A stretch of DNA of 64,000 nucleotides from the NCBI RefSeq assembly GCF_030268045.1, contig NZ_BSDC01000001.1, positions 372,001-436,000 of the forward strand, read 5' to 3'. Positions 1 to 64,000 of this stretch are shown in pieces. A program made the position numbers and the translations under genes. Position 1 is the first letter of the stretch. Each line of letters begins with the position of its first letter. This stretch comes from Geothrix edaphica (GTDB lineage: Bacteria > Acidobacteriota > Holophagae > Holophagales > Holophagaceae). The notes under the pieces were generated by a model. The model ran no database searches, had not been told where the DNA came from, and was given only the letters and a program-made list of their open reading frames with translations.

Positions 1-1
1 C

Positions 2-472
2 CACGAGAGTCCCGGGCTGACCGTCAGCTTCCTGGGGGCGCTGCAGGTGCCCGCCACCCGGTTCGCCGGGCAGTTCCGCTCGGACTGGGACTCGAGCGCC
101 GGTCTGGGTTTCCAGTGGCGTCCCGCGGGGAACCTGGTCGTCAACGGGGGGGCGGCCTACCTGCGCCGCGGCCTCAAGGGCGGAGCGGCCCCGAACCCCT
201 TCCTGATCAAGGACCAGATCGCCGGCCACCTGGGCTGGGAGTGGCGCGGGTGGACCCGGGTGCGGCCATTCCTCGTCCTCCTCTACCACGATGCGCTCAC
301 CTCCCAGGGGCCGGGGGCCACCCTGGACAAGCCCTCCGTGATCCACGACGTCGGCGTGCATGTCCGCCTGGGCCCCCGCACCGCCCTGACCTTCAGCTAC
401 ATCAACAACATCACGAACCACGAGAACACCGCGGACATGGGGCTGGCGCTGAGGCTGGCGGTGCGGCCGTAG
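2..472 (+). CDS. C-terminal end of an outer-membrane beta-barrel-like protein (5' end outside window)
   Basis: The reading frame is open from the window edge, so the true start lies upstream and only about 156 residues are visible. Alternating polar/hydrophobic stretches separated by Gly/Asn-rich turns (for example around VVNGGAAYLRRG and LTFSYINNITNH) look like transmembrane beta-strands. The protein ends in a strand of alternating residues (LALRLAVRP), though not with the aromatic last residue that is usual for BAM substrates. I cannot name the family. It is the last gene on the left before the tRNA-Pro integration site, and is therefore taken as core chromosome. Confidence 0.5.
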   Translation, partial: HESPGLTVSFLGALQVPATRFAGQFRSDWDSSAGLGFQWRPAGNLVVNGGAAYLRRGLKGGAAPNPFLIKDQIAGHLGWEWRGWTRVRPFLVLLYHDALTSQGPGATLDKPSVIHDVGVHVRLGPRTALTFSYINNITNHENTADMGLALRLAVRP

Positions 473-480
473 GGCGGAAA

Positions 481-729
481 TCCCACTCGGAGGTTGGCCG
501 TGCTCCATATTTGGGATCGACCCACCAGAGCGGGATTCGAACTGTGTCTGGCTGCGCCAGCCGCCGGTCCCCGCTCCCGACAGTGCACCGCGCTGTCTCC
601 GCGGTCCCACTCGGAGGTTGGCCGTGCTCCGTATTTGGTGCCGACCCACCAGAGCGGGATTCGAACTGCGTCTGGCTGCGCCAGCCGCCGGTCTCGCTTC
701 GGCGTGCCATCAAGGCACGCCTCGGGCGA
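481..729. repeat. Two tandem copies of a ~124-bp element with a tRNA-like TTCGAATCC box
   Basis: Copy 1 starts at 481 and copy 2 at 605; both begin TCCCACTCGGAGGTTGGCC. About the first 92 bases are nearly identical (only a few differences near 507-520 versus 631-644). They include an inverted repeat CTGGC-TGC-GCCAG and, on the minus strand, a T-arm-like CAGTTCGAATCCCGCT. The last ~30 bases of each copy differ but each can fold (GACAG...CTGTC in copy 1, CGTGCC-ATCAA-GGCACG in copy 2). A third TCCCACTCGG start at 730 diverges after 10 bases. No tRNA can be folded from them. They may be extragenic palindromic elements or decayed tRNA pieces. Confidence 0.6.
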
Positions 730-763
730 TCCCACTCGGCCGAAGGCCAAAGGGGGTGGTGAG

Positions 764-837
764 TGCAGGCGCCCGGGCGGCGCCTGCCGAACCGGGCACC
801 CCCGGCCTGAGGTTCGAATCCTCTCGTCCCGAATGGT
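764..837 (+). other. tRNA-like 3' remnant preceded by a perfect hairpin
   Basis: A perfect inverted repeat CAGGCGCC-CGGGC-GGCGCCTG is followed by a T-arm-like AGGTTCGAATCCTCTCGTCCCGA on the plus strand. The last part looks like the T-arm, acceptor strand and discriminator of a tRNA. I find no matching CGGGACG acceptor strand upstream, no encoded CCA and no anticodon arm, so it is not called a functional tRNA. It converges on the tRNA-Pro 3' end across the shared hairpin at 839-882. Confidence 0.35.
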
Positions 838-838
838 C

Positions 839-882
839 AAAACACCAGAAGGGCCCTCTTTCGAGGGCCCCTCTGGTGTTTT
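839..882. terminator. Strong bidirectional hairpin terminator at the left island edge
   Basis: A 20-bp stem with one mismatch (AAAACACCAGAAGGGCCCTC / GAGGGCCCCTCTGGTGTTTT) closes a TTTC loop and is flanked by A4 and T4. It overlaps the left copy of the tRNA-Pro direct repeat by 4 bases. Read on the minus strand, it lies immediately downstream of the duplicated tRNA-Pro 3' end. It was therefore probably the native terminator of that tRNA before the island inserted. Confidence 0.75.
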
Positions 883-906
883 GGTCGGCGCGAGAGGATT
901 CGAACC
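879..906. repeat. Left attachment site (att): 28-bp copy of the tRNA-Pro 3' end
   Basis: The 28 bases starting TTTTGGTCGGCGCG and ending GATTCGAACC are identical to 39291-39318. There they form the CCA end, acceptor strand and T-arm of an intact tRNA-Pro on the minus strand. Beyond the repeat the two copies diverge at once (AATGGATG here, TCCGACCCC in the tRNA). This is the classic duplication left by tyrosine-recombinase integration into a tRNA 3' end, with this copy as the displaced original end. Confidence 0.85.
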
Positions 907-1060
907 AATGGATGACGATCGAACATGCGGCCAGGTGCTGCATGTTAATTGTTGATAATAATATTTTTGTAAAGACTGCGAGATTAAGGCCCCTCCCGTC
1001 AGATGGCGACAAAGTGGGCCGAGTAAGTTGTCTGATATCAATGGGGCTATCCCTTCCTGT
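907..1060. other. AT-rich non-coding end of the island
   Basis: No gene is visible. The segment has a markedly AT-rich patch (about 945-985) in otherwise GC-rich DNA. It also holds a 7-bp inverted repeat AACATGC...GCATGTT at 922-946, just inside the att site. That position would suit a recombinase or directionality-factor arm site, but this is inference only. Confidence 0.3.
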
Positions 1061-1193
1061 GCTGCGATGTGTGCAGCAGAAACTGGGGTCCGGAGGGGAC
1101 CTTCTGCAGCACATCGATGTGTCGGCGGAAGCACGTCGGTGTGCTCCGGGCAGCACACAGATGTGCCATGCGACACATCGCTGTGATGAGGGT
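1061..1193. repeat. Array of ~22-bp palindromic repeats (iteron/operator-like)
   Basis: Four head-to-tail units of 21-22 bp run from 1108 to about 1193. Each has an imperfect palindrome of the type CACATCGATGTG (cores ACATCGATGT, ACGTCGGTGT, ACACAGATGT, ACATCGCTGT) and a less conserved spacer. A fifth related core, GCTGCGATGTGTGCAGC, stands at about 1065-1081. Regular spacing of two helical turns suggests cooperative binding by one dimeric protein. The array ends about 110 bp upstream of the exonuclease gene, whose N-terminus may itself carry an HTH. Confidence 0.65.
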
Positions 1194-1302
1194 AGAACCT
1201 CCTTCTATCCGCAGGCGCGATAGGCACTTCGGCGAAGTGAGAAGCGCGGCGGGGCCGGCTTTGCTGGAGCCGCACCCGTTGGTGCTCACCAGGAGCATGT
1301 CC

Positions 1303-2220
1303 ATGTCTACCCCTTCACTCATCTTGAAAGCAGTTCGGGACGCCGTCATGGAAGAGTGTCACCCGGATACGGGGCTTCCGGGAGCTTCCGTCATCGATCT
1401 CCTCGCCATGGCTGGCCTCACGCTGGAGCAGGCTTCGCACAGGCTTGGGATCTGTAAAGAGGATCTGTACCGTGTCTGTTGGCGAATGTGCTGGGACCCT
1501 CGAGTCATGGCCGAGATCAACGGTCTGATCCGGGGCTTCGGCTTCGACCACACCGTGATCTGGGGACGGAATCCGTCGGCAGCGTTCGATGGTCCGAAGA
1601 CCCCCACTGCCTTCGAGGGTGTGCCTGCGTTCCAGGGGAAGCTTGACCTCAGCCGCCACGGCTTGCTGCTGCTGGCGGACTGCGAAACCAGCGGGCCCGA
1701 CGCCGAGCGCCATCGGGCCGTGGAGGTGGCGCTTCTGAAGGTCGTGGTGGATCGCCGGCCCCAAGGGGGTTCCCGGCTCCTTGGCGCCTTGGACGCCTAT
1801 CAGGGACTCCAGGATCCGGGGCCTCACCCCGTCAACCTCTTCTCGATGAGGGTCCACCGCATCCCCCTGGGGCACCTGCTGGGGCAGGTCCTGGACGAAG
1901 GTGCGCTCGACCGTGTGCTGTCTGGAGTCAGGATCGTGGTCGCGCACAATGCCTCGTTCGACAGGCGCTTTCTCACCAAGGCCATCCCCGCGCTCAAGGG
2001 CATGTTCTGGGCCTGCTCCTACCGCGGCGTGGATTGGCGTGAGTTCGGCTGCCCCATCGCCAACCTGAAGACCCTCTGTAGGCATTTTGGCCTTCCGGTT
2101 CCCGGCCACCGAGCGGCCGGCGACGTGGCAGCCCTGTACCGACTCCTGGAGCACACCATGCCCGACGGCAAAACGGCCCTTCGCCATCTGGCGGAAGGCT
2201 TGGTCTCGCCGGAAGGGTAG
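1303..2220 (+). CDS. HTH-containing DEDDh 3'-5' exonuclease (DnaQ-like)
   Basis: The 305-aa protein has a DnaQ/RNase T-type exonuclease domain in its C-terminal two thirds. Motif I is LADCETSG (Asp and Glu), motif II is VVAHNASFDRRFL (Asp) and motif III is GHRAAGDVAALY (His and Asp). All DEDDh catalytic residues are therefore present. The first ~70 residues include a helix-turn-helix-like run (LTLEQASHRLGICKEDLYRV). The start at 1303 is chosen because AGGAG at 1291-1295 sits 7 nt upstream; the in-frame ATG at 1297 is too close. It is the first gene inside the island, behind the palindrome array. The substrate is unknown; a role in element maintenance or defence is inference. Confidence 0.8.
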   Translation: MSTPSLILKAVRDAVMEECHPDTGLPGASVIDLLAMAGLTLEQASHRLGICKEDLYRVCWRMCWDPRVMAEINGLIRGFGFDHTVIWGRNPSAAFDGPKTPTAFEGVPAFQGKLDLSRHGLLLLADCETSGPDAERHRAVEVALLKVVVDRRPQGGSRLLGALDAYQGLQDPGPHPVNLFSMRVHRIPLGHLLGQVLDEGALDRVLSGVRIVVAHNASFDRRFLTKAIPALKGMFWACSYRGVDWREFGCPIANLKTLCRHFGLPVPGHRAAGDVAALYRLLEHTMPDGKTALRHLAEGLVSPEG

Positions 2221-2300
2221 ACCTGGAGATAAGCGCCCTGATGGAGTGGACACCCTTTGTCCAACCCATTGGCGGAGACTCAGCGATCAGGAGGTAATCA

Positions 2301-2696
2301 ATGATCGCTCGAGTAATCAATGTCCTGGGGGGCGCGCTGTTGGTGGCCAGCATCGGCTGCGCCCCGCCGGCGACGGACCCCAACAAGGGCAACCTCACCC
2401 TGGGTGCGGTCCAGACCCGCCTGGAGAACGGCAAGACCACCAAGGCCCAGGTGTTGGAGTGGTTTGGTTCCCCCAACATCGCCACCAAGGACAGGAACGG
2501 CGAGGTCTGGAACTACACCCGGCAGGGAACGGCTACCGAGGTGAGCTCCAGCCATGTGGGCGCCTGGATGCTCATTGCCTCAGGTGGGAGCAGCACCGGC
2601 TTCAGCCGCAGCGGCAGCTACTCCTTCGATCTCCTCATCCGTTTCGATACCCACGACGTGGTCGTGGACTACAAGGTCCTCCAGACCGCCTTTTAG
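2301..2696 (+). CDS. Small lipoprotein, SmpA/OmlA (BamE)-like fold
   Basis: The 131-aa protein starts with a lipoprotein signal ending at a lipobox (ASIGC, Cys about residue 20), so it should be lipid-anchored after export. The mature part contains the SmpA/OmlA-type signature in which a Lys/Thr-rich helix precedes a GxP turn (TKAQVLEWFGSPN), followed by an NYTRQG strand. A good Shine-Dalgarno (GGAGGT at 2290-2295) fixes the start. It is followed 11 bp later by a second lipoprotein gene and the two are probably cotranscribed. A true BamE role is unlikely, because the gene lies in an accessory island. Confidence 0.65.
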   Translation: MIARVINVLGGALLVASIGCAPPATDPNKGNLTLGAVQTRLENGKTTKAQVLEWFGSPNIATKDRNGEVWNYTRQGTATEVSSSHVGAWMLIASGGSSTGFSRSGSYSFDLLIRFDTHDVVVDYKVLQTAF

Positions 2697-2707
2697 GAGC
2701 CCCACAC

Positions 2708-3229
2708 ATGCGCCGAACTCTACTCATCACCCCGGCCCTCCTCTTCCTCGTGGCTTGTGCGCCGCCCGAGCTGACACCGGACCAGCAGATGGCCCTCCGC
2801 CAGGCCCAGACCCGCTCCTTCGAAGTGCCCTACGGAACGGTGTTCGCGTCCACCATGACCTATCTCCAGGACAACGCCTACCAGATCCGCCAGGCTGCCA
2901 AGGACGCGGGCCTCATCTCCGCCCACAAGGCCAAGGATCTCTCCGGCGCCGAGAAGTTCTGGGGCGCCTTCTTCGCCGGTTACCAGGCCAAGAAGGGCGA
3001 CTCCTACGAAGTCTCCTTCACCTTCGATCCGATCGACGACGCCAACACCAAAGTCCGCGTGAACATCACCCACGGCACCTTCAACATGGCCGGCGCCAAC
3101 ACCGACGTGCAGGCCGTCACCGATCCTGCCCTCTACAAGTCCGTCATGGATGCCCTGGCCCTCGAGGTTCAGCGCAAGCACCTGACCACCCAGATGCGGC
3201 AGGAGAAGGGCGTGGCAACCACTCGATAA
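2708..3229 (+). CDS. Putative lipoprotein of unknown function
   Basis: The 173-aa protein has a short lipoprotein signal with the lipobox LVAC (Cys about residue 17). The mature domain (VPYGTVFASTMTYLQDNAYQI ... GLISAHKAKD) resembles small periplasmic lipoproteins that begin with a helix of the 'variable lipoprotein' type, but I do not recognise a named family with confidence. AGGAG lies just before the start, overlapping the end of the upstream lipoprotein gene, so the two form a pair. No link to the defence genes downstream is evident. Confidence 0.6.
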   Translation: MRRTLLITPALLFLVACAPPELTPDQQMALRQAQTRSFEVPYGTVFASTMTYLQDNAYQIRQAAKDAGLISAHKAKDLSGAEKFWGAFFAGYQAKKGDSYEVSFTFDPIDDANTKVRVNITHGTFNMAGANTDVQAVTDPALYKSVMDALALEVQRKHLTTQMRQEKGVATTR

Positions 3230-3348
3230 GCCGTCGTTCACGGATGGTTGAGTACAGCAACACCACCCTGATGCACTCGATCACTTATTGCGGCGAGGTG
3301 AAAAATAGATTACTTCAAGGTGGTTAGAATCAAACAGGATCCCTACAT

Positions 3349-3765
3349 ATGACTCAGCCACAACCCGGGCAGTTCTTAAAACGTCGCCGCCGATTCGGAC
3401 GGGGAGTCGACCTGCTTCCCCACCACGGGGACCTCAACGGGGTGACCTCCCTCGTGGATGTGACCTACCTCGATCCCTGGGCTCACCCCGAGTCCGTCAA
3501 AGTAATCTGGCACCTGGAGGAGGGGACGGGGGCCGAGGTCATCTCTTCCCTGACCCTCCCCAATCCAATTGAAGGGCGGGCCGACCACCCTGCGGACCTG
3601 GAGGCGATGGTCGATGCATGCCAATGGACCACCCTGGACCGCATGCCCTGCTGGAGCCCAGATCCCCTAGAGCGGGCCCAGCACGCGCCCCATTCGACGT
3701 GGTCCGACAAAGAGGACACCGACCAGATCCGCCAAGGGGTGTGTCGGCATCGGGGTCAGCTATGA
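3349..3765 (+). pseudogene. Remnant of a SNF2-family helicase N-terminus (DISARM DrmD/HepA-like)
   Basis: A 138-aa frame. Residues ~5-95 resemble the N-terminal region that precedes the helicase core in SNF2/HepA-like proteins. There is a PGQFLKRRR start, then a strand-rich segment ending in KVIWHLEEGTGAEVI. After that comes the DHPADLEAMVDACQW helix, which in full proteins is soon followed by the Walker A region. Here no helicase motif follows. The last 40 residues are low-quality sequence, and the neighbouring frame looks equally non-coding. It reads as a decayed stub of a ~1000-residue helicase gene. The stop overlaps the next start (ATGA), so it may still be translated. The family assignment is by memory of the motif pattern, not a search. 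Confidence 0.5.
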
Positions 3766-4331
3766 AAAAGGACAATCGCTGGACTGGGGGCCCCGTCCAT
3801 CTCGTCTTCCCCCCACTCAGCTCCCAAGAGGTGGGACGGTGCGGTGCTTCCTTCGCTTGGCTAGACTTCAACATCGGACATGGTGAAGAGATGTTCCTCG
3901 AAATCTTCGAGGAGCCCGAGTGGGCGGAGCGATACGGTGCCCTCGAGGAGCTGACGGTCGAGGTGACGCCCATGGCGTTGCACACGGATGCGGGCCCCGT
4001 GGGCTTGTTGATGTGGCACCTGCTCCATCAGGGAAGGTCCCTGGTCCACTACGAGCACTTCCTCGATCCCACCGGAGCGGATATCCGCCAGCGCATCGCC
4101 GCCATGGCCGATCAGACCCGCTTCAAGGTGATTCTTCGGGATAACCAGACCGGCGAGGTCACAGGGTTTTGGGAGCTGGACAACACCTTCTCACCGGCCC
4201 TGCTGGCGTTCGTCGAAGGGTGCGTCCGAGCATTTGAAGGGAGTGAGCGAGGCTCCTTGGACGAGCGCATTGCCTTGGTTACGAGTCGCTACACGTCCAA
4301 GGACCTTCTCGGCCTGATCAAGCAACACTGA
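3762..4331 (+). CDS. Unknown protein, 189 aa
   Basis: Start ATG at 3762 overlaps the previous stop by the ATGA arrangement. The protein is mixed alpha/beta, acidic (DFNIGHGEEMFLEIFEEPEW) and has no signal peptide or membrane segment, so it is probably cytoplasmic. I recognise no domain. It is followed 21 bp later by a second unknown gene of similar size. Together with the genes up to 8456 these form a plus-strand cluster directly ahead of the BREX locus. That position makes a defence-related role plausible but unproven. Confidence 0.55.
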   Translation: MKKDNRWTGGPVHLVFPPLSSQEVGRCGASFAWLDFNIGHGEEMFLEIFEEPEWAERYGALEELTVEVTPMALHTDAGPVGLLMWHLLHQGRSLVHYEHFLDPTGADIRQRIAAMADQTRFKVILRDNQTGEVTGFWELDNTFSPALLAFVEGCVRAFEGSERGSLDERIALVTSRYTSKDLLGLIKQH

Positions 4332-4352
4332 ACTAGACGGAGGCAATCCCGG

Positions 4353-4985
4353 ATGTCGATCCAAGTTTCGCTGGTCTACGAAAACGAGCACGGCATCCGT
4401 GGCAGTCTTTCCTACGGATTCCCCCGGAAGGCTCCCGGGGAGTATGCCCTCCAGGTTGGTTACACAGGCTTCTCCGAGCGACAGCCCCCTCAGACCATGT
4501 CAGAGGCTAAGGAACTGGCCCATGCGGGTCACAGCTATTCGCGGAGACTGAATGACGCAGAGTTGCTCGCCCTGAAGGGCGCATTGGTAGGGGAGAAATG
4601 TCCCTACGCCAGGGTGGGGGGCTCCTCCTTCGCCAGAGGGTGCGTGCTCACAGAGGATATGGTGGCCGAGATCGGCGAGCACCTCTTTGCCTTGAAAGAA
4701 GTCGGCTGGGACTGGACCCAGCGCATCGACCCGATTCGGTGGATGGTGCTGAACCGGCTCCAAATGGAATACCAAGGGCGCTTGAGGGAACCCTTCTACA
4801 TAGGGCAGAGCATTCTCATCCGCATCCTCCCCACCCACGACAAGGTCGAGGAGTGCGCCATCGAGGTCTCACCCGAGATCGCGCTGGATCTCGCGCACCA
4901 GCTGACTCTGGCCGCCCATAAGGCACTTCCCGCCCACATTGTGGAGATTGCCAGTGTCCATGAGGTTGAGGAGGAGTTGTCATGA
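4353..4985 (+). CDS. Unknown protein, 210 aa
   Basis: The 210-aa cytoplasmic-looking protein has no recognisable catalytic motif. It is preceded by GGAGG about 8 nt upstream of the ATG. The N-terminus is strand-rich (SIQVSLVYENEHGIRG), the middle carries a WDWTQRIDPIRWMVLNRLQ segment and the C-terminus is helical. It is a probable operon partner of the 189-aa gene upstream. A weak hairpin (5049-5067) lies downstream before the next long gene. Confidence 0.55.
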   Translation: MSIQVSLVYENEHGIRGSLSYGFPRKAPGEYALQVGYTGFSERQPPQTMSEAKELAHAGHSYSRRLNDAELLALKGALVGEKCPYARVGGSSFARGCVLTEDMVAEIGEHLFALKEVGWDWTQRIDPIRWMVLNRLQMEYQGRLREPFYIGQSILIRILPTHDKVEECAIEVSPEIALDLAHQLTLAAHKALPAHIVEIASVHEVEEELS

Positions 4986-5048
4986 GCCAATGGACTCGGG
5001 TTCTCTGGAAATGATGACGAATGAGCGACCCAGGCGCCAACCAGCTTG

Positions 5049-5067
5049 ATTCTCAAGCGCTGAGAAT
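5049..5067 (+). terminator. Possible weak terminator or attenuator
   Basis: A 7-bp inverted repeat ATTCTCA-AGCGC-TGAGAAT is followed by the pyrimidine-rich run TTCTTTCCTCTT. It sits in the 129-bp gap between the 210-aa gene and the 897-aa gene. The stem is AT-rich and the T tract interrupted, so termination would be partial at best. Confidence 0.35.
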
Positions 5068-5114
5068 TTCTTTCCTCTTGCCACGACTACCGATCTCATC
5101 TCTTAGGCCGCCCC

Positions 5115-7808
5115 ATGTCCGCCACACCTCGAATTATTTTGGCACTGCAGGACCCGGAGATTCAGGCGGCCATGAGCCAGGGGGCCTCGAAAGTCCCAAA
5201 GGCGGTCTTGGCTTCAATGCTCAAAACCATCCCTCCCAAAGGGGGAATCCGGCCGCCCAACCCAAACAGGGACACCCCCGAGAAAGTCGTCAGCTTCCTC
5301 ATCAGACGCGAGCATCCGGTGGCGCTCGTATTCTTGTTTCTCGGGCTGCTCTCTTCGCTCCGTTCTGGGGAGTTGGCTGAAAATCGCCGGAAGCTCGTAC
5401 CCAATCTGCCGGAAGCGGACATCCCCGATCCGGTGGGCCAGGAAGCCCTAAAACTAAGTCCCAACCTGCCCTTGTCTGAATCGGTGCTTGCGTCGGTCAG
5501 GGATGATTTGCGCGCTCTTGCCGGGAAGTCCTTTACTGAAGATGAAACGAAAGTCCTCCTGATCCTCGAGCACGCCTGCCCAGAATTGAAAGAGGAAGTG
5601 GAGTCCCTGCTCCCACTGGAACCTGGTTCATCCACCTCTGTGCCAAGGGTCGAGGGCGCTGAGGCCGAACCGCTCCCAGAATCTGAAGAACCGAGTGTCT
5701 CTGATTCTGAAGAATCTGAGACCTCGGCTGTTCCATCCGAGGAATTCTCAGCCCTGGACAAGTTGCTGTTTCGCGCAGCCGTTGACTCTGTGGCTGGCGT
5801 CGACGGCAGCCTTCCTCCCGAGGAAGTGGCAGATCTGGTTGAAGAGCTGATCTACTTGAACACCACTAGGACTAAGTCCTACTTCCATCGCGGGTTCCTG
5901 CATGCGCTCACAGGGCCCAGTTTTGTCCCGACCAGGCAAGAAGAGAATCAGGAGCGCAGAGCTTGGGAATGGGCAGGGAAGATCATTGCCTTGGCGCGCT
6001 ACGATCGCAGGGACGACATCTGCCTCGCGTTTGATGACGCGACGGATCTCGCTCTGCAAATGGCAGAAGGGCGATTCGAGGGGCCTGCCAAGGGTGCCAT
6101 GCCGCATGTGGCCGAATCCTTGCTGCATTCTGGGCGTTTCCAGGATGCCTGCACCATTCTGAAGCCTGAGCTGGTGCGGCTGTGTCCCGGGAAGTTCATT
6201 CCTGGCCTCATCCGGGAAGGACGGCATCTGGTCCGCTCCCGAAGGGTTGAGGAAGCCAAGCGGGTGCTGGGGAAGGGCAGGGAACTCCTCGCCATTGAAG
6301 AGATCGCCGAGGGGTGCCCACCAGAATTGCTATACGAATGCGAGCGACGATGGGGACAGGTGCTCCGCGCGCAAGGAGCATTTCGAGAAGCCCGTTCCCA
6401 TTTCGAGCACCTGCTGCGAGACGGCGGAGCCGTGGCGGAACTTCGGACCGACATGGCGCTTTGCGCGGCCAAGAAAAAATGGCTCGACGATGTTGCGCTG
6501 CCGATCCGGAACCAGGAAGTTGGATCACTCCTTCCACAACTCGAAGCGGCCCTCCCCGATTGCATGGCGGCCATAGAGTCGGGTGGAGTGGCCCCTGGAG
6601 CCGCCTACATGCTTGGGATTGTGAGCCTTCTCCACAGAAATCAGGAAAATGAGGCGCTCCAGCATCTGGAAATGGCCTATGAGATGGCCCTGTCTCGAGA
6701 AGAGGTCTATCCGGATTCTCGATTCTTCAATCAGCTCTGCATGGCCCTGTCCGTGGCCATCTTGCTGGCCATGGACGAGTCGCAATTCGACAAGGCTCAC
6801 GACCTGATCCATCGCGCATTAGATGATGGAAGAATTACGGAGCTCCCCCTTGATCTCTTCAAACGGGCCATCGAGGTGATTCGGGCGAGCTCCCATCCCG
6901 CATGTCTCAGCATTCTTGAAGACTTCGAGCAGCGATGCCCGGAAATCCTGGAAGAGCACCTTCGCAGAAAGGAATTCCTGGAATCGAGTCCCGCCGTCTT
7001 GAAGCTGCTCGAGAAGCGCGCCCAATCCAAGGACCGGACTCCAAATGGTCGCTGGAGGGACCTAGAGGCGCTTTTGTCGGCTCATCTTCGATCGGGAAAT
7101 CAAGTCGAATCCGAAGGCTGCTTGGCCTACATGGAGGAGCTAGCCCTAACCCATGAACGATTGAGTGCGGGATACCTCTCGGTCCTTGAAGATCCCGACC
7201 GGGCAGGGGCGATCCTTGAAGACTTCGAGCGACTCGAAGCCATTCGACTGCTCCACCAGGTAAGGGGTCAACGTCGGTCTGAAGGGCTTGTCTTGGCCCA
7301 GCTGGCGAGGCTGGCCCTGGGCCAAAGTCAGGCTGAACTGGCGACTGAATACCTGGATTTGGCTCGAGCTTGTGGTTTGAACGCGGCCGAACTGGACATG
7401 GAACACCGGTGGGCGAATGAAATCATCGAATCGACCCGCCTAGTCGAGGAGGCTCGGCAACCCCACCCCGTCTCTGTGCTGTTGGTGGGGGGCAATGAGG
7501 TCCAGGAACGCTACGACCATGCCATCAAAGAGCACTTCCGTCGCCAGGATCGGCACCTAACGGTCGAGTTCCTTCATCCAGCCTGGAGTAGCAACTGGAA
7601 TTTCGACCTAGAGGATGTCAAGCGGAGGCTTCCCGGCCATGATGCGCTGGTCGTCATGCGGTTCAACCGCACCCAATTCGGCCGCCATGTCCGTCGCCTG
7701 GCTGGAGAGCACGGCAAGCTTTGGTTCGCCTGCACTGGCCATGGGCGGGACTCCATCATTCGGGCCGTCGATCGAGCCGCGGGATTTCTCCGGTCCAGGG
7801 CGAATTAA
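5115..7808 (+). CDS. Large helical-repeat protein with a C-terminal DUF2325-like domain
   Basis: The 897-aa cytoplasmic protein has an N-terminal helical part. A Ser/Glu-rich acidic linker follows at residues ~180-215. A long alpha-helical repeat region (~230-760) then resembles TPR-type solenoids, with repeated motifs such as EDACTILKPEL and REARSHFEHLL. The last ~100 residues start VSVLLVGGNEVQERYDHAI and contain a DALVVMRFNRTQFGRHVRRLA strand-helix and a GKLWFACTG strand. That matches the Rossmann-like pattern of DUF2325 as I know it. No nuclease or ATPase motif is visible. It lies 15 bp ahead of the 210-aa gene and in the same orientation as BREX. A scaffold or sensor role is inference. 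Confidence 0.6.
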   Translation: MSATPRIILALQDPEIQAAMSQGASKVPKAVLASMLKTIPPKGGIRPPNPNRDTPEKVVSFLIRREHPVALVFLFLGLLSSLRSGELAENRRKLVPNLPEADIPDPVGQEALKLSPNLPLSESVLASVRDDLRALAGKSFTEDETKVLLILEHACPELKEEVESLLPLEPGSSTSVPRVEGAEAEPLPESEEPSVSDSEESETSAVPSEEFSALDKLLFRAAVDSVAGVDGSLPPEEVADLVEELIYLNTTRTKSYFHRGFLHALTGPSFVPTRQEENQERRAWEWAGKIIALARYDRRDDICLAFDDATDLALQMAEGRFEGPAKGAMPHVAESLLHSGRFQDACTILKPELVRLCPGKFIPGLIREGRHLVRSRRVEEAKRVLGKGRELLAIEEIAEGCPPELLYECERRWGQVLRAQGAFREARSHFEHLLRDGGAVAELRTDMALCAAKKKWLDDVALPIRNQEVGSLLPQLEAALPDCMAAIESGGVAPGAAYMLGIVSLLHRNQENEALQHLEMAYEMALSREEVYPDSRFFNQLCMALSVAILLAMDESQFDKAHDLIHRALDDGRITELPLDLFKRAIEVIRASSHPACLSILEDFEQRCPEILEEHLRRKEFLESSPAVLKLLEKRAQSKDRTPNGRWRDLEALLSAHLRSGNQVESEGCLAYMEELALTHERLSAGYLSVLEDPDRAGAILEDFERLEAIRLLHQVRGQRRSEGLVLAQLARLALGQSQAELATEYLDLARACGLNAAELDMEHRWANEIIESTRLVEEARQPHPVSVLLVGGNEVQERYDHAIKEHFRRQDRHLTVEFLHPAWSSNWNFDLEDVKRRLPGHDALVVMRFNRTQFGRHVRRLAGEHGKLWFACTGHGRDSIIRAVDRAAGFLRSRAN

Positions 7809-7823
7809 GCAAAGGGCTTTGAA

Positions 7824-8456
7824 ATGGCATCGACGAACCAAACATCTCCCTCGCTTCATCCATGGGATACCTGGGAAGGACCGGCTCTTGAAGAGCCAAT
7901 TCGAGCCAGCTTTCGGGGCTGCGTCTATTACTTCCACGATCGCAGATCGGCATGGAATGAGACATTCAGCCTGAAATACCCAGGCCACCTGGCCTATCAC
8001 CTCTCCATGATCGAAGCTCGCCGGGCCATCGAGAAGCGGCGGGTTCAAGGATCGCAATGGAAGATCGAAGAACTTCCGGCACTGGTTCTGGAAGGGGATG
8101 TTCACGCATTGGTGGTAACCGAAATCAATACCCGATCTCCTCTGTCCGACTTCACGAACCTGATACCAGACTCTTGGACGCTTGAAGCGGCGGCCAACTT
8201 GTTGAACTCCCGCAGGAAAAACAGAACCTCTCGGTTCATCACCCCGAAAGGGACACTGAAGCCTCAAGATCCACCCTCTCGGCGTTACAGCTCGCGCTCT
8301 GTCGGTCCAAAGGACAGATACATGCTCTCTTGGGTTGGAGAGCCCCTGGATGTCGATGAACAACCGCTTCAACTGATCATCGCCAGGTGGAACCGTGCTC
8401 TCCGGGAATTGGAGGGCAAGGATGCTTCTTCATGTGGCCCAGGATGCAAGCAATAA
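7824..8456 (+). CDS. Unknown protein ending in a CxxxC motif, 210 aa
   Basis: The 210-aa protein follows the 897-aa gene by 15 bp and is almost certainly cotranscribed with it. It has a HPWDTWEGPALEEP start, a central ALVVTEINTRSPLSD strand and a basic loop (SRRKNRTSRF). The C-terminus is CGPGC, which could bind a metal or form a disulfide. I do not recognise the family. A 106-bp gap with no obvious terminator separates it from brxE, so read-through into BREX is possible. Confidence 0.5.
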   Translation: MASTNQTSPSLHPWDTWEGPALEEPIRASFRGCVYYFHDRRSAWNETFSLKYPGHLAYHLSMIEARRAIEKRRVQGSQWKIEELPALVLEGDVHALVVTEINTRSPLSDFTNLIPDSWTLEAAANLLNSRRKNRTSRFITPKGTLKPQDPPSRRYSSRSVGPKDRYMLSWVGEPLDVDEQPLQLIIARWNRALRELEGKDASSCGPGCKQ

Positions 8457-8562
8457 GGTTCGCATAGCCACCAAAGCAGGAACCCTGTTGGTGCCATCAG
8501 TACTTGACGAATTCCACTTGAATCAACGCAATTGCATCTCGTTTAACTGATAAGCTCCAATC

Positions 8563-9138
8563 ATGTCAGCCCAATACACTTCCTTGCAGCCCCTGGACTT
8601 CGACCGCCTGCTGAAGCTTCGTCTTGTCGTGGCTAGGGTTGGGGAGCTCGGGTTAGCTGGCTGGTGGGGCACGAAGGATGTCCTCGGCAGTATGGGGGCC
8701 ATGGCCTATCGGCGCGGATTCCCCAGGTCGCATCACTGGGCCCAGGCCAAAGTCGTCTTCGAGGTGGCGCGGGCCCGTTGCCAGGAACGCTTCCCAGATC
8801 CCACGGCCATCACCCTCTGGAGCCTACCGGCCACCGTTGAGGAGCAGTTTGAGCATGCCTGGGGCCGCTGGATTGGGGAGAACGAGGCCTGGAAACCCTT
8901 CTTTGATCGGCTGAAGGAGTGGAAGTCTCCCTCACTGACGGAAGCCCTGAAGGCCTTCGATCTGTGGTCCCCAGGCATGGATGTGGCCACGGCCCAGGCG
9001 GCCCCTGCCACAGCCTCCCTTGCGCTGGGGACCTTTCCTAGCCTCGACCAAGCGTCGGTGGATGGTCTCGCAGTGGGCTTCTCCTTCGGCCAGCATGGGG
9101 AGCCGGTGGTCCCCTTCGTGCGCCTTCAGGAGGCCTGA
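8563..9138 (+). CDS. brxE: BREX protein BrxE
   Basis: The 191-aa protein carries the pattern I associate with BrxE: an N-terminal LRLVVARVGELGLAGWW segment, then MAYRRGFPR, then ITLWSLPATVEEQFEHAW. BrxE is known mainly as the first gene of type 6 BREX loci and its biochemical role is unsettled. Here too it is the first gene, and its stop overlaps the brxA start by one base (TGATG), implying translational coupling. It marks this locus as a hybrid, because the last gene of the cluster is brxL, typical of type 1. Confidence 0.75.
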   Translation: MSAQYTSLQPLDFDRLLKLRLVVARVGELGLAGWWGTKDVLGSMGAMAYRRGFPRSHHWAQAKVVFEVARARCQERFPDPTAITLWSLPATVEEQFEHAWGRWIGENEAWKPFFDRLKEWKSPSLTEALKAFDLWSPGMDVATAQAAPATASLALGTFPSLDQASVDGLAVGFSFGQHGEPVVPFVRLQEA

Positions 9139-9914
9139 TGGCGGCACCTGAGGCAACGGTCAGTTCGTACGGTGTGATCAAGGGCCCCATGGTCGAGGAG
9201 ACCTACGCCTGCTTTCGGGCCTGGGACTGGAAGCTGAATCAGAACGAGAACCTGAAGCGCCTCAAGGAGCAAAACTTCGTGGGGGCCGCCAGCGTGAACT
9301 GGCTGCGCGATGTTTACAAAGTGCTGCACAGCCGCTTCGACCCCAATGGCAAGGACAAGCCGCTGACGCTCCTGGCCCAGAAGGATCCGGGTCTCGAATC
9401 CTGGAAGCACCTGCTCCTCTGGCACTGGGCCCAGGACGAGTATCTGCTCCGCATGTTCCTGCTCGATTGGCTTGGCCCCCGACTCCGGGAAGGCTTCGTG
9501 CGCTTCAAGCCCGAAGACCTCCTACCGGCCCTGAAAAAGCTCTGGGACAAGGGCGGCCCGGTGGCCGAGCCCTGGTCCGAGGCGACCACCAAGCGCGTGG
9601 CAACGGGCCTGCTGAAGGCCGCTGCCATTTTCGGCCTCATGGAAGGTGGCACGGTAAAGACCCTGGCGACCTACCACCTCCCGGAGCCTTGCTTTATTTA
9701 TGCCCTTCGATTCCTGCTGGATCGCGAGGGTAGCCCGCGCAAGGCAGTCGAGGCCCCGGATTGGGGGATCTTCTTGATGGACTCGCAGGCCGTGAAGCAA
9801 GAGCTCCTGCGCCTCCATCAGTACCGGAAGCTGGAATACCACGCGGCAGGAAGCTTGGTGGAGCTCACGCTTCCCCACGCCAATCTGCTCGACCTTGTGA
9901 ATGGGTGGTCCTGA
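9138..9914 (+). CDS. brxA: BREX protein BrxA (DUF1819)
   Basis: The 258-aa protein has the DUF1819/BrxA layout. It has an N-terminal helical region with ETYACFRAWDW, a KHLLLWHWAQDEYLLRMFLLDWL core, and a C-terminal winged-helix-like part ending HANLLDLVNGW. BrxA proteins are small DNA-binding proteins of the BREX complex needed for phage exclusion in some systems. The gene overlaps brxE by one base and brxB by a TGATG junction, so expression of the three is coupled. Confidence 0.85.
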   Translation: MAAPEATVSSYGVIKGPMVEETYACFRAWDWKLNQNENLKRLKEQNFVGAASVNWLRDVYKVLHSRFDPNGKDKPLTLLAQKDPGLESWKHLLLWHWAQDEYLLRMFLLDWLGPRLREGFVRFKPEDLLPALKKLWDKGGPVAEPWSEATTKRVATGLLKAAAIFGLMEGGTVKTLATYHLPEPCFIYALRFLLDREGSPRKAVEAPDWGIFLMDSQAVKQELLRLHQYRKLEYHAAGSLVELTLPHANLLDLVNGWS

Positions 9915-10489
9915 TGAAGCCCTGGACGGAACGACTCCTCGATCTGGAGGCCCTGTTGGCGAAGCCGGACCCACGGCCCGACATCAGCGCCTACCATGAC
10001 ATGCCGTACGCCATTTTCCATTACCCCCCATCCGAGGAATTGGCCTTTCGACGCGAGATGAACCTGCTGGCCACTCGCCTGCGGAACCAGGCGGCCAAGC
10101 GCGTGTCCGTGCTCTCGTTGGCGGAGCTTCTGGACAAGGCTGTGGGTTCAGTCATGAGTTGGCCCGAGCTCATCTCCGACGAGCGCACCATCGGCCTACC
10201 CGAAGTGCAGGACACCCTCCACCAGATCCTCTCTGAAGAAGCGCCTTTGCCCGATCTGGTGGCCTCCGAGATGCCCCAGGATCCCGACCCCGAACGGGAT
10301 GTGGTCTTCCTCTGGCGGACAGGCTCGCTGTTCCCGTTCTACCGGACCTTTGCCTTGCTGGAACAACTCAAGGGCAAGGTCGTGGCCCCCACCATCCTCT
10401 GCTACCCAGGTTCGCTGGATGGCCCGGCTGGATTGCGCTTCATGGGCCAGCTTGAAGCTGAACACAACTACCGACCCAAGATTTTCTAG
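9914..10489 (+). CDS. brxB: BREX protein BrxB (DUF1788)
   Basis: The 191-aa protein is in the expected brxA-brxB-brxC order. The start at 9914 overlaps the brxA stop. Family features include the early HDMPYAIFHYPPSEE segment, the VVFLWRTGSLFPFYRT strand and the conserved end QLKGKVVAPTILCYPGSL followed by RFMGQ and NYRPKIF. BrxB is a DUF1788 protein required for BREX, with function unresolved. Twelve bases separate it from brxC. Confidence 0.88.
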   Translation: MKPWTERLLDLEALLAKPDPRPDISAYHDMPYAIFHYPPSEELAFRREMNLLATRLRNQAAKRVSVLSLAELLDKAVGSVMSWPELISDERTIGLPEVQDTLHQILSEEAPLPDLVASEMPQDPDPERDVVFLWRTGSLFPFYRTFALLEQLKGKVVAPTILCYPGSLDGPAGLRFMGQLEAEHNYRPKIF

Positions 10490-10501
10490 CGGACTGGTGC
10501 C

Positions 10502-13500
10502 ATGACCGAACTCATCCGAACCCTCTTCGCCCAGGACATCGACCGGCGCATCGAGGAAGTGATCAAGGTGGACCAGGACGACGAGAGCCTTGTCCGCCAG
10601 GAAATCCGCGAATACGTCGCCACGGACGCCATCCAGAGCTCCTTCATCAAGCTCCTGGATCGCTACATGGAGACGCCCAACAAGCCCCACGAGGGCATTG
10701 GCATCTGGGTCTCAGGTTTCTTTGGGTCCGGCAAATCCAGCTTCGCCAAGTACCTCGGCGTGGGCGTGGAGAACCGCCCACTGGAGGGCCAAGGGGCCGC
10801 AGATCTTCTTGCGGAACGGTTCAAGGACAAAAAGGCCTCCCTGCTGCTTCACGGCATCAACGAGCGCATCCCCACCCATGTGGTGATCTTTGATGTCTCC
10901 ACCGAGAGGGACATCAAGGCCGGGCAGCCCCTGACGGAAATCACCTACAAGGCTCTCCTCAAGAGTCTCGGATATGCCAAGAACCTGGATCTTGCCGAGC
11001 TTGAAATCGCGGAGGAGGAAGGGGGCCGCCTGGAGGCCTTCAAGGCGACCTATCACGAGCTCTACGGCGAGGATTGGGACAAGTCCAAGCACCTCGTCAG
11101 CCGTGCCATGGGCCGTGCATCGGCGGTGATGAGCAAGCTGGAACCCCAGACTTATCCTGAGGCCGACTCATGGGCGAAAGGGGCCCGCTCCCAAGCGGAG
11201 TTGAATCCTGGCCTCCTGGCCACCCGCTGCAAGACCCTCCTGGATCGCCGGGCCCCTGGCAAAGCGCTGATGTTCGTCGTGGACGAAGTGGGCCAGTTCG
11301 TATCCAAGGATGTCCAGAAGATGCTGGATCTCCAGGCCATCGTGCAGCAGCTTGGTAAGACGGGCCGTGGCCGTTTCTGGCTCGTCGTCACGTCCCAGGA
11401 AAAGCTGACGGAACTCGTGAGTGGCCTGGATGACCGCACCGTGGAACTGGCTCGCGTCATGGATCGCTTTCCTCTGGAGCTCCAAGTCCATCTGGAGCCC
11501 AGTGACATCAGCGAAGTCACCAGCAAGCGAGTGTTGGAGAAGAACTCTGCCGCAGAGGCCAAGCTCCGCAAGCTCTTTGATGAATGCCGTGCGCGGCTGA
11601 CGGCCAGCACCAAGGTCGAAGCCTCCATCAAGCTGCCAGAGCTCTCCGCCCAGGCCTTCGCAGACCTCTACCCGGTGCTTCCCTACCAGGTGGATCTGAT
11701 CATCCAGATCGTTTCGGGCCTCCGCACGCAGGGAGGTGCCTCCAAGCACGTGGGCGGCGCGAACCGCACGATCATCAAGCTCGCCCAGCAGCTTCTGGTG
11801 AACCCCGGTGTGGCCCTGGCGGACAAGCCCCTCGGACAGTTGGTCACGCTCGACAAGGTGTACGACCTCGTGAGCGGCAACATCGAGAGCGAGATCCGGG
11901 GCAAGATCCAGGAAACCGGCCAGCATGTGGGGCACCCTCTGGCCCCCGACGTGGCCAAGGCCATCTGCCTCCTCCAGTTCGTGCCCACGGTGCCCCGTAC
12001 GCCGGAGAACCTCGCGGCGGTGCTCCACCCCTACATCGACGCCGACTCCCGCCTGCCGCAGGTCAAGGAGGCCCTCGGGGAACTGGAAAGGGCCCTTCTA
12101 GTGCGCCAGGACGGCAAGGGCCAGTACCGCATCCCAAGTCCTGTCGAGGACGACTGGGAGCGCCGCCGCAACGCCCTTGAGCTCAGGACGCCCGACCGCA
12201 ACAAGCTGCTGCGGGACATGCTCACATCCTTCTGGGAGCCTCAGCCCTCCCAGAACCTCCAGGGCGTGAAGCAGTTCAAGGCGGGCCTGCTCTTCAACAG
12301 CACCGAGCTCGTGGATGGGGACATCCCGGTGAACCTGCACCTCCTGGAGGAAGGGGCCGGATACGCAGAACGGCTTGAAGACCTACGCCGCCGAAGCCAG
12401 ACCGAGCCCCTCACCCTCTTCTGGGCCTGTGCCACGAATCCCGATCTGGAGGAGGAGCTCCGGGAGTTGTTCCGTTCCCAGGAGATCCTCAACATCAAGC
12501 GCAGGGAAGCCCAGACGCCGGAACAGAGCCACCTCCATAGCGAAGAGACGCGGCGCATGGGCAACCACAAGGACGAGCTCCGCCGTCGGCTCAAGGAGGC
12601 CGTCCTGGGTGGCACCGTCTACTTCCGGGGCAACGACCGCAGCCCGGCAGGGGCCAGTTCCGTCGACGCTGCCGTGAAGGCCCTTCTAGGACAGGCTCTG
12701 CCGGAGGTCTACCACCGCTTCGACGAGGCTGCGGCCCGTGTCGATGCGAAGGATCTTCAGGCCCTCATGGGGGCCGACAGCCTCAAGGGGCTGACCCCGA
12801 TCTTCAACAAGCTCGGTCTGCTCAAGGAGGAGGGCGGTAAAGCCCGCTTCGACGCGGAGCGCCCGCCACTATCGGATGCGCTGGCCCGTATTAAGGCTGC
12901 GGCGGACTATGGCAACACCATCACCGGCAAGATGCTGGAGGAGCAGTTCCGCAAGGAGCCCTTCGGCTGGGATTTCGACATGGTGAAGCTCCTGGTCCTC
13001 TGCCTCCTCCGGGCGGGCTTGATCGAGGTCCAGAGCGCGGGCCGCAGCTTCGACGATGCCCGGAGCATGGAGGCCAAGACCGCCTTCACCAACAACACCG
13101 CCTTCCGACAGGCCTCCTTCCGCCCCAAGGAGACTGTGGATTTCGCCGTGGTATTGCAGGCCGCCGAGGCCTTCAAGGCCACCTTCGGGAAGGAAGCCAA
13201 GGAACTGGAACAGGGCAAGGTCGCCCAGGACATCCGCGCCGAACTGGAGCGCCAGGAGCAGGAGCTCCAGGCCATGCACACGCTGCTGATCCGCCACAAC
13301 CTCCCCGGCGAGGAAACCATCCAGCAGGCCCTCGATCTGGCCCGGGATGTTCGGGGAGGCAAGGAAGAGCACACCATCCAGGCCTTCCGCAGCAACCACA
13401 CCACCCTGAAGGACGCCATCCAGCAGGCTTCGGAACTGAAGCGGAACCTGGACGAGCCAAAGCTCTTCTCACTCCAGAAGGCCCGCGAGGTGCTTCGCGG

Positions 13501-14041
13501 CCCCTGGGCCTTCCTGAGCACCGAACCGGAGCTTCCGGAAGACCTCAAAGATGCTGGGGCTCGGCTGAAGGACCTCATTGAGAAGGAGAGCTTCCACCGG
13601 GAAGTGGCCGAGATCGAGCGCCTCGGCATGAAGCTCCAGGACGCCTTCCGAAAGCTTCAGGAAGACGCCTTGGCAGCGCGGGCCGAAGCCTACGAGGCGG
13701 CCCTGCATCACCTTCAGGGCATGACCGGGTGGGCCGACCTGGATGAAGACCAGCGGGCCACCATCGCCAAGCCCCTCACAGATCTGGCAAGCGCCTACTG
13801 CGATCAGGCCCCACCCGTTCCCCAGCTTCGCGCCGACAAGGATGCGGCCCCCCTGCGGCTCCAGAAGGCTCAGGAGGAGATGATGCGCCTGCTGGAAGGC
13901 GAACGACTGGTGAGCCTTAAGCTGGCGCAGTTTTTCAATGGCGGTATCGAGAACGCGGACCAACTGGAAGCGGCCCTCGACGAGATCCGCAACGCCTGTG
14001 CGCCACTGCTGGCATCCGGCAAGAAGGTGGTGTTGCAGTGA
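10502..14041 (+). CDS. brxC: BREX ATPase BrxC
   Basis: The 1179-aa P-loop protein has the usual length for BrxC. Walker A is GFFGSGKS at residues ~72-79. A Walker B-like strand LMFVVDEVG lies at ~255-263, and a long helical C-terminal part follows. The N-terminal TELIRTLFAQDIDRRIEEVIK is typical of BrxC/PglY ATPases. BrxC is an essential BREX component and likely couples ATP hydrolysis to assembly of the methylation/exclusion complex. Its TGA overlaps the ATG of the following nuclease gene by one base, so that extra gene is translationally tied to the core. Confidence 0.93.
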   Translation: MTELIRTLFAQDIDRRIEEVIKVDQDDESLVRQEIREYVATDAIQSSFIKLLDRYMETPNKPHEGIGIWVSGFFGSGKSSFAKYLGVGVENRPLEGQGAADLLAERFKDKKASLLLHGINERIPTHVVIFDVSTERDIKAGQPLTEITYKALLKSLGYAKNLDLAELEIAEEEGGRLEAFKATYHELYGEDWDKSKHLVSRAMGRASAVMSKLEPQTYPEADSWAKGARSQAELNPGLLATRCKTLLDRRAPGKALMFVVDEVGQFVSKDVQKMLDLQAIVQQLGKTGRGRFWLVVTSQEKLTELVSGLDDRTVELARVMDRFPLELQVHLEPSDISEVTSKRVLEKNSAAEAKLRKLFDECRARLTASTKVEASIKLPELSAQAFADLYPVLPYQVDLIIQIVSGLRTQGGASKHVGGANRTIIKLAQQLLVNPGVALADKPLGQLVTLDKVYDLVSGNIESEIRGKIQETGQHVGHPLAPDVAKAICLLQFVPTVPRTPENLAAVLHPYIDADSRLPQVKEALGELERALLVRQDGKGQYRIPSPVEDDWERRRNALELRTPDRNKLLRDMLTSFWEPQPSQNLQGVKQFKAGLLFNSTELVDGDIPVNLHLLEEGAGYAERLEDLRRRSQTEPLTLFWACATNPDLEEELRELFRSQEILNIKRREAQTPEQSHLHSEETRRMGNHKDELRRRLKEAVLGGTVYFRGNDRSPAGASSVDAAVKALLGQALPEVYHRFDEAAARVDAKDLQALMGADSLKGLTPIFNKLGLLKEEGGKARFDAERPPLSDALARIKAAADYGNTITGKMLEEQFRKEPFGWDFDMVKLLVLCLLRAGLIEVQSAGRSFDDARSMEAKTAFTNNTAFRQASFRPKETVDFAVVLQAAEAFKATFGKEAKELEQGKVAQDIRAELERQEQELQAMHTLLIRHNLPGEETIQQALDLARDVRGGKEEHTIQAFRSNHTTLKDAIQQASELKRNLDEPKLFSLQKAREVLRGPWAFLSTEPELPEDLKDAGARLKDLIEKESFHREVAEIERLGMKLQDAFRKLQEDALAARAEAYEAALHHLQGMTGWADLDEDQRATIAKPLTDLASAYCDQAPPVPQLRADKDAAPLRLQKAQEEMMRLLEGERLVSLKLAQFFNGGIENADQLEAALDEIRNACAPLLASGKKVVLQ

Positions 14042-14655
14042 TGACCTGGGCCGAGCGCTTCCAAACCTTTTTCAGCCGTCCGGAGTTCCTAAAGGAGCTT
14101 GCGACTATCTGTTCCGCCGAAGGCTGCCGGGAAACCTGGCTGCACGGCAATGCCTTCATTCATTTCAATACCCGAGGGAAGCAACTCGCCCAGGAATCCT
14201 TTCGAGTGAACTCCCATCCTCTTTCCGCCCAGCATCGAGGAGGGAAAATCGATTTTGCTGCATATGAGGGAGATCAACTCCGGATGATTGCAGAGTGCAA
14301 ATTTCTGGGCGTCAGCGACTATTACGCCAAGGGACTCGCAGGTTGTGGAATCAATCGCCTGAAGCAGCTTCAACGAGATCCCAAAAGGCGCGGACTGACC
14401 TTCACCAAGGACGATTTCTCCGCCTTCGAAATGGGGGCATGGAGCCTCCTTCGCGACTACCAGAGGCTCTCGACAAGTTGGCCTGCCAAGCGTGATGTGG
14501 AGCGCTACCTCATTCTGGTTCTGGATAAGAGCAATACTCCCGATTCCTTCGGAGCGCTGCTGGATCAGGCGGAGTTCGGTGGCCCCCATACGCCACTGAT
14601 CTCCTCTGACATTCCGAACCTCGCCGTCAAGCTCTGGCGCGTGGAGACGGAGTAG
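14041..14655 (+). CDS. PD-(D/E)XK-like nuclease inserted between brxC and pglX
   Basis: The 204-aa protein contains a restriction-endonuclease-like signature: GGKIDF (Asp ~71) followed 16-18 residues later by IAECKF (Glu ~84, Lys ~86), with hydrophobic strands around both. This is the D-ExK arrangement of PD-(D/E)XK nucleases. The rest is mixed alpha/beta, ending in a strand-rich region with LILVLDKS. Start 14041 overlaps the brxC stop, and pglX begins 5 bp after its end. Such a gene is not part of the standard six-gene BREX set. A role in cleaving unmodified or modified phage DNA is an inference. Confidence 0.65.
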   Translation: MTWAERFQTFFSRPEFLKELATICSAEGCRETWLHGNAFIHFNTRGKQLAQESFRVNSHPLSAQHRGGKIDFAAYEGDQLRMIAECKFLGVSDYYAKGLAGCGINRLKQLQRDPKRRGLTFTKDDFSAFEMGAWSLLRDYQRLSTSWPAKRDVERYLILVLDKSNTPDSFGALLDQAEFGGPHTPLISSDIPNLAVKLWRVETE

Positions 14656-14660
14656 CCGGT

Positions 14661-16517
14661 ATGGACGCTCAACTCGTCAACCTCATCGCCTCCACCACCC
14701 AATCCGCCCGGCGTCTTCTGGAGCGGGAATTCGCCGAACAGTTGGAAGGCAGCTTCGACCTGAGGCCCGCCGGCCCCCTGCCAGAGAAGGCGGGCAGCCA
14801 CTTGGACGCTCGTCAGGCCCTGCTGCGGGACAAGCTGTATGCCCTCGTTCGCCACAAGATGGCGGCGGGCAAGTCCCAGGCTCAGGCGGTCCAGGAGGTT
14901 TGCCATGCAGCGGCCTTCACGACCCTGAACCGCTTTGCGGCCCTCAAGATGCTGGAAGCACGTGGGCTCATCCAGGAGTGCGTTTCAAAGGGTGACCAGT
15001 CCTCCGGCTTCAAGGAGTTTTGCGGGCTGGCCCAGAGCCTCGCCGTGCAGGAGGGGGCCTACGCCCTCTACCTGGGCTGCCTCTTCGACGAGCTCGCGGT
15101 GGAAGTGAAGGTGCTCTTCGACCGGCAGGAGCTCTCCGGCCTGCTCTGGCTCCGGCGGCCCGCCCTGCTGGCCCTACTCGAACTCCTCAATGCTCCGACC
15201 TTGGCCCTCGCCTGGGTCGAGGACGAAACCATCGGCTGGACCTACCAGTACTTCAACAGTCTGGATGAGCGCCGCGAGATGCGGGCCGCCAGTGCGGCCC
15301 CCCGCAACAGCCGGGAACTGGCGGTGCGCAACCAGTTCTTCACGCCCCGCTACGTAGTGAAGTTTCTGGTGGACTACACCCTGGGCGAGCTCTTCCAGAA
15401 GGAGCCCAAGGACCCTCGCGATCTCAAGGTGCTGGACCCCGCCTGCGGCAGCGGCCATTTCCTGCTCTACACCTTCGAGGTGCTCCTGGGAATCTACCGG
15501 GCAGCCTGGGAGATGGAAGACCTCCCGCCGTCCACCGTTTTGGGGAAAACCCTGCGCGAGGACTTTGGCACCTGGGAGGCCCTGGAGAAGGCCATACCCG
15601 CCCTTATCTTGAAGCACAACCTGCACGGCGTGGACATCGACGGGCGCTGCGCCCAGATCGCGGCCCTCTCCCTCTGGATGCGGGCCCAGAAGACCTTCCA
15701 GGCCCAAGGCATCGCCGCCGGAGACCGACCCCTGATCACCAAGGTCAACATCGTCGTGGCTGAGCCCATGCCCGCTGAGAAGGACGAACTCCAGGCCTTT
15801 CTGGACCAGCACCTCTCTAGTGATGTGGAAGCTCGCATGCTGGGCCAGCTTCTGAAAGAGGTCTTTGAGGCCATGAAGCTGGCTGGGGAACTGGGCAGCT
15901 TGCTGAAGGTGGAGAAGGCCATCGCCGCCACCCTGGAGGCTGCGGAAAAGCAGTGGCGACGAGGCATCCAAGGTGTCGCCCCACGGAGCCTCTTTGGGAG
16001 CGATACGGCGATTTCCCAACGTCAAAGGCTGGAGTTCGAAGTCTCGGGTATTGACCGTAGCTTCTGGCAGGAAGCTGAGGCACGGCTCTACAAGGCCCTC
16101 CAGGCCTTCGCCGAAGAAGCGACCCGCATGCAGGGCTACCAGAGGCAACTCTTTGCCGAGGATGCGGCTCACGGTTTCGCGCTCATCGACCTTCTTCGCC
16201 AGAATTACGACGTGGTGCTGATGAACCCGCCATTTGGAGAATGCTCCTTACCTTCAAGGACTCTATTCCAAAAGGATTACCCTAGAACCAAGTCCAACTT
16301 ATACGCTGCATTTGTGGAGCGAGGCGTTGATCTATTGCGACCAACAGGGCGTTTGGGTGCGATTACGAGTCGAACAGGATTCTTTTTGTCGACATATTCG
16401 CGTTGGAGAACCGAGATAATGTTAAAGGAATCGACGCCTATTTACGTAGTTGATTTGGGCTTAGGCGTTTTAGATGCAATGGTTGAAACTGCTGCATATA
16501 TTATCGAGAAACAGTGA
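14661..16517 (+). CDS. pglX: BREX adenine-specific DNA methyltransferase PglX, N-terminal part (split gene)
   Basis: The 618-aa product contains the N6-adenine methyltransferase core of PglX. The SAM-binding motif LDPACGSGHF is at residues ~257-266 and the catalytic motif NPPF at ~521-524. The frame then ends right after the methyltransferase core at ETAAYIIEKQ. PglX is normally one ~1200-residue protein; the rest is in the next frame. DNA from about 16240 onward is AT-rich while everything before is GC-rich, so the last ~90 residues have a different origin. The TGA at 16515-16517 overlaps ATG 16517-16519, so a two-chain PglX by reinitiation is possible. A single-base frameshift, biological or from assembly, is the alternative. 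Confidence 0.88.
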   Translation: MDAQLVNLIASTTQSARRLLEREFAEQLEGSFDLRPAGPLPEKAGSHLDARQALLRDKLYALVRHKMAAGKSQAQAVQEVCHAAAFTTLNRFAALKMLEARGLIQECVSKGDQSSGFKEFCGLAQSLAVQEGAYALYLGCLFDELAVEVKVLFDRQELSGLLWLRRPALLALLELLNAPTLALAWVEDETIGWTYQYFNSLDERREMRAASAAPRNSRELAVRNQFFTPRYVVKFLVDYTLGELFQKEPKDPRDLKVLDPACGSGHFLLYTFEVLLGIYRAAWEMEDLPPSTVLGKTLREDFGTWEALEKAIPALILKHNLHGVDIDGRCAQIAALSLWMRAQKTFQAQGIAAGDRPLITKVNIVVAEPMPAEKDELQAFLDQHLSSDVEARMLGQLLKEVFEAMKLAGELGSLLKVEKAIAATLEAAEKQWRRGIQGVAPRSLFGSDTAISQRQRLEFEVSGIDRSFWQEAEARLYKALQAFAEEATRMQGYQRQLFAEDAAHGFALIDLLRQNYDVVLMNPPFGECSLPSRTLFQKDYPRTKSNLYAAFVERGVDLLRPTGRLGAITSRTGFFLSTYSRWRTEIMLKESTPIYVVDLGLGVLDAMVETAAYIIEKQ

Positions 16518-17960
16518 TGCCTAAAACAATATTCATTCGACTCCTCGCTGAACAGGACAAGGAAAAGGCTCTTGATACAGCAATTCATTCAATTCGAACA
16601 AATAAACCAAATAGTAATATTTATGAAGTTGAGTCAGATACCTTTAATTATATCCCTGGTAGTCCCATGGGGTATTGGGTTAGTGATGCAGTGCGTTTCA
16701 CTTTTAAGAAATTTTCAGCCTTCGAGTCTGAGACCAGAACTGCATGCCAAGGTATGGCTACAGCAGATGATATAAGATTTGTAAGAAATTGGTGGGAAAA
16801 TCCAAAGTTTGAAATTAATAAAGAATGGTTTTTCTTTGCAAAGGGCGGTGCTTATAACCAATACATTGGTCAGCCAAATTTGGTTGTGAATTGGGCACAC
16901 GATGGCAATGAATTAAAATCTTGGGCTGGATCACTTTATAACAACTCTCATTGGTCGAGAATTATTAAAAACGTTAGCTGCTATTTCAGGCCTGGTATTA
17001 CTTGGTCCCTCCGAAGCCAAAAAGGTCTCTCGTTCAGGGCTTTACCCAAAAATTGCACATTTAGCGTCCAAGGCCCTTGTGGGTTTTTACAAAATAATGA
17101 ACCCAATGATTTATTAATCACCTTGGGTATTATGAATAGCTCGTGCTTTTTAGGACTAGTAATGCTTCAATCTGCATTCGGAAAATTTGAAGTCGGGATG
17201 ATTCAAAGATCGCCGATGCCAATTGTGAACAGCAAGGAGAGAAGCACTATATTAACTCAAGTAAATAAAATTGTAGCAAATAAACAATATTTAGAATCAT
17301 TTGATGAAACGAATACTAACTACACTAGTCCGATTAGTTGGACTACCAATTTTCAATCATTGCTGAATCTTTTCTCGGAGCACGCCCAAAAAGTTCTATT
17401 ACTAGAAGAAGAGAATAAAATTGCGCAAGAGCAGATTAATTTAGCGTGCTGGGATATTTTTGGTATTACGGAATCTGATCGCCAAGCGCTTTTATCTCCA
17501 ACACCCGCTGTGCAGCAAGCGGAGAATGAGGAGCCCGAAGAAGACGATAGTGCTGAAGAAATTTTTGTTGAATCCATCTCGAATTCAGCCCTCGCTGGAA
17601 ATTTCTGTTCATGGTTATTTGGGGCTGCAATCGGAAGGTGGGACATTGGCATTGCTACAGGTAGGACCATACTAAGTCCAATTCCGGGACCCTTCGAGAG
17701 CTTGCCAGTGGTTAGCCGAGGCATGCTAGGAAGTGCAGAAGGTATTCATCCCTCCCTAGACGTTCATGGACGGTTTTTACCTGAGCATGATCTACTTCTA
17801 GATGATAATGATGAAAAATTGGATCTAGTAAGACAAGTTCGCGGTGTGTTGGAAAGCGTAGCCGGGAATCATGCTGATTCCTGGTTCATAGAGCTTGAGA
17901 GTTTGCTCAATTCAGACTTGCGCACCTGGTTCCGTCGCTCTTTTTTTGAACATCACCTAA
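16240..17960. other. AT-rich recombinant patch inside pglX (target-recognition region)
   Basis: From about 16240 to 17960 the base composition changes abruptly from the island's usual high GC to clearly AT-rich, with A/T-ending codons (for example around 16570-17560). It returns abruptly to high GC near TACCAAGAGCCGACGCAAGG. Both borders fall inside coding sequence: after the NPPF motif on the left, and before the C-terminal part on the right. The patch spans the region expected to hold the target-recognition domain, as if this module had been replaced from an AT-rich donor. Confidence 0.75.
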
Positions 17961-18859
17961 AACGCTATACCAAGAGCCGACGCAAGGCCCCCATCTACTG
18001 GCAGCTTGGCACGCCCTCGGGTAGCTACTCTGTGTGGCTCTACTACCCGCGCCTCACCCGCGACAGCCTGTTCCGCCTTCTGAACGACGTGGTAAAGCCC
18101 AAGGTTGCCTACGAGGAACAGCGACTCGCAGGGATGCGGGAGCAGAACGCCCGGCGCACCGAACTGGAGCCCCAGGAGGCCCTGGTGGAAGAGCTCCAGG
18201 CCTTCCGGGACGAGGTGGCCCGCGTGACGCCCCTCTTCGACCCCAATCTGGATGATGGCGTCCTGATCAACGCCGCCCCGCTCCACCGCCTGTTCGTGCA
18301 TGCCGGATGGCGGCGGGACACTCAGGCCGCCTGGGCCCAACTGGTGCGCGGCGACTTCGAATGGTCCAACATGGCCCTCCACCTCTGGCCCGAACGTGTG
18401 ATCCCCCTATGCGCCGAGCAGCGCCATCTGGCCCTAGCCCATGACCTGGAGGGGCCCTTGAAGACCCGCAGCGTGGATGATCTGGTCGCGGCCCACACCC
18501 GGCCCGCCGTGAAGGAATCCCTTCAGACCCTGCTCAACGCCTCGCCCCAGGCCGGAGGCCGCTCGGCAGGCCGACTCGCACGGGCCCCACGCGCCCCCCG
18601 TCCGGCTCCGGAACCCCTCACCGCTGCGGAACCCACGCCTCGGGCCCCCCGTGCCGGCGCCGAGGTGCCCGAAGCCACCCTGGCCGCCATCCGCGAAGTC
18701 CTGGCCCGCTTCCCCGGTGGGGCCGCAAAGTCCGATGTCCTCTCCGCCACGGGCATCCCGGACGGCACCTGGAACGCCGCCATCTCCCAGCTACTGGCTA
18801 CCGGCGATGTGGAAAGCCAGGGCGAGAAACGCGGAACTCGCTATTTCCTGAAAGCCTGA
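16517..18859 (+). CDS. pglX: PglX C-terminal part (target recognition and C-terminal domain)
   Basis: The 780-aa product continues PglX after the split. It begins MPKTIFIRLLAEQDKEKAL, which is the segment that follows AAYIIEK in intact PglX. A recognition-like region follows (GKFEVGMIQRSPMPI). The LACWDIFGI segment and an acidic linker (PEEDDSAEE) come next, then the conserved RKAPIYWQLGTPSGSYSVWLYY. The final ~100 residues add a Pro/Ala/Arg-rich linker and a small winged-helix-like domain (VLARFPGGAAKSDVLSATGI). The first half is AT-rich, the second GC-rich. Start ATG 16517 overlaps the upstream stop (TGATG). Whether the two chains form an active enzyme cannot be told from sequence. Confidence 0.82.
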   Translation: MPKTIFIRLLAEQDKEKALDTAIHSIRTNKPNSNIYEVESDTFNYIPGSPMGYWVSDAVRFTFKKFSAFESETRTACQGMATADDIRFVRNWWENPKFEINKEWFFFAKGGAYNQYIGQPNLVVNWAHDGNELKSWAGSLYNNSHWSRIIKNVSCYFRPGITWSLRSQKGLSFRALPKNCTFSVQGPCGFLQNNEPNDLLITLGIMNSSCFLGLVMLQSAFGKFEVGMIQRSPMPIVNSKERSTILTQVNKIVANKQYLESFDETNTNYTSPISWTTNFQSLLNLFSEHAQKVLLLEEENKIAQEQINLACWDIFGITESDRQALLSPTPAVQQAENEEPEEDDSAEEIFVESISNSALAGNFCSWLFGAAIGRWDIGIATGRTILSPIPGPFESLPVVSRGMLGSAEGIHPSLDVHGRFLPEHDLLLDDNDEKLDLVRQVRGVLESVAGNHADSWFIELESLLNSDLRTWFRRSFFEHHLKRYTKSRRKAPIYWQLGTPSGSYSVWLYYPRLTRDSLFRLLNDVVKPKVAYEEQRLAGMREQNARRTELEPQEALVEELQAFRDEVARVTPLFDPNLDDGVLINAAPLHRLFVHAGWRRDTQAAWAQLVRGDFEWSNMALHLWPERVIPLCAEQRHLALAHDLEGPLKTRSVDDLVAAHTRPAVKESLQTLLNASPQAGGRSAGRLARAPRAPRPAPEPLTAAEPTPRAPRAGAEVPEATLAAIREVLARFPGGAAKSDVLSATGIPDGTWNAAISQLLATGDVESQGEKRGTRYFLKA

Positions 18860-18870
18860 GGAGTACCCGG

Positions 18871-19884
18871 ATGATCTTCACGGTGCCCAACAAGAACCTT
18901 GTCACTGCCCAGAAGGTGTCTCCAGGAACCTTCCTCGACCTGAAAATCTGGGAACGCCAGCACATCGAGCAGTGGGTAATCAACAATCCTGAGATTCTTG
19001 GCGAAGAGCTCCTGATCCTTACTGCCGAATTCAGCGGGTTCGAACAGAGCAAGGATCGATTGGATGTCCTGGCCCTCGACCGGCAAGGGAACGTGGTTGT
19101 CATTGAGTTGAAGCGGGACGGTCTGGCCGCCTATGCCGATCTTCAGGCCCTGCGCTACGCCGCCATGGTGGCTTCTCTCACCATTGAGAAAGTCATTCCT
19201 TACTACATCAAGTTCAGAAAGCGTGTGGCTGATGAGGTGCTTACCGAAGAACAAGCCAAGGCAGAGATCCAGGACTTCGTTATCTCCGACACCTTTGAGG
19301 AGTTCTCGACCAAAGCACGGATCATTCTGTGTTCCGAGGATTTCTCGAAGGAGATCACCAGCACCGTGCTCTGGCTCCGGGACTTCGGCGTGGATCTGAG
19401 TTGCATCAAGATCACGCCCTACGCGATGGAGGATAAAGTTGTCATCGTCCCTCGGGTGCTTATTCCGCTAGAGGAAGCTAAGCAGTATCTGATCGGGATT
19501 CAGGCGAAGGAAAACCCACAGCCGTCCAAGGGAGCCAAGCGCCAACGAACGGTGAAGATCCTTCTCGAAAACGCATTGGTGAAGGCTGGGGACAAGGTGT
19601 TCCTGAAAAACGGACTCCCCTCATTCCTCCAATTCAAGAAGGATGACCCCATCTTTTCTGCGGAAATCACTGGGCTCAAGGGGCAGAGCGACGCCATTCG
19701 CTGGGCCAATGACGGACAGTGCTACTCGTTGTCCAATCTGGCCTGGAGCATTTTTAAGGAGCATCACCCGGAGGGCAAGGATCCCGGTGGTGTGAATGGC
19801 GCTTGGCATTGGGTGAATGAACAAGGCGTTTCTCTCTGGGATTTGGCAGAGAAACACTTGGCTGCGGCCTCCACCAAAGCCTGA
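18871..19884 (+). CDS. NucS/DUF91-like PD-(D/E)XK nuclease inserted between pglX and pglZ
   Basis: The 337-aa protein has an N-terminal nuclease core with KDRLDVLALDRQGNVVVIELKRD. Asp ~65, Glu ~79 and Lys ~81 form the D-ExK signature, typical of NucS/EndoMS and DUF91-type enzymes. The preceding helix (ERQHIEQWVINNPEILGEE) is also family-like. The C-terminal third (after GAKRQRTVKILLENALVKAG) is a separate small domain resembling DNA-binding or modification-sensing add-ons. GAGGA precedes the start and the gap to pglX is 11 bp, so it belongs to the BREX transcript. Specific substrates are unknown. Confidence 0.72.
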   Translation: MIFTVPNKNLVTAQKVSPGTFLDLKIWERQHIEQWVINNPEILGEELLILTAEFSGFEQSKDRLDVLALDRQGNVVVIELKRDGLAAYADLQALRYAAMVASLTIEKVIPYYIKFRKRVADEVLTEEQAKAEIQDFVISDTFEEFSTKARIILCSEDFSKEITSTVLWLRDFGVDLSCIKITPYAMEDKVVIVPRVLIPLEEAKQYLIGIQAKENPQPSKGAKRQRTVKILLENALVKAGDKVFLKNGLPSFLQFKKDDPIFSAEITGLKGQSDAIRWANDGQCYSLSNLAWSIFKEHHPEGKDPGGVNGAWHWVNEQGVSLWDLAEKHLAAASTKA

Positions 19885-19902
19885 TTCGGAGAGGCCATCA
19901 CC

Positions 19903-22437
19903 ATGCATCCACTCCACGACCGTATCTCCGCTCTCCTCCATGCCCACCTAGCGTCCAAGCGCATCGTGGTGTGGTACGACCCACGCAAAGAGTTCGAGCC
20001 CTACTTCACTGAACTCCTCGACAGCAAGACCACTGGAGAAGGTCTGGTGCCAGTGAAGTTCAAGAAGCTCAAGGTGCAGGTAGGAGTCTTTCGGGGCTCC
20101 TACTTCGCGCTCCGCCAGCAGGCCGAGCCCCATTACGCCAAGGAGGAGCCGGATCACCTGCTCCTGTACCTCCCCGGCGAAACCTGGGCGCAAAAAAGCT
20201 CTCCCCTTATGGAGCTCGATCTCGCGGGCCACCGATACACGGATCTGTCGCTTCGCCGCGAAGCTCGGCATTGCCTCAAGGATGTGGGCTACTCGGATGG
20301 CGTGATCGACGATCTACTTCGGCCCGAGTCCCTCGGCTACGCAGATCTGGTGCGGGTCCTTGCCGGAGGAGGCGAAGGCCAGGGCAGTGGCCTGCTGAGG
20401 ACTGTCTTCAAGGAAACGGACTCCGAATCCCTGATCGCCGCGTGGCTGGCGGATCCCAACACGGACGAGAAATTGGGCCAGAAGGATGCAGGTGCGGAAC
20501 TGCTCAAGCTGGTGGCCAGCCGGGTGGGGGCCACGCTTCCGGTTGAACTGCCTAAGACTCGGCGCATTCTGTTCCGCTATCTGCTGGTCAACGAGTTCCG
20601 GTCTGATCTCCAGGGCTCGACGGTCGAAATACCTGGATCCGTTCCTGCCGCTGGAACGAAAGAACTGGAGCGGGTTCGCAAGATCGCAGGCCTCCTGAGA
20701 AGCCACCATACTGAGGCCTACCGGGCCGCTGCGGACGAGGTGGAACAGGAACTGGGGCTGCCGACCCTCGGCATACATCCGGATCACCTGGGCAGCCTGG
20801 ACACCTTCCGCTTCGAAGAGCGGGCCCTCTTTGGCCGCTGCGCGGAACACATCGCAGAGCGTCGATTCCAGCAGGCCCTGGATCTGGCCTCGGCCCGGCA
20901 GACCAGCTTCTGGCTCACCCCCGAGCGGCGCAGCCAGTGGGAGCTCTGCGCCCGCATGGCCACCCTGGGGCTCGCCATGGAGGCCGCTAAGGGCCAACTG
21001 CAGGGCCTGAAGGACAAACCGGAGGCCTGGTTCGGTTGGTACACCGAAGGCGAGGAGGCGGGCCACCTTGTGGATCGCCGCTTCCGAGAATTGGAGACGG
21101 CAGTTTCCACCCTGGAGGAGGACCCCGAAGCGGAACCGGCCTACAGCCTCATTCGGCAGTCCTACGACCGCTTCCTGGAGGGTTGCACGGAAGGCTTCAC
21201 GGCGGCCCTCGCCAAGCGGGGATGGCAGGTGCCGGGCGCGTTGCACCAGACCCGCGTCTTCGAGGACGTGGTGCGGCCCCTTCCCGCCAAGAAGGCCCTG
21301 ATCCTGGTGGACGCCCTTCGCTACGAAATGGCCGTGACCCTGAAGGCCCGCCTGGAAGACCGCGTCGACGAGCTCAAGCTGCGGCCCGTGGTGGCAGCCA
21401 TGCCGACCATTACGCCCGTGGGCATGGCCGCCCTGATGCCAGGGGCCGCGACCAGCTTCGAAGTCGCTGAAGAAGGTGGGAAGCTGGGATCCAAGGTCAG
21501 CGGCACCTTCCTCCCGGATCTGGCGGCCCGCAAAAAGTGGCTGAAGGAATCGGTCCCAGCTAGCACGGACCTCGATCTCCAGAGCGTTCTCACCCTGGCC
21601 CCGGCGAAGCTCAAGGCCCAGATCGACGGCGCAGACCTCGTGGTGGTCCGCTCCCAAGAGATCGATGCCTCAGGTGAAGGCGGCCTTGGCAGCGTGGCCC
21701 GCCGCGTCATGGATGGCCTGCTCACCACGGATCTGGTGAAGGCCATGCGCCGTCTGAGTCAAGCGGGCATCACCCACTTCGTGCTTTGCGCCGACCACGG
21801 CCACCACTTCGCTCGGGCCAAGGAAGACGCCATGAAGCTCGACCTCCCAGCGGGCCAGCGGATCGAGGATCACCGCCGCTGCGTCATTGGTCGTGGGCTT
21901 CAGGTGGCCAATGGATGCGTCAAGGCCACGGCCCAGGAGCTTGGTTACACCTCCGATCTGGAGTTCCTGTTTCCGGACGGGGCCGGTGTCTTCAAGTGCG
22001 GTGGCGATCTGGCCTTCCACCACGGCGGCCCCAGCCTCCAGGAGCTTGTGGTGCCCCTGCTGACTTGGCGCGCCAGGGGAGCAGACGATCAGGCCACCGA
22101 AGCCGTTCAGGTTCGTCTGGAGGGCCTGCCGGAGACGGTCACGAACCCCATCTTCACGGTGAGCATTGAGTGCTCTCAGGGCCTCTTCGCCCAGCCGTTG
22201 AAGGTCTATCCCGTGCTGATGGCTCAGGACCGCGTGGTCGGTGAAGTCGTAACCGCATTCGACTGCGAGCGGGACGACGCTACCCAGCAGGTGACGCTGG
22301 AGCCGGGCCGCAAGGCAACGTTGGTGTTCCACCTAAAGGACGAATCCCCGGCAAGCATCCAGGTCAAAATTCTGGATCCCCGCACGGATTCTGAACTCCT
22401 CAAGCCCAAGACCCTGCCTGTTTCCCTGACGAGATGA
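19903..22437 (+). CDS. pglZ: BREX phosphatase-like protein PglZ
   Basis: The 844-aa protein has a C-terminal alkaline-phosphatase-superfamily domain. The strand ALILVDALRYEMA (~464-476) carries the metal-binding Asp, and FVLCADHGHHF (~626) carries the DHG histidine cluster. The N-terminal third starts RIVVWYDPRKEFEPYF, typical of BREX PglZ. PglZ is a core protein of all BREX systems. Its ATGA end overlaps brxL, so the two are translationally coupled. Length is normal. Confidence 0.93.
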   Translation: MHPLHDRISALLHAHLASKRIVVWYDPRKEFEPYFTELLDSKTTGEGLVPVKFKKLKVQVGVFRGSYFALRQQAEPHYAKEEPDHLLLYLPGETWAQKSSPLMELDLAGHRYTDLSLRREARHCLKDVGYSDGVIDDLLRPESLGYADLVRVLAGGGEGQGSGLLRTVFKETDSESLIAAWLADPNTDEKLGQKDAGAELLKLVASRVGATLPVELPKTRRILFRYLLVNEFRSDLQGSTVEIPGSVPAAGTKELERVRKIAGLLRSHHTEAYRAAADEVEQELGLPTLGIHPDHLGSLDTFRFEERALFGRCAEHIAERRFQQALDLASARQTSFWLTPERRSQWELCARMATLGLAMEAAKGQLQGLKDKPEAWFGWYTEGEEAGHLVDRRFRELETAVSTLEEDPEAEPAYSLIRQSYDRFLEGCTEGFTAALAKRGWQVPGALHQTRVFEDVVRPLPAKKALILVDALRYEMAVTLKARLEDRVDELKLRPVVAAMPTITPVGMAALMPGAATSFEVAEEGGKLGSKVSGTFLPDLAARKKWLKESVPASTDLDLQSVLTLAPAKLKAQIDGADLVVVRSQEIDASGEGGLGSVARRVMDGLLTTDLVKAMRRLSQAGITHFVLCADHGHHFARAKEDAMKLDLPAGQRIEDHRRCVIGRGLQVANGCVKATAQELGYTSDLEFLFPDGAGVFKCGGDLAFHHGGPSLQELVVPLLTWRARGADDQATEAVQVRLEGLPETVTNPIFTVSIECSQGLFAQPLKVYPVLMAQDRVVGEVVTAFDCERDDATQQVTLEPGRKATLVFHLKDESPASIQVKILDPRTDSELLKPKTLPVSLTR

Positions 22438-24470
22438 CCATGAACGCCAGCCCCCAGCGCGATCCCCTAGACGACAAGGTAAACCGCCACTTCGCCGGGA
22501 AGGTAGTCCGAAAGGATCTCGTCCGGAAGGTGAAGGTGGGGGCAAATGTGCCGGTGTTTGTTCTCGAATACCTGCTTGGGAAGTACTGCGCCTCGGCAGA
22601 CGAGATGGCCATCCAGGTCGGTCTCCAGGTGGTGAATGACACCCTTGCGAAGAACTACATCCGCCCGGATGAAGGCCCCAAGGCCCAGAGCAGAGTCAAG
22701 GAAGCCGGAAAGTACAGCTTCATCGACAAGGTGAAGGTCCGCCTCGTGGACTCGGAGTATTGGGCCGAGGCCAACAACTTCGGACACAAGAACCTCCATG
22801 TGCCTACCCACTACGTCGTGGACTACGAGCGCCTGCTCACGGGCGGGATCTGGGCCCAGATGGACATGCGCTTCGAATACGACGAGGAGTCCAAGGGCAA
22901 ATACCCCTTCTGGATCGATCGCCTGAACCCCATCCAGATCGCGAGCTTCGACCTGGAGGAATACCGGAAGCTGCGCCAGGAGTTCACCACGGACGAGTGG
23001 ATCGACTTCATCCTCCGGAGCCTTGGCTACGAGCCGACGGCCATGGACCGCCGCCTGAAGCTGCTCTTCCTCATCCGCCTGATTCCTTTGACGGAGCGGA
23101 ACTACAACATGGTGGAGCTCGGCCCCCGTGGCACGGGCAAGAGCTACGTAATCCAGGAAGTCAGTCCCTACGCATCACTGCTGACCGGCCCCACTACCGT
23201 GGCAAACCTCTTCGGCCACATGAACGGGAAACAGAAGGGCATGGTGCAGATCTGGGACGTGGTGGGCTTTGACGAGGTGGCCGACCTCCAGAAAATGCCC
23301 AAGGAAGTCATCACCACGATGAAGACGTATTGTGAGTCCGGAAGCTACCAGCGGGGCCAAGAGGCGACCTCGGGTGATGGTTCCATCGCCATGTTCGGGA
23401 ATACCCAGCAACCCATTGATGTGATGGTCCAGTCGGGCCACCTCTTCGAGCCAATGCCCGACGTGATCCGGGATGACATGGCCTTCATCGACCGTCTGCA
23501 CTTCTATCTCCCTGGCTGGGAGATCCCGAAGATGCACAACGACCTCTTCACCGACCACTACGGCTTCGTGGTGGACTACCTGGCAGAGGCCCTACGAGAG
23601 CTCCGGAAGCACAACTTCACGGAGGTTATCGACCACCACTTCGCGCTCGGGGCCCACCTCAACGCACGTGACCGCAAGGCCGTCCGCAAGACCGTTTCCG
23701 GCCTGATGAAGATCCTCCACCCCCATGGCCAGTGCAGCCAGGAGGAGATGGGCGAACTGCTGGAACTCGCGCTGGAAGGGCGTCGGCGCGTGAAAGAGCA
23801 GCTAAAGAAGATGGGGAGCTTCGAGTACTACCACACGAGCTTCAGCTACACCGTGCAGGAGAGCGGCGAAGAGCGCTTTGTGGGCGTTCCCGAACAAGGG
23901 GGCCGCGACCTCATCAGCCAGGATCCACTGTCTCCCGGAACGGTCTACGCTGCCGGAGTTTCTGCCGAAGGCACCGTGGGCCTCTACCGGGTGGAGGTCA
24001 CCCTTTCCTCCGGCACCTCAAAGCTAAAGCTGGCGGGTGGCATCAGTGGCAGCACCAAGGAGGCCCTCCAGCGGGCCTTCGGGTATCTCCTGGCCCACAA
24101 AACCGATCTGAGCGTGGCCAAGGACGTCGATACCTCTGACTTCCACGTGGAGGTGGTCGACCTCCTGAACAACCGCCTCGAAGTAGAACCCGGCGTGGCC
24201 TTCTTTGTGGCCTTCATGTCGGCCCTCCGGAAGGCCCCTGTCTCCCCGGCCATGCTGATCCTGGGTGACCTCAGTATCCAGGGCAACCTGAAGCCCCTCC
24301 GCAGCCTCGTAGAGCCCCTCCAAGTCGGCATGGACAACGGAGCACGCCGGGCCCTCGTCCCCATTGAGAACAAGCGCAACTTCTTGGAAGTCACCGGAGA
24401 CGTTGTGGAGAAGGTGGATCCGGTGTTCTTCGGGGATCCGAAGATGGCGGCAGCGAAGGCGATTGGGTGA
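22434..24470 (+). CDS. brxL: BREX AAA+ protein BrxL (Lon-like)
   Basis: The 678-aa protein has the type 1 BREX BrxL architecture: an N-terminal DNA-binding-like domain, an AAA+ core with Walker A GPRGTGKS (~residues 230-237), and a Lon-protease-like C-terminus. In the C-terminal domain the segment that holds the catalytic Ser in Lon reads VEPGVAFFVAFMSAL, and no equivalent Ser or Lys is seen. This agrees with the published view of BrxL as a DNA-binding AAA+ restriction factor rather than a protease. It ends the BREX operon, 28 bp before the RES-domain gene. Confidence 0.92.
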   Translation: MTMNASPQRDPLDDKVNRHFAGKVVRKDLVRKVKVGANVPVFVLEYLLGKYCASADEMAIQVGLQVVNDTLAKNYIRPDEGPKAQSRVKEAGKYSFIDKVKVRLVDSEYWAEANNFGHKNLHVPTHYVVDYERLLTGGIWAQMDMRFEYDEESKGKYPFWIDRLNPIQIASFDLEEYRKLRQEFTTDEWIDFILRSLGYEPTAMDRRLKLLFLIRLIPLTERNYNMVELGPRGTGKSYVIQEVSPYASLLTGPTTVANLFGHMNGKQKGMVQIWDVVGFDEVADLQKMPKEVITTMKTYCESGSYQRGQEATSGDGSIAMFGNTQQPIDVMVQSGHLFEPMPDVIRDDMAFIDRLHFYLPGWEIPKMHNDLFTDHYGFVVDYLAEALRELRKHNFTEVIDHHFALGAHLNARDRKAVRKTVSGLMKILHPHGQCSQEEMGELLELALEGRRRVKEQLKKMGSFEYYHTSFSYTVQESGEERFVGVPEQGGRDLISQDPLSPGTVYAAGVSAEGTVGLYRVEVTLSSGTSKLKLAGGISGSTKEALQRAFGYLLAHKTDLSVAKDVDTSDFHVEVVDLLNNRLEVEPGVAFFVAFMSALRKAPVSPAMLILGDLSIQGNLKPLRSLVEPLQVGMDNGARRALVPIENKRNFLEVTGDVVEKVDPVFFGDPKMAAAKAIG

Positions 24471-24498
24471 TAAATATCAACCACAATTGGAGTAAACC

Positions 24499-25677
24499 AT
24501 GGGGACAGCTAAAGCGTGGCAAATGGAGCAGGAAGATAGAGGATATTATGGAATAGGGACGAACTTTTGTAAAAACTGCGTCGATGACGCTAACGTAATA
24601 AAATTTATCAAAAATAGCGGTCTAATACATACGACTGATCAATGTTCATACTGCAATATTACAAAAAAAGTTTGGTCTACCGATGATTTGATGGATACGC
24701 TTGCTTCAAAAATCTTTGAAGAATGGGGTGACCTTCATGACGGTAGGGTTCCTTATGATGATGAAACCGGCGACCCAATCGGGAATGAACATTCTTTTAG
24801 CACTGAAGAATTACTTGAGCATGAAGGCTTTTTGGTAAGCTCAACACAGCTTCAAGAAGATATACAAAATGCATTTATTGCAACCGAATGGTGCGAAAAC
24901 GATCCATTTGGAGACAATGAGGAGCTTACACTCAAGATCAGCTGGAATGAGTTTTCGAATATCGTAAAACATAAAATGCGATATACATTTTTCCGAAATA
25001 CAAATCAAGCCGATTCATATGTCTATACACCCCTTGAATTGCTTAACAATATGAAACGCATTTTTATGTTCAAGGGAATGCTCCAAACCATAAGTGCTGG
25101 GGCTACTATTTTTAGAGCAAGGCCTGGATTTGGACATAATGGCGGGAAAGCACTAGGGACTCCTCCTATTGGATACGGTGGTGCCAACAGAATGAGTCCA
25201 GAAGGAATTGGAATGTTTTATGGCGCTTTTGACGAAGAGACATGCTTCAAGGAATTGTTTGATTATAAAAAACCAAAAAAGAACCACTGTTCAATTGGAC
25301 AATTTATTACAACATGTGATTTAAAGGTCTTGGATTTAACAAAATACCACAACAGTAGTGTTTTAAATGAAAACAACAAAGAAAAGCGAGAAATACTGAG
25401 ATTTTTGAATCATTTTCAAAAAGAAATTTCAAAACCTCTTTCATCAAAAAATTCGCAAATCGATTACATACCAACTCAAGTTTTAACTGAATTTATTAGA
25501 TATAATCTGATTTCCAAAAAAGGCCACGGCATAGACGGAATAAAATATAGAAGTTCGAAAAATTATGGCCATAACTGTGTAGTATTATTTGTAATGCATG
25601 AAGAGTGTGGAAATAAATCAGATGTAAATACAAAATTGAATTTAGTTTCCGCATCAAACAGAAGAGTTGGGCCATAG
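24499..25677 (+). CDS. RES-domain protein (probable NAD+-degrading toxin) with Cys-rich N-terminus
   Basis: The 392-aa protein is encoded by strikingly AT-rich DNA, unlike its neighbours. Its C-terminal half has RES-domain hallmarks: an Arg in ATIFRARPG (~203-211), then GTPPIGYGGANRMSPEGIG, then MFYGAFDEETCFKEL. RES proteins are known NAD+ glycohydrolases or phosphorylases (for example MbcT, ParT). The N-terminus has two CxxC pairs (Cys24/27 and Cys49/52) suited to zinc, and an acidic linker. No Xre-type RES antitoxin is adjacent. Placed 28 bp behind brxL, it may act as an abortive backup to BREX. That role is inference. Confidence 0.72.
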   Translation: MGTAKAWQMEQEDRGYYGIGTNFCKNCVDDANVIKFIKNSGLIHTTDQCSYCNITKKVWSTDDLMDTLASKIFEEWGDLHDGRVPYDDETGDPIGNEHSFSTEELLEHEGFLVSSTQLQEDIQNAFIATEWCENDPFGDNEELTLKISWNEFSNIVKHKMRYTFFRNTNQADSYVYTPLELLNNMKRIFMFKGMLQTISAGATIFRARPGFGHNGGKALGTPPIGYGGANRMSPEGIGMFYGAFDEETCFKELFDYKKPKKNHCSIGQFITTCDLKVLDLTKYHNSSVLNENNKEKREILRFLNHFQKEISKPLSSKNSQIDYIPTQVLTEFIRYNLISKKGHGIDGIKYRSSKNYGHNCVVLFVMHEECGNKSDVNTKLNLVSASNRRVGP

Positions 25678-25707
25678 TCTGTAAAATGATTCCGCTGTGC
25701 TAATGCT

Positions 25708-25727
25708 GATCCTTCATAGAAGGGATC
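25708..25727. terminator. Short hairpin downstream of the RES-domain gene
   Basis: GATCCTTC-ATA-GAAGGGATC can form an almost perfect stem 30 bp after the RES stop codon. No clear T tract follows, so Rho-independent activity is uncertain. The remaining ~200 bp up to 25925 show no gene. Confidence 0.3.
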
Positions 25728-25924
25728 ATGGAACTGAGGTGGTGTTAACGCCATAGCTATGAGAGCAGAGCCTCCAGAGGATCAGGACTCTGGCCCAAGA
25801 AGAAACCTTCCGGGGTTGGTTGGGTTTTGTCCTGTGGCTGGGGACGCACAAGACTTCAAGGAGCAGATCAGGGATGCCTTCAGCGGTCCCACTCCCAGAT
25901 GATTCAGTTCCATCACATCGGTTC

Positions 25925-26259
25925 GCGTAGCCTCCGAAGGCGTTGCTGGGCGAGATGCCCCACACGCGGCCATCCGGCTCGACGATCACCACGCCGGCTG
26001 TGAGGTGCAGCGGGCTGATGGGCCGCGGAGGTTCCTCGAAATCGCCTTGCCCGGATACCTGGGCCCAGGCGGCGGGCGTGGCGGGCGCGCCCACCCAGGG
26101 CGCGAAGGGGAGGTCGTTCAGCGCGTCGGGCCTGGGGCCGTCCGGCATGGTGGTGGCCAGTGCCGCGGCGTCGGCCCAGGCCGCCAGGGGCGTGGGCTAG
26201 CTGGGGGCCTTGAGGAAGACGGGACGGCCGTGGGGATCGGGCCTGGGGTGGACGGTCAT
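25925..26259 (-). pseudogene. Broken Nudix hydrolase gene
   Basis: The minus-strand frame starts at 26259, overlapping the HD-gene stop (ATGA). It reads MTVHPRPDPHGRPVFLKAPS and then hits an in-frame TAG at about 26197-26199. After the stop the frame continues with PFAPWVGAPATPAAW and ISPLHLTAGVVIVEPDGRVWGISPSNAFGGYANR. That is the first half of a Nudix domain up to just before the Nudix box. Homology to anything then ceases near 25925 and the catalytic REUXEE box is missing. The gene is dead twice over, by a nonsense codon and by loss of its 3' half. It was the last gene of the NAD-related operon. Confidence 0.7.
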
Positions 26260-26843
26260 GGATGCAGCTCCGAGAGGGCCCGGTAGGCATCCCGCAGGGG
26301 GCGGGACCAGGGGGCGGCGGGATCGGCGGCCAGCCGGTCCACGCCGGCGCCGTAGTACCAGAGCTGATCCGGGCGCCCGGCCTTGAAGCGCGACCAGACG
26401 TCGTTCCCCTGGGTGCGCAGGTCGGCCAGGAGGCTCTGCAGGTTGTGGAGCTTGTCCGCCGCGGCCACGAGGCGGACGGAGTGCGGGGCGGTGGCCAGGT
26501 GCGCGAAGTGGGTTTCCTTGCGCTCGCGCCAGGGGGCCTTTTCCTGGGGATCCTCGGTCAGGCTGTCGCTGCAGGCCCGGACGATGGCGGCCACTCGGCT
26601 TCCGAAGGCCGCTTCAATCCGCGCCAGCATCGGCGCACCGCCACCATCCTCCGCGGTGTCATGCAGCAGGGCGGCGATGGCTTCGTCCTCGTCGGCGCCG
26701 AAGGTCAGCGCCAGCGAGGCCACGGCCAGGGGATGGGCCAGGTAGGGGATGGTGGTTCCCTTCCGGAGCTGGCCCTGGTGGGCGGTGCGGGCGAACTCCA
26801 GTGCCTGGGTGAAGCGTGGGGTGAGGTCCAGCGGCTGGGTCAT
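26256..26843 (-). CDS. HD-domain hydrolase of the SpoT/MESH1-like type
   Basis: The 195-aa protein matches the HD_4 pattern of (p)ppGpp hydrolases. It has FARTAHQGQLRKGTTIPYLAHPLAV (first His and the following His), then AALLHDTAEDGGG (HD pair and ED motif), then VRLVAAADKLHNLQSL. All metal ligands are present and there is no synthetase domain, so it is a small alarmone-hydrolase-like enzyme. Other nucleotide substrates are possible. Start and stop overlap both neighbours by ATGA, placing it within the NAD-related operon. Confidence 0.78.
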   Translation of the reverse strand: MTQPLDLTPRFTQALEFARTAHQGQLRKGTTIPYLAHPLAVASLALTFGADEDEAIAALLHDTAEDGGGAPMLARIEAAFGSRVAAIVRACSDSLTEDPQEKAPWRERKETHFAHLATAPHSVRLVAAADKLHNLQSLLADLRTQGNDVWSRFKAGRPDQLWYYGAGVDRLAADPAAPWSRPLRDAYRALSELHP

Positions 26844-27280
26844 GTTCTTGGACCTTTCAGGGGTGCCGTGAGGACCGGCTGGATATCCGCTTCGCGGTCG
26901 AGGTCACGGGCCTCCTCCAGCGCCTCGCCCGGATCCGGTCCTGTGCCGGGCCAGAACCGGAAGGGCCCTGCGTTGTCGGGCCGCCGGTCGTCGGTCCAGG
27001 TGCCGAGGATGCGGCGGCCGTTCCACTGGCCGCGGTAGGTCATGCGTGCGGGAACGCCTTTGTTGGGGCGTGTGTAGGTCTTGCCGAGCAGCACGCGGCC
27101 ATCCTGTTCGTAGGTCCCGGCGTACTGGAACTCGCCGTCGTTGTCGGTGCCGAAGCCCAGCACCTGGCCCTGCTGGAACACCAGGTCGAGGGATTCCCGG
27201 CCCTCCTCGCGGGAGACCTGGCGCCAGCTGCCGGACCAGGGGCCGCTGAGCAGATCGAGAGACCGGGTCCGGGGCTCCAT
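26840..27280 (-). CDS. Unknown 146-aa strand-rich protein
   Basis: Start ATG at 27280 overlaps the upstream stop by ATGA. The protein looks like a small beta-barrel: GSWRQVSREEGRESLDLVF, GEFQYAGTYEQDGRVLLGKTY and MTYRGQWNGRRILGTW resemble consecutive strands of a lipocalin-like or avidin-like fold. There is no signal peptide. No catalytic motif is visible. It sits between the YbjN-like gene and the HD hydrolase with overlapping codons, so it is tightly co-expressed with them. Confidence 0.6.
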   Translation of the reverse strand: MEPRTRSLDLLSGPWSGSWRQVSREEGRESLDLVFQQGQVLGFGTDNDGEFQYAGTYEQDGRVLLGKTYTRPNKGVPARMTYRGQWNGRRILGTWTDDRRPDNAGPFRFWPGTGPDPGEALEEARDLDREADIQPVLTAPLKGPRT

Positions 27281-27972
27281 CACAACCCCCAGGTCTCGTG
27301 GGCCGCGCGCCAGAAGAGCCAGGAGGTCTCCAGGGTGGCGTCGATGATGGCGTGTAGGCCGTTCGGGTGGATGCCCTTGGGGAGGGTGATCTGATGGTCC
27401 AGCATGAGCTGGGCGGAGTGGGTGGCTTCGCGGGCCTCGACCTCCTCCTGGGGCGGCGGCGGGTCCTGGTTGGTGTCGGTGTACCGGAAGTCCTGCTCGA
27501 CCAGGGCGCGGGGCCAGCGGTACTCGTTGTTCCACCAGTTGCAGAGGCGCAGGGCCTGGACGTATTGATCCGGCGGGATGCGCTTGTCCCCGGTCCACTG
27601 GAGCACGAGGATGTCCGCCTGCTTGCCACTGATGGAGAGCCTCAGCTGGACGCAGCGGTCGGACTTGAGGCTGAACTTGAAGTCCACCAGGAAGCCGCGG
27701 GTGGGGTGCTGGAAGGCAGAGAACCCCACTTCCTCCAGCCAACCCGCGAGCATGTCCGGCGCGAGGGGGCGGATCTCCGTGGGGGGAAGGGGCACGAGCG
27801 GCGTGGGCTCATCCATGGAGGACTCCGTCGGTGGGGCTTCCCAGGGGGCGTGGTAGGCCTCCCAGGCCGCCCGGGAGAGGGCCTTGAGGACTTCGGGGCG
27901 GCGGTCGCCCCCGGCGTGGCGCCGGAGGGCTTCCTCGGGGGACAGGGCGCGGGAGGGGGATTCGAGGGTCAT
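27280..27972 (-). CDS. YbjN-like protein, 230 aa
   Basis: The ATG at 27972 overlaps the previous stop (ATGA). Residues ~70-170 resemble the YbjN fold, a chaperone-like alpha/beta domain: DMLAGWLEEVGFSAFQ, then VDFKFSLKSDRCVQLRLSI, then YVQALRLCNWWNNEYRWPRA. The C-terminus has a Pro/Glu-rich stretch (PPPPQEEVEARE) followed by a helix. YbjN-type proteins have no catalytic role and are thought to bind partner proteins. Here the partner may be another member of this operon (inference). Confidence 0.55.
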   Translation of the reverse strand: MTLESPSRALSPEEALRRHAGGDRRPEVLKALSRAAWEAYHAPWEAPPTESSMDEPTPLVPLPPTEIRPLAPDMLAGWLEEVGFSAFQHPTRGFLVDFKFSLKSDRCVQLRLSISGKQADILVLQWTGDKRIPPDQYVQALRLCNWWNNEYRWPRALVEQDFRYTDTNQDPPPPQEEVEAREATHSAQLMLDHQITLPKGIHPNGLHAIIDATLETSWLFWRAAHETWGL

Positions 27973-28517
27973 GGGCAGCCTCCCGGATGACGAGGGCGGC
28001 TCGCGGCGTCCTCCGTGGCCAGGCACTGGGCGAGGTGGGTCGCCAAGAATCCCTCGTCGAAGGGCCTGGCCTTGGGGACGGAAAGACCCTGGGCCACCTG
28101 CCAACGGCCGGCTTCGTCGAGGATCAGAGTCAGGGACGGGGAGAAGGCGCCCTTCGCCCGGTGGGTCGGACTCAGGCTGACGCTGAGCACCCTGGGCGGC
28201 GGGCCCGCCAACGGCCTGAGGAGCTCGATCCCGGCCTGCTCCGGGCCCAAGGGGGCGAACTCGAGGGAGAAGCGGCCCAGCACCACGTCGAGGCCGACCA
28301 CGGGCTCGGACCGGATGACGCAGTCCCTGTGGAGGACGGGGTGGCGGAAGGCGAGGAGCCCCTGGTCGCGGAGGGGGCGGAGCCAGCCCTCCACCTGGGT
28401 GAAGAGCGTGTCCACCTGGCCCAGGTAGGCGCGGTAGCGGGCCATGCGCGCCGTGGCCTCCGAGCGCTGGCGCTCCTGGCGCTGGGCGAGATGGGCGGCG
28501 AGGTCATTCAGGTCCAT
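27969..28517 (-). CDS. Unknown protein, 182 aa
   Basis: Start at 28517 gives MDLNDLAAHLAQRQERQRS. An Arg-rich helical N-terminus is followed by a strand-rich domain (GLDVVLGRFSLEFAPLG, RVLSVSLSPTHRAKG) and an Arg/His-rich tail. I recognise no family. Its end overlaps the YbjN-like start. The gap to the upstream membrane protein is 8 bp. It is probably cytoplasmic. Confidence 0.5.
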   Translation of the reverse strand: MDLNDLAAHLAQRQERQRSEATARMARYRAYLGQVDTLFTQVEGWLRPLRDQGLLAFRHPVLHRDCVIRSEPVVGLDVVLGRFSLEFAPLGPEQAGIELLRPLAGPPPRVLSVSLSPTHRAKGAFSPSLTLILDEAGRWQVAQGLSVPKARPFDEGFLATHLAQCLATEDAASRPRHPGGCP

Positions 28518-28525
28518 GGCCACCC

Positions 28526-28759
28526 TCAGATGAACCACCAGGCCAGGAGGGCGCCGGGCAGCAAGAGGATCCAGGCGCAGCCCTTGAGTCCGAAGGTGGT
28601 GCGGTTGTAGACGCGGTTGTAGGCGGCCTTGCGCGGGTTGGTGAGCCAACCCCAGCCGCGGGGCGCCTTCAGTCCGAGGTTCTGGCGGACGAAACGGGCT
28701 GGGCTGGTGCGGGCTGCGATGCGCTTCTTCAGGGAGGGGATGCGGAGACCGACCTTCAT
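28526..28759 (-). CDS. Small basic protein with one membrane segment, 77 aa
   Basis: The start ATG at 28759 overlaps the ADP-ribosylglycohydrolase stop (ATGA). The N-terminal ~50 residues are very basic (KKRIAARTSPARFVRQN, NPRKAAYNRVYNRT). The last ~20 (AWILLLPGALLAWWFI) form a hydrophobic helix at the very C-terminus, so it would be a tail-anchored inner-membrane protein with the basic part in the cytoplasm. It might tether operon partners, such as the SPFH protein, to the membrane. That is inference. Confidence 0.55.
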   Translation of the reverse strand: MKVGLRIPSLKKRIAARTSPARFVRQNLGLKAPRGWGWLTNPRKAAYNRVYNRTTFGLKGCAWILLLPGALLAWWFI

Positions 28760-29730
28760 GGGAGCTCCTTCGAGACGGGATGGTGCTGGATCAGCCGCCG
28801 TCCCAGCTGGAGGATGCGGTTGCCGTCGGAGACGCAGGCCTGCCACTCGGCGGGGATGGCCTCAAGGCCGTCTCGGGCGCCCAGGAGCGCGCCCACGATG
28901 GCGCCGTTGGTGTCGGTGTCGCCGCCCTGGCGGATCACCCAGGGGAGGGCCTCGGCGTAGGGCTGACCCGAGCTGAGGACGGAGATGGCCACCTTGAGGG
29001 CTACCAGCGTCGAGCCCATGTCCCAGCCATCGAGTCGGCGCTCGGCCAGGGATTCAAGGGATACGGGGACGAAGGCCTCGGCCACCTCGGGCAGCAACGC
29101 CTCGGCGTGGGCCAGGGCGAAGTGGCGGGGGTCCCGCTCCCGGTGCACCTGGGCGGCCACTAGCAGGGCGAGGAGGGCCGCGGACTGGCGGCAGGCGGGA
29201 TCCCAGTGGGTGAGGGAGGCCTCCTCTGAGGCCAGCCGGAAGACGTCCCCGGGCTGGCCGGCGAAGGCCAGACCCAGGGGTGCGATGCGCATGGCGGCAC
29301 CATTCCCGAGGGGTCGCTCACCGCGCTTGCAGCGGGTCTGCCACACGCGCTCAGCGGCCCGGGCCTCCCCGGCCAGAGTCTTGATCAGCACCTCGCGGGT
29401 GAGACCGCCGATGCCTCGGGAACCCGACCGGAGCCAGTCCAGGTAGGCCGAGAGGATGGCTGGGTGGCCCAGCTGGTCCGCCCCCGGCGGGAGGTTGGCG
29501 AGGCAGCCGCCCAGGGCCATGGCCATGGCGAGGTCGTCGTCCCAGGCGCGGTGGGCCTCCTCGACGGGCAGGCGAGGGAAGGCGCCTGTGGAGGCCAGGC
29601 GTGCCCGGGTCTCCTCCCGGGTCCGGGATTCCACCGCGAGACCGAGCACGTTGCCGACGGCCAGGCCCATGAGGCAGCCCACTGCGCGGGATTCGGCGGT
29701 GAGGAGGTAGAAGGAGGTGACTGGGCTCAT
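28756..29730 (-). CDS. ADP-ribosylglycohydrolase family protein
   Basis: The ~324-aa protein has the ARH/DraG family pattern. It has LTAESRAVGCLMGLAVGNVLG at the N-terminus and HRAWDDDLAMAMALGGCL (metal-binding acidic residues). It also has RPLGNGAAMRIAPLGL and the C-terminal IRQGGDTDTNGAIVGALLGA with the second metal set. These enzymes remove ADP-ribose from proteins, nucleic acids or small molecules. The start is uncertain: ATG 29730 is taken for best family length, but ATG 29760 and a TTG at 29784 overlapping the NAD-kinase-like stop are possible, and none has a clear Shine-Dalgarno. Confidence 0.85.
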   Translation of the reverse strand: MSPVTSFYLLTAESRAVGCLMGLAVGNVLGLAVESRTREETRARLASTGAFPRLPVEEAHRAWDDDLAMAMALGGCLANLPPGADQLGHPAILSAYLDWLRSGSRGIGGLTREVLIKTLAGEARAAERVWQTRCKRGERPLGNGAAMRIAPLGLAFAGQPGDVFRLASEEASLTHWDPACRQSAALLALLVAAQVHRERDPRHFALAHAEALLPEVAEAFVPVSLESLAERRLDGWDMGSTLVALKVAISVLSSGQPYAEALPWVIRQGGDTDTNGAIVGALLGARDGLEAIPAEWQACVSDGNRILQLGRRLIQHHPVSKELP

Positions 29731-29780
29731 AGATGCAGGATGGATCGAAGAGGTGGACATAGGCTGTCGAATTCTAGGAT

Positions 29781-30677
29781 TCAAATGAGATTCAGGCGCT
29801 CCTGAGCTAGGCCCAGTGTGGCCAGGGAGCCCCAGGGGAAGGCCACCCGATCAGCCTCGATCCCGTCTCCGAAGAGCGTCCCCAGGTCGTTCATCTCGGA
29901 AACGACCACGAGGGTCTGTCCGGGGCCCAAGATGCCCTCGGTGAGGGAGGTCCCGGTGGCGCGGCTGGGGAAGGCCTCCCGGACAAAGTAGGCCAGGGTC
30001 GGGACCGTGGGCTTCGGCAAGGTGAAGGCGCTGTGATGCGCCTGGTGGATGGATCGCGCCCAGCCCGTGGAGCCCGTGCCCGTCGCTACGATGAGGCCCG
30101 AGGAGGACTGGCGCTCCTCGCGGTCCCCGAGGCGCAGGCGGTAGCGGGCGGACTGGTGGCTGCTGTGACCCACGAAGATCTCATTGAGGGCGAGGAGCCG
30201 CTGCCCGTCGTCCAGGCGGGCCTCCACCATGGTCCGGGCCTCCACGGGCACGCGACCGGCTACGGCGTCCTGGAGCAGATCGGGGGCGGCCTCCGCTGGA
30301 TGCTTGACCAGCAGGCCGTCCACCCGTTCGGGATCGGGGTTCAGCCCCAGAACGCGCTGGCCCTCGAGGTACTTCGCCACATTGGCCACTAGGCCGTCCT
30401 GCCCCAGGGCCACCACCAGGTCCTCCGGCTCGAAGACGAAGGCCGGTAGGTCGGCGCGATCCAACAGCACCCGCCGCCAAGTGAGCGGGATGGCGCGCAG
30501 GACCGAGGCCAAGGCCTGCTCAGTGCGCAGGTGCTGGGCTTCGACCTCGTCCAGATTCTGGCCGTGGCCATTGAGGATGAAGCGGGCCTGCTCCCGGGTG
30601 CCGTGGGCCATCAGCAGGGCCTGGTAGTCCGTGGGCCGGGTTACCAGCACCACGCGGGGGAGCTTGCCCAGGGCCAT
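29781..30677 (-). CDS. NAD kinase-like protein with altered GGDGT motif
   Basis: The 298-aa protein follows the NAD/diacylglycerol kinase fold. It has LVVALGQDGLVANVAKYL where NadK has GGDGT, then LGLNPDPERVDGLL, then LNEIFVGHSSHQSARYRL. Last comes SSGLIVATGTGSTGWARS, which is the conserved substrate loop. The Asp of GGDG remains but the first Gly is Gln and the Thr is Leu. An extended helical region precedes the motif. Activity on NAD is plausible but not assured. It follows the SPFH gene by 1 bp and precedes the ARH gene. Confidence 0.75.
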   Translation of the reverse strand: MALGKLPRVVLVTRPTDYQALLMAHGTREQARFILNGHGQNLDEVEAQHLRTEQALASVLRAIPLTWRRVLLDRADLPAFVFEPEDLVVALGQDGLVANVAKYLEGQRVLGLNPDPERVDGLLVKHPAEAAPDLLQDAVAGRVPVEARTMVEARLDDGQRLLALNEIFVGHSSHQSARYRLRLGDREERQSSSGLIVATGTGSTGWARSIHQAHHSAFTLPKPTVPTLAYFVREAFPSRATGTSLTEGILGPGQTLVVVSEMNDLGTLFGDGIEADRVAFPWGSLATLGLAQERLNLI

Positions 30678-30678
30678 G

Positions 30679-31737
30679 TCAGGACTCCTTGCTCTCGAGG
30701 CGCTTGGTGCCGGCCTCCAGCAGGTTCGTGAGCATGGGGCCGAGTAGGTCGGGGCTGAGGTTCAGGTGTTCGATGGTTTGGAGCTTTCCGGCCAGCTCCT
30801 TGAAGCCCAGGCCGAAGATCACCGCGGGCGGCATGCCCTTGAAGACCTCCATCTGCCGCTGTTCCAGTTCGACCCGGGTGCCCTCCACAGCCTGGAGGCT
30901 CTCGGCCTGGGCCTGACCACCCAGGCGGGTCTCATGAGCCGCCGCCTCTGCCTGGACGCGCCGGGTCTCGGCCTCAGAGCGCGCGGCCACCTGCGCCGCC
31001 TCGGCCGCTTCCTCGGCCTTGCGCCGGCCGTTCTGGCCTTCCTGAGCGATGAGCTGCTCCTCCCGCTTGGCGAGCTCGATGCGGTTCTGCAGCTCGTTCT
31101 CCTGGATGGCCCGCTCCTTCTCCACCGCCAGGGCCCGACGCTGGAAGGCGGCCTCATCGGCCTCCTGCTTGATGTGCTCCCGCATGGGGGCTTCCAGGGC
31201 CTTCTCCAACTCGGGGTTGGGCTTCACGGCCGAGACGCGGACGGAGACGACCTCCAGGCCCATAGACTCCAGCAGGCCCTCGCCCGCCAGGCCGGCCTCG
31301 ATGCGCTCTCGCAGCCGGGTCTGTCCCTCCACGAGGATGGTGCGGACGCTGGTGCCGGTGAGGTAGTCCGAGGCGTGCTGCTGGGCCATCTGGGCGAGAA
31401 TCTGCGCCAGGCTCTCCAGAGGCTTCTTGTGGAATTGGCCTGTGCGGGAATCCAGGGTGAAGTCCACCCGGCCCGCCAGCTTGGCGGGATCCGCCACCCT
31501 GTAGCCGAGGACGCCCTGGGCGGTGATGTCCTGGAAATCGGAGGACCGGCCGTGGAGCATCACGGAGAGCTCCCGGTCGTCCGCGGGGATCTCGGCCAGG
31601 CTGTCGCTCATGGGCAGGAACCAGAAGGCCAGACCACGGCCCTGCTTGAGCAGGCGCGAACGCCGGAAGTGGAGGATGTGGGAGCTCGCCTCACTTCGGA
31701 GGTGCCTCAGGAAGGGGTAGCTGCGGATCTCGGCCAT
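30679..31737 (-). CDS. SPFH/Band-7 domain protein
   Basis: The 352-aa protein starts at ATG 31737. The N-terminal ~200 residues have the SPFH pattern (GRGLAFWFLPMSDSLAEIP, ITAQGVLGYRVADP, LGLEVVSVRVSAVKP equivalent at MGLEVVSVRVS). A long charged coiled coil rich in Ala/Glu/Arg follows (~200-300, for example RKAEEAAEAAQVAARSEAETR). There is no clear transmembrane helix at the start, so membrane contact may be peripheral. SPFH proteins oligomerise into membrane-bound scaffolds. It is the first gene of the NAD-related operon. Confidence 0.8.
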   Translation of the reverse strand: MAEIRSYPFLRHLRSEASSHILHFRRSRLLKQGRGLAFWFLPMSDSLAEIPADDRELSVMLHGRSSDFQDITAQGVLGYRVADPAKLAGRVDFTLDSRTGQFHKKPLESLAQILAQMAQQHASDYLTGTSVRTILVEGQTRLRERIEAGLAGEGLLESMGLEVVSVRVSAVKPNPELEKALEAPMREHIKQEADEAAFQRRALAVEKERAIQENELQNRIELAKREEQLIAQEGQNGRRKAEEAAEAAQVAARSEAETRRVQAEAAAHETRLGGQAQAESLQAVEGTRVELEQRQMEVFKGMPPAVIFGLGFKELAGKLQTIEHLNLSPDLLGPMLTNLLEAGTKRLESKES

Positions 31738-32163
31738 GGGTGCCTCCGGGGGGCGAAGGGGGGAATCACCTTCGATACACAAAGCATATATGCCTAAAGC
31801 ATCGAAGTCAAGGCTCCGAGGCAGCGACCGCAGAGCCCGGCTGTAAGTCCCTTCATTAGGTGCGAAAACGGGTTGTCAATATGGAATAACTACAATCAAT
31901 TAAATATTTAAAACTTAAGGCAAATCATGGAAGTGGAATAAAAGTAGCCCAATCAGGCCGGATAGACTTCTACACCCGCGACAAAGCGCCACACCTTTCA
32001 AGGTATTACAGGGCTATTAGGGCCTGTAATAGTTGGATAGCATCAAAAACGGCCAAAAAAAGCCGGAATTGACAAAATATAATAATGCCTTAGATTGGGA
32101 ATACCGGCTAAGAATGGCCGGAAACATGAAGGATTCTAAATAAGCGGCGGAAGAGGGCCTGAA
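31738..32163. promoter_or_regulatory. Divergent intergenic region between the SPFH operon and hipBA
   Basis: About 425 bp without a gene, AT-rich from 31855 to 32110. It contains an inverted repeat ATTACAGG-10nt-CCTGTAAT (32004-32029), several copies of a GGCCGG/CCGGCT word (for example 31957, 32110, 32125) and a TTGACA followed closely by TATAAT (32068-32083, too close together to be one promoter). Both flanking operons must start here. The inverted repeat and GGCCGG words are candidate operators, for instance for HipB. Confidence 0.4.
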
Positions 32164-32481
32164 ATGATATTCGAGTATATGACCATTGCTGAGCTCGCGG
32201 GCGAATTGGGGACAAGGATTCGAGACCTCCGAGTTCGCCATCGGTTCAATCAGGAGGAACTGGCCGCTCACGCTGGTCTTGGTGTGCGGGCTGTCCGTGA
32301 CCTGGAGCGAGGGAAGGGCTCCACTGTGGAATCGCTCTTGAAGGTCCTCAAGGCCCTCGATTCGCTCGAAGGGCTCAACTACTTGGCCCCGAAGCCCTCG
32401 GTAGATCCAATGGCCCTCCTGAAGCAGCGGGCGCCCCTTGTTCGTGTCCGCAAGACCCGTAAGCAGAAAGGCGAGCTGTGA
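32164..32481 (+). CDS. hipB: HipB-like Xre-family antitoxin
   Basis: The 105-aa protein has an Xre-type HTH: LGTRIRDLRVRHRFNQEEL, AAHAGLGVRAVRDLERGKG, then VESLLKVLKALDSLEGL. HipB proteins bind HipA and repress their own operon. The stop TGA overlaps the hipA start (GTGA). ATG 32164 is taken; ATG 32179 (MTIAEL) is an alternative. The C-terminal tail is basic (RVRKTRKQKG). Operator candidates lie in the AT-rich region upstream. Confidence 0.85.
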   Translation: MIFEYMTIAELAGELGTRIRDLRVRHRFNQEELAAHAGLGVRAVRDLERGKGSTVESLLKVLKALDSLEGLNYLAPKPSVDPMALLKQRAPLVRVRKTRKQKGEL

Positions 32482-33755
32482 ATCCGAACGTTGTCGAAGT
32501 CCGAATTTGGGGGCAGCAGGTTGGCGCCGTGGCGTTCGACGACAAGACCAACAGCTATGCCTTCAGCTATGCGCCCTCGTGGATGCGAGCGGCCGTAGAG
32601 CTGTCCCCCCTGCACATGGCGCTTGCCGAGGGGCGTGGCCCCTTCGTCTTTCCGGGGCTGGCGAGGCTGACTTATAGCGGGCTCCCTGGAATGCTGGCGG
32701 ACGCGCTGCCTGACAACTGGGGCAACCGGATGGTTGACGCCTATTTGCAGATGCGTGGGATCTCGAAGGACTCCGTCAGTGTCCTGGATCGCCTCTCCTA
32801 CGTGGGGATGCGAGGCCTAGGTGCCTTGGAGTTCAGGCCCGCGATGGGGAGCCGGAAATCACTCGGCACGGGCATCGACCTGCAGGACCTGGTCGATGAG
32901 GCGCGGTTGATCCTGGAAGGCCATCTGACCGATCAGGTGCTGACGAAGAAGGCGCTCTCCCAGCTCATCGAGGTGGGTGCTTCTGCGGGTGGCGCCAGGG
33001 CGAAGGCTGTGGTTGCGTGGAATGAGGAGACCAAGACACTACGCAGCGGTCAGTTCGACGTCCCTCCTGGGTTTGCCCACTGGCTCCTGAAGTTCGATGG
33101 CGTGGGCAAGGATGCGGAACTTGGCGGGACGGAGCACTACGGGCGAATCGAATACGCCTACCACCTGATGGCGCGAGCGGCCGGGATCCAGATGTCGCCT
33201 TGCCGGCTCATGGAGGAGAATGGCCGGGCGCACTTCATGACGCTCCGCTTTGATCGCGATGGCAACCAGAAGCACCACGTCCAGACCCTCTGCGGCTTGG
33301 CCCACCTGGATTTCCGACAGGCCGGAACCCATGACTACGGTCAGGCCTTCGTGGCGATGGACAAGTTGGGTCTTGATGCCGAGGCGAGGGATGAGCTGTT
33401 CCGCCGGATGGCGTTTAACGTCATGGCGCGGAACTGCGACGACCACACCAAGAACATCGGCTTCATCCTGAAACAGACGGGGCCGTGGGCGCTGGCTCCG
33501 GCCTATGACGTGATCTATGCCTACAATCCAAACGGGGCATGGACGGCTCGGCATCAGATGAGCATCAATGGACGCTTCGACGACATTCGCCGGGAGGACT
33601 TCCTGACCCACGCAGAGCGGTTCCGTGTTCGGAGGCCCGAGGCCCTGCTGGCGGATGTCCGGGCGGCGGTGGAATCCTTTGATCAGTTCGCTGGCGAGGC
33701 AGGGCTCCCGGTGGGTATGCGAGATGCCCTGGTAGCCCAGTTTCAGATGATCTGA
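32478..33755 (+). CDS. hipA: HipA-like serine/threonine kinase toxin
   Basis: The 425-aa protein has full HipA length. An N-terminal HipA_N domain (GAVAFDDKTNSYAFSY ... LPDNWGNRMVDAYL) is followed by the kinase. The ATP-binding loop is around VGASAGGARAKAVVAW, the catalytic loop is RNCDDHTKNIGFI and the metal-binding LAPAYDVIYA follows. All key residues seem present, so it should be active. HipA kinases phosphorylate aminoacyl-tRNA synthetases and arrest growth. The GTG start overlaps hipB. Confidence 0.9.
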   Translation: MNPNVVEVRIWGQQVGAVAFDDKTNSYAFSYAPSWMRAAVELSPLHMALAEGRGPFVFPGLARLTYSGLPGMLADALPDNWGNRMVDAYLQMRGISKDSVSVLDRLSYVGMRGLGALEFRPAMGSRKSLGTGIDLQDLVDEARLILEGHLTDQVLTKKALSQLIEVGASAGGARAKAVVAWNEETKTLRSGQFDVPPGFAHWLLKFDGVGKDAELGGTEHYGRIEYAYHLMARAAGIQMSPCRLMEENGRAHFMTLRFDRDGNQKHHVQTLCGLAHLDFRQAGTHDYGQAFVAMDKLGLDAEARDELFRRMAFNVMARNCDDHTKNIGFILKQTGPWALAPAYDVIYAYNPNGAWTARHQMSINGRFDDIRREDFLTHAERFRVRRPEALLADVRAAVESFDQFAGEAGLPVGMRDALVAQFQMI

Positions 33756-33831
33756 AAAGGGTGACAGCGGAGGGTGGACGCTCACTGTCCAATAAGTTCC
33801 TCCAGGATGGGGGTCAGCCAGGACAAAAGAC

Positions 33832-34755
33832 ATGATCCCCATCACGCCCTACACCCTCCGCCAGTTCGTGCTCGACTTCGAGACCACGGGGCTCGACCCC
33901 GCCTCGGACCGAGTGCTTGAGGTGGGGCTGCGTGGAGCTGACACGTGGGATGCCCTGGTCTCAGATGCCGGGGACGCCTCCGAGGGTGCCGTGGCCGTGC
34001 ATGGGTTGGACCCTGATCTCTGCCGCTGCTTGGGCCGGCCCTCCTCCGGGGTGCTGGACGGCCTGCTGGGGCGACTCGGCCCCGGGCCCGTCGAGGTGGT
34101 GGCCCATAAGGCCGCCTTCGAGAAGCGGTTCCTTGAGGCTTGGGTTGAGCGGGAGGGGCGCGTCCTCCCCTGGATCCGCTGGCGCTGCACCCTGGAGCAG
34201 GCCTGGGACTTGGCGCCTCAGGCGCCCTTCAGTTGCCGGCTCGGGGAGCTTGCGGAGCTCTTCGGATGGCCCACGGAGGGTCTCCACGGCGCGGGGATGG
34301 ACGCCACGCTGACCGAACGTCTGGTGGCCACGCTGGATGCCTGGACCGAGGTGCGGAACCGGCTGGGAGGCGAACCGGGGCTGGTGTATCTGGCTGGGCC
34401 CTTACGGGGCGACGGCACTGCCGAGGCCATTGCTCACAACCGTGCTCGCATGGCGGGACTCGCCAGGTGGGCCCAAGCAGTGCTTCCCCAGGCGACCTTG
34501 GTGGTGCCCCACCTGAACTTTGCATTCGCCGACGAGACTGGCCGCCGCGGGGACCTTGTACGCACGCAGGTGCTCCGCAGCTGCGAGGCCCTCGTCGCTC
34601 AATGCCAGGCGTTGATTCAGTGCGGTCACACCCGCACAGAAGGCGTGGCGAGGGAAGTCGCCGTGGCTGAGGCCCTGGGGTTGCCGGTGCTCGAGGTGCC
34701 TGGATGGCCCTCCTTGAAGCGACAGCCAGCCATCCAAGTGAAGGGTGTGGCATGA
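33832..34755 (+). CDS. DEDDh exonuclease fused to a nucleoside 2-deoxyribosyltransferase-like (DUF4406-type) domain
   Basis: The 307-aa protein has two domains. Residues 1-175 form a DnaQ-like exonuclease: LDFETTGLDP (motif I), VVAHKAAFEKRFL where the motif II Asp is replaced by Glu, and GLHGAGMDATLTERLV with the motif III His and Asp. Residues ~185-300 begin GLVYLAGPLRGDGTAEAIAH and continue with LVVPHLNFAF and TEGVAREVAVAEALGLPV. That is the pattern of nucleoside-deoxyribosyltransferase/DUF4406 proteins, which handle nucleotides. The combination suggests release and then handling of nucleotides, which is inference. AGGAC precedes the start. The stop overlaps the next gene. Confidence 0.72.
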   Translation: MIPITPYTLRQFVLDFETTGLDPASDRVLEVGLRGADTWDALVSDAGDASEGAVAVHGLDPDLCRCLGRPSSGVLDGLLGRLGPGPVEVVAHKAAFEKRFLEAWVEREGRVLPWIRWRCTLEQAWDLAPQAPFSCRLGELAELFGWPTEGLHGAGMDATLTERLVATLDAWTEVRNRLGGEPGLVYLAGPLRGDGTAEAIAHNRARMAGLARWAQAVLPQATLVVPHLNFAFADETGRRGDLVRTQVLRSCEALVAQCQALIQCGHTRTEGVAREVAVAEALGLPVLEVPGWPSLKRQPAIQVKGVA

Positions 34756-35174
34756 AGGCGGCGCGCGTTCCCGGGAAGCGGGGGAGCCGGAAGCCCCTGC
34801 CCCCAAAGCTCCTGAGGTTCTGGATCGGCGGGTTTGGGGGCTCAGACTTCGATCTCGAATGGGACGGTGCCCAGCTTCGGCTCAGGTCCAGCAAGGCTCC
34901 CCGGGGGTGGCCACCGGAGTCGCAACCTTGGGAGGACCTCCCAACGCCGGAGCAGACCCAATGGATTGAGTTGGCGCAGGCGCTCGAGGAGGTAGGCGCT
35001 TGGACGTGGCCCACCTACTCCGACGATCTCGACGTCATGGACGGCACTCAATGGAGCCTGAAGATCCGCTGGGGATCCCGCCGCAGGTCGGTAGGAGGCA
35101 GCAATGCGTTTCCACCTGGGTTCGATCGGATTCGGGGCCTTGTCGAGCGATTGGCGGGGCCAGGAGAAACGTAG
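34752..35174 (+). CDS. Unknown protein, 140 aa
   Basis: The ATG at 34752 overlaps the stop of the exonuclease-fusion gene (ATGA), so the two are coupled. The N-terminus is basic (KAARVPGKRGSRKPLPPK) and is followed by a strand-rich domain (LRFWIGGFGGSDFDLEWDG) and helical segments. No known motif is recognised. It ends 4 bp from the convergent NrtR-like gene. Confidence 0.5.
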   Translation: MKAARVPGKRGSRKPLPPKLLRFWIGGFGGSDFDLEWDGAQLRLRSSKAPRGWPPESQPWEDLPTPEQTQWIELAQALEEVGAWTWPTYSDDLDVMDGTQWSLKIRWGSRRRSVGGSNAFPPGFDRIRGLVERLAGPGET

Positions 35175-35178
35175 GCTC

Positions 35179-35916
35179 CTACGCCGTATATCGATAGAGC
35201 GCCGCCGGTCGGTGCCCCACGTCCTCCTGCTGCTCGCCCGTGGGCTCCAGCAGGCCGGTGGCCAGCATTCGGCGGCGGAAGGAATCCTTGTTGAGCTTCC
35301 GGGCGAGGACGGTCTCATGGACCTTCTGGAGGTCGTAGAGGGTGAAGGACTCGGGCAGAAGCTGGAAGGCCACGGGGCTGTAGTCCAGCTTGCCGCGCAG
35401 GCGCTTCACCGCGAGGCCGAGGATGTCGGCGTGGTCGAAAGCGAGGGGCATGGGCTGGTCGTGGGGATCGAGCACCTGGACGGGGCCACCGGTCTCGTCC
35501 TCCCATGGGACGACCAGCCGGCCCACGGTGCCTTGGGTCCGCCGGCTGGTGAACCGGTCGTGGTCCACCAGGGCCATGTAGGCCACGCTGAGGATGCGCA
35601 TGCGGGGGTCGCGCTTGGGCTCGCCGAAGGTGTAGAGCTGCTCGAGGAAGATGCCCTTCAGGCCAGCCTTATCGCGAAGCACCCGGGCCACGGCGGCATC
35701 CAGGCCCTCGTTCATGCGGATGAAACCACCCGGGAGGGCCCATCGCCCCTTGAACGGGTGCTCCTCCCGCTGCACCAGCAGGGTGTGGAGGCTGCCCTCC
35801 GCCGGGGCCAGCAGCACCACATCCACTGCCACCGATGGCCGCTCGAACTGTGATGGGTCGTAGCCATCGAGGAAGGCTTGTTCGTCGGGTGGGGTAACTT
35901 GTTGGGCTGGAGGCAT
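35179..35916 (-). CDS. NrtR-like Nudix/winged-helix regulator
   Basis: The 245-aa protein has an N-terminal Nudix fold (VDVVLLAPAEGSLHTLLVQR, WALPGGFIRMNEGLDAAVARVL) and a C-terminal winged helix (LYDLQKVHETVLARKLNKDSF, RRRMLATGLLEPTG). The Nudix box is degenerate: the catalytic RExxEE reads RVLRDK, as in NrtR repressors that sense ADP-ribose instead of hydrolysing it. NrtR normally controls NAD synthesis or salvage genes. None is adjacent here, but the NAD-related operon lies 4 kb away on the island. It is convergent with the 140-aa gene. Confidence 0.78.
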   Translation of the reverse strand: MPPAQQVTPPDEQAFLDGYDPSQFERPSVAVDVVLLAPAEGSLHTLLVQREEHPFKGRWALPGGFIRMNEGLDAAVARVLRDKAGLKGIFLEQLYTFGEPKRDPRMRILSVAYMALVDHDRFTSRRTQGTVGRLVVPWEDETGGPVQVLDPHDQPMPLAFDHADILGLAVKRLRGKLDYSPVAFQLLPESFTLYDLQKVHETVLARKLNKDSFRRRMLATGLLEPTGEQQEDVGHRPAALYRYTA

Positions 35917-36529
35917 GGGTTATCGACCAAATGCATCATACTCGCGACTCATGCCAGTCGACCCTGAGAATGGCCGGAGAACCATCCGGACATAGCCTGA
36001 GGTCCTTACTTCATCGGAATTCCTCGAAGGTTTCGGGTGCTCCTGACTTTGGTATTTCAAACGCCGCTGGCCTGAAGGGGCTCATTCAATCTGAGTGGCC
36101 CTTCCATCCATGCCCTCAAAAAAATGCAGCGGCTCTTGATTTCCTTTTTGAGGAGCCTAGCTTTTTTTTGCGTGTAATTCGCAGGCCCTAATGAATGTGG
36201 CTGGCGACGCAGAACCCGAGGTCCACCACCAAATAGCGAACGAGACGAGCAGCATTGTGCGTCTGGTTCGGGCTGTTTGCGGTGCCCTGTTCTCGTCCTC
36301 CACATGTCTCACCTAGGGCGCGAGTCAAACATCACCACCTCCCCGAGCCTGGATGCAACCACCCCCACCGAGGTCTGGTACACCGTCGATGGTGATTGGG
36401 TGGAGTCCTGAGCCAGGGCCTCCTGACGTTGGGACCAAGGCAGGTCGTCTCTCTTCGGCGAAGTATGCGCTGCGCTGGGCGCTGCTCTGATCGGAGGCGT
36501 GGACTTCCCACGTCGAGGAGAAGATCTGA
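35917..36529. other. Intergenic region between the NrtR-like and excisionase-like genes
   Basis: 613 bp with no convincing gene in any frame. It includes A- and T-rich runs with an inverted repeat CTCAAAAA...TTTTTGAG (about 36115-36155) and a T9 tract at about 36167. The remainder is GC-rich with short random frames. Promoters of both flanking genes should lie here, but I could not assign -35/-10 boxes with confidence. Confidence 0.35.
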
Positions 36530-36979
36530 ATGAGCCAAGACGCATATGTTTCCAGAGTGGATGCTTCCGCCCAGTGCATGAAGGGCGAGGGGGCTCATCC
36601 GGTGGATGGGCTGGTGGGGCAATCCCACGAGGGTGGCTCTAGCGACTTGGAGCGTCGCGTCCAGGCTGCGATGAGGCACTGCTTTAAGGGAGATCCGGAG
36701 CCGTACCTGGATCGCTCCGGACTTCGGGAGGCCCTTGGGTGCGTACTCCCCATGAGGCCGTCGTTTCGGACGCTGGAGCGATGGGTTGACCGGGGGCTCC
36801 CCTTTGGCCGGGATCCGCTGAATGGCCGAAGGAGGTACCTGCTCTCACAAGTGTTCGCCTGGTACGAGGAGGCGATCGGGTATGGCTCTCCTGCCGCAGA
36901 GGGACGGGACTTGTCGAGGCGTCTCCACCTCACGGTGGCTTGCCACGAGAGGAGAGCCCGTTCTCCTACCAAGGGATGA
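36530..36979 (+). CDS. Putative excisionase / small HTH DNA-binding protein
   Basis: The 149-aa protein has a central winged-HTH-like segment: MRPSFRTLERWVDRGLPFG, then GRRRYLLSQVFAWYEEAI. It is reminiscent of MerR/Xis-type recombination directionality factors. The N-terminal 45 residues are low complexity and the C-terminal part basic. AGGAG lies 9 nt upstream of the start. Its location 77 bp before the integrase and near the tRNA attachment site supports an excision-control role, although this is inference from context and fold pattern. Confidence 0.5.
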   Translation: MSQDAYVSRVDASAQCMKGEGAHPVDGLVGQSHEGGSSDLERRVQAAMRHCFKGDPEPYLDRSGLREALGCVLPMRPSFRTLERWVDRGLPFGRDPLNGRRRYLLSQVFAWYEEAIGYGSPAAEGRDLSRRLHLTVACHERRARSPTKG

Positions 36980-37056
36980 TGGCCGCTCGCGAGAAATCAA
37001 AGTCCCATTCGGGTGTGGAGGCAGTCAAACACTCAATGAAATGGTGAGGGAAGGAC

Positions 37057-38343
37057 ATGGCGAAATCGAAGACGGATACCAAGCGCAGCCTGTCGGAAGA
37101 TCAGTTGAGCCGCGGAGCCCCACAATTGTCCGATGAGAGGGCACCTGAGGTGGTTGAGGAACAAGGCGCCGAAGGGGCTACCTCCGCGAAGCCCAAGACA
37201 AACCCCAGGAGAGGAGCGATCCGATACTCCAATGGGATCGGGTGGTCTGATGCGACTCAGACCTGGTGGGTTCATGTCCGAAGTGGCAAGAGCACCTTCA
37301 CGCGTGACACGGGGAAGCGGAATCGCCGTGACGCAGAGTCCTGGCTGCTGAACTTTCGCCGTGCCCAGGCAGTCCTCACCGGTGCAGACTACATCCCGCA
37401 CCTGACGGTGGAAGAGGGGCTCCGGCTGTGGGTGGCGAATGTCACATTGGAGCCGATGCGTTCGAGGCCACCCTCCGAGGGCCACATTGAAAATGTGAAG
37501 CGCGCCTACGAGCTTCACGTAATCCCTCAGATTGGTCGCAAGGAGATCGAACGGCTTCAGAAGTCGGACCTGCTGGATCTGGTCTCAAGGTACAAGGAGG
37601 GAGAGGGTCCGCATGGTTTGCACGATCAGGGCGGCCCTCGGAACTTCATCATTACCCTCAATATCCCTTTGAGGTGGCTCTTGAAAACGGAACGGGTGAG
37701 TCGCCTTCCTAGGTTGCCGATGATTCCCAAGATGGAACGCAAAATCCCCATCATTGTTCCACTAGAGCACTTCGAAGAACTGCTGCGGCGCTACGACAGG
37801 TACGTTCAGTACGACCTCTACGCCATGATCTACATCCGGGTGATGGCACTAGTTGGCTTGCGGACCACAAACGCACGTGACCTGCTGAAGAGCCAATTCC
37901 GAAATGGGCTGAGCCAACTCGCTACTGGTATTACCAAGAACGGCGTCGAGTACCTTCTCCCAGCCCCGAAGGACATCCAGGAGTTGCTGAAACACGTCCC
38001 ATCCATGGAGGACGCAGCACCGCTCTTCCCGGCTCCCTACGCCAGGAAGCGGCGCAGTGAGGGTTGGTGTCTTGAGGCTTTTCGCCGGGCAGCCAAGGAT
38101 ATCGGCATGACAGAGAAGGTAGCTTGGCACAGGCTGCGGGCGACCTACGCCTCCGCTCTGGTCCAGATGGGCGCAGATATGTTCGTCCTCAAGGAGCTGA
38201 TGGGTTGGGAAACCCTTGCGGTCGCTGCTCGCTACGTGAACACCTCCTCGTCTCGTTTGGTCTCGGCCCAGGGCAGCGCTGCGGACCTGCTCACGGGTCG
38301 GGGGCGAGACGGGAGGGAGGGGCAGCCGCCGGATCGTGGTTAG
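37057..38343 (+). CDS. int: Tyrosine recombinase (island integrase)
   Basis: The 428-aa protein has a SAM-like N-terminal core-binding domain (HLTVEEGLRLWVANVTLE, ENVKRAYELHVIPQIG) and a C-terminal catalytic domain. Visible catalytic residues are Arg ~269 in ALVGLRTTNARDL, His ~358 and Arg ~361 in WHRLRATYAS, and Tyr ~393 in AARYVNTS. The third His/Trp position is Trp in MGWETL, as in many integrases. The usual Glu after the first Arg is replaced. The first 55 residues are a low-complexity extension. It lies 0.9 kb from the tRNA-Pro attachment site and should catalyse its use. Confidence 0.9.
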   Translation: MAKSKTDTKRSLSEDQLSRGAPQLSDERAPEVVEEQGAEGATSAKPKTNPRRGAIRYSNGIGWSDATQTWWVHVRSGKSTFTRDTGKRNRRDAESWLLNFRRAQAVLTGADYIPHLTVEEGLRLWVANVTLEPMRSRPPSEGHIENVKRAYELHVIPQIGRKEIERLQKSDLLDLVSRYKEGEGPHGLHDQGGPRNFIITLNIPLRWLLKTERVSRLPRLPMIPKMERKIPIIVPLEHFEELLRRYDRYVQYDLYAMIYIRVMALVGLRTTNARDLLKSQFRNGLSQLATGITKNGVEYLLPAPKDIQELLKHVPSMEDAAPLFPAPYARKRRSEGWCLEAFRRAAKDIGMTEKVAWHRLRATYASALVQMGADMFVLKELMGWETLAVAARYVNTSSSRLVSAQGSAADLLTGRGRDGREGQPPDRG

Positions 38344-38383
38344 AGCCATGCGGCTTTACTGATGGATTACGGAGCTGGGTTCT

Positions 38384-39115
38384 ATGACGAGACACGACAA
38401 AGATGCAGCAGACATGAGTGTGATAGAGGTGATCCAGGAGTACGCTCGCCGCGGTCCCCGGGAGATCCATCACACCGGAGCCCGGTTGATTCGCCGTAAT
38501 GCCTCCCCCAGGTTCCTGGCGGCGCCCATCGATGAGATTGGATCCGAGGACTTCACGGGCGAATTGGAGCGCTACCTGGCCGGTGGTAACGGTCGTCGCA
38601 GGACGGGCTATCGCTTCGTAGGTGACTACAACCGGCTGATGCAGTTCGCGGTTCAGGAGGGGTACAGGAGGGCTTCATTCAGTCCTTATCCCTATCCGCG
38701 GGAGGCCAGTGTGGCTCCGCCTCCTCTGAGTCCGGCGGAAGTCGTGCGGTTCAAGGAGGAGCTTGATTCCGTGTATGGTGATGACCTTCGGCTTCGGATT
38801 GTGGTGCGCGCCATCCTGTGCCTTGGGTTGGAGCTGCAGGAGGCCAGGCGCTTTGATCTCAGGAAGGGTGCCCTCGTGAGGGGGTTCTACGTCTTCAGCG
38901 ATGGGCGCGGCCGGCTTCGACACATCCCGATCCCCAAGGACATGCAGGCGCTGATGGCCCGGGCCCAGCACATGGGTGTGCTGGATGAGAAGGTTTCTGG
39001 CCCCTGGGTGAGCCTCCGGCAGCTTTCTGTGGCCGTGGCACACCTCGGGGGGCTCATTGGCGTTCCGGGGCTGACCCCCCTCCGGTTGAAGCGGACGGCC
39101 ATCTATGGGGAGTGA
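38384..39115 (+). CDS. Truncated, catalytically degenerate integrase-like protein
   Basis: The 243-aa protein parallels the neighbouring integrase: a core-binding domain ([29 protein letters not shown]) and a start of the catalytic domain ([20 protein letters not shown]). The catalytic Arg position reads [13 protein letters not shown] with Glu in place of Arg. The HxLR position reads [11 protein letters not shown] with Thr for His, and the protein stops before the Tyr. It therefore cannot cut DNA. It may be a decayed second integrase or a regulatory partner. It begins 40 bp after int and ends 180 bp from the tRNA. Confidence 0.62.
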
Positions 39116-39183
39116 CCTCGGGGGCCATATGGATCTGTTCAGGGCCTCGCCAAATCGACTTCGAGAGATCCCAACTGGGAACG

Positions 39184-39210
39184 AAAAAGCCACCCCAAAG
39201 GGTGGCTTTT
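39184..39210. terminator. Bidirectional terminator between integrase genes and tRNA-Pro
   Basis: AAAAAGCCACCC-CAAA-GGGTGGCTTTT forms a GC-rich 7-bp stem extended by A:T pairs, with a T run on each strand. On the plus strand it ends the integrase transcript. On the minus strand it is the first terminator downstream of tRNA-Pro, replacing the tRNA's original hairpin, which now lies at the far end of the island. Confidence 0.8.
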
Positions 39211-39293
39211 CTGAGGATGACCTGGTGGGCTGTGCTGCGGATGTGCAGCGCATTCCAGGGGTGTTGCCAAATCTCCTCATTTCAAGTTTTTTT

Positions 39294-39370
<77 letters not shown>

Positions 39371-39405
39371 TGAATCATTGACTCTAGACCGGACGGGGGC
39401 TCAGG

Positions 39406-39807
39406 TCAAGGTTTGACTGGCCGGGACAGGCGCTCGTGAAGGGCCCGCACGGACTTGAGGATGGGCTGGAGGTCGGAGCTGGTGCGGAGGAGCCTCGGGA
39501 TGGTGGGTTTGGGCTTCGCGGCGGGGGCGGCGGGGAGTTCATCGAGGTCCAGGCCCAGGTCGAGGCGTTGCACGAGGTGGCCATGGGCCAGCAGCTCCGC
39601 GCAGTCGGCCACGGTGAGGCCCTCGGCCAGCCAGGCCTTGATGCGCTTCAGGCGGGGCAGCTCGTCCACGTGGTAGTAGCGGAGGTTGCCCTTGCTGCGC
39701 CGGGGCTTGATGTCGGGGATGACGTCTTCCCAGTAGCGCAGGTCTTTGGGACCCACGCCGATGAGGGTGGCGGCTTCACCAATCTTGAACCACTTCTTGT
39801 CACTCAC
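39406..39807 (-). CDS. MerR-family transcriptional regulator
   Basis: The 133-aa protein has an N-terminal Mer[27 protein letters not shown] is followed by the wing with [20 protein letters not shown] and [13 protein letters not shown]. The C-terminus (Pro/Ala linker plus a short helix) is too short for a metal or drug binding domain. The start is GTG with GGAGG ahead of it. It lies downstream of the NtrC-like regulator in the same orientation, 58 bp away. The effector is unknown. Confidence 0.82.
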
Positions 39808-39865
39808 GGCCCGCCTCCGCCGGTCGTGATCCGCCCCCTGCGAAGCAGGGCAGGGCGGCGATCAT

Positions 39866-41245
39866 CTAGCTTTCCCTGGGCTCGATGCCCAGGGCCTTGA
39901 GGCGCTTGTAGAGGTTGGAGCGGTCCACGCCCACGCGCTCGGCCACGCGGGTCATGTTGCCGCTCTGGAGCTTCATCTCCCGCTGGAGGTACTGGGCCTC
40001 GAACCAGTCGCGGGCCTCCTTGAGGCTGGGGAACTCGGGGAAGGAGAAGGGGTCGGGTTCGGCCAGGTGACGGGCGGCCAGGGCGCCCAGGTCCCGGGGG
40101 CCGATCTCGGCGCCGCGGCCCAGGATGACGGCCCGCTCCATGAGGTTCTTCAGCTCGCGCACGTTGCCGGGCCAGTCGTGGCGCAGCAGGGTGTCCTTGG
40201 CCTCGGGTCCCAGGTGTTTGGGCGGGCGACCGTACTGGCGTCCGATGCGGCTGATGAAGGCCTCGGCCAGGGGCAGGATGTCCTCGGGCCGCTCCCGCAG
40301 GGGCGGGATGCGCAGGGGCACCACGGCGAGGCGGAAGTAGAGGTCCTCGCGGAAGCGGCCCTTGGTGATCTCGCCGGAGAGGTCCTTGTTGGTGGCGGCG
40401 ATGACGCGCACGTCCACGCCCACGGCGCCGCCCCCGCCCACGGGCTCCACGCGGCCCTCCTGGAGGGCGCGCAGGACCTTGGCCTGGGTCTTGAGCGACA
40501 TGTCGCCCACTTCGTCGAGGAAGAGCGTGCCTCCGTCCGCCTCGCGGAACTTGCCCTTCTGGTCGCGCACGGCGCCGGTGAAGGCGCCCTTCTGGTGGCC
40601 GAACAGCTCGCTCTCGATGAGCTCCTCGGGGATGGCGGCGCAGTTGACTTCGACGAAGGGGGCGTCCTTGCGGGGGCTCTGCACGTGGAGGAGCCGCGCG
40701 ACTTCCTCCTTGCCGCTGCCATTCTCGCCCGTGAGCAGCACGCGGCCTTCCGTGGGCGCCACCAGGGCCACGTCGGCCATGAGCCGCTTCATGGCGGGAC
40801 TGTCCGCCAGGAAGAATCGGCCGCCCTCGACCTCCGCGTGGAGGCGCTGGTTCTCGCGCTCCAGCTTCGACTGGCGCAGGGCGTTGCCCGTCACCAGCAG
40901 CAGGCGATCCAGGTCGATGGGTTTTTCCAGGAAGTCGAAGGCGCCCAGCTTGGTGGCCTGCAGCGCGGTGTCGATGCTCGCGTGCCCGGAGATCATCACC
41001 ACGGGCAGGTCGGGCCGCACTTGCTTGGCTTGTTTCAAGGTCTCCAGGCCGTCCTGGCCCGGTAGCCAGACATCGAGCAGCATGAGCTGGATGCCTTCGC
41101 CGTCGGGGTTGTGGAGCAGGTCGATGGCCTGCTCGCCCCGCTCGGCCTTCACAACGTGGTAGCCCTCATCCTTGAGGGCTTCGCCCAGGGACCGCCGGAT
41201 GCCCGGCTCGTCATCCACCAGGAGGATGGTCGTGGGGACGCTCAT
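39866..41245 (-). CDS. Sigma-54-dependent response regulator (NtrC family)
   Basis: The 459-aa protein has a receiver domain (LLVDDEPGIRRS at the start, phospho-acceptor Asp in LMLLDVWLPG, Lys in FLEKPID). Its AAA+ domain carries Walker A LLTGENGSGKEE and the sigma-54-contacting GAFTGA loop (HQKGAFTGAVRDQ). A C-terminal Fis-type HTH follows (NMTRVAERVGVDRSNLYKRLKALG). No cognate histidine kinase is adjacent. It follows the TorD gene by 47 bp in the same orientation and may control the molybdoenzyme operon. The partner kinase and targets are not evident. Confidence 0.92.
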   Translation of the reverse strand: MSVPTTILLVDDEPGIRRSLGEALKDEGYHVVKAERGEQAIDLLHNPDGEGIQLMLLDVWLPGQDGLETLKQAKQVRPDLPVVMISGHASIDTALQATKLGAFDFLEKPIDLDRLLLVTGNALRQSKLERENQRLHAEVEGGRFFLADSPAMKRLMADVALVAPTEGRVLLTGENGSGKEEVARLLHVQSPRKDAPFVEVNCAAIPEELIESELFGHQKGAFTGAVRDQKGKFREADGGTLFLDEVGDMSLKTQAKVLRALQEGRVEPVGGGGAVGVDVRVIAATNKDLSGEITKGRFREDLYFRLAVVPLRIPPLRERPEDILPLAEAFISRIGRQYGRPPKHLGPEAKDTLLRHDWPGNVRELKNLMERAVILGRGAEIGPRDLGALAARHLAEPDPFSFPEFPSLKEARDWFEAQYLQREMKLQSGNMTRVAERVGVDRSNLYKRLKALGIEPRES

Positions 41246-41292
41246 GGTTCCATGCTGGGGGCGGGGCAAGCCTTTGTCCAGCAGGGGGTTGG

Positions 41293-41880
41293 CTAGAATT
41301 CCGCCAATGCCTTCTCGGTTTCCGGCCAGAGGGTGCCGGCCAGTTCCCCGGCGGCCTGGTAGTACGGGTGGGGCTGCACCTGGGGCAGCTGCTCAGTCAC
41401 CCGCGCCACGAAGGGACGCAGGTGCTCCCGGAGCAGGCGCTGGGCCAGTTCCACGAACCGGTCCCGCTCTGCCAGGTCGCCTTCGACAACCTGGCCCAGC
41501 AGGTAGCTGAGGCAGGCGAGCTCCAGCCCCAGGTGGTCGGGCGGGATGCCCAGGTTCTCCTGGATGGAGATGTCGGCCTCGTCGTAGATGGCCTTGAGGG
41601 GCTCCAGCACCTCGGGGGCCATGTGGTGGCCCCGGGCCTGGACGGATTCGAAGAGGTGGACGATGTCCGTGTCCTTGGCGTGGAGGAAGAGCCGGGCGTA
41701 CTCCACGGGCTGTTCCTGGGCGGGCAGGGCGTGTTCCACCATCCGGGCCAGGGGGGTCGCCAGGGAGGGGCTGGGGCCGCTGTCCAGCAGCTGCTCCAGC
41801 CCCTCCTTGAGATCGGCATCGGGCTCCAGGAAGACTTCGGCGAGGATCTGGGCGAGGTCCGCCAGGAGCGCGAGTGGCAT
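41293..41880 (-). CDS. TorD/DmsD-type molybdoenzyme chaperone
   Basis: The 195-aa all-helical protein has the TorD-family pattern: ALLADLAQILAEVFLEPDADL at the N-terminus, then QPVEYARLFLHAKDTDIVHLFESV. The conserved C-terminal DHLGLELACLSYLLGQ (E-x-x-D/E-H-L type) is followed by LREHLRPFVARV. Such chaperones bind the Tat signal of a molybdoenzyme and assist cofactor loading before export. The Tat-dependent catalytic subunit lies four genes upstream in the same operon, 11 bp separating this gene from nrfD. Confidence 0.85.
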   Translation of the reverse strand: MPLALLADLAQILAEVFLEPDADLKEGLEQLLDSGPSPSLATPLARMVEHALPAQEQPVEYARLFLHAKDTDIVHLFESVQARGHHMAPEVLEPLKAIYDEADISIQENLGIPPDHLGLELACLSYLLGQVVEGDLAERDRFVELAQRLLREHLRPFVARVTEQLPQVQPHPYYQAAGELAGTLWPETEKALAEF

Positions 41881-41891
41881 GAGTGGTCCCT

Positions 41892-42872
41892 TTAGCGGAG
41901 CAGCCCCATCTGGTGGAAGCTGCTCACCTGGCCGGCGTAGACGAAGATGTAGCGGAGCAGGAAGCCGCCGATCAGGACCAGACCCGCGGCGGTGAGGGCC
42001 AGGTTGCGGCTGCCGTGGAACTCGTGGCCCTTGAAGATGTTGGGGGCGAGCTCGTAGACCTCGATGGCCAGCGGTACCAGGAGACCCATGACGAGGAATG
42101 GACCCCAGAAGACGAAGGTGTAGGGGCCGCCCAGGATCAGGCCCAGGGCCTGCTTCACGGCCAGGGAGGACAGCTGCCCGTGGATCAGGTAGGGCAGGAT
42201 GATGAACAGCTCCAGCGAGATGAACACCACATCCAGGGTGACCAGGAACTTGATCTCGTGCTTCTCGGCGGGGCTCCTCTTGTTCAGGACCATGGCCAGC
42301 ATGAGCGCCGCGGCGCCGCTGGAGAGGGCGGAGAACAGGAACATCTGAGCCACCAGGTTGGTATTCCAGAAGGGGCGCGCGGATACGGCTCCGAGCAGCA
42401 CACCGGTGTAGATGCCCACGCCGATGGAGAAAGGAAAGCCCACCATCGCGATCTTCCCCCGCCAGGCGGAGAGGTCCACGTTCAGCCGGTGGACCTGCTT
42501 CCAGGTGGCGGGCACCTTGCTGAAGAGCCACTGGCGCTCGTCCGCGGTGAGCCAGGCGAAGAGGTAGAGGAAGGCGATCACCGTGAAGATGGTCAGGAGA
42601 TACGACCCGATGGACATGGGGCTCTCCCACCGGAAGTGGGTGAACAGCTTGTAGAAGCGGTACCAGTTCCCCAGGTCGAGGATGAGCAGGCCCGATCCGA
42701 TGGCCACGGGCCAGGGCGCGAGGAAGGCCCCCATGCGGGCCACGCGGGCGTAGACGGGCTTGTCGTCGACGGTCATGTAGTCTGCGAGACCGGCGGCGAA
42801 GAAGAGCCCGGCTGATAGCCCGCCCAGGAAGAGGTAGACGACGATGAGGAGACCCCAGTTGAACTCGTGCAT
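41892..42872 (-). CDS. NrfD/PsrC-type membrane quinone-interacting subunit
   Basis: The 326-aa polytopic inner-membrane protein has about eight to nine hydrophobic helices. The N-terminus EFNWGLLIVVYLFLGGLSAGLFF is the NrfD family signature. The other helices include VIAFLYLFAWLT and FVFWGPFLVMGLLVPLAIEVY. NrfD subunits anchor the iron-sulfur/molybdenum subunits and exchange electrons with menaquinol. The order catalytic subunit - ferredoxin - NrfD matches the PsrABC/complex iron-sulfur molybdoenzyme layout. It starts 9 bp after the ferredoxin gene. Confidence 0.9.
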   Translation of the reverse strand: MHEFNWGLLIVVYLFLGGLSAGLFFAAGLADYMTVDDKPVYARVARMGAFLAPWPVAIGSGLLILDLGNWYRFYKLFTHFRWESPMSIGSYLLTIFTVIAFLYLFAWLTADERQWLFSKVPATWKQVHRLNVDLSAWRGKIAMVGFPFSIGVGIYTGVLLGAVSARPFWNTNLVAQMFLFSALSSGAAALMLAMVLNKRSPAEKHEIKFLVTLDVVFISLELFIILPYLIHGQLSSLAVKQALGLILGGPYTFVFWGPFLVMGLLVPLAIEVYELAPNIFKGHEFHGSRNLALTAAGLVLIGGFLLRYIFVYAGQVSSFHQMGLLR

Positions 42873-42881
42873 GTCTTCCTC

Positions 42882-43433
42882 CTAGAGCAGGTAATAGAGT
42901 TGGGGGCCGTTGCCCGTCTGGGGTTCCTTCACGCGGTAGCGCCGCGTGGCGAGCAGGTCGTGGATCCGGCTGGCGGGATCCTCCAGGTCGCCGAAGACGC
43001 GCACCTTGGAAGGGCAGGTCTCGACGCAGGCCGGAATGTCGCCCTTGTCCACCCGGTGGCTGCAGAGGGTGCACTTGTCCACCACGCCCTCCTCCTCATT
43101 GAAGTAGCGGGCGTCATAGGGGCAGGCAACCATGCAGTAGCGGCAGCCGATGCACTCGTCGTAGTTGACGAGGACGATGCCGTCCTTGCGCTGCCAGGAG
43201 GCGCCGGTGGGACACACGCGGACGCAGGAGGGCTCCGCGCAGTGGTGGCATTGCTCGGGCTCGAAGTTGATGCTGAGCTTGGGGTATTCGCCCTTCCGTT
43301 CTTCGTTGATCCGGTTCCGGAAGTTCCCGATGGGAACCCGGTTCTCAGCCTTGCAGGCGACGACGCAGGCCTTGCAGTTGATGCATTTCCTGGAGTCGAT
43401 GACGAGGGCGTAGCGCTTCTTCTTGATGGCCAT
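42882..43433 (-). CDS. Four-cluster [4Fe-4S] ferredoxin subunit (PsrB/NrfC-like)
   Basis: The 183-aa protein has four cysteine clusters: CINCKACVVACKAEN, CHHCAEPSCVRVCPTG, CIGCRYCMVACPYDAR and CTLCSHRVDKGDIPACVETCPS. This is the standard electron-transfer subunit of complex iron-sulfur molybdoenzymes. It carries electrons between NrfD and the molybdenum subunit. No own export signal is seen, so it is expected to travel with the Tat-exported catalytic subunit. It is 12 bp downstream of the catalytic subunit gene. Confidence 0.92.
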   Translation of the reverse strand: MAIKKKRYALVIDSRKCINCKACVVACKAENRVPIGNFRNRINEERKGEYPKLSINFEPEQCHHCAEPSCVRVCPTGASWQRKDGIVLVNYDECIGCRYCMVACPYDARYFNEEEGVVDKCTLCSHRVDKGDIPACVETCPSKVRVFGDLEDPASRIHDLLATRRYRVKEPQTGNGPQLYYLL

Positions 43434-43445
43434 GGTCCACCCTCC

Positions 43446-45632
43446 TCAGGCGTTCGCGACTTTGACGAAGGTTTCGTGGAAGGCGGCGTTGCCGGACACC
43501 TTGTCCCAGGCCGTCTCGAGGATCACCGCGTCGCTGGCGCCCACGTTGTAGACCAGGCTCTGCATCTTCGACTTCTTGCCGAAGCCGTGGAGCATGAACA
43601 CGCAGTCGGGACGGATCTCCTCCGTGACCCGGGCCTTGAGCTTCACGCTGCCCACGCTGCTGGCGACGCTCACGAAGGCGCCATCCTTGATGCCCAGGCG
43701 CCCCGCCGGCTTCGGGTTGATCCAGAGGTCGTTCTCCTTCATGAACTCGTGCAGCCAGACGTTGTTCGACTGGTTGGCGTGGGTGAAGTAGCCCACGCGG
43801 CCGAGGATCAGCCGGAACCGGTCGCCGGGCGGCTGGACGGGCGCCGTGTAGACCGGGAGCGGGTCGTAGCCCGCCTCCTGCAGGCGCTCGGAGAAGATCT
43901 CGATCTTGCCGGTCTTGGTGACGAAGCGATGGTCCGGGGTCAGGGTCTTGCCGTAGCTGGGCTGGCCGCTGGCGGCCCAGACACCGTGCTTCTTCATGTG
44001 CTCGGCGGCCATGGGGATGGGCAGGTCCTTGAATTCCGCCTCCACCCACTGCTCGATGGTGTAGTCGAAGTAGTCACCGAGACCCAGCCGCTTGGCCAGG
44101 CCCTGAACGATCTCCAGGTTCGGCTTCGTGTCGTGGATGGGCTTCACCACCTGCTGGCGGTAGACCACGGCGGGCCAGATGCCGGGCATGACCTCGACCG
44201 GATCGGTCCGCTCCAGGTAGGCGCTCTCGGGGAAGACCACGTCCGCATACCAGGCCATGTCGCTCATCTGGACGTCGATGACACCGATGAAGTCCATCTG
44301 CTCGATCATCTTCAGCGTCTTGGCCTGGTCGGGCAGGGAGTTCATGGGGTCCTGCTTGTAGACCATCCACGCCTTGACGGGGTAGGGCTTCCCGCTGAGC
44401 ACGTTCTCGCGCAGCTTCAGGTAGACGCCGTCGCCGGCGGCGGCCAGGGGGAAGGCCGTCTTGATCTCATCCACCCGGGGCGCCTTGGGCTCATCCCAGG
44501 GCATGAAGAGGAACTCGCCCTTGGGGAGCTTGGCGTTGGGCACCATGCCACCCATCTGGTCCCAGTTCCCCACGATGGCGTTGAGGATGGCCTGGGCGCG
44601 ACGCATCTGGAAGTCGTTCTGGTACCAGGAGGACCGGCGGCCCGCGTAGTAGAGGGCCCGGGCGCCGGCGTCCGCGAACTCGCGGGCGATGCGGACGATG
44701 TCCCTGGCCGGGATCTCCGTCTCCTTCTCGGCCCACTCCGGCGTGTACTGTTTCACGTGCTCGGCGAGCTGCTCGAAGCCGGTGGTGTAGGCGGCGACGA
44801 AGTCCTTGCTGTGGCGGTTCTCCGCAATGATCACGTGGATCATGGCGAGAATGAACGCCAGGTCGGTGCCGGGCTTGATGGGGTACCACTCGTCGGCCTT
44901 GGCGGCGGTGACGGTGAAGCGGGGATCCAGGTAGACCAGCTTGGCCTTGCGCTCCATCACGCCGCCGATGAGGTCCATGGTGTCGGGCGTGATGATGCTC
45001 TCGAAGCGGTTCGCGCCGGACATGATGACGAACTTGCTGTTCAGCAGGTCGAAACTCGGGACGGTGCCGAAGGTGGCGCTGTAGGCCAGGTTGACCGAGG
45101 CCAGGCACAGGGTCGGGTGGCGCACGAGGTTGGGCGACCCGAAGGCCAGGCCCAGGTTCTTGAAGAAGACTTCCTGGAAGCCTTCGGTGGAGGACCAGAG
45201 GGACGCTTCCGGCCCGTACTTGTCCTTCACTTCCGAGAGCTTCTTGGCGGCGAAGTCGAAGGCCTCGTCCCAGCTGACGGGCTTCCACTTGCCTTCGCCC
45301 CGGGCCCCCACGCGGATCATGGGCTGCTTGAGGCGGTCGGGATCGTAGACCTGCTTGATGGCCGCATTGCCGCGGGCGCACAGCATGTCACGGGATTTGG
45401 GGTTCTCGGGGTTGGGGTTCAGCTTCCGGACGAAGCCGCCCTCGACCACGGCGATGGCCGAACACTTGTTCGGGCACAGCTCGCAGGTCGTCGGGATCTC
45501 CTTCGTTTCTGCAGCGGAGCTGCGCCCCTTCTTGAAGTATCTGAGGCATCCCACCTGTGTGGCGGCGACGGCCCCGGCGGTGGCGCCCGCGCTTTTCAGG
45601 AACAGCCGGCGATCCATGCGAATCGTTCCCAT
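43446..45632 (-). CDS. Molybdopterin oxidoreductase catalytic subunit (PsrA/PhsA-like)
   Basis: The 728-aa protein has a Tat signal (RRLFLKSAG) with a lipobox-like Cys nearby. An N-terminal [4Fe-4S] motif follows (CELCPNKC ... DMLCARG). The molybdenum domain has a putative Mo-ligand Cys ~176 in RHPTLCLASVNLAYS. Later segments (VIMSGANRFESI, VFPESAYLERTDPVEVMPG, GRVGYFTHANQSNNVWLHEF) fit the polysulfide/thiosulfate reductase branch of the DMSO reductase family. The true electron acceptor (polysulfide, thiosulfate, tetrathionate or other) cannot be fixed from sequence. It is periplasmic, with FeS, NrfD and TorD partners encoded downstream. Confidence 0.88.
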   Translation of the reverse strand: MGTIRMDRRLFLKSAGATAGAVAATQVGCLRYFKKGRSSAAETKEIPTTCELCPNKCSAIAVVEGGFVRKLNPNPENPKSRDMLCARGNAAIKQVYDPDRLKQPMIRVGARGEGKWKPVSWDEAFDFAAKKLSEVKDKYGPEASLWSSTEGFQEVFFKNLGLAFGSPNLVRHPTLCLASVNLAYSATFGTVPSFDLLNSKFVIMSGANRFESIITPDTMDLIGGVMERKAKLVYLDPRFTVTAAKADEWYPIKPGTDLAFILAMIHVIIAENRHSKDFVAAYTTGFEQLAEHVKQYTPEWAEKETEIPARDIVRIAREFADAGARALYYAGRRSSWYQNDFQMRRAQAILNAIVGNWDQMGGMVPNAKLPKGEFLFMPWDEPKAPRVDEIKTAFPLAAAGDGVYLKLRENVLSGKPYPVKAWMVYKQDPMNSLPDQAKTLKMIEQMDFIGVIDVQMSDMAWYADVVFPESAYLERTDPVEVMPGIWPAVVYRQQVVKPIHDTKPNLEIVQGLAKRLGLGDYFDYTIEQWVEAEFKDLPIPMAAEHMKKHGVWAASGQPSYGKTLTPDHRFVTKTGKIEIFSERLQEAGYDPLPVYTAPVQPPGDRFRLILGRVGYFTHANQSNNVWLHEFMKENDLWINPKPAGRLGIKDGAFVSVASSVGSVKLKARVTEEIRPDCVFMLHGFGKKSKMQSLVYNVGASDAVILETAWDKVSGNAAFHETFVKVANA

Positions 45633-45698
45633 CGTGGTCTCCCTGGTGATCGAGGAAGGGCCGGAGGGTCGCCCCCCCGGCCCAGGTCATTCAGGCTT

Positions 45699-47414
45699 CT
45701 AGAACTTCACTTCGATCGAGGCGTAGGTCGTCTTCACCGTCGCGGGGAACCCGTACTGCAGCATCGGGTTCTTGCTCAGGTCGTAGGCGTCCTCCCAGGA
45801 CTGGCCGGGCATGGCGGGGCCAGGGGAGATGTGCCAGCCGCTGAAGGCGTGGCTGTACTTGTAGTCCAGGTAGCCCAGGCGGAAGGCGGCATTCTTGGCG
45901 AACTGCCAGTGGATGTAGCCCTCCCACACGTCGCCGCGGGTGCCGAGCTTCTCGGTGGCCTCGCCGGTGGCGGGGCTGTAGGTCCACCACCGGGGCGACC
46001 CGTGGTTGAACTCGACGCCGAAGCCGATCTTCTCGCTGGGGTCCCACCGGAAGCCGGCGTAGTAGGCGCTGGCGGTCTGGCTCTTGTTGGCATCGCCCAG
46101 GAGGCCGCCGAAGCCGGCGAGCTGCTGGGTCTGGCCGCCCATGGCCGCGGGCATGGTCCAGTAGGCGCCGTACTGGCTCATCTTGCCGTTGGGCAGGCTC
46201 TTGATGTGGCCGTAGCTGGCGAAGTAGGTGAAGCTGTCGCCCACCTTGTGCTTCCAGGTGGCGGTCCACTGGTCGATGTCACCCAGGTTGTTGGTGGCGG
46301 TGACGTACTGGATGGCGGGCATGCCGCCCATGCCGGGCATGGCGGGCACGGGGAAGTTGTTGGTGCTGCCGAAGGGGATGTCCGTGAGGTTGCCCATCCG
46401 GTTGTAGCCGATGTAGAGGTTGGTGCTCTGGACGCTGTCGCCGATCTGGAAGAGCAGAGGCATGTCGAACATGGCGCCCAGGACGGTGCTGTCCTTCAGG
46501 GGGCCGATGCTGTTGACCTGCAGGGTGGCCTTCTGGGCGTTGGGCTGGGTTGGGGAGGCCCAGTCGACGTTGGTGAAGTTGAAGCCCACGGGCGCGGCGC
46601 TGGACTTCACACTGCCGCCGCCGCCGAAGCCGGACTCATAGCCCACGCCGTAGCAGATGCCCAGCAGGGTGCCCTCGGGCAGGCCGATCTTGTCGAGCTG
46701 GAACTTGAAGCCGATGCCGTCGACCATGGCGTTCACGGCCAGGGCCTGGGGCGTGGCCTGGCGCTCGACGCCCTCCTTCACTTCGAACGGGGGGCCGTCC
46801 GAGGTGTTCTGGCGGCCGATGGAGAGGATGCCCACGGGGAAGTCGTAGACGAGGCTGGCGCGCTCGACGCGCAGCACATCCGTGCCGGGCACCTTGGCGC
46901 TGTTGAAGGAGTTCTGGACCGTGTTCGGGGAGCCGTTGAAGGTGGGCACATCGGCACCGCCGTGGACCTTGTACATCGTCAGGCGGCCCATGATCTTGGC
47001 GTGCTCGTTGATGGTGATGCCCATCTTGAGGCGCAGGCGGGTGGACCACTGGACGGAGTTGCTCCAGTCCTGGGCGGGCACCTGCTGGGTCAGCGCCATG
47101 AAGGGATAGGGATTGCCGGGGACGCCGGGGTTCTGGGCGAAGCCCATGAACTGGGTGTAGGGCTTGAAGTGCCACTCGCTGCTTTCAAAGCGGGTGCGGA
47201 GGTCGCCGCCCCACTGGATGTTGTCGCCGGCGACCTTGGTTTCGACCTTGGTCAGGCGCGTGTCGACTTCCTGCGCGGCGGCGGCCTTCTCTTCGACGGC
47301 CTTCAGCTGGACTTTCAGCTGTTCGATCTGTTTCTGCAGGTCCTGGTTGGACTGGGCGCTGAGGGCCGCGGGCGCCAGCATGGCGACGAGGGCGAACGCG
47401 ATTCGGGAGTTCAT
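45699..47414 (-). CDS. Outer-membrane porin-like beta-barrel
   Basis: The 571-aa protein starts with a Sec signal peptide (IAFALVAMLAPAALSAQS). A short coiled coil follows (NQDLQKQIEQLKVQLKAVEEKAAAAQ), typical of trimeric porins of the OprO/putative-porin type. The rest is a beta-rich barrel with many aromatic/Gly strands. The last residue is Phe (TYASIEVKF), the usual C-terminal signature for outer-membrane insertion. It lies between the cytochrome c and the molybdenum subunit genes and likely brings the substrate into the periplasm (inference). Confidence 0.85.
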   Translation of the reverse strand: MNSRIAFALVAMLAPAALSAQSNQDLQKQIEQLKVQLKAVEEKAAAAQEVDTRLTKVETKVAGDNIQWGGDLRTRFESSEWHFKPYTQFMGFAQNPGVPGNPYPFMALTQQVPAQDWSNSVQWSTRLRLKMGITINEHAKIMGRLTMYKVHGGADVPTFNGSPNTVQNSFNSAKVPGTDVLRVERASLVYDFPVGILSIGRQNTSDGPPFEVKEGVERQATPQALAVNAMVDGIGFKFQLDKIGLPEGTLLGICYGVGYESGFGGGGSVKSSAAPVGFNFTNVDWASPTQPNAQKATLQVNSIGPLKDSTVLGAMFDMPLLFQIGDSVQSTNLYIGYNRMGNLTDIPFGSTNNFPVPAMPGMGGMPAIQYVTATNNLGDIDQWTATWKHKVGDSFTYFASYGHIKSLPNGKMSQYGAYWTMPAAMGGQTQQLAGFGGLLGDANKSQTASAYYAGFRWDPSEKIGFGVEFNHGSPRWWTYSPATGEATEKLGTRGDVWEGYIHWQFAKNAAFRLGYLDYKYSHAFSGWHISPGPAMPGQSWEDAYDLSKNPMLQYGFPATVKTTYASIEVKF

Positions 47415-47472
47415 GGTGGGAGTCTCCGGGGTGGGGTTTGGGGGCAGGGGGTGGAGGAAGAGGGAGTGGAGA

Positions 47473-47793
47473 TCAGCCGCCGCAGGTTTCGGGCTGCGGA
47501 GAGTCGGATGCGTGATTCACGAGGAAGGTCTGCACGTCCTTGACCTGCTCGGGCTTCACGATCGAGTCGATCCGCTCGGCGCCCTTCTTGTGCTTGCCGG
47601 CGGCGAAATAGGCCTTCCACTGGGCCTGGGTCTTGGACAGGGGGGTGATCTCCTTGGCGCCGCCGCCGGCGGCATGGCAGGACTTGCAGCTCTTCTTGAA
47701 GAAGAATTTGCCCTTGGTGTCGCTGCCGCCCTGGGCGGCCAGCGACGCCGAGAGCGTGGCGATCACGGCGAGAAGCTTCAGGGTGTTCCGCAT
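47473..47793 (-). CDS. Small periplasmic monohaem cytochrome c
   Basis: The 106-aa protein has a Sec signal (MRNTLKLLAVIATLSASLAA) and one haem-binding motif CKSCH, with downstream residues compatible with class I cytochrome c (a Met ligand is not obvious). The C-terminal LVNHASDSPQPETCGG carries an extra Cys. It is the first gene of the molybdoenzyme operon and could connect the enzyme to other periplasmic redox partners. Promoter elements should lie in 47794-48000. Confidence 0.85.
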   Translation of the reverse strand: MRNTLKLLAVIATLSASLAAQGGSDTKGKFFFKKSCKSCHAAGGGAKEITPLSKTQAQWKAYFAAGKHKKGAERIDSIVKPEQVKDVQTFLVNHASDSPQPETCGG

Positions 47794-47949
47794 GGAGCAC
47801 GTCCTTTCTGGGGAGAAGTGGGGGGGATGGCACCGACCGGGCAGGCCGAAGGCCCTGGACCCCGGGGATCCTGTGGGAGCTTGCTGTGGGCGCGCTAGGA
47901 GCGGCGCTGGATAGAGGATGAACGGGTGAATAACGAGGTCAAGTCGTTC

Positions 47950-47963
47950 GTGACCATGGTCAC
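47950..47963. promoter_or_regulatory. Perfect 14-bp palindrome (candidate operator)
   Basis: GTGACCATGGTCAC stands alone in an AT-rich stretch between the divergent cytochrome and 2Fe-2S ferredoxin genes, about 157 bp before the cytochrome start and 116 bp before the ferredoxin start. Its half-site resembles CRP/FNR-family TGA/TCA arms but with a shorter spacer, so the regulator cannot be named. Confidence 0.45.
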
Positions 47964-48078
47964 TAATAATTAAATAACCACTAAGTAATTTGATTCAAAA
48001 CCTTCGATTGGCATGGATCTGGAACCTTCCATCAAGACCCGGCAAGGGCTGGTATCGTGTGATTCCGCGAGGCCTTCC

Positions 48079-48456
48079 ATGGATCCATCCCGTCCCCTTC
48101 CCACGCCCGAGCAGGATGCCGCCGTGACCCCTGTGATGGGGACCGCGCTGCAGCGGCAGGTGCTGGTCTGCACTGCGAAGAGCTGCACGGCCAACGGGTC
48201 CGAGGCCGTGCTGGAGGCCTTCAAGGCCCAGCTGATCGACGAGAAGCTGCTCTTCTACAAGGGCAACCGCGAGGGCGAGGTGCAGTGCATCCACTGCGGC
48301 TCCGTGGGCTTCTGCGCCATCGGACCGGCGGTGCTGGTGTACCCGGACGGCATCTGGTACGCCCACGTCACGCCCGCCGACGTGCCCGAGATCATCGAGA
48401 GCCACCTCAAGGGCGGCGTGCCGGTGGAGCGGCTGGTGCGGAAACGGCTGGGCTGA
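48079..48456 (+). CDS. Thioredoxin-like [2Fe-2S] ferredoxin
   Basis: The 125-aa protein has the thioredoxin-fold ferredoxin pattern. It begins with VLVCTAKSCTANGSE; a second Cys pair region VQCIHCGSVGFCAIGPAVLVYPDG follows, then WYAHVTPADVPEIIESHL. The spacing matches NuoE-type or (2Fe-2S) ferredoxins. The start at 48079 is preferred over 48013 because it gives the normal length; GCGAGG lies a few bases upstream. It is divergent from the molybdoenzyme operon and may share its operator. Confidence 0.82.
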   Translation: MDPSRPLPTPEQDAAVTPVMGTALQRQVLVCTAKSCTANGSEAVLEAFKAQLIDEKLLFYKGNREGEVQCIHCGSVGFCAIGPAVLVYPDGIWYAHVTPADVPEIIESHLKGGVPVERLVRKRLG

Positions 48457-48469
48457 CGCGCCGACGGTC

Positions 48470-49045
48470 CTAGGCCTCGTCCTCGAACACGCGCCGCTCC
48501 TCCGGTGTGTCCACGTCCACCCACTCGGGCCCATCGCAGGGCAGGATGAGGTGGGGCAGGGACTGGGCCAGGGCCGTGAGCGACCGTGGCGTGGCCGTGG
48601 CGATGGCGGGCCGGAGCGCTGCGGCAAGCCAGCCGCCGAGGGGCTGGAGGCGGCCCCCATGCTGCGCCACGACCCAGTGGAGGGCCTGCGGGTCGGCGGC
48701 TTCGGCGCGATGAGCCCAGCCTTCGAGGCTCGCGGGGGTCCACCGCACCTGGTCGCAGGCCACCACCCACCAGCGGCGCACGGCGGGCTCCTCCAGCGCG
48801 GCCCAGGCCCGGAGCGCCTTGGCGGGGCCCTCGCGGGCATCCTCGATCACGGCGAGTTCCGGGCGGTCCGGCAGCGGGTCCCCGAGCACCCGGATGGGCG
48901 CTCCCGGGAAGACGGTCTCGAACACCTGGACGAGCCGCCCGCCCCAGGTGCCTCCCGCCGGGTGCGCCAGGGTGTGCTTGGCCGCTCCCATCCGGCGGCT
49001 CTGGCCCCCGCTCAGGAGCAGCAGCCCCGCGGTTCCAGGTTTCAC
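48470..49045 (-). CDS. mobA: MobA-like molybdopterin guanylyltransferase
   Basis: The ~191-aa nucleotidyltransferase starts with the MobA/GT-A motif GLLLLSGGQSRRMGAAKH. It contains WWVVACDQVRW (metal-binding Asp region) and ends with DVDTPEE, all typical of MobA. It adds GMP to molybdopterin for enzymes of the DMSO reductase family such as the one encoded nearby. GTG 49045 overlaps the moaA stop (GTGA). GTG 49060 is an alternative start. Confidence 0.82.
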   Translation of the reverse strand: MKPGTAGLLLLSGGQSRRMGAAKHTLAHPAGGTWGGRLVQVFETVFPGAPIRVLGDPLPDRPELAVIEDAREGPAKALRAWAALEEPAVRRWWVVACDQVRWTPASLEGWAHRAEAADPQALHWVVAQHGGRLQPLGGWLAAALRPAIATATPRSLTALAQSLPHLILPCDGPEWVDVDTPEERRVFEDEA

Positions 49046-50070
49046 CCGCCCACCTGCCACATGCCGTTGGCGAACTCCGGTTTCTGGCCGCGGCGCATCG
49101 GATGGCAGTCCAGCTTCTCGGTGAGGGTCTGCCGGATGAGGCGGGCCAGGTCCTCGTGGGAGGCGTGGTTCCGCAGCGGTTCCAGCAGGTCGACGGGCCT
49201 GTTCCCGAAGAGGCAGGCCTGCAGCTCGCCGCGGCTGGTGAGGCGCACACGGTTGCAGCGGTCGCAGAAATCGGCGCTGAGGGTGGAGATGACGCCCACC
49301 TTGCCCTCGCTGTCCGGCAGGCGGAAGATCCGCGCCGGACCCTCCTCAAGGCCGACCACCGGCTCCTCCTCCAGCGGAGCGCCGAGGCCCTCCTGGACGA
49401 GGCCGAGGATCTCGGTGGCGGGCATGAACTGGTCCTGCCCCCAGCCGTTGCCCTGGTAGGGCATGAACTCGATGAAGCGGACCTGGATGCCCTCGGCCTG
49501 CGCGAGGCGGGCCAGGGGGAGGATCTGGTCCTCGTTCCAGCCGCGCAGCACCACGGCGTTCAGCTTGGTCTTGAGACCGGCGGCGCGGGCAGCCTCGATT
49601 CCGGCCAGCACCCGGGAGAGCCCGTCCTTGCGGGTGAGGCGCTCGAAGGCTCCACGCTCGGCGGCGTCCAGGCTGATGTTCACGCCGCACAGTCCCGCGT
49701 CGCGCAGCCCCCGGGCGCGCCGGGCCAGGTGGAAGCCGTTGGTGGTGAGATGCACCCGACCCTCCACCTCCGGGCTGATGCCGGCGACGATGGTCTCCAG
49801 GTCGCGGCGCATCAGGGGTTCCCCGCCCGTGAGCCGCACCTTCCGGATGCCCAGGCTCGTGAAGACCTGCACGGCCTGGACCACCTCGTTGCGGCTCATG
49901 GCGGGCGGCTCCGCCCGCTCCAGGGCCCCGGTCCTCGGCTTGCAGTACACGCAGGCCAGGTTGCACTGCTCGGTCACGGAGACCCGCAGGTAGGTGATGG
50001 CCCGCCCCAGCCCGTCCTTGAGCCCGTCCTTCAGCCTCAGCATGCGGGGCGGCTGGTTGTTGGTGGGCAT
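49042..50070 (-). CDS. moaA: GTP 3',8-cyclase MoaA (molybdenum cofactor step 1)
   Basis: The 342-aa radical-SAM enzyme has the N-terminal cluster CNLACVYC and the GGEP motif (RLTGGEPLMRRDLE). Its second C-terminal cluster is CDRCNRVRLTSRGELQACLF. This arrangement is diagnostic of MoaA, which starts molybdopterin synthesis from GTP. ATG 50070 is taken as start; upstream GTG 50157 would add 29 unlikely residues. It is coupled to mobA, and both serve the nearby molybdoenzyme. Confidence 0.92.
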   Translation of the reverse strand: MPTNNQPPRMLRLKDGLKDGLGRAITYLRVSVTEQCNLACVYCKPRTGALERAEPPAMSRNEVVQAVQVFTSLGIRKVRLTGGEPLMRRDLETIVAGISPEVEGRVHLTTNGFHLARRARGLRDAGLCGVNISLDAAERGAFERLTRKDGLSRVLAGIEAARAAGLKTKLNAVVLRGWNEDQILPLARLAQAEGIQVRFIEFMPYQGNGWGQDQFMPATEILGLVQEGLGAPLEEEPVVGLEEGPARIFRLPDSEGKVGVISTLSADFCDRCNRVRLTSRGELQACLFGNRPVDLLEPLRNHASHEDLARLIRQTLTEKLDCHPMRRGQKPEFANGMWQVGG

Positions 50071-50164
50071 GGGGAAAGAGGAGGGCACGAAATCTCCGGG
50101 TCCACCCAGGATGCGCGGAATGCCCCGGCCCCGTCCGGGGATTATGCCCTTGGTCACAGGGGTG

Positions 50165-53100
50165 TCAGGGCTCCTGCAGGGGGAGTTCCACCTTGAACCG
50201 GGAGCCCCGGCCGGGTTCGCTGTCGATCTTCAATTCCCCCCGGTGGGCGTCGATGATGCTCTGGCAGATGGAGAGCCCCAGGCCCCAGCCGCGGGCCGCG
50301 TCGCCGACCTGGGTCTGCCGGAAGGGCTGGAGCAGTTCGTGGAGCTTGGAGGCGTCCAGCCCGCGTCCCGTGTCCCAGATCTCCAGGCACCAGGTCCGGG
50401 CGGTCCAGTCCACGGAAGACCTGATGCCGACCTGGCCGCCGGCGGGCGTGAACTTCAGGGCGTTCTCGAAGAGGTTCAGCATGACCTGATGGAGGGTGGC
50501 CGCATCGGCCTGGATGTGCGCCTGCTCCGCTTCCGGGGCGACCTCCAGGTGGAAGGCGAGGCCCTTGGCTTCGGCCTTGAGGCGCAGCACATCCTCGAAG
50601 CCCTCCGTGACTTCGGCCGGGACCGTGGGCACCAGCTTGAGGCTCTGGAGCAGCGCTTCGGAGCGGCTCTGGTCCAGCAGGTTCCGGACGAGGGTCTCGA
50701 TGCGGTTCGCCTCGCGCTCCATCACGTCGAGGAGGTTCATGTTGGCGGCGGGGATCAGCTCGCGCAGGCGGTCCAGCGTGAGGAGGATGGTGGTGAGGGG
50801 GGAGCGGAGGTCGTGGGTGACCATGTCCAGCAGCTTCAGCCGGCTCTCGAGGCTGCGCTTGATCTGCTGGTGGGCGTGCTCCAGGGCGCGGTTCTGCCGG
50901 TCGAGCATGAGGGTCCGGCTTTCGATCGTCTCCTCGAGCTCGCGGGAGCGGAGGGCGACGCTGTGGCCGCGCCACCAGAGCGCCCAGGCGAGGAGGGCCA
51001 GCAGGCCGAGGCCGATCAGGCCCCGCACCAGCCAGCGCTCGTGCCAGGCTGGGCTGACGACGATGGAGACGGGGGCCGCCTCCGCCCAGGCCACGCCGTC
51101 GCTGGAGGCGCGCAGCCGGAAATCGTAGTGGCCGGCCCTGAGGTTCCGGTACTGGAGCGTGAGCCCCTGGCTCACGGGCCGCCAGCCTTCATCCACACCG
51201 TGGAGGTACGCCTGGTAGTGGAGCTGGGAGGGAACCAGGGGATCGCCCGTGTCGAAGCTGAGGTCGAGGAAATCCGGGCGCGGGGGGACTTCCGCCTCCC
51301 GGGGAAGGGCCGCGGAGCCGCCGGGCCAGCGCACATCGAGGAGCGTGGGCGGGCGCAGCGGCGCGTTGTGGAAGCCCTGGGCATCGCGGAGGATGCAGAC
51401 GCCGCCGATCATCCCGATCCAGAGGCGCCCCTTGGAATCCAGCAGGAACCCGTCGTGGTTGGTCTCCTCGGAGATCAGGCCCTGGCTGCGGCTCAGGTGA
51501 TGGAGGTTCCTGCCCTCCAGCAGGGTCACGCCCTTGTTGTGGCCGAAGGCCATGCGCCCACGCCCCACATCCGCGATGAAATTGATCCCCTCGTCCGGCA
51601 GGCCTTCGTTGAGCCCGAAAGTGGCCCACTGGCCATCCCGCCACAGGTGGAGGCCCTTCATGGTGCCCACCCAGAGCCTCCCGCGGGCGTCGATGGCCAT
51701 GGCGGTCACGGTGGAGGCGGCGAAGGGCGCGTCCGGGAAGGCCCGCTGGAGCCTGCCCTCGGCCAGCTCCCACAGGCCGAAACCCGTGGCGAGCAGCAGG
51801 CGGCCCTCGTAGCGGACGATGTCGGACACGGATTCGTTGCCCGACTCGGGCGGGAGCCGGTGGTGGGCCAGGAGGCCCCCCTGGGCGTCGAGCTGGAACA
51901 GGCCCTGATCCGTGCCGGCCAGGATGCCGGTTCCGTCTCGGACCAGGGTCAGCACGGCCGCCTTCGACATCTGGGTCGGGCCTGCTACCGAGACCCGGCC
52001 GTTCCTCCAGCGGGCGAGGCCGCGGTCCGTGCCCACCCAGGCGCCGCCCGATCCATCCGGGAGCATGCCCCAGGTCTCGGTGGCCGGCAGGCCCTCGCGC
52101 TGAGTCCAGTGGCCGATGATGTTCCGCCCCTCTTCCACGAGGTAGACCCCGGTACTGGCGGCCAGCAGGTACCTGCCCGGAGCCAGCTCGAGGATCCCCG
52201 ACACGGCGGCCAGGTCCCTTCCCCGGATCACGTCGGCGCTGTCCAGGGTCTGCAGCTCCGGCAGGGCCTGAGCCGCGAGCCCGTCGCCGTCGGATCCGAT
52301 CCAGAGCACGCCGCGGCGATCCCGCATGGCGATGAAGATCCGGTCGCGGGGCAGCCCGGCCTCCGCGGTGAGCACCCGGGTGCGTCCGTCGGGTTCCCGC
52401 ACCAGCACGCCGTCGCCGCCCAGGGAGATCTGGAACCCCTCGCCCTGCGGGTTGAAGCGGAGGCTGACCATGCGGGGGATGCGGGGAAGCCCGGCCAGGG
52501 CCTCGTTCACCCACCGGCCCCGGTCCATGCGGAGCAGGGCGCCGTCCAGCAGCAGCCAGGCCTGCCCGCGCGTATCCACCTGGAGGTCGCGGGCGCGGCC
52601 GCCGGGATGTTTGGTGGAGAGGGAATACATGCGGAGGCCCTGCGGATCCCATCTCGCCACGAGGTTGTCGCGCCCGAGGATCCACACGCCCCTGGCGTGA
52701 TCCCGGGCCAGGCGGAAGATCGGTCCTCCGGGCCAGGGCGCGGGCAGCTGGACCGGGACGAACCGGCCCTCCTCCAGCCGGAACAGGCCCTGGCGATTGC
52801 CCACCAGTACGCGGTCCTGGTCATCCAGCCCCAGCGTCCGGCCCTCGAAGGCCTCCACCTCCTGGTCCAGTCGGTAGTTCAGGACCGTCTCGCCGCGGAT
52901 CTCGGAGACACCCTCCTGGCTGCCCACCCAGATGCTGCCCGAGGGGGATTCCAGGAGCGTGTGGATGAAGAGGGCCTTGAGACCCTGGGGACCGGCGAAG
53001 GTCCGGAAGCCCGAGGCCCCGAGACGCGCGACGCCGCCCGTGTTGGTGCCCACCCACAGGAACCCGTGCCGGTCCTCGACCATCGCCGTCACCTGGCTCT

Positions 53101-53218
53101 GAGGCAGGCCATCCCGCAGCCCGAACCGCCGGAAGGCCGGCTGCTGTCCCGCGAGGGGCGGGAGGATGCCGGCGAGACCCAGCCAGAGCCAGGCGAGCAG
53201 GGGGCGGAGTGGGCGCAT
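50165..53218 (-). CDS. Beta-propeller sensor histidine kinase (reg_prop/Y_Y_Y)
   Basis: The 1017-aa protein starts with a signal peptide. About 700 residues of two-component-regulator propeller repeats follow, with recurrent GLP/WVGT/GL motifs (DGLPQSQVTAMVEDRHGFLWVG). A Y_Y_Y domain (LTLQYRNLRAGHYDFRLRA) and one transmembrane helix (LVRGLIGLGLLALLAWALWW) come next. The kinase part has HDLRSPLTTILL (His ~802), NLFENALKF (N box) and GWGLGLSICQSI (G2). There is no fused receiver. It senses something periplasmic; ligand and partner regulator are unknown. It is divergent from tatD. Confidence 0.92.
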   Translation of the reverse strand: MRPLRPLLAWLWLGLAGILPPLAGQQPAFRRFGLRDGLPQSQVTAMVEDRHGFLWVGTNTGGVARLGASGFRTFAGPQGLKALFIHTLLESPSGSIWVGSQEGVSEIRGETVLNYRLDQEVEAFEGRTLGLDDQDRVLVGNRQGLFRLEEGRFVPVQLPAPWPGGPIFRLARDHARGVWILGRDNLVARWDPQGLRMYSLSTKHPGGRARDLQVDTRGQAWLLLDGALLRMDRGRWVNEALAGLPRIPRMVSLRFNPQGEGFQISLGGDGVLVREPDGRTRVLTAEAGLPRDRIFIAMRDRRGVLWIGSDGDGLAAQALPELQTLDSADVIRGRDLAAVSGILELAPGRYLLAASTGVYLVEEGRNIIGHWTQREGLPATETWGMLPDGSGGAWVGTDRGLARWRNGRVSVAGPTQMSKAAVLTLVRDGTGILAGTDQGLFQLDAQGGLLAHHRLPPESGNESVSDIVRYEGRLLLATGFGLWELAEGRLQRAFPDAPFAASTVTAMAIDARGRLWVGTMKGLHLWRDGQWATFGLNEGLPDEGINFIADVGRGRMAFGHNKGVTLLEGRNLHHLSRSQGLISEETNHDGFLLDSKGRLWIGMIGGVCILRDAQGFHNAPLRPPTLLDVRWPGGSAALPREAEVPPRPDFLDLSFDTGDPLVPSQLHYQAYLHGVDEGWRPVSQGLTLQYRNLRAGHYDFRLRASSDGVAWAEAAPVSIVVSPAWHERWLVRGLIGLGLLALLAWALWWRGHSVALRSRELEETIESRTLMLDRQNRALEHAHQQIKRSLESRLKLLDMVTHDLRSPLTTILLTLDRLRELIPAANMNLLDVMEREANRIETLVRNLLDQSRSEALLQSLKLVPTVPAEVTEGFEDVLRLKAEAKGLAFHLEVAPEAEQAHIQADAATLHQVMLNLFENALKFTPAGGQVGIRSSVDWTARTWCLEIWDTGRGLDASKLHELLQPFRQTQVGDAARGWGLGLSICQSIIDAHRGELKIDSEPGRGSRFKVELPLQEP

Positions 53219-53305
53219 CGGGGGAAGATTCCGTCGTGTCTAAGGAGGATCATCGGCGCGACGGGCGCTCTCCGTGATCCTTGGGAGGCATGGGACTATG
53301 AAAGC

Positions 53306-54085
53306 ATGCTTGTGGACGCGCATTGCCATCTCACGGGGACCTACCTGGCCGAGGACCAGGTGGAGGACACCCTTGCGCGCGCTCGCGCCGAAGGCGTGAC
53401 CGGCTTCATCGCCGTGGGTACCGATCTTGAGGACTCCCGCACGGTGCTTGAGCTTGCGCGGCGCCTTCCCGGTGTCCAGGCCAGCCTGGGGGTGCACCCC
53501 CACGAAGCCAAGACCTGGTCTCAGGATACGGGAGCGGCCCTGGCGGCCCTGGCGCTGGATCCCGCCGTGCGCTTCGTGGGCGAGACCGGCCTGGACTGGC
53601 ACTACGACCTGAGCCCCCGGGACGAGCAGGAGGCGGTGTTCCGCGCCCAGATCCGCCTGGCCAGGACCTTGCGGAAGCCCCTCATGATCCACACCCGGTC
53701 CGCGCCGGAGGCCACCCTGAGCATCCTGGAGGAGGAGGGCGCCGACGCGGTGCGGGGCATCATCCACTGCTTCAGCGAGGACCGGCCCTTCGCGCAACGG
53801 GCCCTGGACCTGGGCTTCTACCTGAGCTTCTCCGGCATCGCCACCTTCAAGAAGGCCGAGGCCGTGCGGGACGTGGCGGCCTGGGCCCCGGCGGACCGCA
53901 TCCTGGTGGAGACCGACGCGCCGTTCCTGGCGCCGGTGCCCTACCGGGGCAAGCCGAACGAGCCGGGCTTCGTGCGGTTCACGGCCGAGGCCGTGGCTGG
54001 GCTGCGCGGGATCTCCTCCCTCAAGCTGGCTGAACTGACCACCCGCAACCTGGAGGCCCTGTGCGGCTGGGCGCCCTCTTCCTGA
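53306..54085 (+). CDS. tatD: TatD-family metal-dependent deoxyribonuclease
   Basis: The 259-aa protein has all TatD motifs: DAHCHL at the N-terminus, ASLGVHPHEA, GETGLDWHYDLSPRDEQEAVF, PLMIHTRSA, GIIHCFSED and LVETDAPFLAP. TatD enzymes are cytoplasmic metal-dependent nucleases/hydrolases. The start ATG at 53306 gives the standard length. Its 3' end overlaps the next gene by 25 bp in another frame. Confidence 0.92.
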   Translation: MLVDAHCHLTGTYLAEDQVEDTLARARAEGVTGFIAVGTDLEDSRTVLELARRLPGVQASLGVHPHEAKTWSQDTGAALAALALDPAVRFVGETGLDWHYDLSPRDEQEAVFRAQIRLARTLRKPLMIHTRSAPEATLSILEEEGADAVRGIIHCFSEDRPFAQRALDLGFYLSFSGIATFKKAEAVRDVAAWAPADRILVETDAPFLAPVPYRGKPNEPGFVRFTAEAVAGLRGISSLKLAELTTRNLEALCGWAPSS

Positions 54086-54747
54086 TCAGCGCGGCCCTGG
54101 CTGCCGCGCCCCCTTCCGAGCCTGTGGCTGCGGCCCAGGGACACCCGGGCCTGCCCTGGGAGCGGGCCTCCCCCCTCGCCTGGCAGGCGGAGCCCTGGGT
54201 GGCCCCCGCCACGGAGGCGGGCCTTCCTGCGGCGTCGGCGGGGCCCATGACCGTGCTTCTGACCGGGGACGGCACCCTGCGCGTCAGTGATGCCCGGGGC
54301 CTGATCCGCCTGCTGGCGGGCCTTCCGGGGCGGCCCCTGCGGACCTGGCGGGACGGCGGCGTGCCGCTGGAGGCCGCCTGGGGCACCTGGGGCTTTCCCA
54401 CCGATTCCCCGCTGGCCCAGGGCCTGGGCGGGCTCCGCTGGGGTGCCGAGGACTTCAGGCCCTTCCTTCGGGGCCTGCTCTGGGTGCTGGAGGATGGCGA
54501 AGGCTTCCTGACCGTGGTGCATCCCGCCACGGCCCGGCTGGTCCACCTGCCTCTGCCGCCGGGCCGCGATCTGCGGATCCGGTTCCTCCCGGACCGGCTG
54601 GAAGTGGCCGCGGGGGACGTGGAGAAGGGCGCGCCGCGCCAGTGGTCCATTCCCTGGATGGGGCTGCTGCCCCGTCTGGCGGCCCTGGGCCCCCGCCCCG
54701 ACCCCCCCAAGGTGGGGACCGCCCTCGCCCCTTTCCCCAAAGACTGA
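54061..54747 (+). CDS. Secreted protein of unknown function, 228 aa
   Basis: A GTG start at 54061 gives a signal peptide (RLGALFLISAALAAAPP) and a ~210-aa periplasmic domain. Features are TVLLTGDGTLRVSDARG, GTWGFPTDSPLAQGLGGL and VLEDGEGFLTVVHP. No family is recognised. It overlaps tatD by 25 bp, so translation is probably coupled. A 99-bp gap follows before the FecR-like gene. Confidence 0.6.
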   Translation: MRLGALFLISAALAAAPPSEPVAAAQGHPGLPWERASPLAWQAEPWVAPATEAGLPAASAGPMTVLLTGDGTLRVSDARGLIRLLAGLPGRPLRTWRDGGVPLEAAWGTWGFPTDSPLAQGLGGLRWGAEDFRPFLRGLLWVLEDGEGFLTVVHPATARLVHLPLPPGRDLRIRFLPDRLEVAAGDVEKGAPRQWSIPWMGLLPRLAALGPRPDPPKVGTALAPFPKD

Positions 54748-54846
54748 GGACTGAACACTGGGGACTTAGCAAACTGGCACGACCCTGGCTCACTACCCCC
54801 CGGAACCGATCCTGTAGGCGTCGGCATCCAATCCAGCGGAGGTCCC

Positions 54847-56853
54847 ATGAACGCGTCCTTCACCCATTCCCGTCTTGCCGCGGCGCTGCTGCTGCCCGCA
54901 GCCTTCGTGAGTGCCGCCCCCCAGGCCCCGGTGGACGATGAGACCTACCAGGGCGAGTCCCCCGAGCGCTATGCCATGGTGCGGGCCCTGGAGGGGGATG
55001 TCCGCATCCGCAAGGGCGACCTGGATGAGACCCTGAGCCGCGGCACCCCCATCGCGGAAGGCGATGTCGTGGAAAGCCGCGGTCGTGGCGTTCTGCAACT
55101 GGGAGATGGCACCCGCATCGCCTTCGGCGGCGCCACCCGCTTCACCGTCGCGGCCCTCTTCACGGACCGGAAGGGCGAGAAGCAGGTCCTGCTCCGCCTG
55201 GACTACGGCCGGCTGCGCGTGCTGCTGGGCGGGCAGTCCGATGCCCGGTTCCGCGTGGACACCCCTTCGGGTAGCGCCACCTGCCTCGACAGGGGCGCCT
55301 TCACGGTGGAAGCCGAGCGGGACAAGGTGGTGCGGCTCAAGGTGCATAGCGGCCGCGTGACTTTCGCCAACGAGCGCGACGAGAACCGCATCGTCGCCGG
55401 TGAGCGCCTGACGGTGTACAGCCCCCAGGACAACCTGGACCGGGTGCGCGGCTTCAACACCTACGAGGGCGACGACTTCGACCGGTGGAGCGAGCGGGCC
55501 CTGGTGATCCGGCGCGGCGAGAGCTGGGACCGGGTGCCTGCCGAGATCCGCTACTACGCCGATGACCTGGACGGCCACGGCCGCTGGGTCGAGTCTTCCG
55601 AGTTCGGCTGGGTCTGGCAGCCCAACGGCGTGGCTGAGGACTGGCGTCCCTACTACGAGGGCCGCTGGGCGCCCTACTCCGGAGGCATGACCTGGGTGTC
55701 CGACGAGCCCTGGGCCTATGTGGCCTACCACCACGGCCGCTGGCACTGGAGCCTCGGTGTGGGCTGGTTCTGGATCCCGGGCGTCTACTACAGTCCCGCC
55801 TGGGTGGCCTGGAACTACACCCCCGGCTACTACGGCTGGGCGCCGCTCGGCTACTACAACACGCCCTGCCACTGGGGCTACGGTGCCTGGGGCGGCGGCT
55901 ACGCCTGGAACGTGGTGTCCGTGAACTACATCAACGTGGTCAACGTCCGCGGACACATCTATTCGGACGTCAACGTCATCCGCAACTTCAACGGGGCCAC
56001 CGGCAGCACCACCTGGACGGGCCAGGGCGGCCGCGACCTGCGGGCGCCATGGCAGCGGTCCCCCCTGGTCGTCTCCCAGGCCGAGTTCCGGAGCCCCGGC
56101 CAGATGCAGACGGCCTTCCAGCGCGACGTGAACCGCCAGCGCCTGGCGAACTATGAGCGCCAGGCCCAGGCCGCCACGGGCCGCACCATCATCCGCCGCG
56201 AGGCTCCGCCCGCCGCCACCGTCCGTCCTGGCACTCCCGCCGCCGCGGGCCGCCCCGGCGCCCCCGCAACCGGTGCCGGTGTCACGCGCGTGCCCTTCGA
56301 GGATCGCGGCCGGGCCCAGGGCGCCGAGCGCCCCGTCTCGCCCCGGGAACGCGGCTTCGAGGATCGCCAGCGGGACCGCGGGCGCGAGCTGCCCGCCCAG
56401 GACCGTCCGGCCACCCAGGCCACCCCGGCACCCAGGGACCGTGGCGCGGAACCCCGCGGACGGGTCGAGGACCGCCGGCCGGATCCCACCCCCCGGGAAC
56501 GCACCGTGGAGCCCCGGCCTCGCGGGGAGGAACGTCGCCCGGACCCCGCCCCCCGGGAACGGACCTACGAGCCCCGGCCCTCCCAGGAACGCCGCTATGA
56601 GCCCGCCCCCCGGGAGCGTGCCGTGGAGCCCCGGCCGCGGGTCGAGCGGGAGGAACGCCGGCCGGACCCTACGCCTCGGCCCGTGGAGCGGGAGTCCCGC
56701 CCCGCGCCTCGGGTCGACCCGCCCCGCGAGGAGCGGCGCGAGGAACGGCGCGAAGCAGCCCCCGAGTCCCGTCCCGCCCCGGCGCCCACACGGCCGTCCG
56801 GCGGTGAGGGGCGAGGCGAAAGCCGTGGTGGCGGCCGCGAGATCCGGCGCTGA
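54847..56853 (+). CDS. FecR-domain, DUF6600-like secreted protein with Arg/Pro-rich tail
   Basis: The 668-aa protein has a signal peptide and then a FecR domain (residues ~40-190; RALEGDVRIRKG, AEGDVVESRGRGVLQLGDG, RFRVDTPSGSATCLDRG). The DUF6600-like Tyr/Trp-rich region follows (~250-400; GWVWQPNGVAEDWRPYYEG and ~10 related W/Y repeats). The last ~220 residues are low complexity, with degenerate repeats of the type RRPDPTPRERTVEPRPR. The tail is probably disordered and cationic. Function is unknown; related proteins are envelope-associated. Confidence 0.8.
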   Translation: MNASFTHSRLAAALLLPAAFVSAAPQAPVDDETYQGESPERYAMVRALEGDVRIRKGDLDETLSRGTPIAEGDVVESRGRGVLQLGDGTRIAFGGATRFTVAALFTDRKGEKQVLLRLDYGRLRVLLGGQSDARFRVDTPSGSATCLDRGAFTVEAERDKVVRLKVHSGRVTFANERDENRIVAGERLTVYSPQDNLDRVRGFNTYEGDDFDRWSERALVIRRGESWDRVPAEIRYYADDLDGHGRWVESSEFGWVWQPNGVAEDWRPYYEGRWAPYSGGMTWVSDEPWAYVAYHHGRWHWSLGVGWFWIPGVYYSPAWVAWNYTPGYYGWAPLGYYNTPCHWGYGAWGGGYAWNVVSVNYINVVNVRGHIYSDVNVIRNFNGATGSTTWTGQGGRDLRAPWQRSPLVVSQAEFRSPGQMQTAFQRDVNRQRLANYERQAQAATGRTIIRREAPPAATVRPGTPAAAGRPGAPATGAGVTRVPFEDRGRAQGAERPVSPRERGFEDRQRDRGRELPAQDRPATQATPAPRDRGAEPRGRVEDRRPDPTPRERTVEPRPRGEERRPDPAPRERTYEPRPSQERRYEPAPRERAVEPRPRVEREERRPDPTPRPVERESRPAPRVDPPREERREERREAAPESRPAPAPTRPSGGEGRGESRGGGREIRR

Positions 56854-56871
56854 CCAACCACCTCTGGAATG

Positions 56872-56900
56872 CAGAACGGGCCCCGACGGGGCCCATTCTG
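56872..56900. terminator. Hairpin terminator between convergent genes
   Basis: CAGAACGGGCCCC-GAC-GGGGCCCATTCTG forms a nearly perfect GC-rich stem in the gap between the FecR-like gene and the convergent acyl-CoA dehydrogenase gene. It lacks a long T tract, so strength is uncertain. Confidence 0.6.
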
Positions 56901-56931
56901 TGATTGCCGCCGCCTAGCGGTGGCGCAGGCG

Positions 56932-58716
56932 TCAGATCACCTCGACCGGATAGCTTCCCTTCTGGATCAGTTCCGAGGCGATGCGTCCCCGCAGCCGGGC
57001 GCTGCTGGTGGGGTGGAACTCGGTGAAGGCCTTCACGCCGGCCAGGGCGTGGCGCAGGGCCTCGCCCTCCACCACGTCTGCGCAGAGCATGCGGGCGTCG
57101 CCATGGACCTTGTGCCAGCTCTCGTTCACGTAGAGCTCGGTGATGTCGCGGGCGATCTGGGCCCAGCGGTGGCCGGACTCCACCATGCGCTCGGCGCGCA
57201 CCACGGCGCTTTCCATGGCGTAGATCTCCATGAGCATGTTGCTCATGCGGGCCATGACCTCCTGGTTGTCGATGAGCTTCTGGCCCAGCACCTGCACGGC
57301 GAGCCCGGCCGCCAGCATGCACTGGCGCTTGCTCAGCTCCACGCCGTGCTTCAGGCGCGCCAGGGGGCCGGTGAAGGCCTCGGGCTTGATCGGGTTGGAG
57401 ATCTCCTTGGCCACCTGCTGGCCGAACTGCATGAGGGGCAGGTCGCCCTTCATGGCGCGCTTCAGCAGGGTACCGGCGATGAGGAGGCGGTTGATCTCGT
57501 TGGTGCCTTCGAAGATGCGGTTGATGCGGCAGTCGCGCAGGGCCTTCTCGGGCGGGTACTCGGCGCTGAATCCATAGCCGCCATAGGCCTGCACGGCCTC
57601 GTCCGCCACCGAGAACAGGGCCTCGCTGGCCCACACCTTGGAGATGCTGCACTCGATGGTGTACTCATCGATGGCGGCCATCTTGTCGGCGCCGGCGGTG
57701 GGGCTGTCCCAGCTGGTGGCGTGGAGGGCCTCGTCGATGTAGCCGGTGGTGCGGAAGTTCAGGGCCTCGCAGACGAAGATCTTGGTGGCCATGTCCGCCA
57801 GCTTCTGCTGGATGAGGCCGAAGGAGTTGATGGGCTTGCCGAACTGCTGGCGCTCGGAGGTGTACTTGATGGCGTATTCCAGGATCCGCTTCATGCCGCC
57901 CTGGCTGCCCACGCCCAGCTTGAAGCGGCCGATGTTGAGGATGCCGAAGGCGATCTTGTGGCCCTTGCCCAGCTCGCCCAGCAGGCGGTCCTTGGGGATC
58001 CGGCAGTTCTCGAGGATCACGGTGCGGGTGGAACTGCCCTTGATGCCGAGCTTCTTCTCCTCGGCGCCGGTGCTGATGCCGGGATCGTTCTTCTCCACGA
58101 TGAAGGCGCTGAACTGCTGGCCGTCCACCTTGGCGAAGATGATGAAGACATCGGCGAAACCGGCGTTGGTGATCCACATCTTGGTGCCGTTCAGCACCCA
58201 GGTGTCCCCGTCGAGCACGGCCGTGGCCTTGGCGCCCATGGCGTCGGAGCCGCTGCCGGCCTCGGTGAGGGCGTAGGCCGCCAGCCACTCGCCGGAGGCG
58301 AGCTTGGGCAGGTAGGTCTTTTTCTGGGCTTCGGTGCCGAAGTAGACGATGGGCAGGGTGCCGATGCCGGTGTTGGCGCTGTAGCTGACGGCGAAACTGC
58401 CCTGCTTGCTCATCTCCTCGAGCACGAGCATGGCGGACCGCTTGTCCACATCCATGCCCTCGTAGGCCTCAGGGATCTCCAGGCCCAGCAGGCCCAGCTC
58501 ACCGGCCTTCTTCATGAGCTCGATGGTCAGCGGGAGGTTCAGCTTGTCGATCTCCTCGTCCCGGGGCAGGACCTCGCCCTGGATGAAGTCCCGGGCGGCC
58601 CGGGCGAATTCCTTGGCGTCGTCGCCGAATTCCTCGGGAGTGAACTGGGGCATGGCCCCGATGGGGGTCAAAAGGAAACTGCCTCCCTTGACCTGCTCTG
58701 CAGCGGTGGTGCTCAT
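56932..58716 (-). CDS. Acyl-CoA dehydrogenase (large type)
   Basis: The 594-aa FAD enzyme has PQFTPEEFGDDAKEFARAARDF at the N-terminus and YALTEAGSGSDAMGAKATA (FAD/acyl-CoA loop). It also has WITNAGFADVFIIFAKV, then the QAYGGYGFSAEYPPEKALRD and RINRIFEGTNEINRLL motifs. An extra C-terminal domain of ~180 residues makes it VLCAD/ACAD9-like. It oxidises acyl-CoA in beta-oxidation; chain length is not predictable. A close paralogue lies at 59530-61275. Confidence 0.93.
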   Translation of the reverse strand: MSTTAAEQVKGGSFLLTPIGAMPQFTPEEFGDDAKEFARAARDFIQGEVLPRDEEIDKLNLPLTIELMKKAGELGLLGLEIPEAYEGMDVDKRSAMLVLEEMSKQGSFAVSYSANTGIGTLPIVYFGTEAQKKTYLPKLASGEWLAAYALTEAGSGSDAMGAKATAVLDGDTWVLNGTKMWITNAGFADVFIIFAKVDGQQFSAFIVEKNDPGISTGAEEKKLGIKGSSTRTVILENCRIPKDRLLGELGKGHKIAFGILNIGRFKLGVGSQGGMKRILEYAIKYTSERQQFGKPINSFGLIQQKLADMATKIFVCEALNFRTTGYIDEALHATSWDSPTAGADKMAAIDEYTIECSISKVWASEALFSVADEAVQAYGGYGFSAEYPPEKALRDCRINRIFEGTNEINRLLIAGTLLKRAMKGDLPLMQFGQQVAKEISNPIKPEAFTGPLARLKHGVELSKRQCMLAAGLAVQVLGQKLIDNQEVMARMSNMLMEIYAMESAVVRAERMVESGHRWAQIARDITELYVNESWHKVHGDARMLCADVVEGEALRHALAGVKAFTEFHPTSSARLRGRIASELIQKGSYPVEVI

Positions 58717-58832
58717 CTCTGTCCTCCAGATTGGGTAGGGATCACGATGGGCGGCGTCGCGACTCTTGCCTAGCCTCTACCTCCGGTCAATGCGGCCCTA
58801 CTCTGGTTCAATAGAAAGACCCAGGAGGTTGG

Positions 58833-59525
58833 ATGCCGGAAGGCAGGCAAGTGCAGCAGATGTTCTCGGCCATCGCCGGGAGGTACGACGTCCTGAACCA
58901 CGTGCTTTCCGGCGGCGTGGACTTCTGGTGGTGGTGGCGCATGGCCCGCCGCTCCGGCGCCGGCCCGGGGAAGCGCTTCCTGGACGTGGCGGCCGGCACG
59001 GGGGACTCCAGCCTGGCCCTGGCCCGCCGGGGGGCCGAGGTGGTCAGCACGGACTTCACCCATGCCATGCTGCGCCTGGGGCCCGCCAAGTTCGCGAGGA
59101 AGGGGCTGGCAGGCCTGATCTGGGCCTCCAGCGACGCGGACGCCCAGCGGCTGCCCTTCCGGGACGCCCGCTTCGACGGGATCACGATCTGCTACGGCAT
59201 CCGCAACGTGGAGGACCGGGCCCTGGCCTACGCGGAGTTCCTGCGCGTGCTCAAGCCCGGCGGGCAGCTCACCATCCTGGAGTTCAGCGCACCCGTGTTC
59301 CCCTGGCTGAGGGCCTTCTACGACTGGTACAGCCACCGCGTGCTGCCCCGCATCGGCGCCTGGATCAGCGGCGACGCATCGGCCTACACCTACCTGCCGG
59401 AGAGCATCCGGGCCTTCCCGGACCAGCGGGCCCTGGCCGCCGAGCTGGAGGCCGCAGGCTTCCGGCAGGTGGGCTGGACGAACCTCACGGGCGGCATCGT
59501 CGCCCTGCACACGGGGATCCGATAG
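58833..59525 (+). CDS. ubiE: Demethylmenaquinone/ubiquinone methyltransferase (MenG/UbiE)
   Basis: The 230-aa SAM methyltransferase starts VQQMFSAIAGRYDVLNHVLS, the UbiE signature. Motif I is FLDVAAGTGDSSLALA; GITICYGIRNVEDR and RVLKPGGQLTILEF follow. It performs the last methylation of menaquinone, which fits the NrfD-type enzyme nearby. AGGAGG is 5-8 nt before the ATG. The gene lies between two minus-strand acyl-CoA dehydrogenase genes. Confidence 0.92.
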   Translation: MPEGRQVQQMFSAIAGRYDVLNHVLSGGVDFWWWWRMARRSGAGPGKRFLDVAAGTGDSSLALARRGAEVVSTDFTHAMLRLGPAKFARKGLAGLIWASSDADAQRLPFRDARFDGITICYGIRNVEDRALAYAEFLRVLKPGGQLTILEFSAPVFPWLRAFYDWYSHRVLPRIGAWISGDASAYTYLPESIRAFPDQRALAAELEAAGFRQVGWTNLTGGIVALHTGIR

Positions 59526-59529
59526 AGGG

Positions 59530-61275
59530 TCAGCCGATGGGGTACCGCCCCTGCTCCATGAGGGCCTGGGCGATGCGGTTCCGCAAGGCCGACAGGGGCG
59601 CCGGCGCCGGGGCGCGCATGGCGAGCAGCTCCGCCATGAGCGCATCCAGTTCCTCGCCGGAGGCCAGCTCGCCGGCCAGCATGCGGGCTTCAGACTGCAC
59701 GCGGTTCCAGGCCTCCTGCGCATAGACCTCGGCCAGATCCCGGGCCAGGGCCGCCCAGCGGTGGCCGGCGGCCGCCATCTTCCCGGCGCGGACCACGGCC
59801 GATTCCATGGCGTAGAGCTCCAGCAGCAGGTTGCTGATGTGGGCTGCGGCCTCCTGGTTGTCGAGGATCTTCGGGCCGTGCTCCGCCTGGGCCCGGGCGA
59901 TCACTTTGAGGGCGCGGGCCTTGGCCAGGGCCACGGTGGCCTGGAGGGCGTCCTCAGGCAGGGCGGGGGGCGTCCCGGCGGCCTCGGCCAGGGGCAGGCC
60001 GTCCGTGCCGCCGCAGCGCTTGAGGAAGGTGCCCGCGATGAGCAGGCGGTTGATCTCGTTGGTGCCCTCGAAGATGCGGTTGATGCGGCAGTCGCGGTAG
60101 ATCTTCTCGGCGGGGTACTCGGTGCTGAAGCCGGCTCCGCCGAAGGTCTGCACGGAGTCGTCGGCCGTGGCGAAGAGGGCCTCGCTGCCCCACACCTTGG
60201 ACATGGAGGCCTCCACCGCGTACTCGTCGATGGCCTTCATCTTGTCGGCGCCGCCGGTCTCGCTCTCCCAGCTGGTGTGGGCCAGGGCGTCGTCCAGGTA
60301 GCCGATGGTGCGGAAGCTCATGCTCTCGCCCACGAAGATCCGAACGGCCATGTTCGCCAGCTTCTGCTGGATGAGGCCGAAGGCCGTGAGGGGCTTGCCG
60401 AACTGGGTGCGCTCGCCGGCATATTTCAGGGTGTATTCCAGCACCCGCTTGCCGGCCCCGACGGAGCTGGCGCCCAGCTTGAAGCGGCCCACGTTCAGGA
60501 TGCCCAGGGCGATGCGGGCGCCCTTGCCCTTGCCGCCCAGCAGCCGGTCCTCGGGGATGCGGCAGTTGTCGAGGATCACGGTGCGGGTGGAACTGCCCTT
60601 GATGCCCAGCTTCTTTTCCTCGGCCCCGGTGCTGATGCCGGGGTCGGTCTTCTCGACGATGAAGGCACTGAGGTGGCTGCCGTTGATCTTGGCGAAGATC
60701 ACGAAGACATCGGCGAAGCCCGCGTTGGTGATCCAGGCCTTGGTGCCGTTCAGCACCCAGTGGCCGTCCTGCAGCACGGCGGTGGTCTTGGCCCCCAGGG
60801 CGTCGGAACCGCTGCCGGCTTCGGTCAGGGCGTAGGCCGCGCACCACTCGCCGCTGGCCAACCTGGGCAGGTACTTGGCCTTCTGCTCGTGGCTCCCGAA
60901 GTAGACGATGGGCATGGTGCCGATGCTGGTGTGCGCGGTGTAGCTGGTGGAGAAGCTGGCATGCCGGGCCATCTCCTCCAGCACCAGCAGGGCGGTCTTC
61001 TTGTCCAGGTCCAGGCCGCCGTAGGCCTCGGGCACCTCCATGCCCAGGATGCCCAGGTCCCCGGCCTTGGCCAGCAGGTCGCGGGTGAGCTCCAGGTCGA
61101 GGCGGTCGATCTCCTCGTCCCGGGGCATGATCTCGCCGTTCATGAAGTCGCGGGCGGCTTCGGCGATGGCCCGGGCCTCCTCGCTGCTCTCCTCGGGGGT
61201 GAACTGGGGCAGGGTGCCCGCGGGGTGGAACATGAAACTGCCGCCGCGCACGGCAAGGCTGCTGGTCTCGGCCAT
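59530..61275 (-). CDS. Acyl-CoA dehydrogenase (paralogue)
   Basis: The 581-aa protein is a clear paralogue of the 56932-58716 product, sharing the N-terminal PQFTPEESSEEARAIAEAARDF, YALTEAGSGSDALGAKTTA, SMSKVWGSEALFATADDSVQ and RINRIFEGTNEINRLL segments. The C-terminal domain is more divergent (SGEELDALMAELLA). The two genes flank ubiE in the same orientation and probably arose by local duplication with later divergence in chain-length preference (inference). Confidence 0.93.
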   Translation of the reverse strand: MAETSSLAVRGGSFMFHPAGTLPQFTPEESSEEARAIAEAARDFMNGEIMPRDEEIDRLDLELTRDLLAKAGDLGILGMEVPEAYGGLDLDKKTALLVLEEMARHASFSTSYTAHTSIGTMPIVYFGSHEQKAKYLPRLASGEWCAAYALTEAGSGSDALGAKTTAVLQDGHWVLNGTKAWITNAGFADVFVIFAKINGSHLSAFIVEKTDPGISTGAEEKKLGIKGSSTRTVILDNCRIPEDRLLGGKGKGARIALGILNVGRFKLGASSVGAGKRVLEYTLKYAGERTQFGKPLTAFGLIQQKLANMAVRIFVGESMSFRTIGYLDDALAHTSWESETGGADKMKAIDEYAVEASMSKVWGSEALFATADDSVQTFGGAGFSTEYPAEKIYRDCRINRIFEGTNEINRLLIAGTFLKRCGGTDGLPLAEAAGTPPALPEDALQATVALAKARALKVIARAQAEHGPKILDNQEAAAHISNLLLELYAMESAVVRAGKMAAAGHRWAALARDLAEVYAQEAWNRVQSEARMLAGELASGEELDALMAELLAMRAPAPAPLSALRNRIAQALMEQGRYPIG

Positions 61276-61363
61276 AGAGGACCTCCCGACCTCCTGATCA
61301 TCTACCCGGAGTCAGGCCCCCTCCAGCGGGGAGTGGGGGATCTGGGTCACAAGTTGGGTGCCC

Positions 61364-61912
61364 TCAGAGCAGCCGCTTCTGCCCCTTGGGGTGGCTCAGG
61401 ACCACCTCCTTCACCCGATGGATCCAGCCCGGGCGGTTTCCGGGCTCTAGGCGCTCGAAGGGGATGGACCGCTCCTCCAGGAGCTTGTCCACCAGCTGGT
61501 CGATGGATTCGGCGAAGAAGGTGTCCGTGTCCCGCACGCCGTCCGCCGCCAGATGGCCAGTGAAGGGCACCTTGAAGAGCAGGTCGTAGCTCTTCATCCA
61601 GTGGTGCATGAACCGCTCGATGGGCAGCTGGCGGCCGAAGGCCAGCATCATGTAGGCGTAGTTGTCCAGCACGCTGCGGTCGCAGACCACCGCGTCGTGC
61701 TGGCTGCCGGAGCGGATCTCCTCAGCCATTTGCGTCAGGAAGATCCAGGTCTGGGCCTCCAGCGAGGTCTTCTGGTTGATGGGCAGGGGGGAGAGCCGCG
61801 CGACCTCCTTCACGATGTCCACGTGGACCCCCTCCCGCTTGAGGGCCGCGGCCAGCTCGTAGCAGAGCGTGGTCTTGCCCACGCCGTGGGTGCCGATGAA
61901 AGCGATCTTCAT
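61364..61912 (-). CDS. Small P-loop nucleotide-binding protein (AAA_28-like kinase)
   Basis: The 182-aa protein begins KIAFIGTHGVGKTTLCYELA, a Walker A in a deoxynucleoside-kinase/adenylate-kinase-like fold. Further on it has HDAVVCDRSVLDNYAYM and DTFFAESIDQLVDKLLEERSI. It resembles AAA_28/NadR-kinase-like ATPases. The substrate is unknown. It stands alone, 58 bp downstream of the Cache-PAS gene in the same orientation. Confidence 0.75.
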   Translation of the reverse strand: MKIAFIGTHGVGKTTLCYELAAALKREGVHVDIVKEVARLSPLPINQKTSLEAQTWIFLTQMAEEIRSGSQHDAVVCDRSVLDNYAYMMLAFGRQLPIERFMHHWMKSYDLLFKVPFTGHLAADGVRDTDTFFAESIDQLVDKLLEERSIPFERLEPGNRPGWIHRVKEVVLSHPKGQKRLL

Positions 61913-61970
61913 GCGTCCAGTATCTCCGGGGACGATGCGCTGGGGATGTGCCCTCCATCACCTTGGAGGG

Positions 61971-63569
61971 TCAGCCGCCCTGGTCCCGCCGGGCCCTTAT
62001 TTCCTCCCGGAACCTCTGGGCGCAGTCGGGGCAGACACCGTGGGTGAAGGTGGCCTCCGTGTGCTCGGACAGGTAGGTCTCGATCTGGCTCCAGTAGCCG
62101 TGGTCGTCGCGCACCTTCTTGCAGCTGCTGCAGATGGGGAGCATGCCGCTGAGCTGCTTCACATCGGCCAGGGCCTGGGTCAGGCTCTGGATCAGCCGCT
62201 CCCGCTCCACTTCCAGCCGCTTGCGCGCGGTGATGTCCCGGGTGACCCCCTGGAAGCCGAGTAGGCGGCCATCCTCGCCCCACACCAGCCGCCACTGGGC
62301 CTCAATCTGGAGCTCCCGGCCATCCTTGTCCTTCACGGTGGCCTGGAGCAGGTCGCCCTCGAAGGGCTGGGAGCCGGGAGGGAGCTGGCGGGCCTTCTCC
62401 ATGCGCTCCCGGAACATTTCATTGCCCTTCCTGGAGAGGGCCCGATCCTCCGGGCTCAAGGCCATGAACTCCTCGGGGGTCCAGCCGCGCTGGCGGAGGA
62501 TGGAGGGGCTGATGTAGGTGAGCCGGCCATCGGGATCCATGGACCAGATGACGTCCGTGGCGTTCTCCGCCAGCAGGCGGTACCTCGCCTCCTGGGCGGC
62601 CAGGCGCTCCTGATCCGCCATCTGGCGGATCCACGAGGCCCGGGCCTGCCAGCCCAGGGCCAGGGTCAGCGCGGCGAGCCCCAGCACCGCCGCGATGGCG
62701 AAGGCGACCTGATGGCGCCAGGCCTGGAGGTACTCCCGCTGGGCCAGGCCCACCAGGATGTAGAACGGGGGGTGATCGGTCTTCCGCAGGCTGTAGGTGC
62801 GCCGGAGACCGTCGACGACCGAAGTCTCCGTGAACTGCACTGAGGCGCGGTTGGACCGGACCGCCTCCAGGTAGGCGCCGGCGACGCGGGTGTCGCCGGT
62901 CAGCCGCTGGCGGCCCACGAAGTCGGGGTAGCGGACGAGCAGGCTCAGGTCCGTGCCCCGCAGGGACACGGAGCCCCAGCGGCCCACGTCCACCTGGGAC
63001 ATGGTCCGGGCCAGCTGTTCGGTGGGAAGGAGGGCGAAGACCGCGCCGGCGAACCCGCCTCCGGTGCGTTCCAGCCTGCGGGCCAGGATGAGATGCCAGG
63101 TTCCGTCCGGGCTCCGGACGGGCCTGGAGATGAGCAGATCCGGCGCAGGGTTGGCTTGCAGCTGGTGGAAGAAACCCTGATCGGCCACGCTCGGGTCGGT
63201 GGGGGCCGGGGCGGCGTGGAGGATTCTTCCCGAGGCATCGGCGACCTGGAGGGAGGCCAGGATCTCGGCCCGCTGGAACTGCAGCCGGACGAGGTTGCCG
63301 AGGCGGCCCTGGGAGTCGTGGCCGGCTTCATCCTGGATCGACTGGATGGTCAGATCGATCCTCTGGATCGTGTCCTCCACGCTGCCTTCCAGCACCTGGG
63401 CCAGATTCTGGGTGGCCGATTCAGCCCGCTCCACATAGTGGCGGCGGCTGAGGGCCAGGACCCAGATGGCGGCGACCACCAACACCAGGTTGAACAGGAC
63501 CAGCAGCGCCCCCATCGCCTTGATGAAGGTAGACGGCGTGGCGCGCAGGAATCGGCGGGCGTCGTTCAT
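61971..63569 (-). CDS. Cache-PAS membrane sensor with C-terminal Cys-rich motif, no kinase or cyclase
   Basis: The 532-aa protein has two transmembrane helices (AMGALLVLFNLVLVVAAIWVL and VAFAIAAVLGLAALTLALGW) around a periplasmic Cache-type domain. A PAS domain follows (YRLLAENATDVIWSMDPDG ... VTRDITARKRLEVERERL). It ends with a ~55-aa module LSGMLPICSSCKKVRDDHGYW ... HGVCPDCAQRF with two CxxC pairs. No histidine kinase, GGDEF or EAL domain is present. The Cys module is a recurrent ending of PAS proteins in some phyla, possibly zinc- or haem-binding. It likely signals through a partner. Confidence 0.78.
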   Translation of the reverse strand: MNDARRFLRATPSTFIKAMGALLVLFNLVLVVAAIWVLALSRRHYVERAESATQNLAQVLEGSVEDTIQRIDLTIQSIQDEAGHDSQGRLGNLVRLQFQRAEILASLQVADASGRILHAAPAPTDPSVADQGFFHQLQANPAPDLLISRPVRSPDGTWHLILARRLERTGGGFAGAVFALLPTEQLARTMSQVDVGRWGSVSLRGTDLSLLVRYPDFVGRQRLTGDTRVAGAYLEAVRSNRASVQFTETSVVDGLRRTYSLRKTDHPPFYILVGLAQREYLQAWRHQVAFAIAAVLGLAALTLALGWQARASWIRQMADQERLAAQEARYRLLAENATDVIWSMDPDGRLTYISPSILRQRGWTPEEFMALSPEDRALSRKGNEMFRERMEKARQLPPGSQPFEGDLLQATVKDKDGRELQIEAQWRLVWGEDGRLLGFQGVTRDITARKRLEVERERLIQSLTQALADVKQLSGMLPICSSCKKVRDDHGYWSQIETYLSEHTEATFTHGVCPDCAQRFREEIRARRDQGG

Positions 63570-63576
63570 GGCGGCG

Positions 63577-64000
63577 TCAGAGGAGGCTCTTCCCGTCCAT
63601 GGCCTCGGGCTGGGGCAGGCCGAGCAGCTTCAGGAGGGTGGGCGCCACGTCGCTGAGGGCGCCGCCGCCGCGGAGCTGATGGGCCTCGAAGCCCCGGGCC
63701 ACGAGGACCGCGGGTACGGGATTCAGGGTGTGCGAGGTGTGGGGGTTGCCCCCCTCGTCCCGCATGCACTCGCAGTTGCCGTGGTCCGCGGTGATGAAGA
63801 GGGCGCCGCCCATGGCCAGGGTGGCGTCGGCGATGCGGCCCACGGCGGCATCGATGGCCTCGCAGGCGGTGATGGCGGCGCCCAGGTCGCCGGTGTGGCC
63901 GATCATGTCGGGGTTGGCCAGGTTGCAGACCAGCAGGCGGTAGCGATCCGAGCGGATGGCGTCCTCCAGGCCCGCGCTCACGTCGGGCAGGCTCATCTCC
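63577..64000 (-). CDS. gpmI: 2,3-bisphosphoglycerate-independent phosphoglycerate mutase, C-terminal part (5' end outside window)
   Basis: About 141 C-terminal residues are visible. The motifs LLVCNLANPDMIGHTGDLGAA and FITADHGNCECMRDE (metal-binding DHGN) are diagnostic, as are PHTSHTLNPVPAVLV and SDVAPTLLKLLGLPQPEAMDG. The frame is open through the window edge, so the N-terminal ~370 residues lie outside. It is a glycolytic enzyme and marks core chromosome at the right edge. It lies 7 bp from the Cache-PAS gene. Confidence 0.95.
   Translation of the reverse strand, partial: EMSLPDVSAGLEDAIRSDRYRLLVCNLANPDMIGHTGDLGAAITACEAIDAAVGRIADATLAMGGALFITADHGNCECMRDEGGNPHTSHTLNPVPAVLVARGFEAHQLRGGGALSDVAPTLLKLLGLPQPEAMDGKSLL

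Follow-up and report, generated by a model that had tools for sequence, protein, structure and literature searches.

In the 64,000-nucleotide stretch of Geothrix edaphica DNA analysed here (the window), the methylase gene pglX of a BREX type 1 operon is present as two adjacent genes, and the boundary between them lies within an AT-rich cassette (16218..17984, plus strand, the outer limits of both border intervals) that encodes the specificity elements of the enzyme. Exchange at these borders is evident from the comparison of relatives, while for the window itself we infer it from base composition and from the mismatch in kinship between flanks and cassette. The explanation as a whole, in which an exchanged cassette with a gene break has given a two-chain PglX whose motif is set by the cassette, is considered probable.

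The brxA, brxB, brxC, pglX, pglZ and brxL genes that make up the BREX type 1 set are found in one operon on the plus strand, with a brxE-like gene (8563-9138), brxA (9138-9914), brxB (about 9761-10489, identified by its likeness to the matching region in relatives), brxC (10502-14041), the two pglX genes, pglZ (19903-22437) and brxL (22434-24470). BrxA, BrxC, both halves of PglX, PglZ and BrxL were assigned by PADLOC and Pfam matches. A canonical BREX type 1 system has a one-gene pglX and the window has two open reading frames (ORFs) joined at a TGATG seam, and we class the system as a BREX type 1 variant. An ORF of 205 amino acids and no known family (14038-14655), whose counterpart is absent from the compared loci, lies between brxC, which it overlaps by four bases, and the first pglX gene. 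Between the second pglX gene and pglZ there is another ORF (18871-19884), which belongs to the candidate defence family PDC-S11, has a GC content (0.53-0.56) below that of its neighbours and gives a weak, sub-cut-off match to the endonuclease NucS. A HEPN/RES-domain gene (24499-25677) directly 3' of brxL is AT-rich (GC 0.30-0.42), with a base composition like that of the pglX cassette, and is likely a toxin-like accessory of the island. A HipA-like gene is located at 32478-33755 and a phage-type integrase gene adjoins a tRNA-Pro gene (39294-39370, minus strand) in the region 37057-39370; the integrase beside tRNA-Pro suggests that BREX and the HipA-like gene lie on an integrated island.

The first pglX gene, pglX-N (14661..16517, plus strand), encodes 618 amino acids that comprise the N-terminal helical domain and the methyltransferase core, with motifs I (DPACGSGHF) and IV (NPPF) of gamma-class adenine methylases. 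The second, pglX-C (16517..18859, plus strand), encodes 780 amino acids with the last methylase strands, the target-recognition domain (TRD), the spacer, the C-terminal domain and an extra C-terminal winged helix, so the elements that define PglX/BrxX (motifs I and IV, TRD, spacer and C-terminal domain) are distributed over both halves. Translation of pglX-C starts at ATG 16517 or at GTG 16514. Its ORF overlaps pglX-N in the -1 frame, and in the TGATG stop/start seam (16515..16519, plus strand), which lies at the split point common to nine loci, the last base of the pglX-N TGA is the first base of the pglX-C ATG. The PADLOC PglX profiles cover both ORFs between them, and the PADLOC library contains half-length PglX models that end or begin at the seam (PDLC02526 and PDLC02532). 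The winged helix (18662-18856, residues 716-780 of PglX-C) is also present in the unsplit genes of loci L010 and L029, which belong to the same flank lineage. Elsewhere in the genome, neither a second pglX copy nor a silent store of cassettes was found.

Predicted structures place the two halves end to end along known PglX structures. The PglX-N model (pLDDT 86, pTM 0.86) aligns with residues 1-611 of Salmonella PglX (Z 28.2, rmsd 3.0, 510 residues aligned), and the PglX-C model (pLDDT 81, pTM 0.74) with residues 614-1222 (Z 26.2, rmsd 4.2, 534 aligned). PglX-N also resembles HsdM-like structures, while PglX-C weakly resembles the type I-like PacII S subunit. The last predicted strand of PglX-N is formed by residues 609-617 and the first of PglX-C by residues 3-7, so the seam cuts the loop between two consecutive methylase strands. 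In the methylase sheet, the break separates the motif VIII strand from its successor, and it precedes the hinge at 654-659, as described for PglX (PMC11341690). The TRD has approximate limits of 16634..17287 (plus strand), from alignment with PglX structures. In the structure of E. coli BrxX with DNA, base contacts are made by the TRD and by a methylase loop at 587-601 (PMC11842806), and in Salmonella PglX specificity was changed by engineering at 684-838 and 591-600 (PMC11341690). Both of these specificity elements, the methylase loop and the TRD, are enclosed in the cassette; in the first reading of the DNA the patch was described as the end of the methyltransferase core together with the recognition region. 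Since both elements lie inside, a changed BREX target motif is likely for the window enzyme. Their enclosure also offers a reason why the left border would lie at the catalytic motif rather than at the hinge.

The GC content is 0.60-0.66 from 14.6 to 16.2 kb, 0.37-0.47 from 16.2 to 18.0 kb and 0.67-0.73 thereafter, which bears out the dip between two GC-rich pglX ends. A two-change-point fit along pglX gives third-position GC (GC3) values of 0.81, 0.33 and 0.80 to the left of, inside and to the right of the patch; the log-likelihood rises by 160, and by no more than 11 in any of 20 codon shuffles. From neighbouring BREX genes, a GC3 of 0.81 would be expected inside the patch at the same amino-acid composition, where 0.33 is observed (z = -30). 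The borders fall within 16218-16236 and 17954-17984 (intervals within 3 log units), and they match the sharp limits at 16240 and 17960 that were given by the first-pass annotation. The left border coincides with the codons of NPPF, the catalytic motif IV (16224..16235, plus strand), and the right one with those of KSRRKAPIYW (17972..18001, plus strand); both are common to relatives and the left one also to E. coli alleles. The patch does not lie within a single pglX gene, as had been thought, and spans the 3' end of the first ORF and the 5' two-thirds of the second.

Relatives of the window gene were drawn from whole genomes, plasmids, genome contigs and viral contigs, and 20 pglX genes were used, the window's included; the set is small, and several loci come from contigs that are filed as viral and may be host or plasmid DNA. 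Of these 20 genes, split or not, 19 show a significant central GC3 dip that exceeds all shuffles, so low GC alone is no proof of a recent event in this Geothrix edaphica strain, and an AT-rich centre peculiar to the strain was rejected. The first-pass annotation had set an AT-rich centre in homologous genes, at equal divergence across the gene, against the idea of exchange; the AT-rich centre is indeed widespread among relatives, whereas the divergence across the gene is far from equal.

The proposal of modular exchange is well supported by close pairs of relatives, in which identity drops at NPPF and recovers in the KSRRKAPIYW region. The proteins of L024, which is split, and L031, which is unsplit, are 97% identical before NPPF and 80% identical in the C-terminal domain, and between them 40, 26 and 21% identical in the methylase end, TRD and spacer. 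Their DNA identity, mostly 0.83-0.93, falls right after the NPPFG codons and comes back up at APIYW. The pairs L023/L031, L024/L030, L023/L030 and L030/L031 have protein identities of 89-96% on the left, 22-47% inside and 80-90% on the right, except for 77% in the right flank of L023/L031. Overall, protein identity in these five pairs is 89-97% to the left, 77-90% in the C-terminal domain and 20-47% between the shared borders. Right borders are found at about 990-1010 or at 1104 when the two window proteins are numbered as one. L022/L025, a less similar pair, shows the same pattern. High-identity flanks, a divergent centre and shared borders, which together mark recombinational exchange, are found in four pairs (L024/L031, L023/L031, L030/L031 and L024/L030) and in seven E. 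coli alleles.

None of these seven E. coli pglX alleles is split. Up to NPPY (residue 510) their DNA identity is mostly 85-100%; inside it is mostly 20-60%, and it recovers at about 950-1000. In L052/L056, L053/L057 and L056/L058 the methylase end is shared and divergence starts only from the hinge (about 648) on. Six of the seven alleles have a drop in GC content inside, from 0.46 to about 0.35-0.39. Together with the GC3 dips in 19 of the 20 genes, the E. coli sequences make an AT-rich, exchangeable centre look general in BREX type 1 methylases, which weakens the earlier argument from composition only and supports exchange. For the window there is no direct before-and-after pair, as its genome has no second pglX or cassette and no close pglX relative was found in 77 genomes of the family of Geothrix edaphica, the same genus included.

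The split itself is conserved. Nine of the 20 genes, from several lineages, are divided at the identical point (the window, L011, L014, L016, L022, L023, L024, L026 and L028), with the pattern VETAAYVLEKQ-stop / M..FLRLL..DK..AL. The second gene overlaps the first in seven split loci, by ATGA in L022, L023, L024, L026 and L028 and by TGATG in the window. A Shine-Dalgarno-like 4-mer lies 9-12 nucleotides before the next start in seven of the nine split genes (not in the window or L016; in L014 and L011 the next gene is an inserted one) and at the same codons in one of the 11 unsplit genes. The pglX halves of L014, a Thioflavicoccus plasmid, are separated by a UvrD-like gene and a DUF2290 gene, and those of L011 by an ORF of 210 amino acids and no known family; the unsplit L045 has an insert of 80 residues at the same seam. 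Conserved residues are kept in both halves of split genes, and in close pairs, those with split genes among them, the flanks to either side of the cassette have a dN/dS of 0.03-0.13. On the NCBIfam BREX-1 PglX model the window halves score 360 and 294 bits, below the cut-off of 500, and the annotation calls the Thioflavicoccus C half a hypothetical protein, so split systems are easily mislabelled.

In L016, short direct repeats and an inverted copy are found in the gap between the pglX halves (L016:15691-15870). L032, which was considered as a second split type, was excluded, as its stop lies inside the spacer without a coupled start and may be a sequence error or a pseudogene; L046 was excluded for a stop in the N-terminal domain. 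L012 has the closest N-terminal domain (61%), but is cut short and was kept out of the pglX trees; in this Chloroflexota MAG the N-terminal domain runs into DprA-like sequence (L012:8001-9257), which is probably a scaffolding error. Phage records contain only distant pglX relatives, and a scan of viral contigs with the C halves returned the known loci and one weak match.

Trees of flanks and cassette disagree on the history of the split. In the left-flank tree, split and unsplit genes are fully interleaved, with nine changes of state, of which the starred branches force at least seven, and the grouping of all split genes in one clade is rejected by both flanks (left p 2e-67, right p 6e-64). 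For the methylase part of the cassette, four changes suffice and such a grouping is not rejected (p 0.25); when the TRD, whose alignments are weak, is added, the result is borderline (p 0.03, or 0.10 without L045). The best cassette trees, in which branches are long, need four to five changes. Split genes resemble one another more in the methylase end than unsplit ones do (0.567 against 0.401, p 0.0002) with no difference in the flanks, so this excess similarity is confined to the cassette and, with the disagreement between trees, marks the gene break as a property of the cassette. The near-twins L024 and L031, one split and one fused, likewise indicate that the split travels with the exchanged cassette. 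The left flank of the window is sister to that of the unsplit L044 (96/97), followed by the unsplit L010 and L029 (90/98), and its BrxA, BrxB, BrxC, PglZ and BrxL are all nearest those of L044 among the loci of known pglX state. The C part of its cassette is nearest L024, L045, L014, L026 and L028, all split except L045. As its operon groups with unsplit lineages, the window pglX was probably an unsplit gene until it acquired a split cassette.

The preferred mechanism can be set out as follows. A cassette would have entered pglX horizontally, by recombination between the codons of NPPF motif IV and those of KSRRKAPIYW, both of them highly conserved. The sequence replaced would run from the last part of the methylase domain, recognition loop included, through the TRD and the spacer into the beginning of the C-terminal domain. 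Cassettes of this type carry a built-in gene break in the methylase sheet, and their uptake, as the trees suggest, would divide a single pglX into two genes with coupled translation. PglX-N (the counterpart of residues 1-611) and PglX-C (that of 614-1222) would then assemble without a covalent link into one PglX, which would methylate the motif set by the cassette and license restriction there. PglX/BrxX enzymes are defined as m6A methylases specific for an asymmetric 6-bp motif.

Most BREX type 1 systems have a single ORF in this place, and the presence of two could also mean that a frameshift has cut the gene and left a pseudogene, with the system dead or off, and truncated pglX genes do occur. 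This is very unlikely, given that nine loci of several lineages share the split point with coupled starts, that the seams of L014 and L011 have taken up extra genes, and that both halves keep their conserved residues, with low dN/dS in close split pairs. Less likely still is a ribosomal frameshift at the overlap, which would yield a single full-length PglX and make the split only apparent. It would suit the -1 frame of the second gene and its overlap with the first in most split loci; however, an X XXY YYZ slippery heptamer is absent from the overlap in all seven loci with overlapping frames, whole genes stand between the halves of L014 and L011, and most split loci have a ribosome-binding-like site ahead of the internal start. 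That the AT-rich centre was never imported, and owes its composition to rapid local evolution or a relaxed choice of codons in the recognition domain, would agree with the GC3 dip common to split and unsplit genes, but is hardly probable: the window borders are abrupt at the codon level, the fall from 85-92% DNA identity in the flanks to about 20-55% in the centre is too abrupt for point mutation, and centre and flanks follow different trees.

A more serious alternative, although still the less probable one, is that a permissive seam was split repeatedly, by independent events, and that no single cassette lineage carried the split. The four to five changes needed by the best cassette trees favour it, as does the insert in the unsplit L045, which indicates that the seam tolerates change. 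It is opposed by the greater likeness of split cassettes before the seam (57% against 40%) and by the cassette methylase part, for which a single origin stands unrejected; even with several origins, L024 and L031 show exchange moving the split. Beyond the preferred reading of an exchanged cassette with a built-in break, it is a speculative idea, to which we give little weight, that specificity has become a separable subunit, with PglX-C pairing in trans with other PglX-N chains and the seam serving as a landing site for methylase-coupled regulatory genes or domains, such as the ORF of L011, the gene pair of L014 and the insert of L045.

The PglX/BrxX proteins of E. coli HS (PDB 9ewz) and Salmonella (PDB 8c45) have the same domain order, motifs and operon partners as the window enzyme, but are formed by one chain, whereas the window has two coupled genes and the extra C-terminal winged helix. 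Restriction-modification systems of type I, type III and other kinds are known to exchange recognition domains, as in the "domain movement" of Helicobacter pylori (PMC3077401, PMC3983042). As in the window, the recognition part moves there between otherwise similar methylase genes; the block exchanged in pglX differs in that it contains a gene boundary and begins inside the methylase core. To our knowledge, such exchange in restriction-modification systems, within or between genes, leaves the gene number unchanged. Separate methylase and specificity chains are also found in type I HsdM and HsdS and in type IIB enzymes of the BcgI type, but the PglX break is inside the methylase sheet and not between domains, and PglX has one TRD and a BREX-specific C-terminal domain; shared ancestry with these arrangements is not implied. 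M.AquI and M.EcoHK31I are naturally split C5 methylases (PMC3404938), in which, as proposed here, one methylase works as two chains together; unlike PglX, they are cytosine-5 enzymes, split elsewhere and without an exchange cassette. The words split, fission and recombination are absent from the main text of a 2026 survey that covers BREX diversity in 3937 taxa (PMC12839542), and no description of split, truncated or irregular pglX was found in the literature searched, although an earlier mention of truncated genes is possible. As far as this literature shows, a BREX exchange cassette with a built-in gene boundary is new.

These results locate a natural exchange of BREX specificity, in which a left border at the catalytic motif takes the recognition loop along with the TRD. 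The position of this border may bear on the failed engineered loop swaps in E. coli BrxX (PMC11842806). With the gene boundary inside the cassette, a single exchange can alter the subunit number of the methylase together with its target motif.

Follow-up and report, generated by a model that had tools for sequence, protein, structure and literature searches.

The window analysed here, a stretch of 64,000 nucleotides of Geothrix edaphica DNA, carries on its plus strand a BREX operon in which brxA, brxC, pglX, pglZ and brxL were all found. The operon begins with brxE (8563..9138, matching NF033447 at 1.5e-35), brxA (9138..9914) and brxB (9914..10489, with an approximate start), the last being assigned by similarity to the genes in the BrxB position of relatives, and continues with brxC (10502..14041). 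PglX is encoded in two pieces, an N-terminal methyltransferase piece (14661..16517) and a C-terminal piece with the target recognition part (16514..18859), split as in the Microvirga locus L049. These are followed by pglZ (19903..22437) and brxL (22434..24470).

The initial annotation had placed a nuclease ORF between pglX and pglZ, and this was confirmed. A gene for a 337-aa protein of the PDC-S11 family occupies positions 18871 to 19884 on the plus strand, 11 bp from the second pglX piece and 18 bp from pglZ, spacings that are compatible with co-transcription of the nuclease with the BREX genes. The other nuclease, described at a different junction of the operon, corresponds to the plus-strand ORF at 14038..14655, a second insert at the brxC/pglX junction encoding a putative PD-(D/E)XK protein of 205 amino acids with a plausible D...E-x-K motif. 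Relatives of this 205-aa insert were found neither in the 297 genomes of the window's phylum, nor in the plasmid collection, nor in the 80 related BREX loci surveyed. The GC content of the nuclease gene is 0.54 and that of the 205-aa insert 0.56, compared to 0.61-0.64 for most core genes.

Additional features were observed in and around the operon. Within the second pglX piece, the first half (16514-17600) has a GC content of 0.388, versus approximately 0.62 for the operon, and resembles a target-recognition domain acquired by exchange from a source of low GC content. A HEPN/RES gene (24499-25677, GC 0.36) adjoins brxL downstream and is likely further defence or toxin-antitoxin cargo. Upstream of the operon lies an ORF of 897 amino acids (5115-7808) that gave neither a Pfam nor a PADLOC match.

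The nuclease domain

The N-terminal part of the 337-aa protein (residues ~1-215; 18871..19515, plus strand) was recognized as a PD-(D/E)XK nuclease domain through PADLOC, a fold match and a structure model. Residues 2-228 match the PADLOC family PDC-S11 at 7.7e-72 (240.8 bits), with the match ending at profile position 226 of 347 instead of running over the full length; because the C-terminus differs across the family, the PDC-S11 assignment is restricted here to the nuclease region. The domain contains the motif R-L-D65...V-I-E79-L-K81. In a structure model built with 27 family sequences, pLDDT values for the nuclease domain were mostly 70-95, and a model built without an alignment had a pLDDT of 41. 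The best fold match was the catalytic domain of NucS/EndoMS (Z 11.9, rmsd 2.0 Å, 107 residues, 24% identity), and alignment to the Pyrococcus NucS 2vld equated residues D65, E79, K81, Q92 and Y96 (19063..19158, plus strand) with NucS D160, E174, K176, Q187 and Y191, respectively. The description of the protein as a NucS/DUF91-like PD-(D/E)XK enzyme was thus borne out by its motif, its fold and its intact catalytic residues.

In a family alignment of 57 rows, some of them redundant, E79, K81, Q92 and Y96 were present in all rows (57/57) and D65 in every row covering its position, so that the inactivating changes sought in homologues were absent. Since the catalytic residues are invariant across this alignment, the enzyme is probably active.

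Identity with NucS itself was considered and rejected. The nuclease fold and catalytic residues are those of NucS/EndoMS, but in the window protein the nuclease domain is N-terminal, beginning near residue 16-28 of the model, and the protein, lacking the DNA-binding domain with which NucS begins, is not regarded as a NucS. The family cut-offs were also not reached, with 15.7 bits for NucS_C PF01939 (cut-off 24) and, far below, 32.4 bits for the NucS NCBIfam model NF003270 (cut-off 216).

The C-terminal domain

An extra C-terminal domain that could read DNA or its modification had also been proposed. The protein indeed carries a domain at residues ~224-330 (19540..19860, plus strand) that is absent from NucS, is RAMA-like and is plausibly a modification reader. 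It is conserved in relatives from Hymenobacter, Spirosoma, Haloarcula and Haloquadratum, and two haloarchaeal McrB proteins, each adjoining McrC, end in the same domain (L143, 3258-5384; L144, 3384-5390).

The comparison with modified-base readers that had been suggested showed a collinear RAMA-like pattern, at a level below the cut-off of PF18755. The pattern LLE.G.L..GD / A.V / W...YS.S / NG..W / L..L, extending over 73 columns, resembles that of RAMA (PF18755; the CcrM C-terminus), whereas the loops of the window domain are longer. Searching the window protein with PF18755 gave no match at E<=10, and the relative L022 scored 14.5 bits against a cut-off of 35.2; a Spirosoma relative showed a weak direct match to RAMA (E 0.036), with one record at 5.5e-4. 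Profile-profile comparison with RAMA gave a score of 25.4 over the 73 columns (P 0.0005), compared to a maximum of 18.2 in 200 column shuffles and a best score of 23.1, over 12 columns, in 110 unrelated profile windows, whose high-scoring matches spanned only 12-14 columns. A PDB profile search with the C-terminal alignment returned chance matches only, and scans of viral contigs for the domain found none. In the 27-sequence model the domain lay below pLDDT 50 over much of its length, and because these values stayed low no fold was assigned to it. Judging from the sequence comparisons, we describe the domain as RAMA-like and not as a member of RAMA, as it resembles the template at a level below the Pfam cut-off. 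Whether even genuine RAMA domains prefer N6-methyladenine is a matter of dispute (PMC11037411).

Other members of the nuclease family bear unrelated C-termini, amongst them DUF4268, a domain that most often accompanies GmrSD type IV domains (PMC4619093). Given these unrelated C-termini, the simplest reading is that PDC-S11 proteins combine a constant NucS-like cutter with swappable, reader-like C-terminal modules. The window protein has the same nuclease domain as PDC-S11 over its N-terminal two thirds, and the C-terminus is variable in both; it differs in that its C-terminal domain, lying outside the PADLOC match, is RAMA-like and in that its gene is embedded in BREX. PDC-S11 is a candidate single-gene phage defence family, and no functional work on it was found in the literature.

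Distribution of the nuclease and of cargo in BREX operons

Amongst the 297 genomes of the window's phylum, a relative of the nuclease was found in 18 and a PglZ of the window's type in 4, the two occurring together only in the window's own genome. A scan of genome contigs with the nuclease as a single sequence yielded no relative. Most family members stand alone on plasmids or viral contigs, and most have no methyltransferase partner; one lies between hsdS and hsdR inside a type I RM operon, and others are located beside type I RM genes or directly after IIG-like methyltransferases. On two Haloarcula plasmids (L023, 8372-18161; L142, 2363-11754), a IIG-like methyltransferase is followed by a nuclease of the same architecture and then by a convergent helicase (of PLD-SNF2 type in L023), an arrangement that is possibly a three-part restriction system.

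The solitary distribution of the family, the lower GC content of the gene and a fold that is that of the mismatch nuclease NucS could all be expected of a passenger, either a mobile nuclease inserted at random into the operon, without a function in defence, or a NucS-like repair enzyme. We consider this very unlikely. Family members are found repeatedly beside restriction genes, the active site is invariant and the gene keeps an in-frame operon spacing, while the missing N-terminal domain and scores far under the NucS family cut-off argue against repair in particular.

Related BREX loci were collected with a PglZ-based scan, using one genome per species and restricted to loci matching two PglZ peptide patterns, which gave 80 loci. 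When these operons were searched with a nuclease-family HMM able to find distant members, a PDC-S11-type nuclease was detected in 0/80; the nuclease is therefore not conserved with the BREX core. The nearest operons, with PglZ proteins 37-43% identical to that of the window, are without either nuclease. In the Microvirga locus L049, pglX is split in the same way and the two junctions measure -3 bp and 13 bp, with no insert at either; in the Filomicrobium locus L055, PglX is fused and an insert is lacking; and loci bearing BrxE are without both nucleases, so that the suggested co-occurrence of the two nucleases with split PglX or BrxE was not observed.

These results bear on the view in the initial annotation that the operon represents a BREX variant whose two nucleases link modification to cleavage, a view that is not upheld, as neither nuclease recurs in the 80 related loci. 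For the PDC-S11 nuclease this view would mean an integral effector whose cutting is gated by the PglX methylation state through the BREX complex. The tight operon spacing, the intact active site, the plausible reader module and the relatives that directly follow a IIG-like methyltransferase on the Haloarcula plasmids would suit such an effector. It is nevertheless unlikely, considering the absence of the nuclease from the surveyed loci and from the nearest locus with a split pglX, the lack of a methyltransferase partner for most relatives and the cargo-like base composition of the gene.

Genes of other kinds were frequently present in the same position. The gap between pglX and pglZ exceeded 400 bp in 29 of the 58 surveyed loci in which both genes were visible, with part of the gap sequence being broken pglX, and its cargo included Schlafen-like, OLD/PARIS-like and GmrSD type IV genes. 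HEPN proteins are recurrent in the interval from brxC to pglX, and in other loci both junctions accommodate numerous unrelated defence genes. A family of ~280 amino acids was also seen repeatedly at the brxC/pglX junction (L067, 3483-4322; L079; L082; L087; L031), its member in L067 matching HEPN RiboL-PSP. In a previous survey, genes were located between pglX and pglZ in ~7,000 of ~9,000 genomes, including BrxU and PARIS, and in ~5,000 of these ~7,000 genomes no known defence system was found there (PMC11341690). The commonest BREX auxiliary effectors are described in the main text of PMC12839542 as PD-(D/E)XK nucleases.

The same text presents backup effectors as a BREX theme, and the window nuclease could be a backup or abortive effector triggered by phage inhibition of BREX or restriction, as in the case of PARIS with Ocr, its C-terminal module sensing a phage protein or a DNA state and not a base modification. 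PARIS-like OLD modules in the same slot of other loci and the family members within type I RM operons are in line with this role. However, the nuclease is not accompanied by a gene for an ATPase or a sensor partner, and its C-terminal domain is common to McrB, a DNA-reading system; we thus regard a backup role as rather unlikely.

Proposed role of the nuclease

With a family that is mostly solitary and mobile, and a slot known for extra defence genes, the nuclease most likely represents an accessory to the operon and not a component of a novel BREX type. The explanation that we favor, with moderate confidence, is an autonomous PDC-S11 endonuclease carried as BREX cargo, with the RAMA-like module probably making it modification-dependent and with a role analogous to that of BrxU. 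As cargo in the pglX-pglZ slot, the gene would be transcribed with the BREX operon, and the N-terminal NucS-like PD-(D/E)XK domain would perform metal-dependent DNA cutting. The C-terminal RAMA-like module would most likely bind modified bases in the phage DNA and thereby license cleavage in a type IV manner, and the nuclease would then cover phages whose modified DNA evades BREX, like BrxU.

The analysis shows the gene, its position, its fold, the catalytic conservation, the lack of conservation with BREX, the independence of the family and the swappable C-terminal module; cleavage, its dependence on modification, the modification read and co-transcription with BREX are inferred. Counting against it are the scores of up to 23.1 reached by unrelated profile windows, the missing PF18755 match and the low-confidence model of the C-terminal domain. 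Additionally, the methylation by the host PglX is presumably N6mA, and a nuclease reading 6mA would endanger the very cell that encodes it, unless it recognizes another context or another modification.

BrxU and other GmrSD type IV enzymes (PMC8565348, PMC11341690) are likewise extra nucleases that BREX loci carry in the pglX-pglZ gap, and BrxU does not depend on PglX in the case that was studied (PMC8565348, PMC11341690). GmrSD also has the DUF4268 module in common with some PDC-S11 relatives. The window nuclease differs from BrxU in its unrelated catalytic fold, a NucS-like PD-(D/E)XK fold, with no DUF262/DUF1524 and no NTPase. It resembles the auxiliary PD-(D/E)XK REases of BREX, which are standalone or fused and set in core loci, whereas the main text describing these names no NucS/DUF91-type or RAMA-fused version (PMC12839542). 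A bolder proposal, which we hold to be quite improbable, is that the fusion of NucS-like and RAMA-like domains is a new type of restriction enzyme that senses N6-adenine modification and takes account of the methylation set by PglX itself. It would cut phage DNA bearing foreign adenine marks, the PglX mark being tolerated or blocking, and a single code would then serve both BREX and a type IV enzyme within one operon.

Altogether, the analysis supplies an identity for part of the cargo between pglX and pglZ. For PDC-S11, which is common on Klebsiella plasmids and is a candidate family for defence, it suggests a constant cutter with interchangeable C-termini, an organization that leads to predictions on the restriction of modified DNA.
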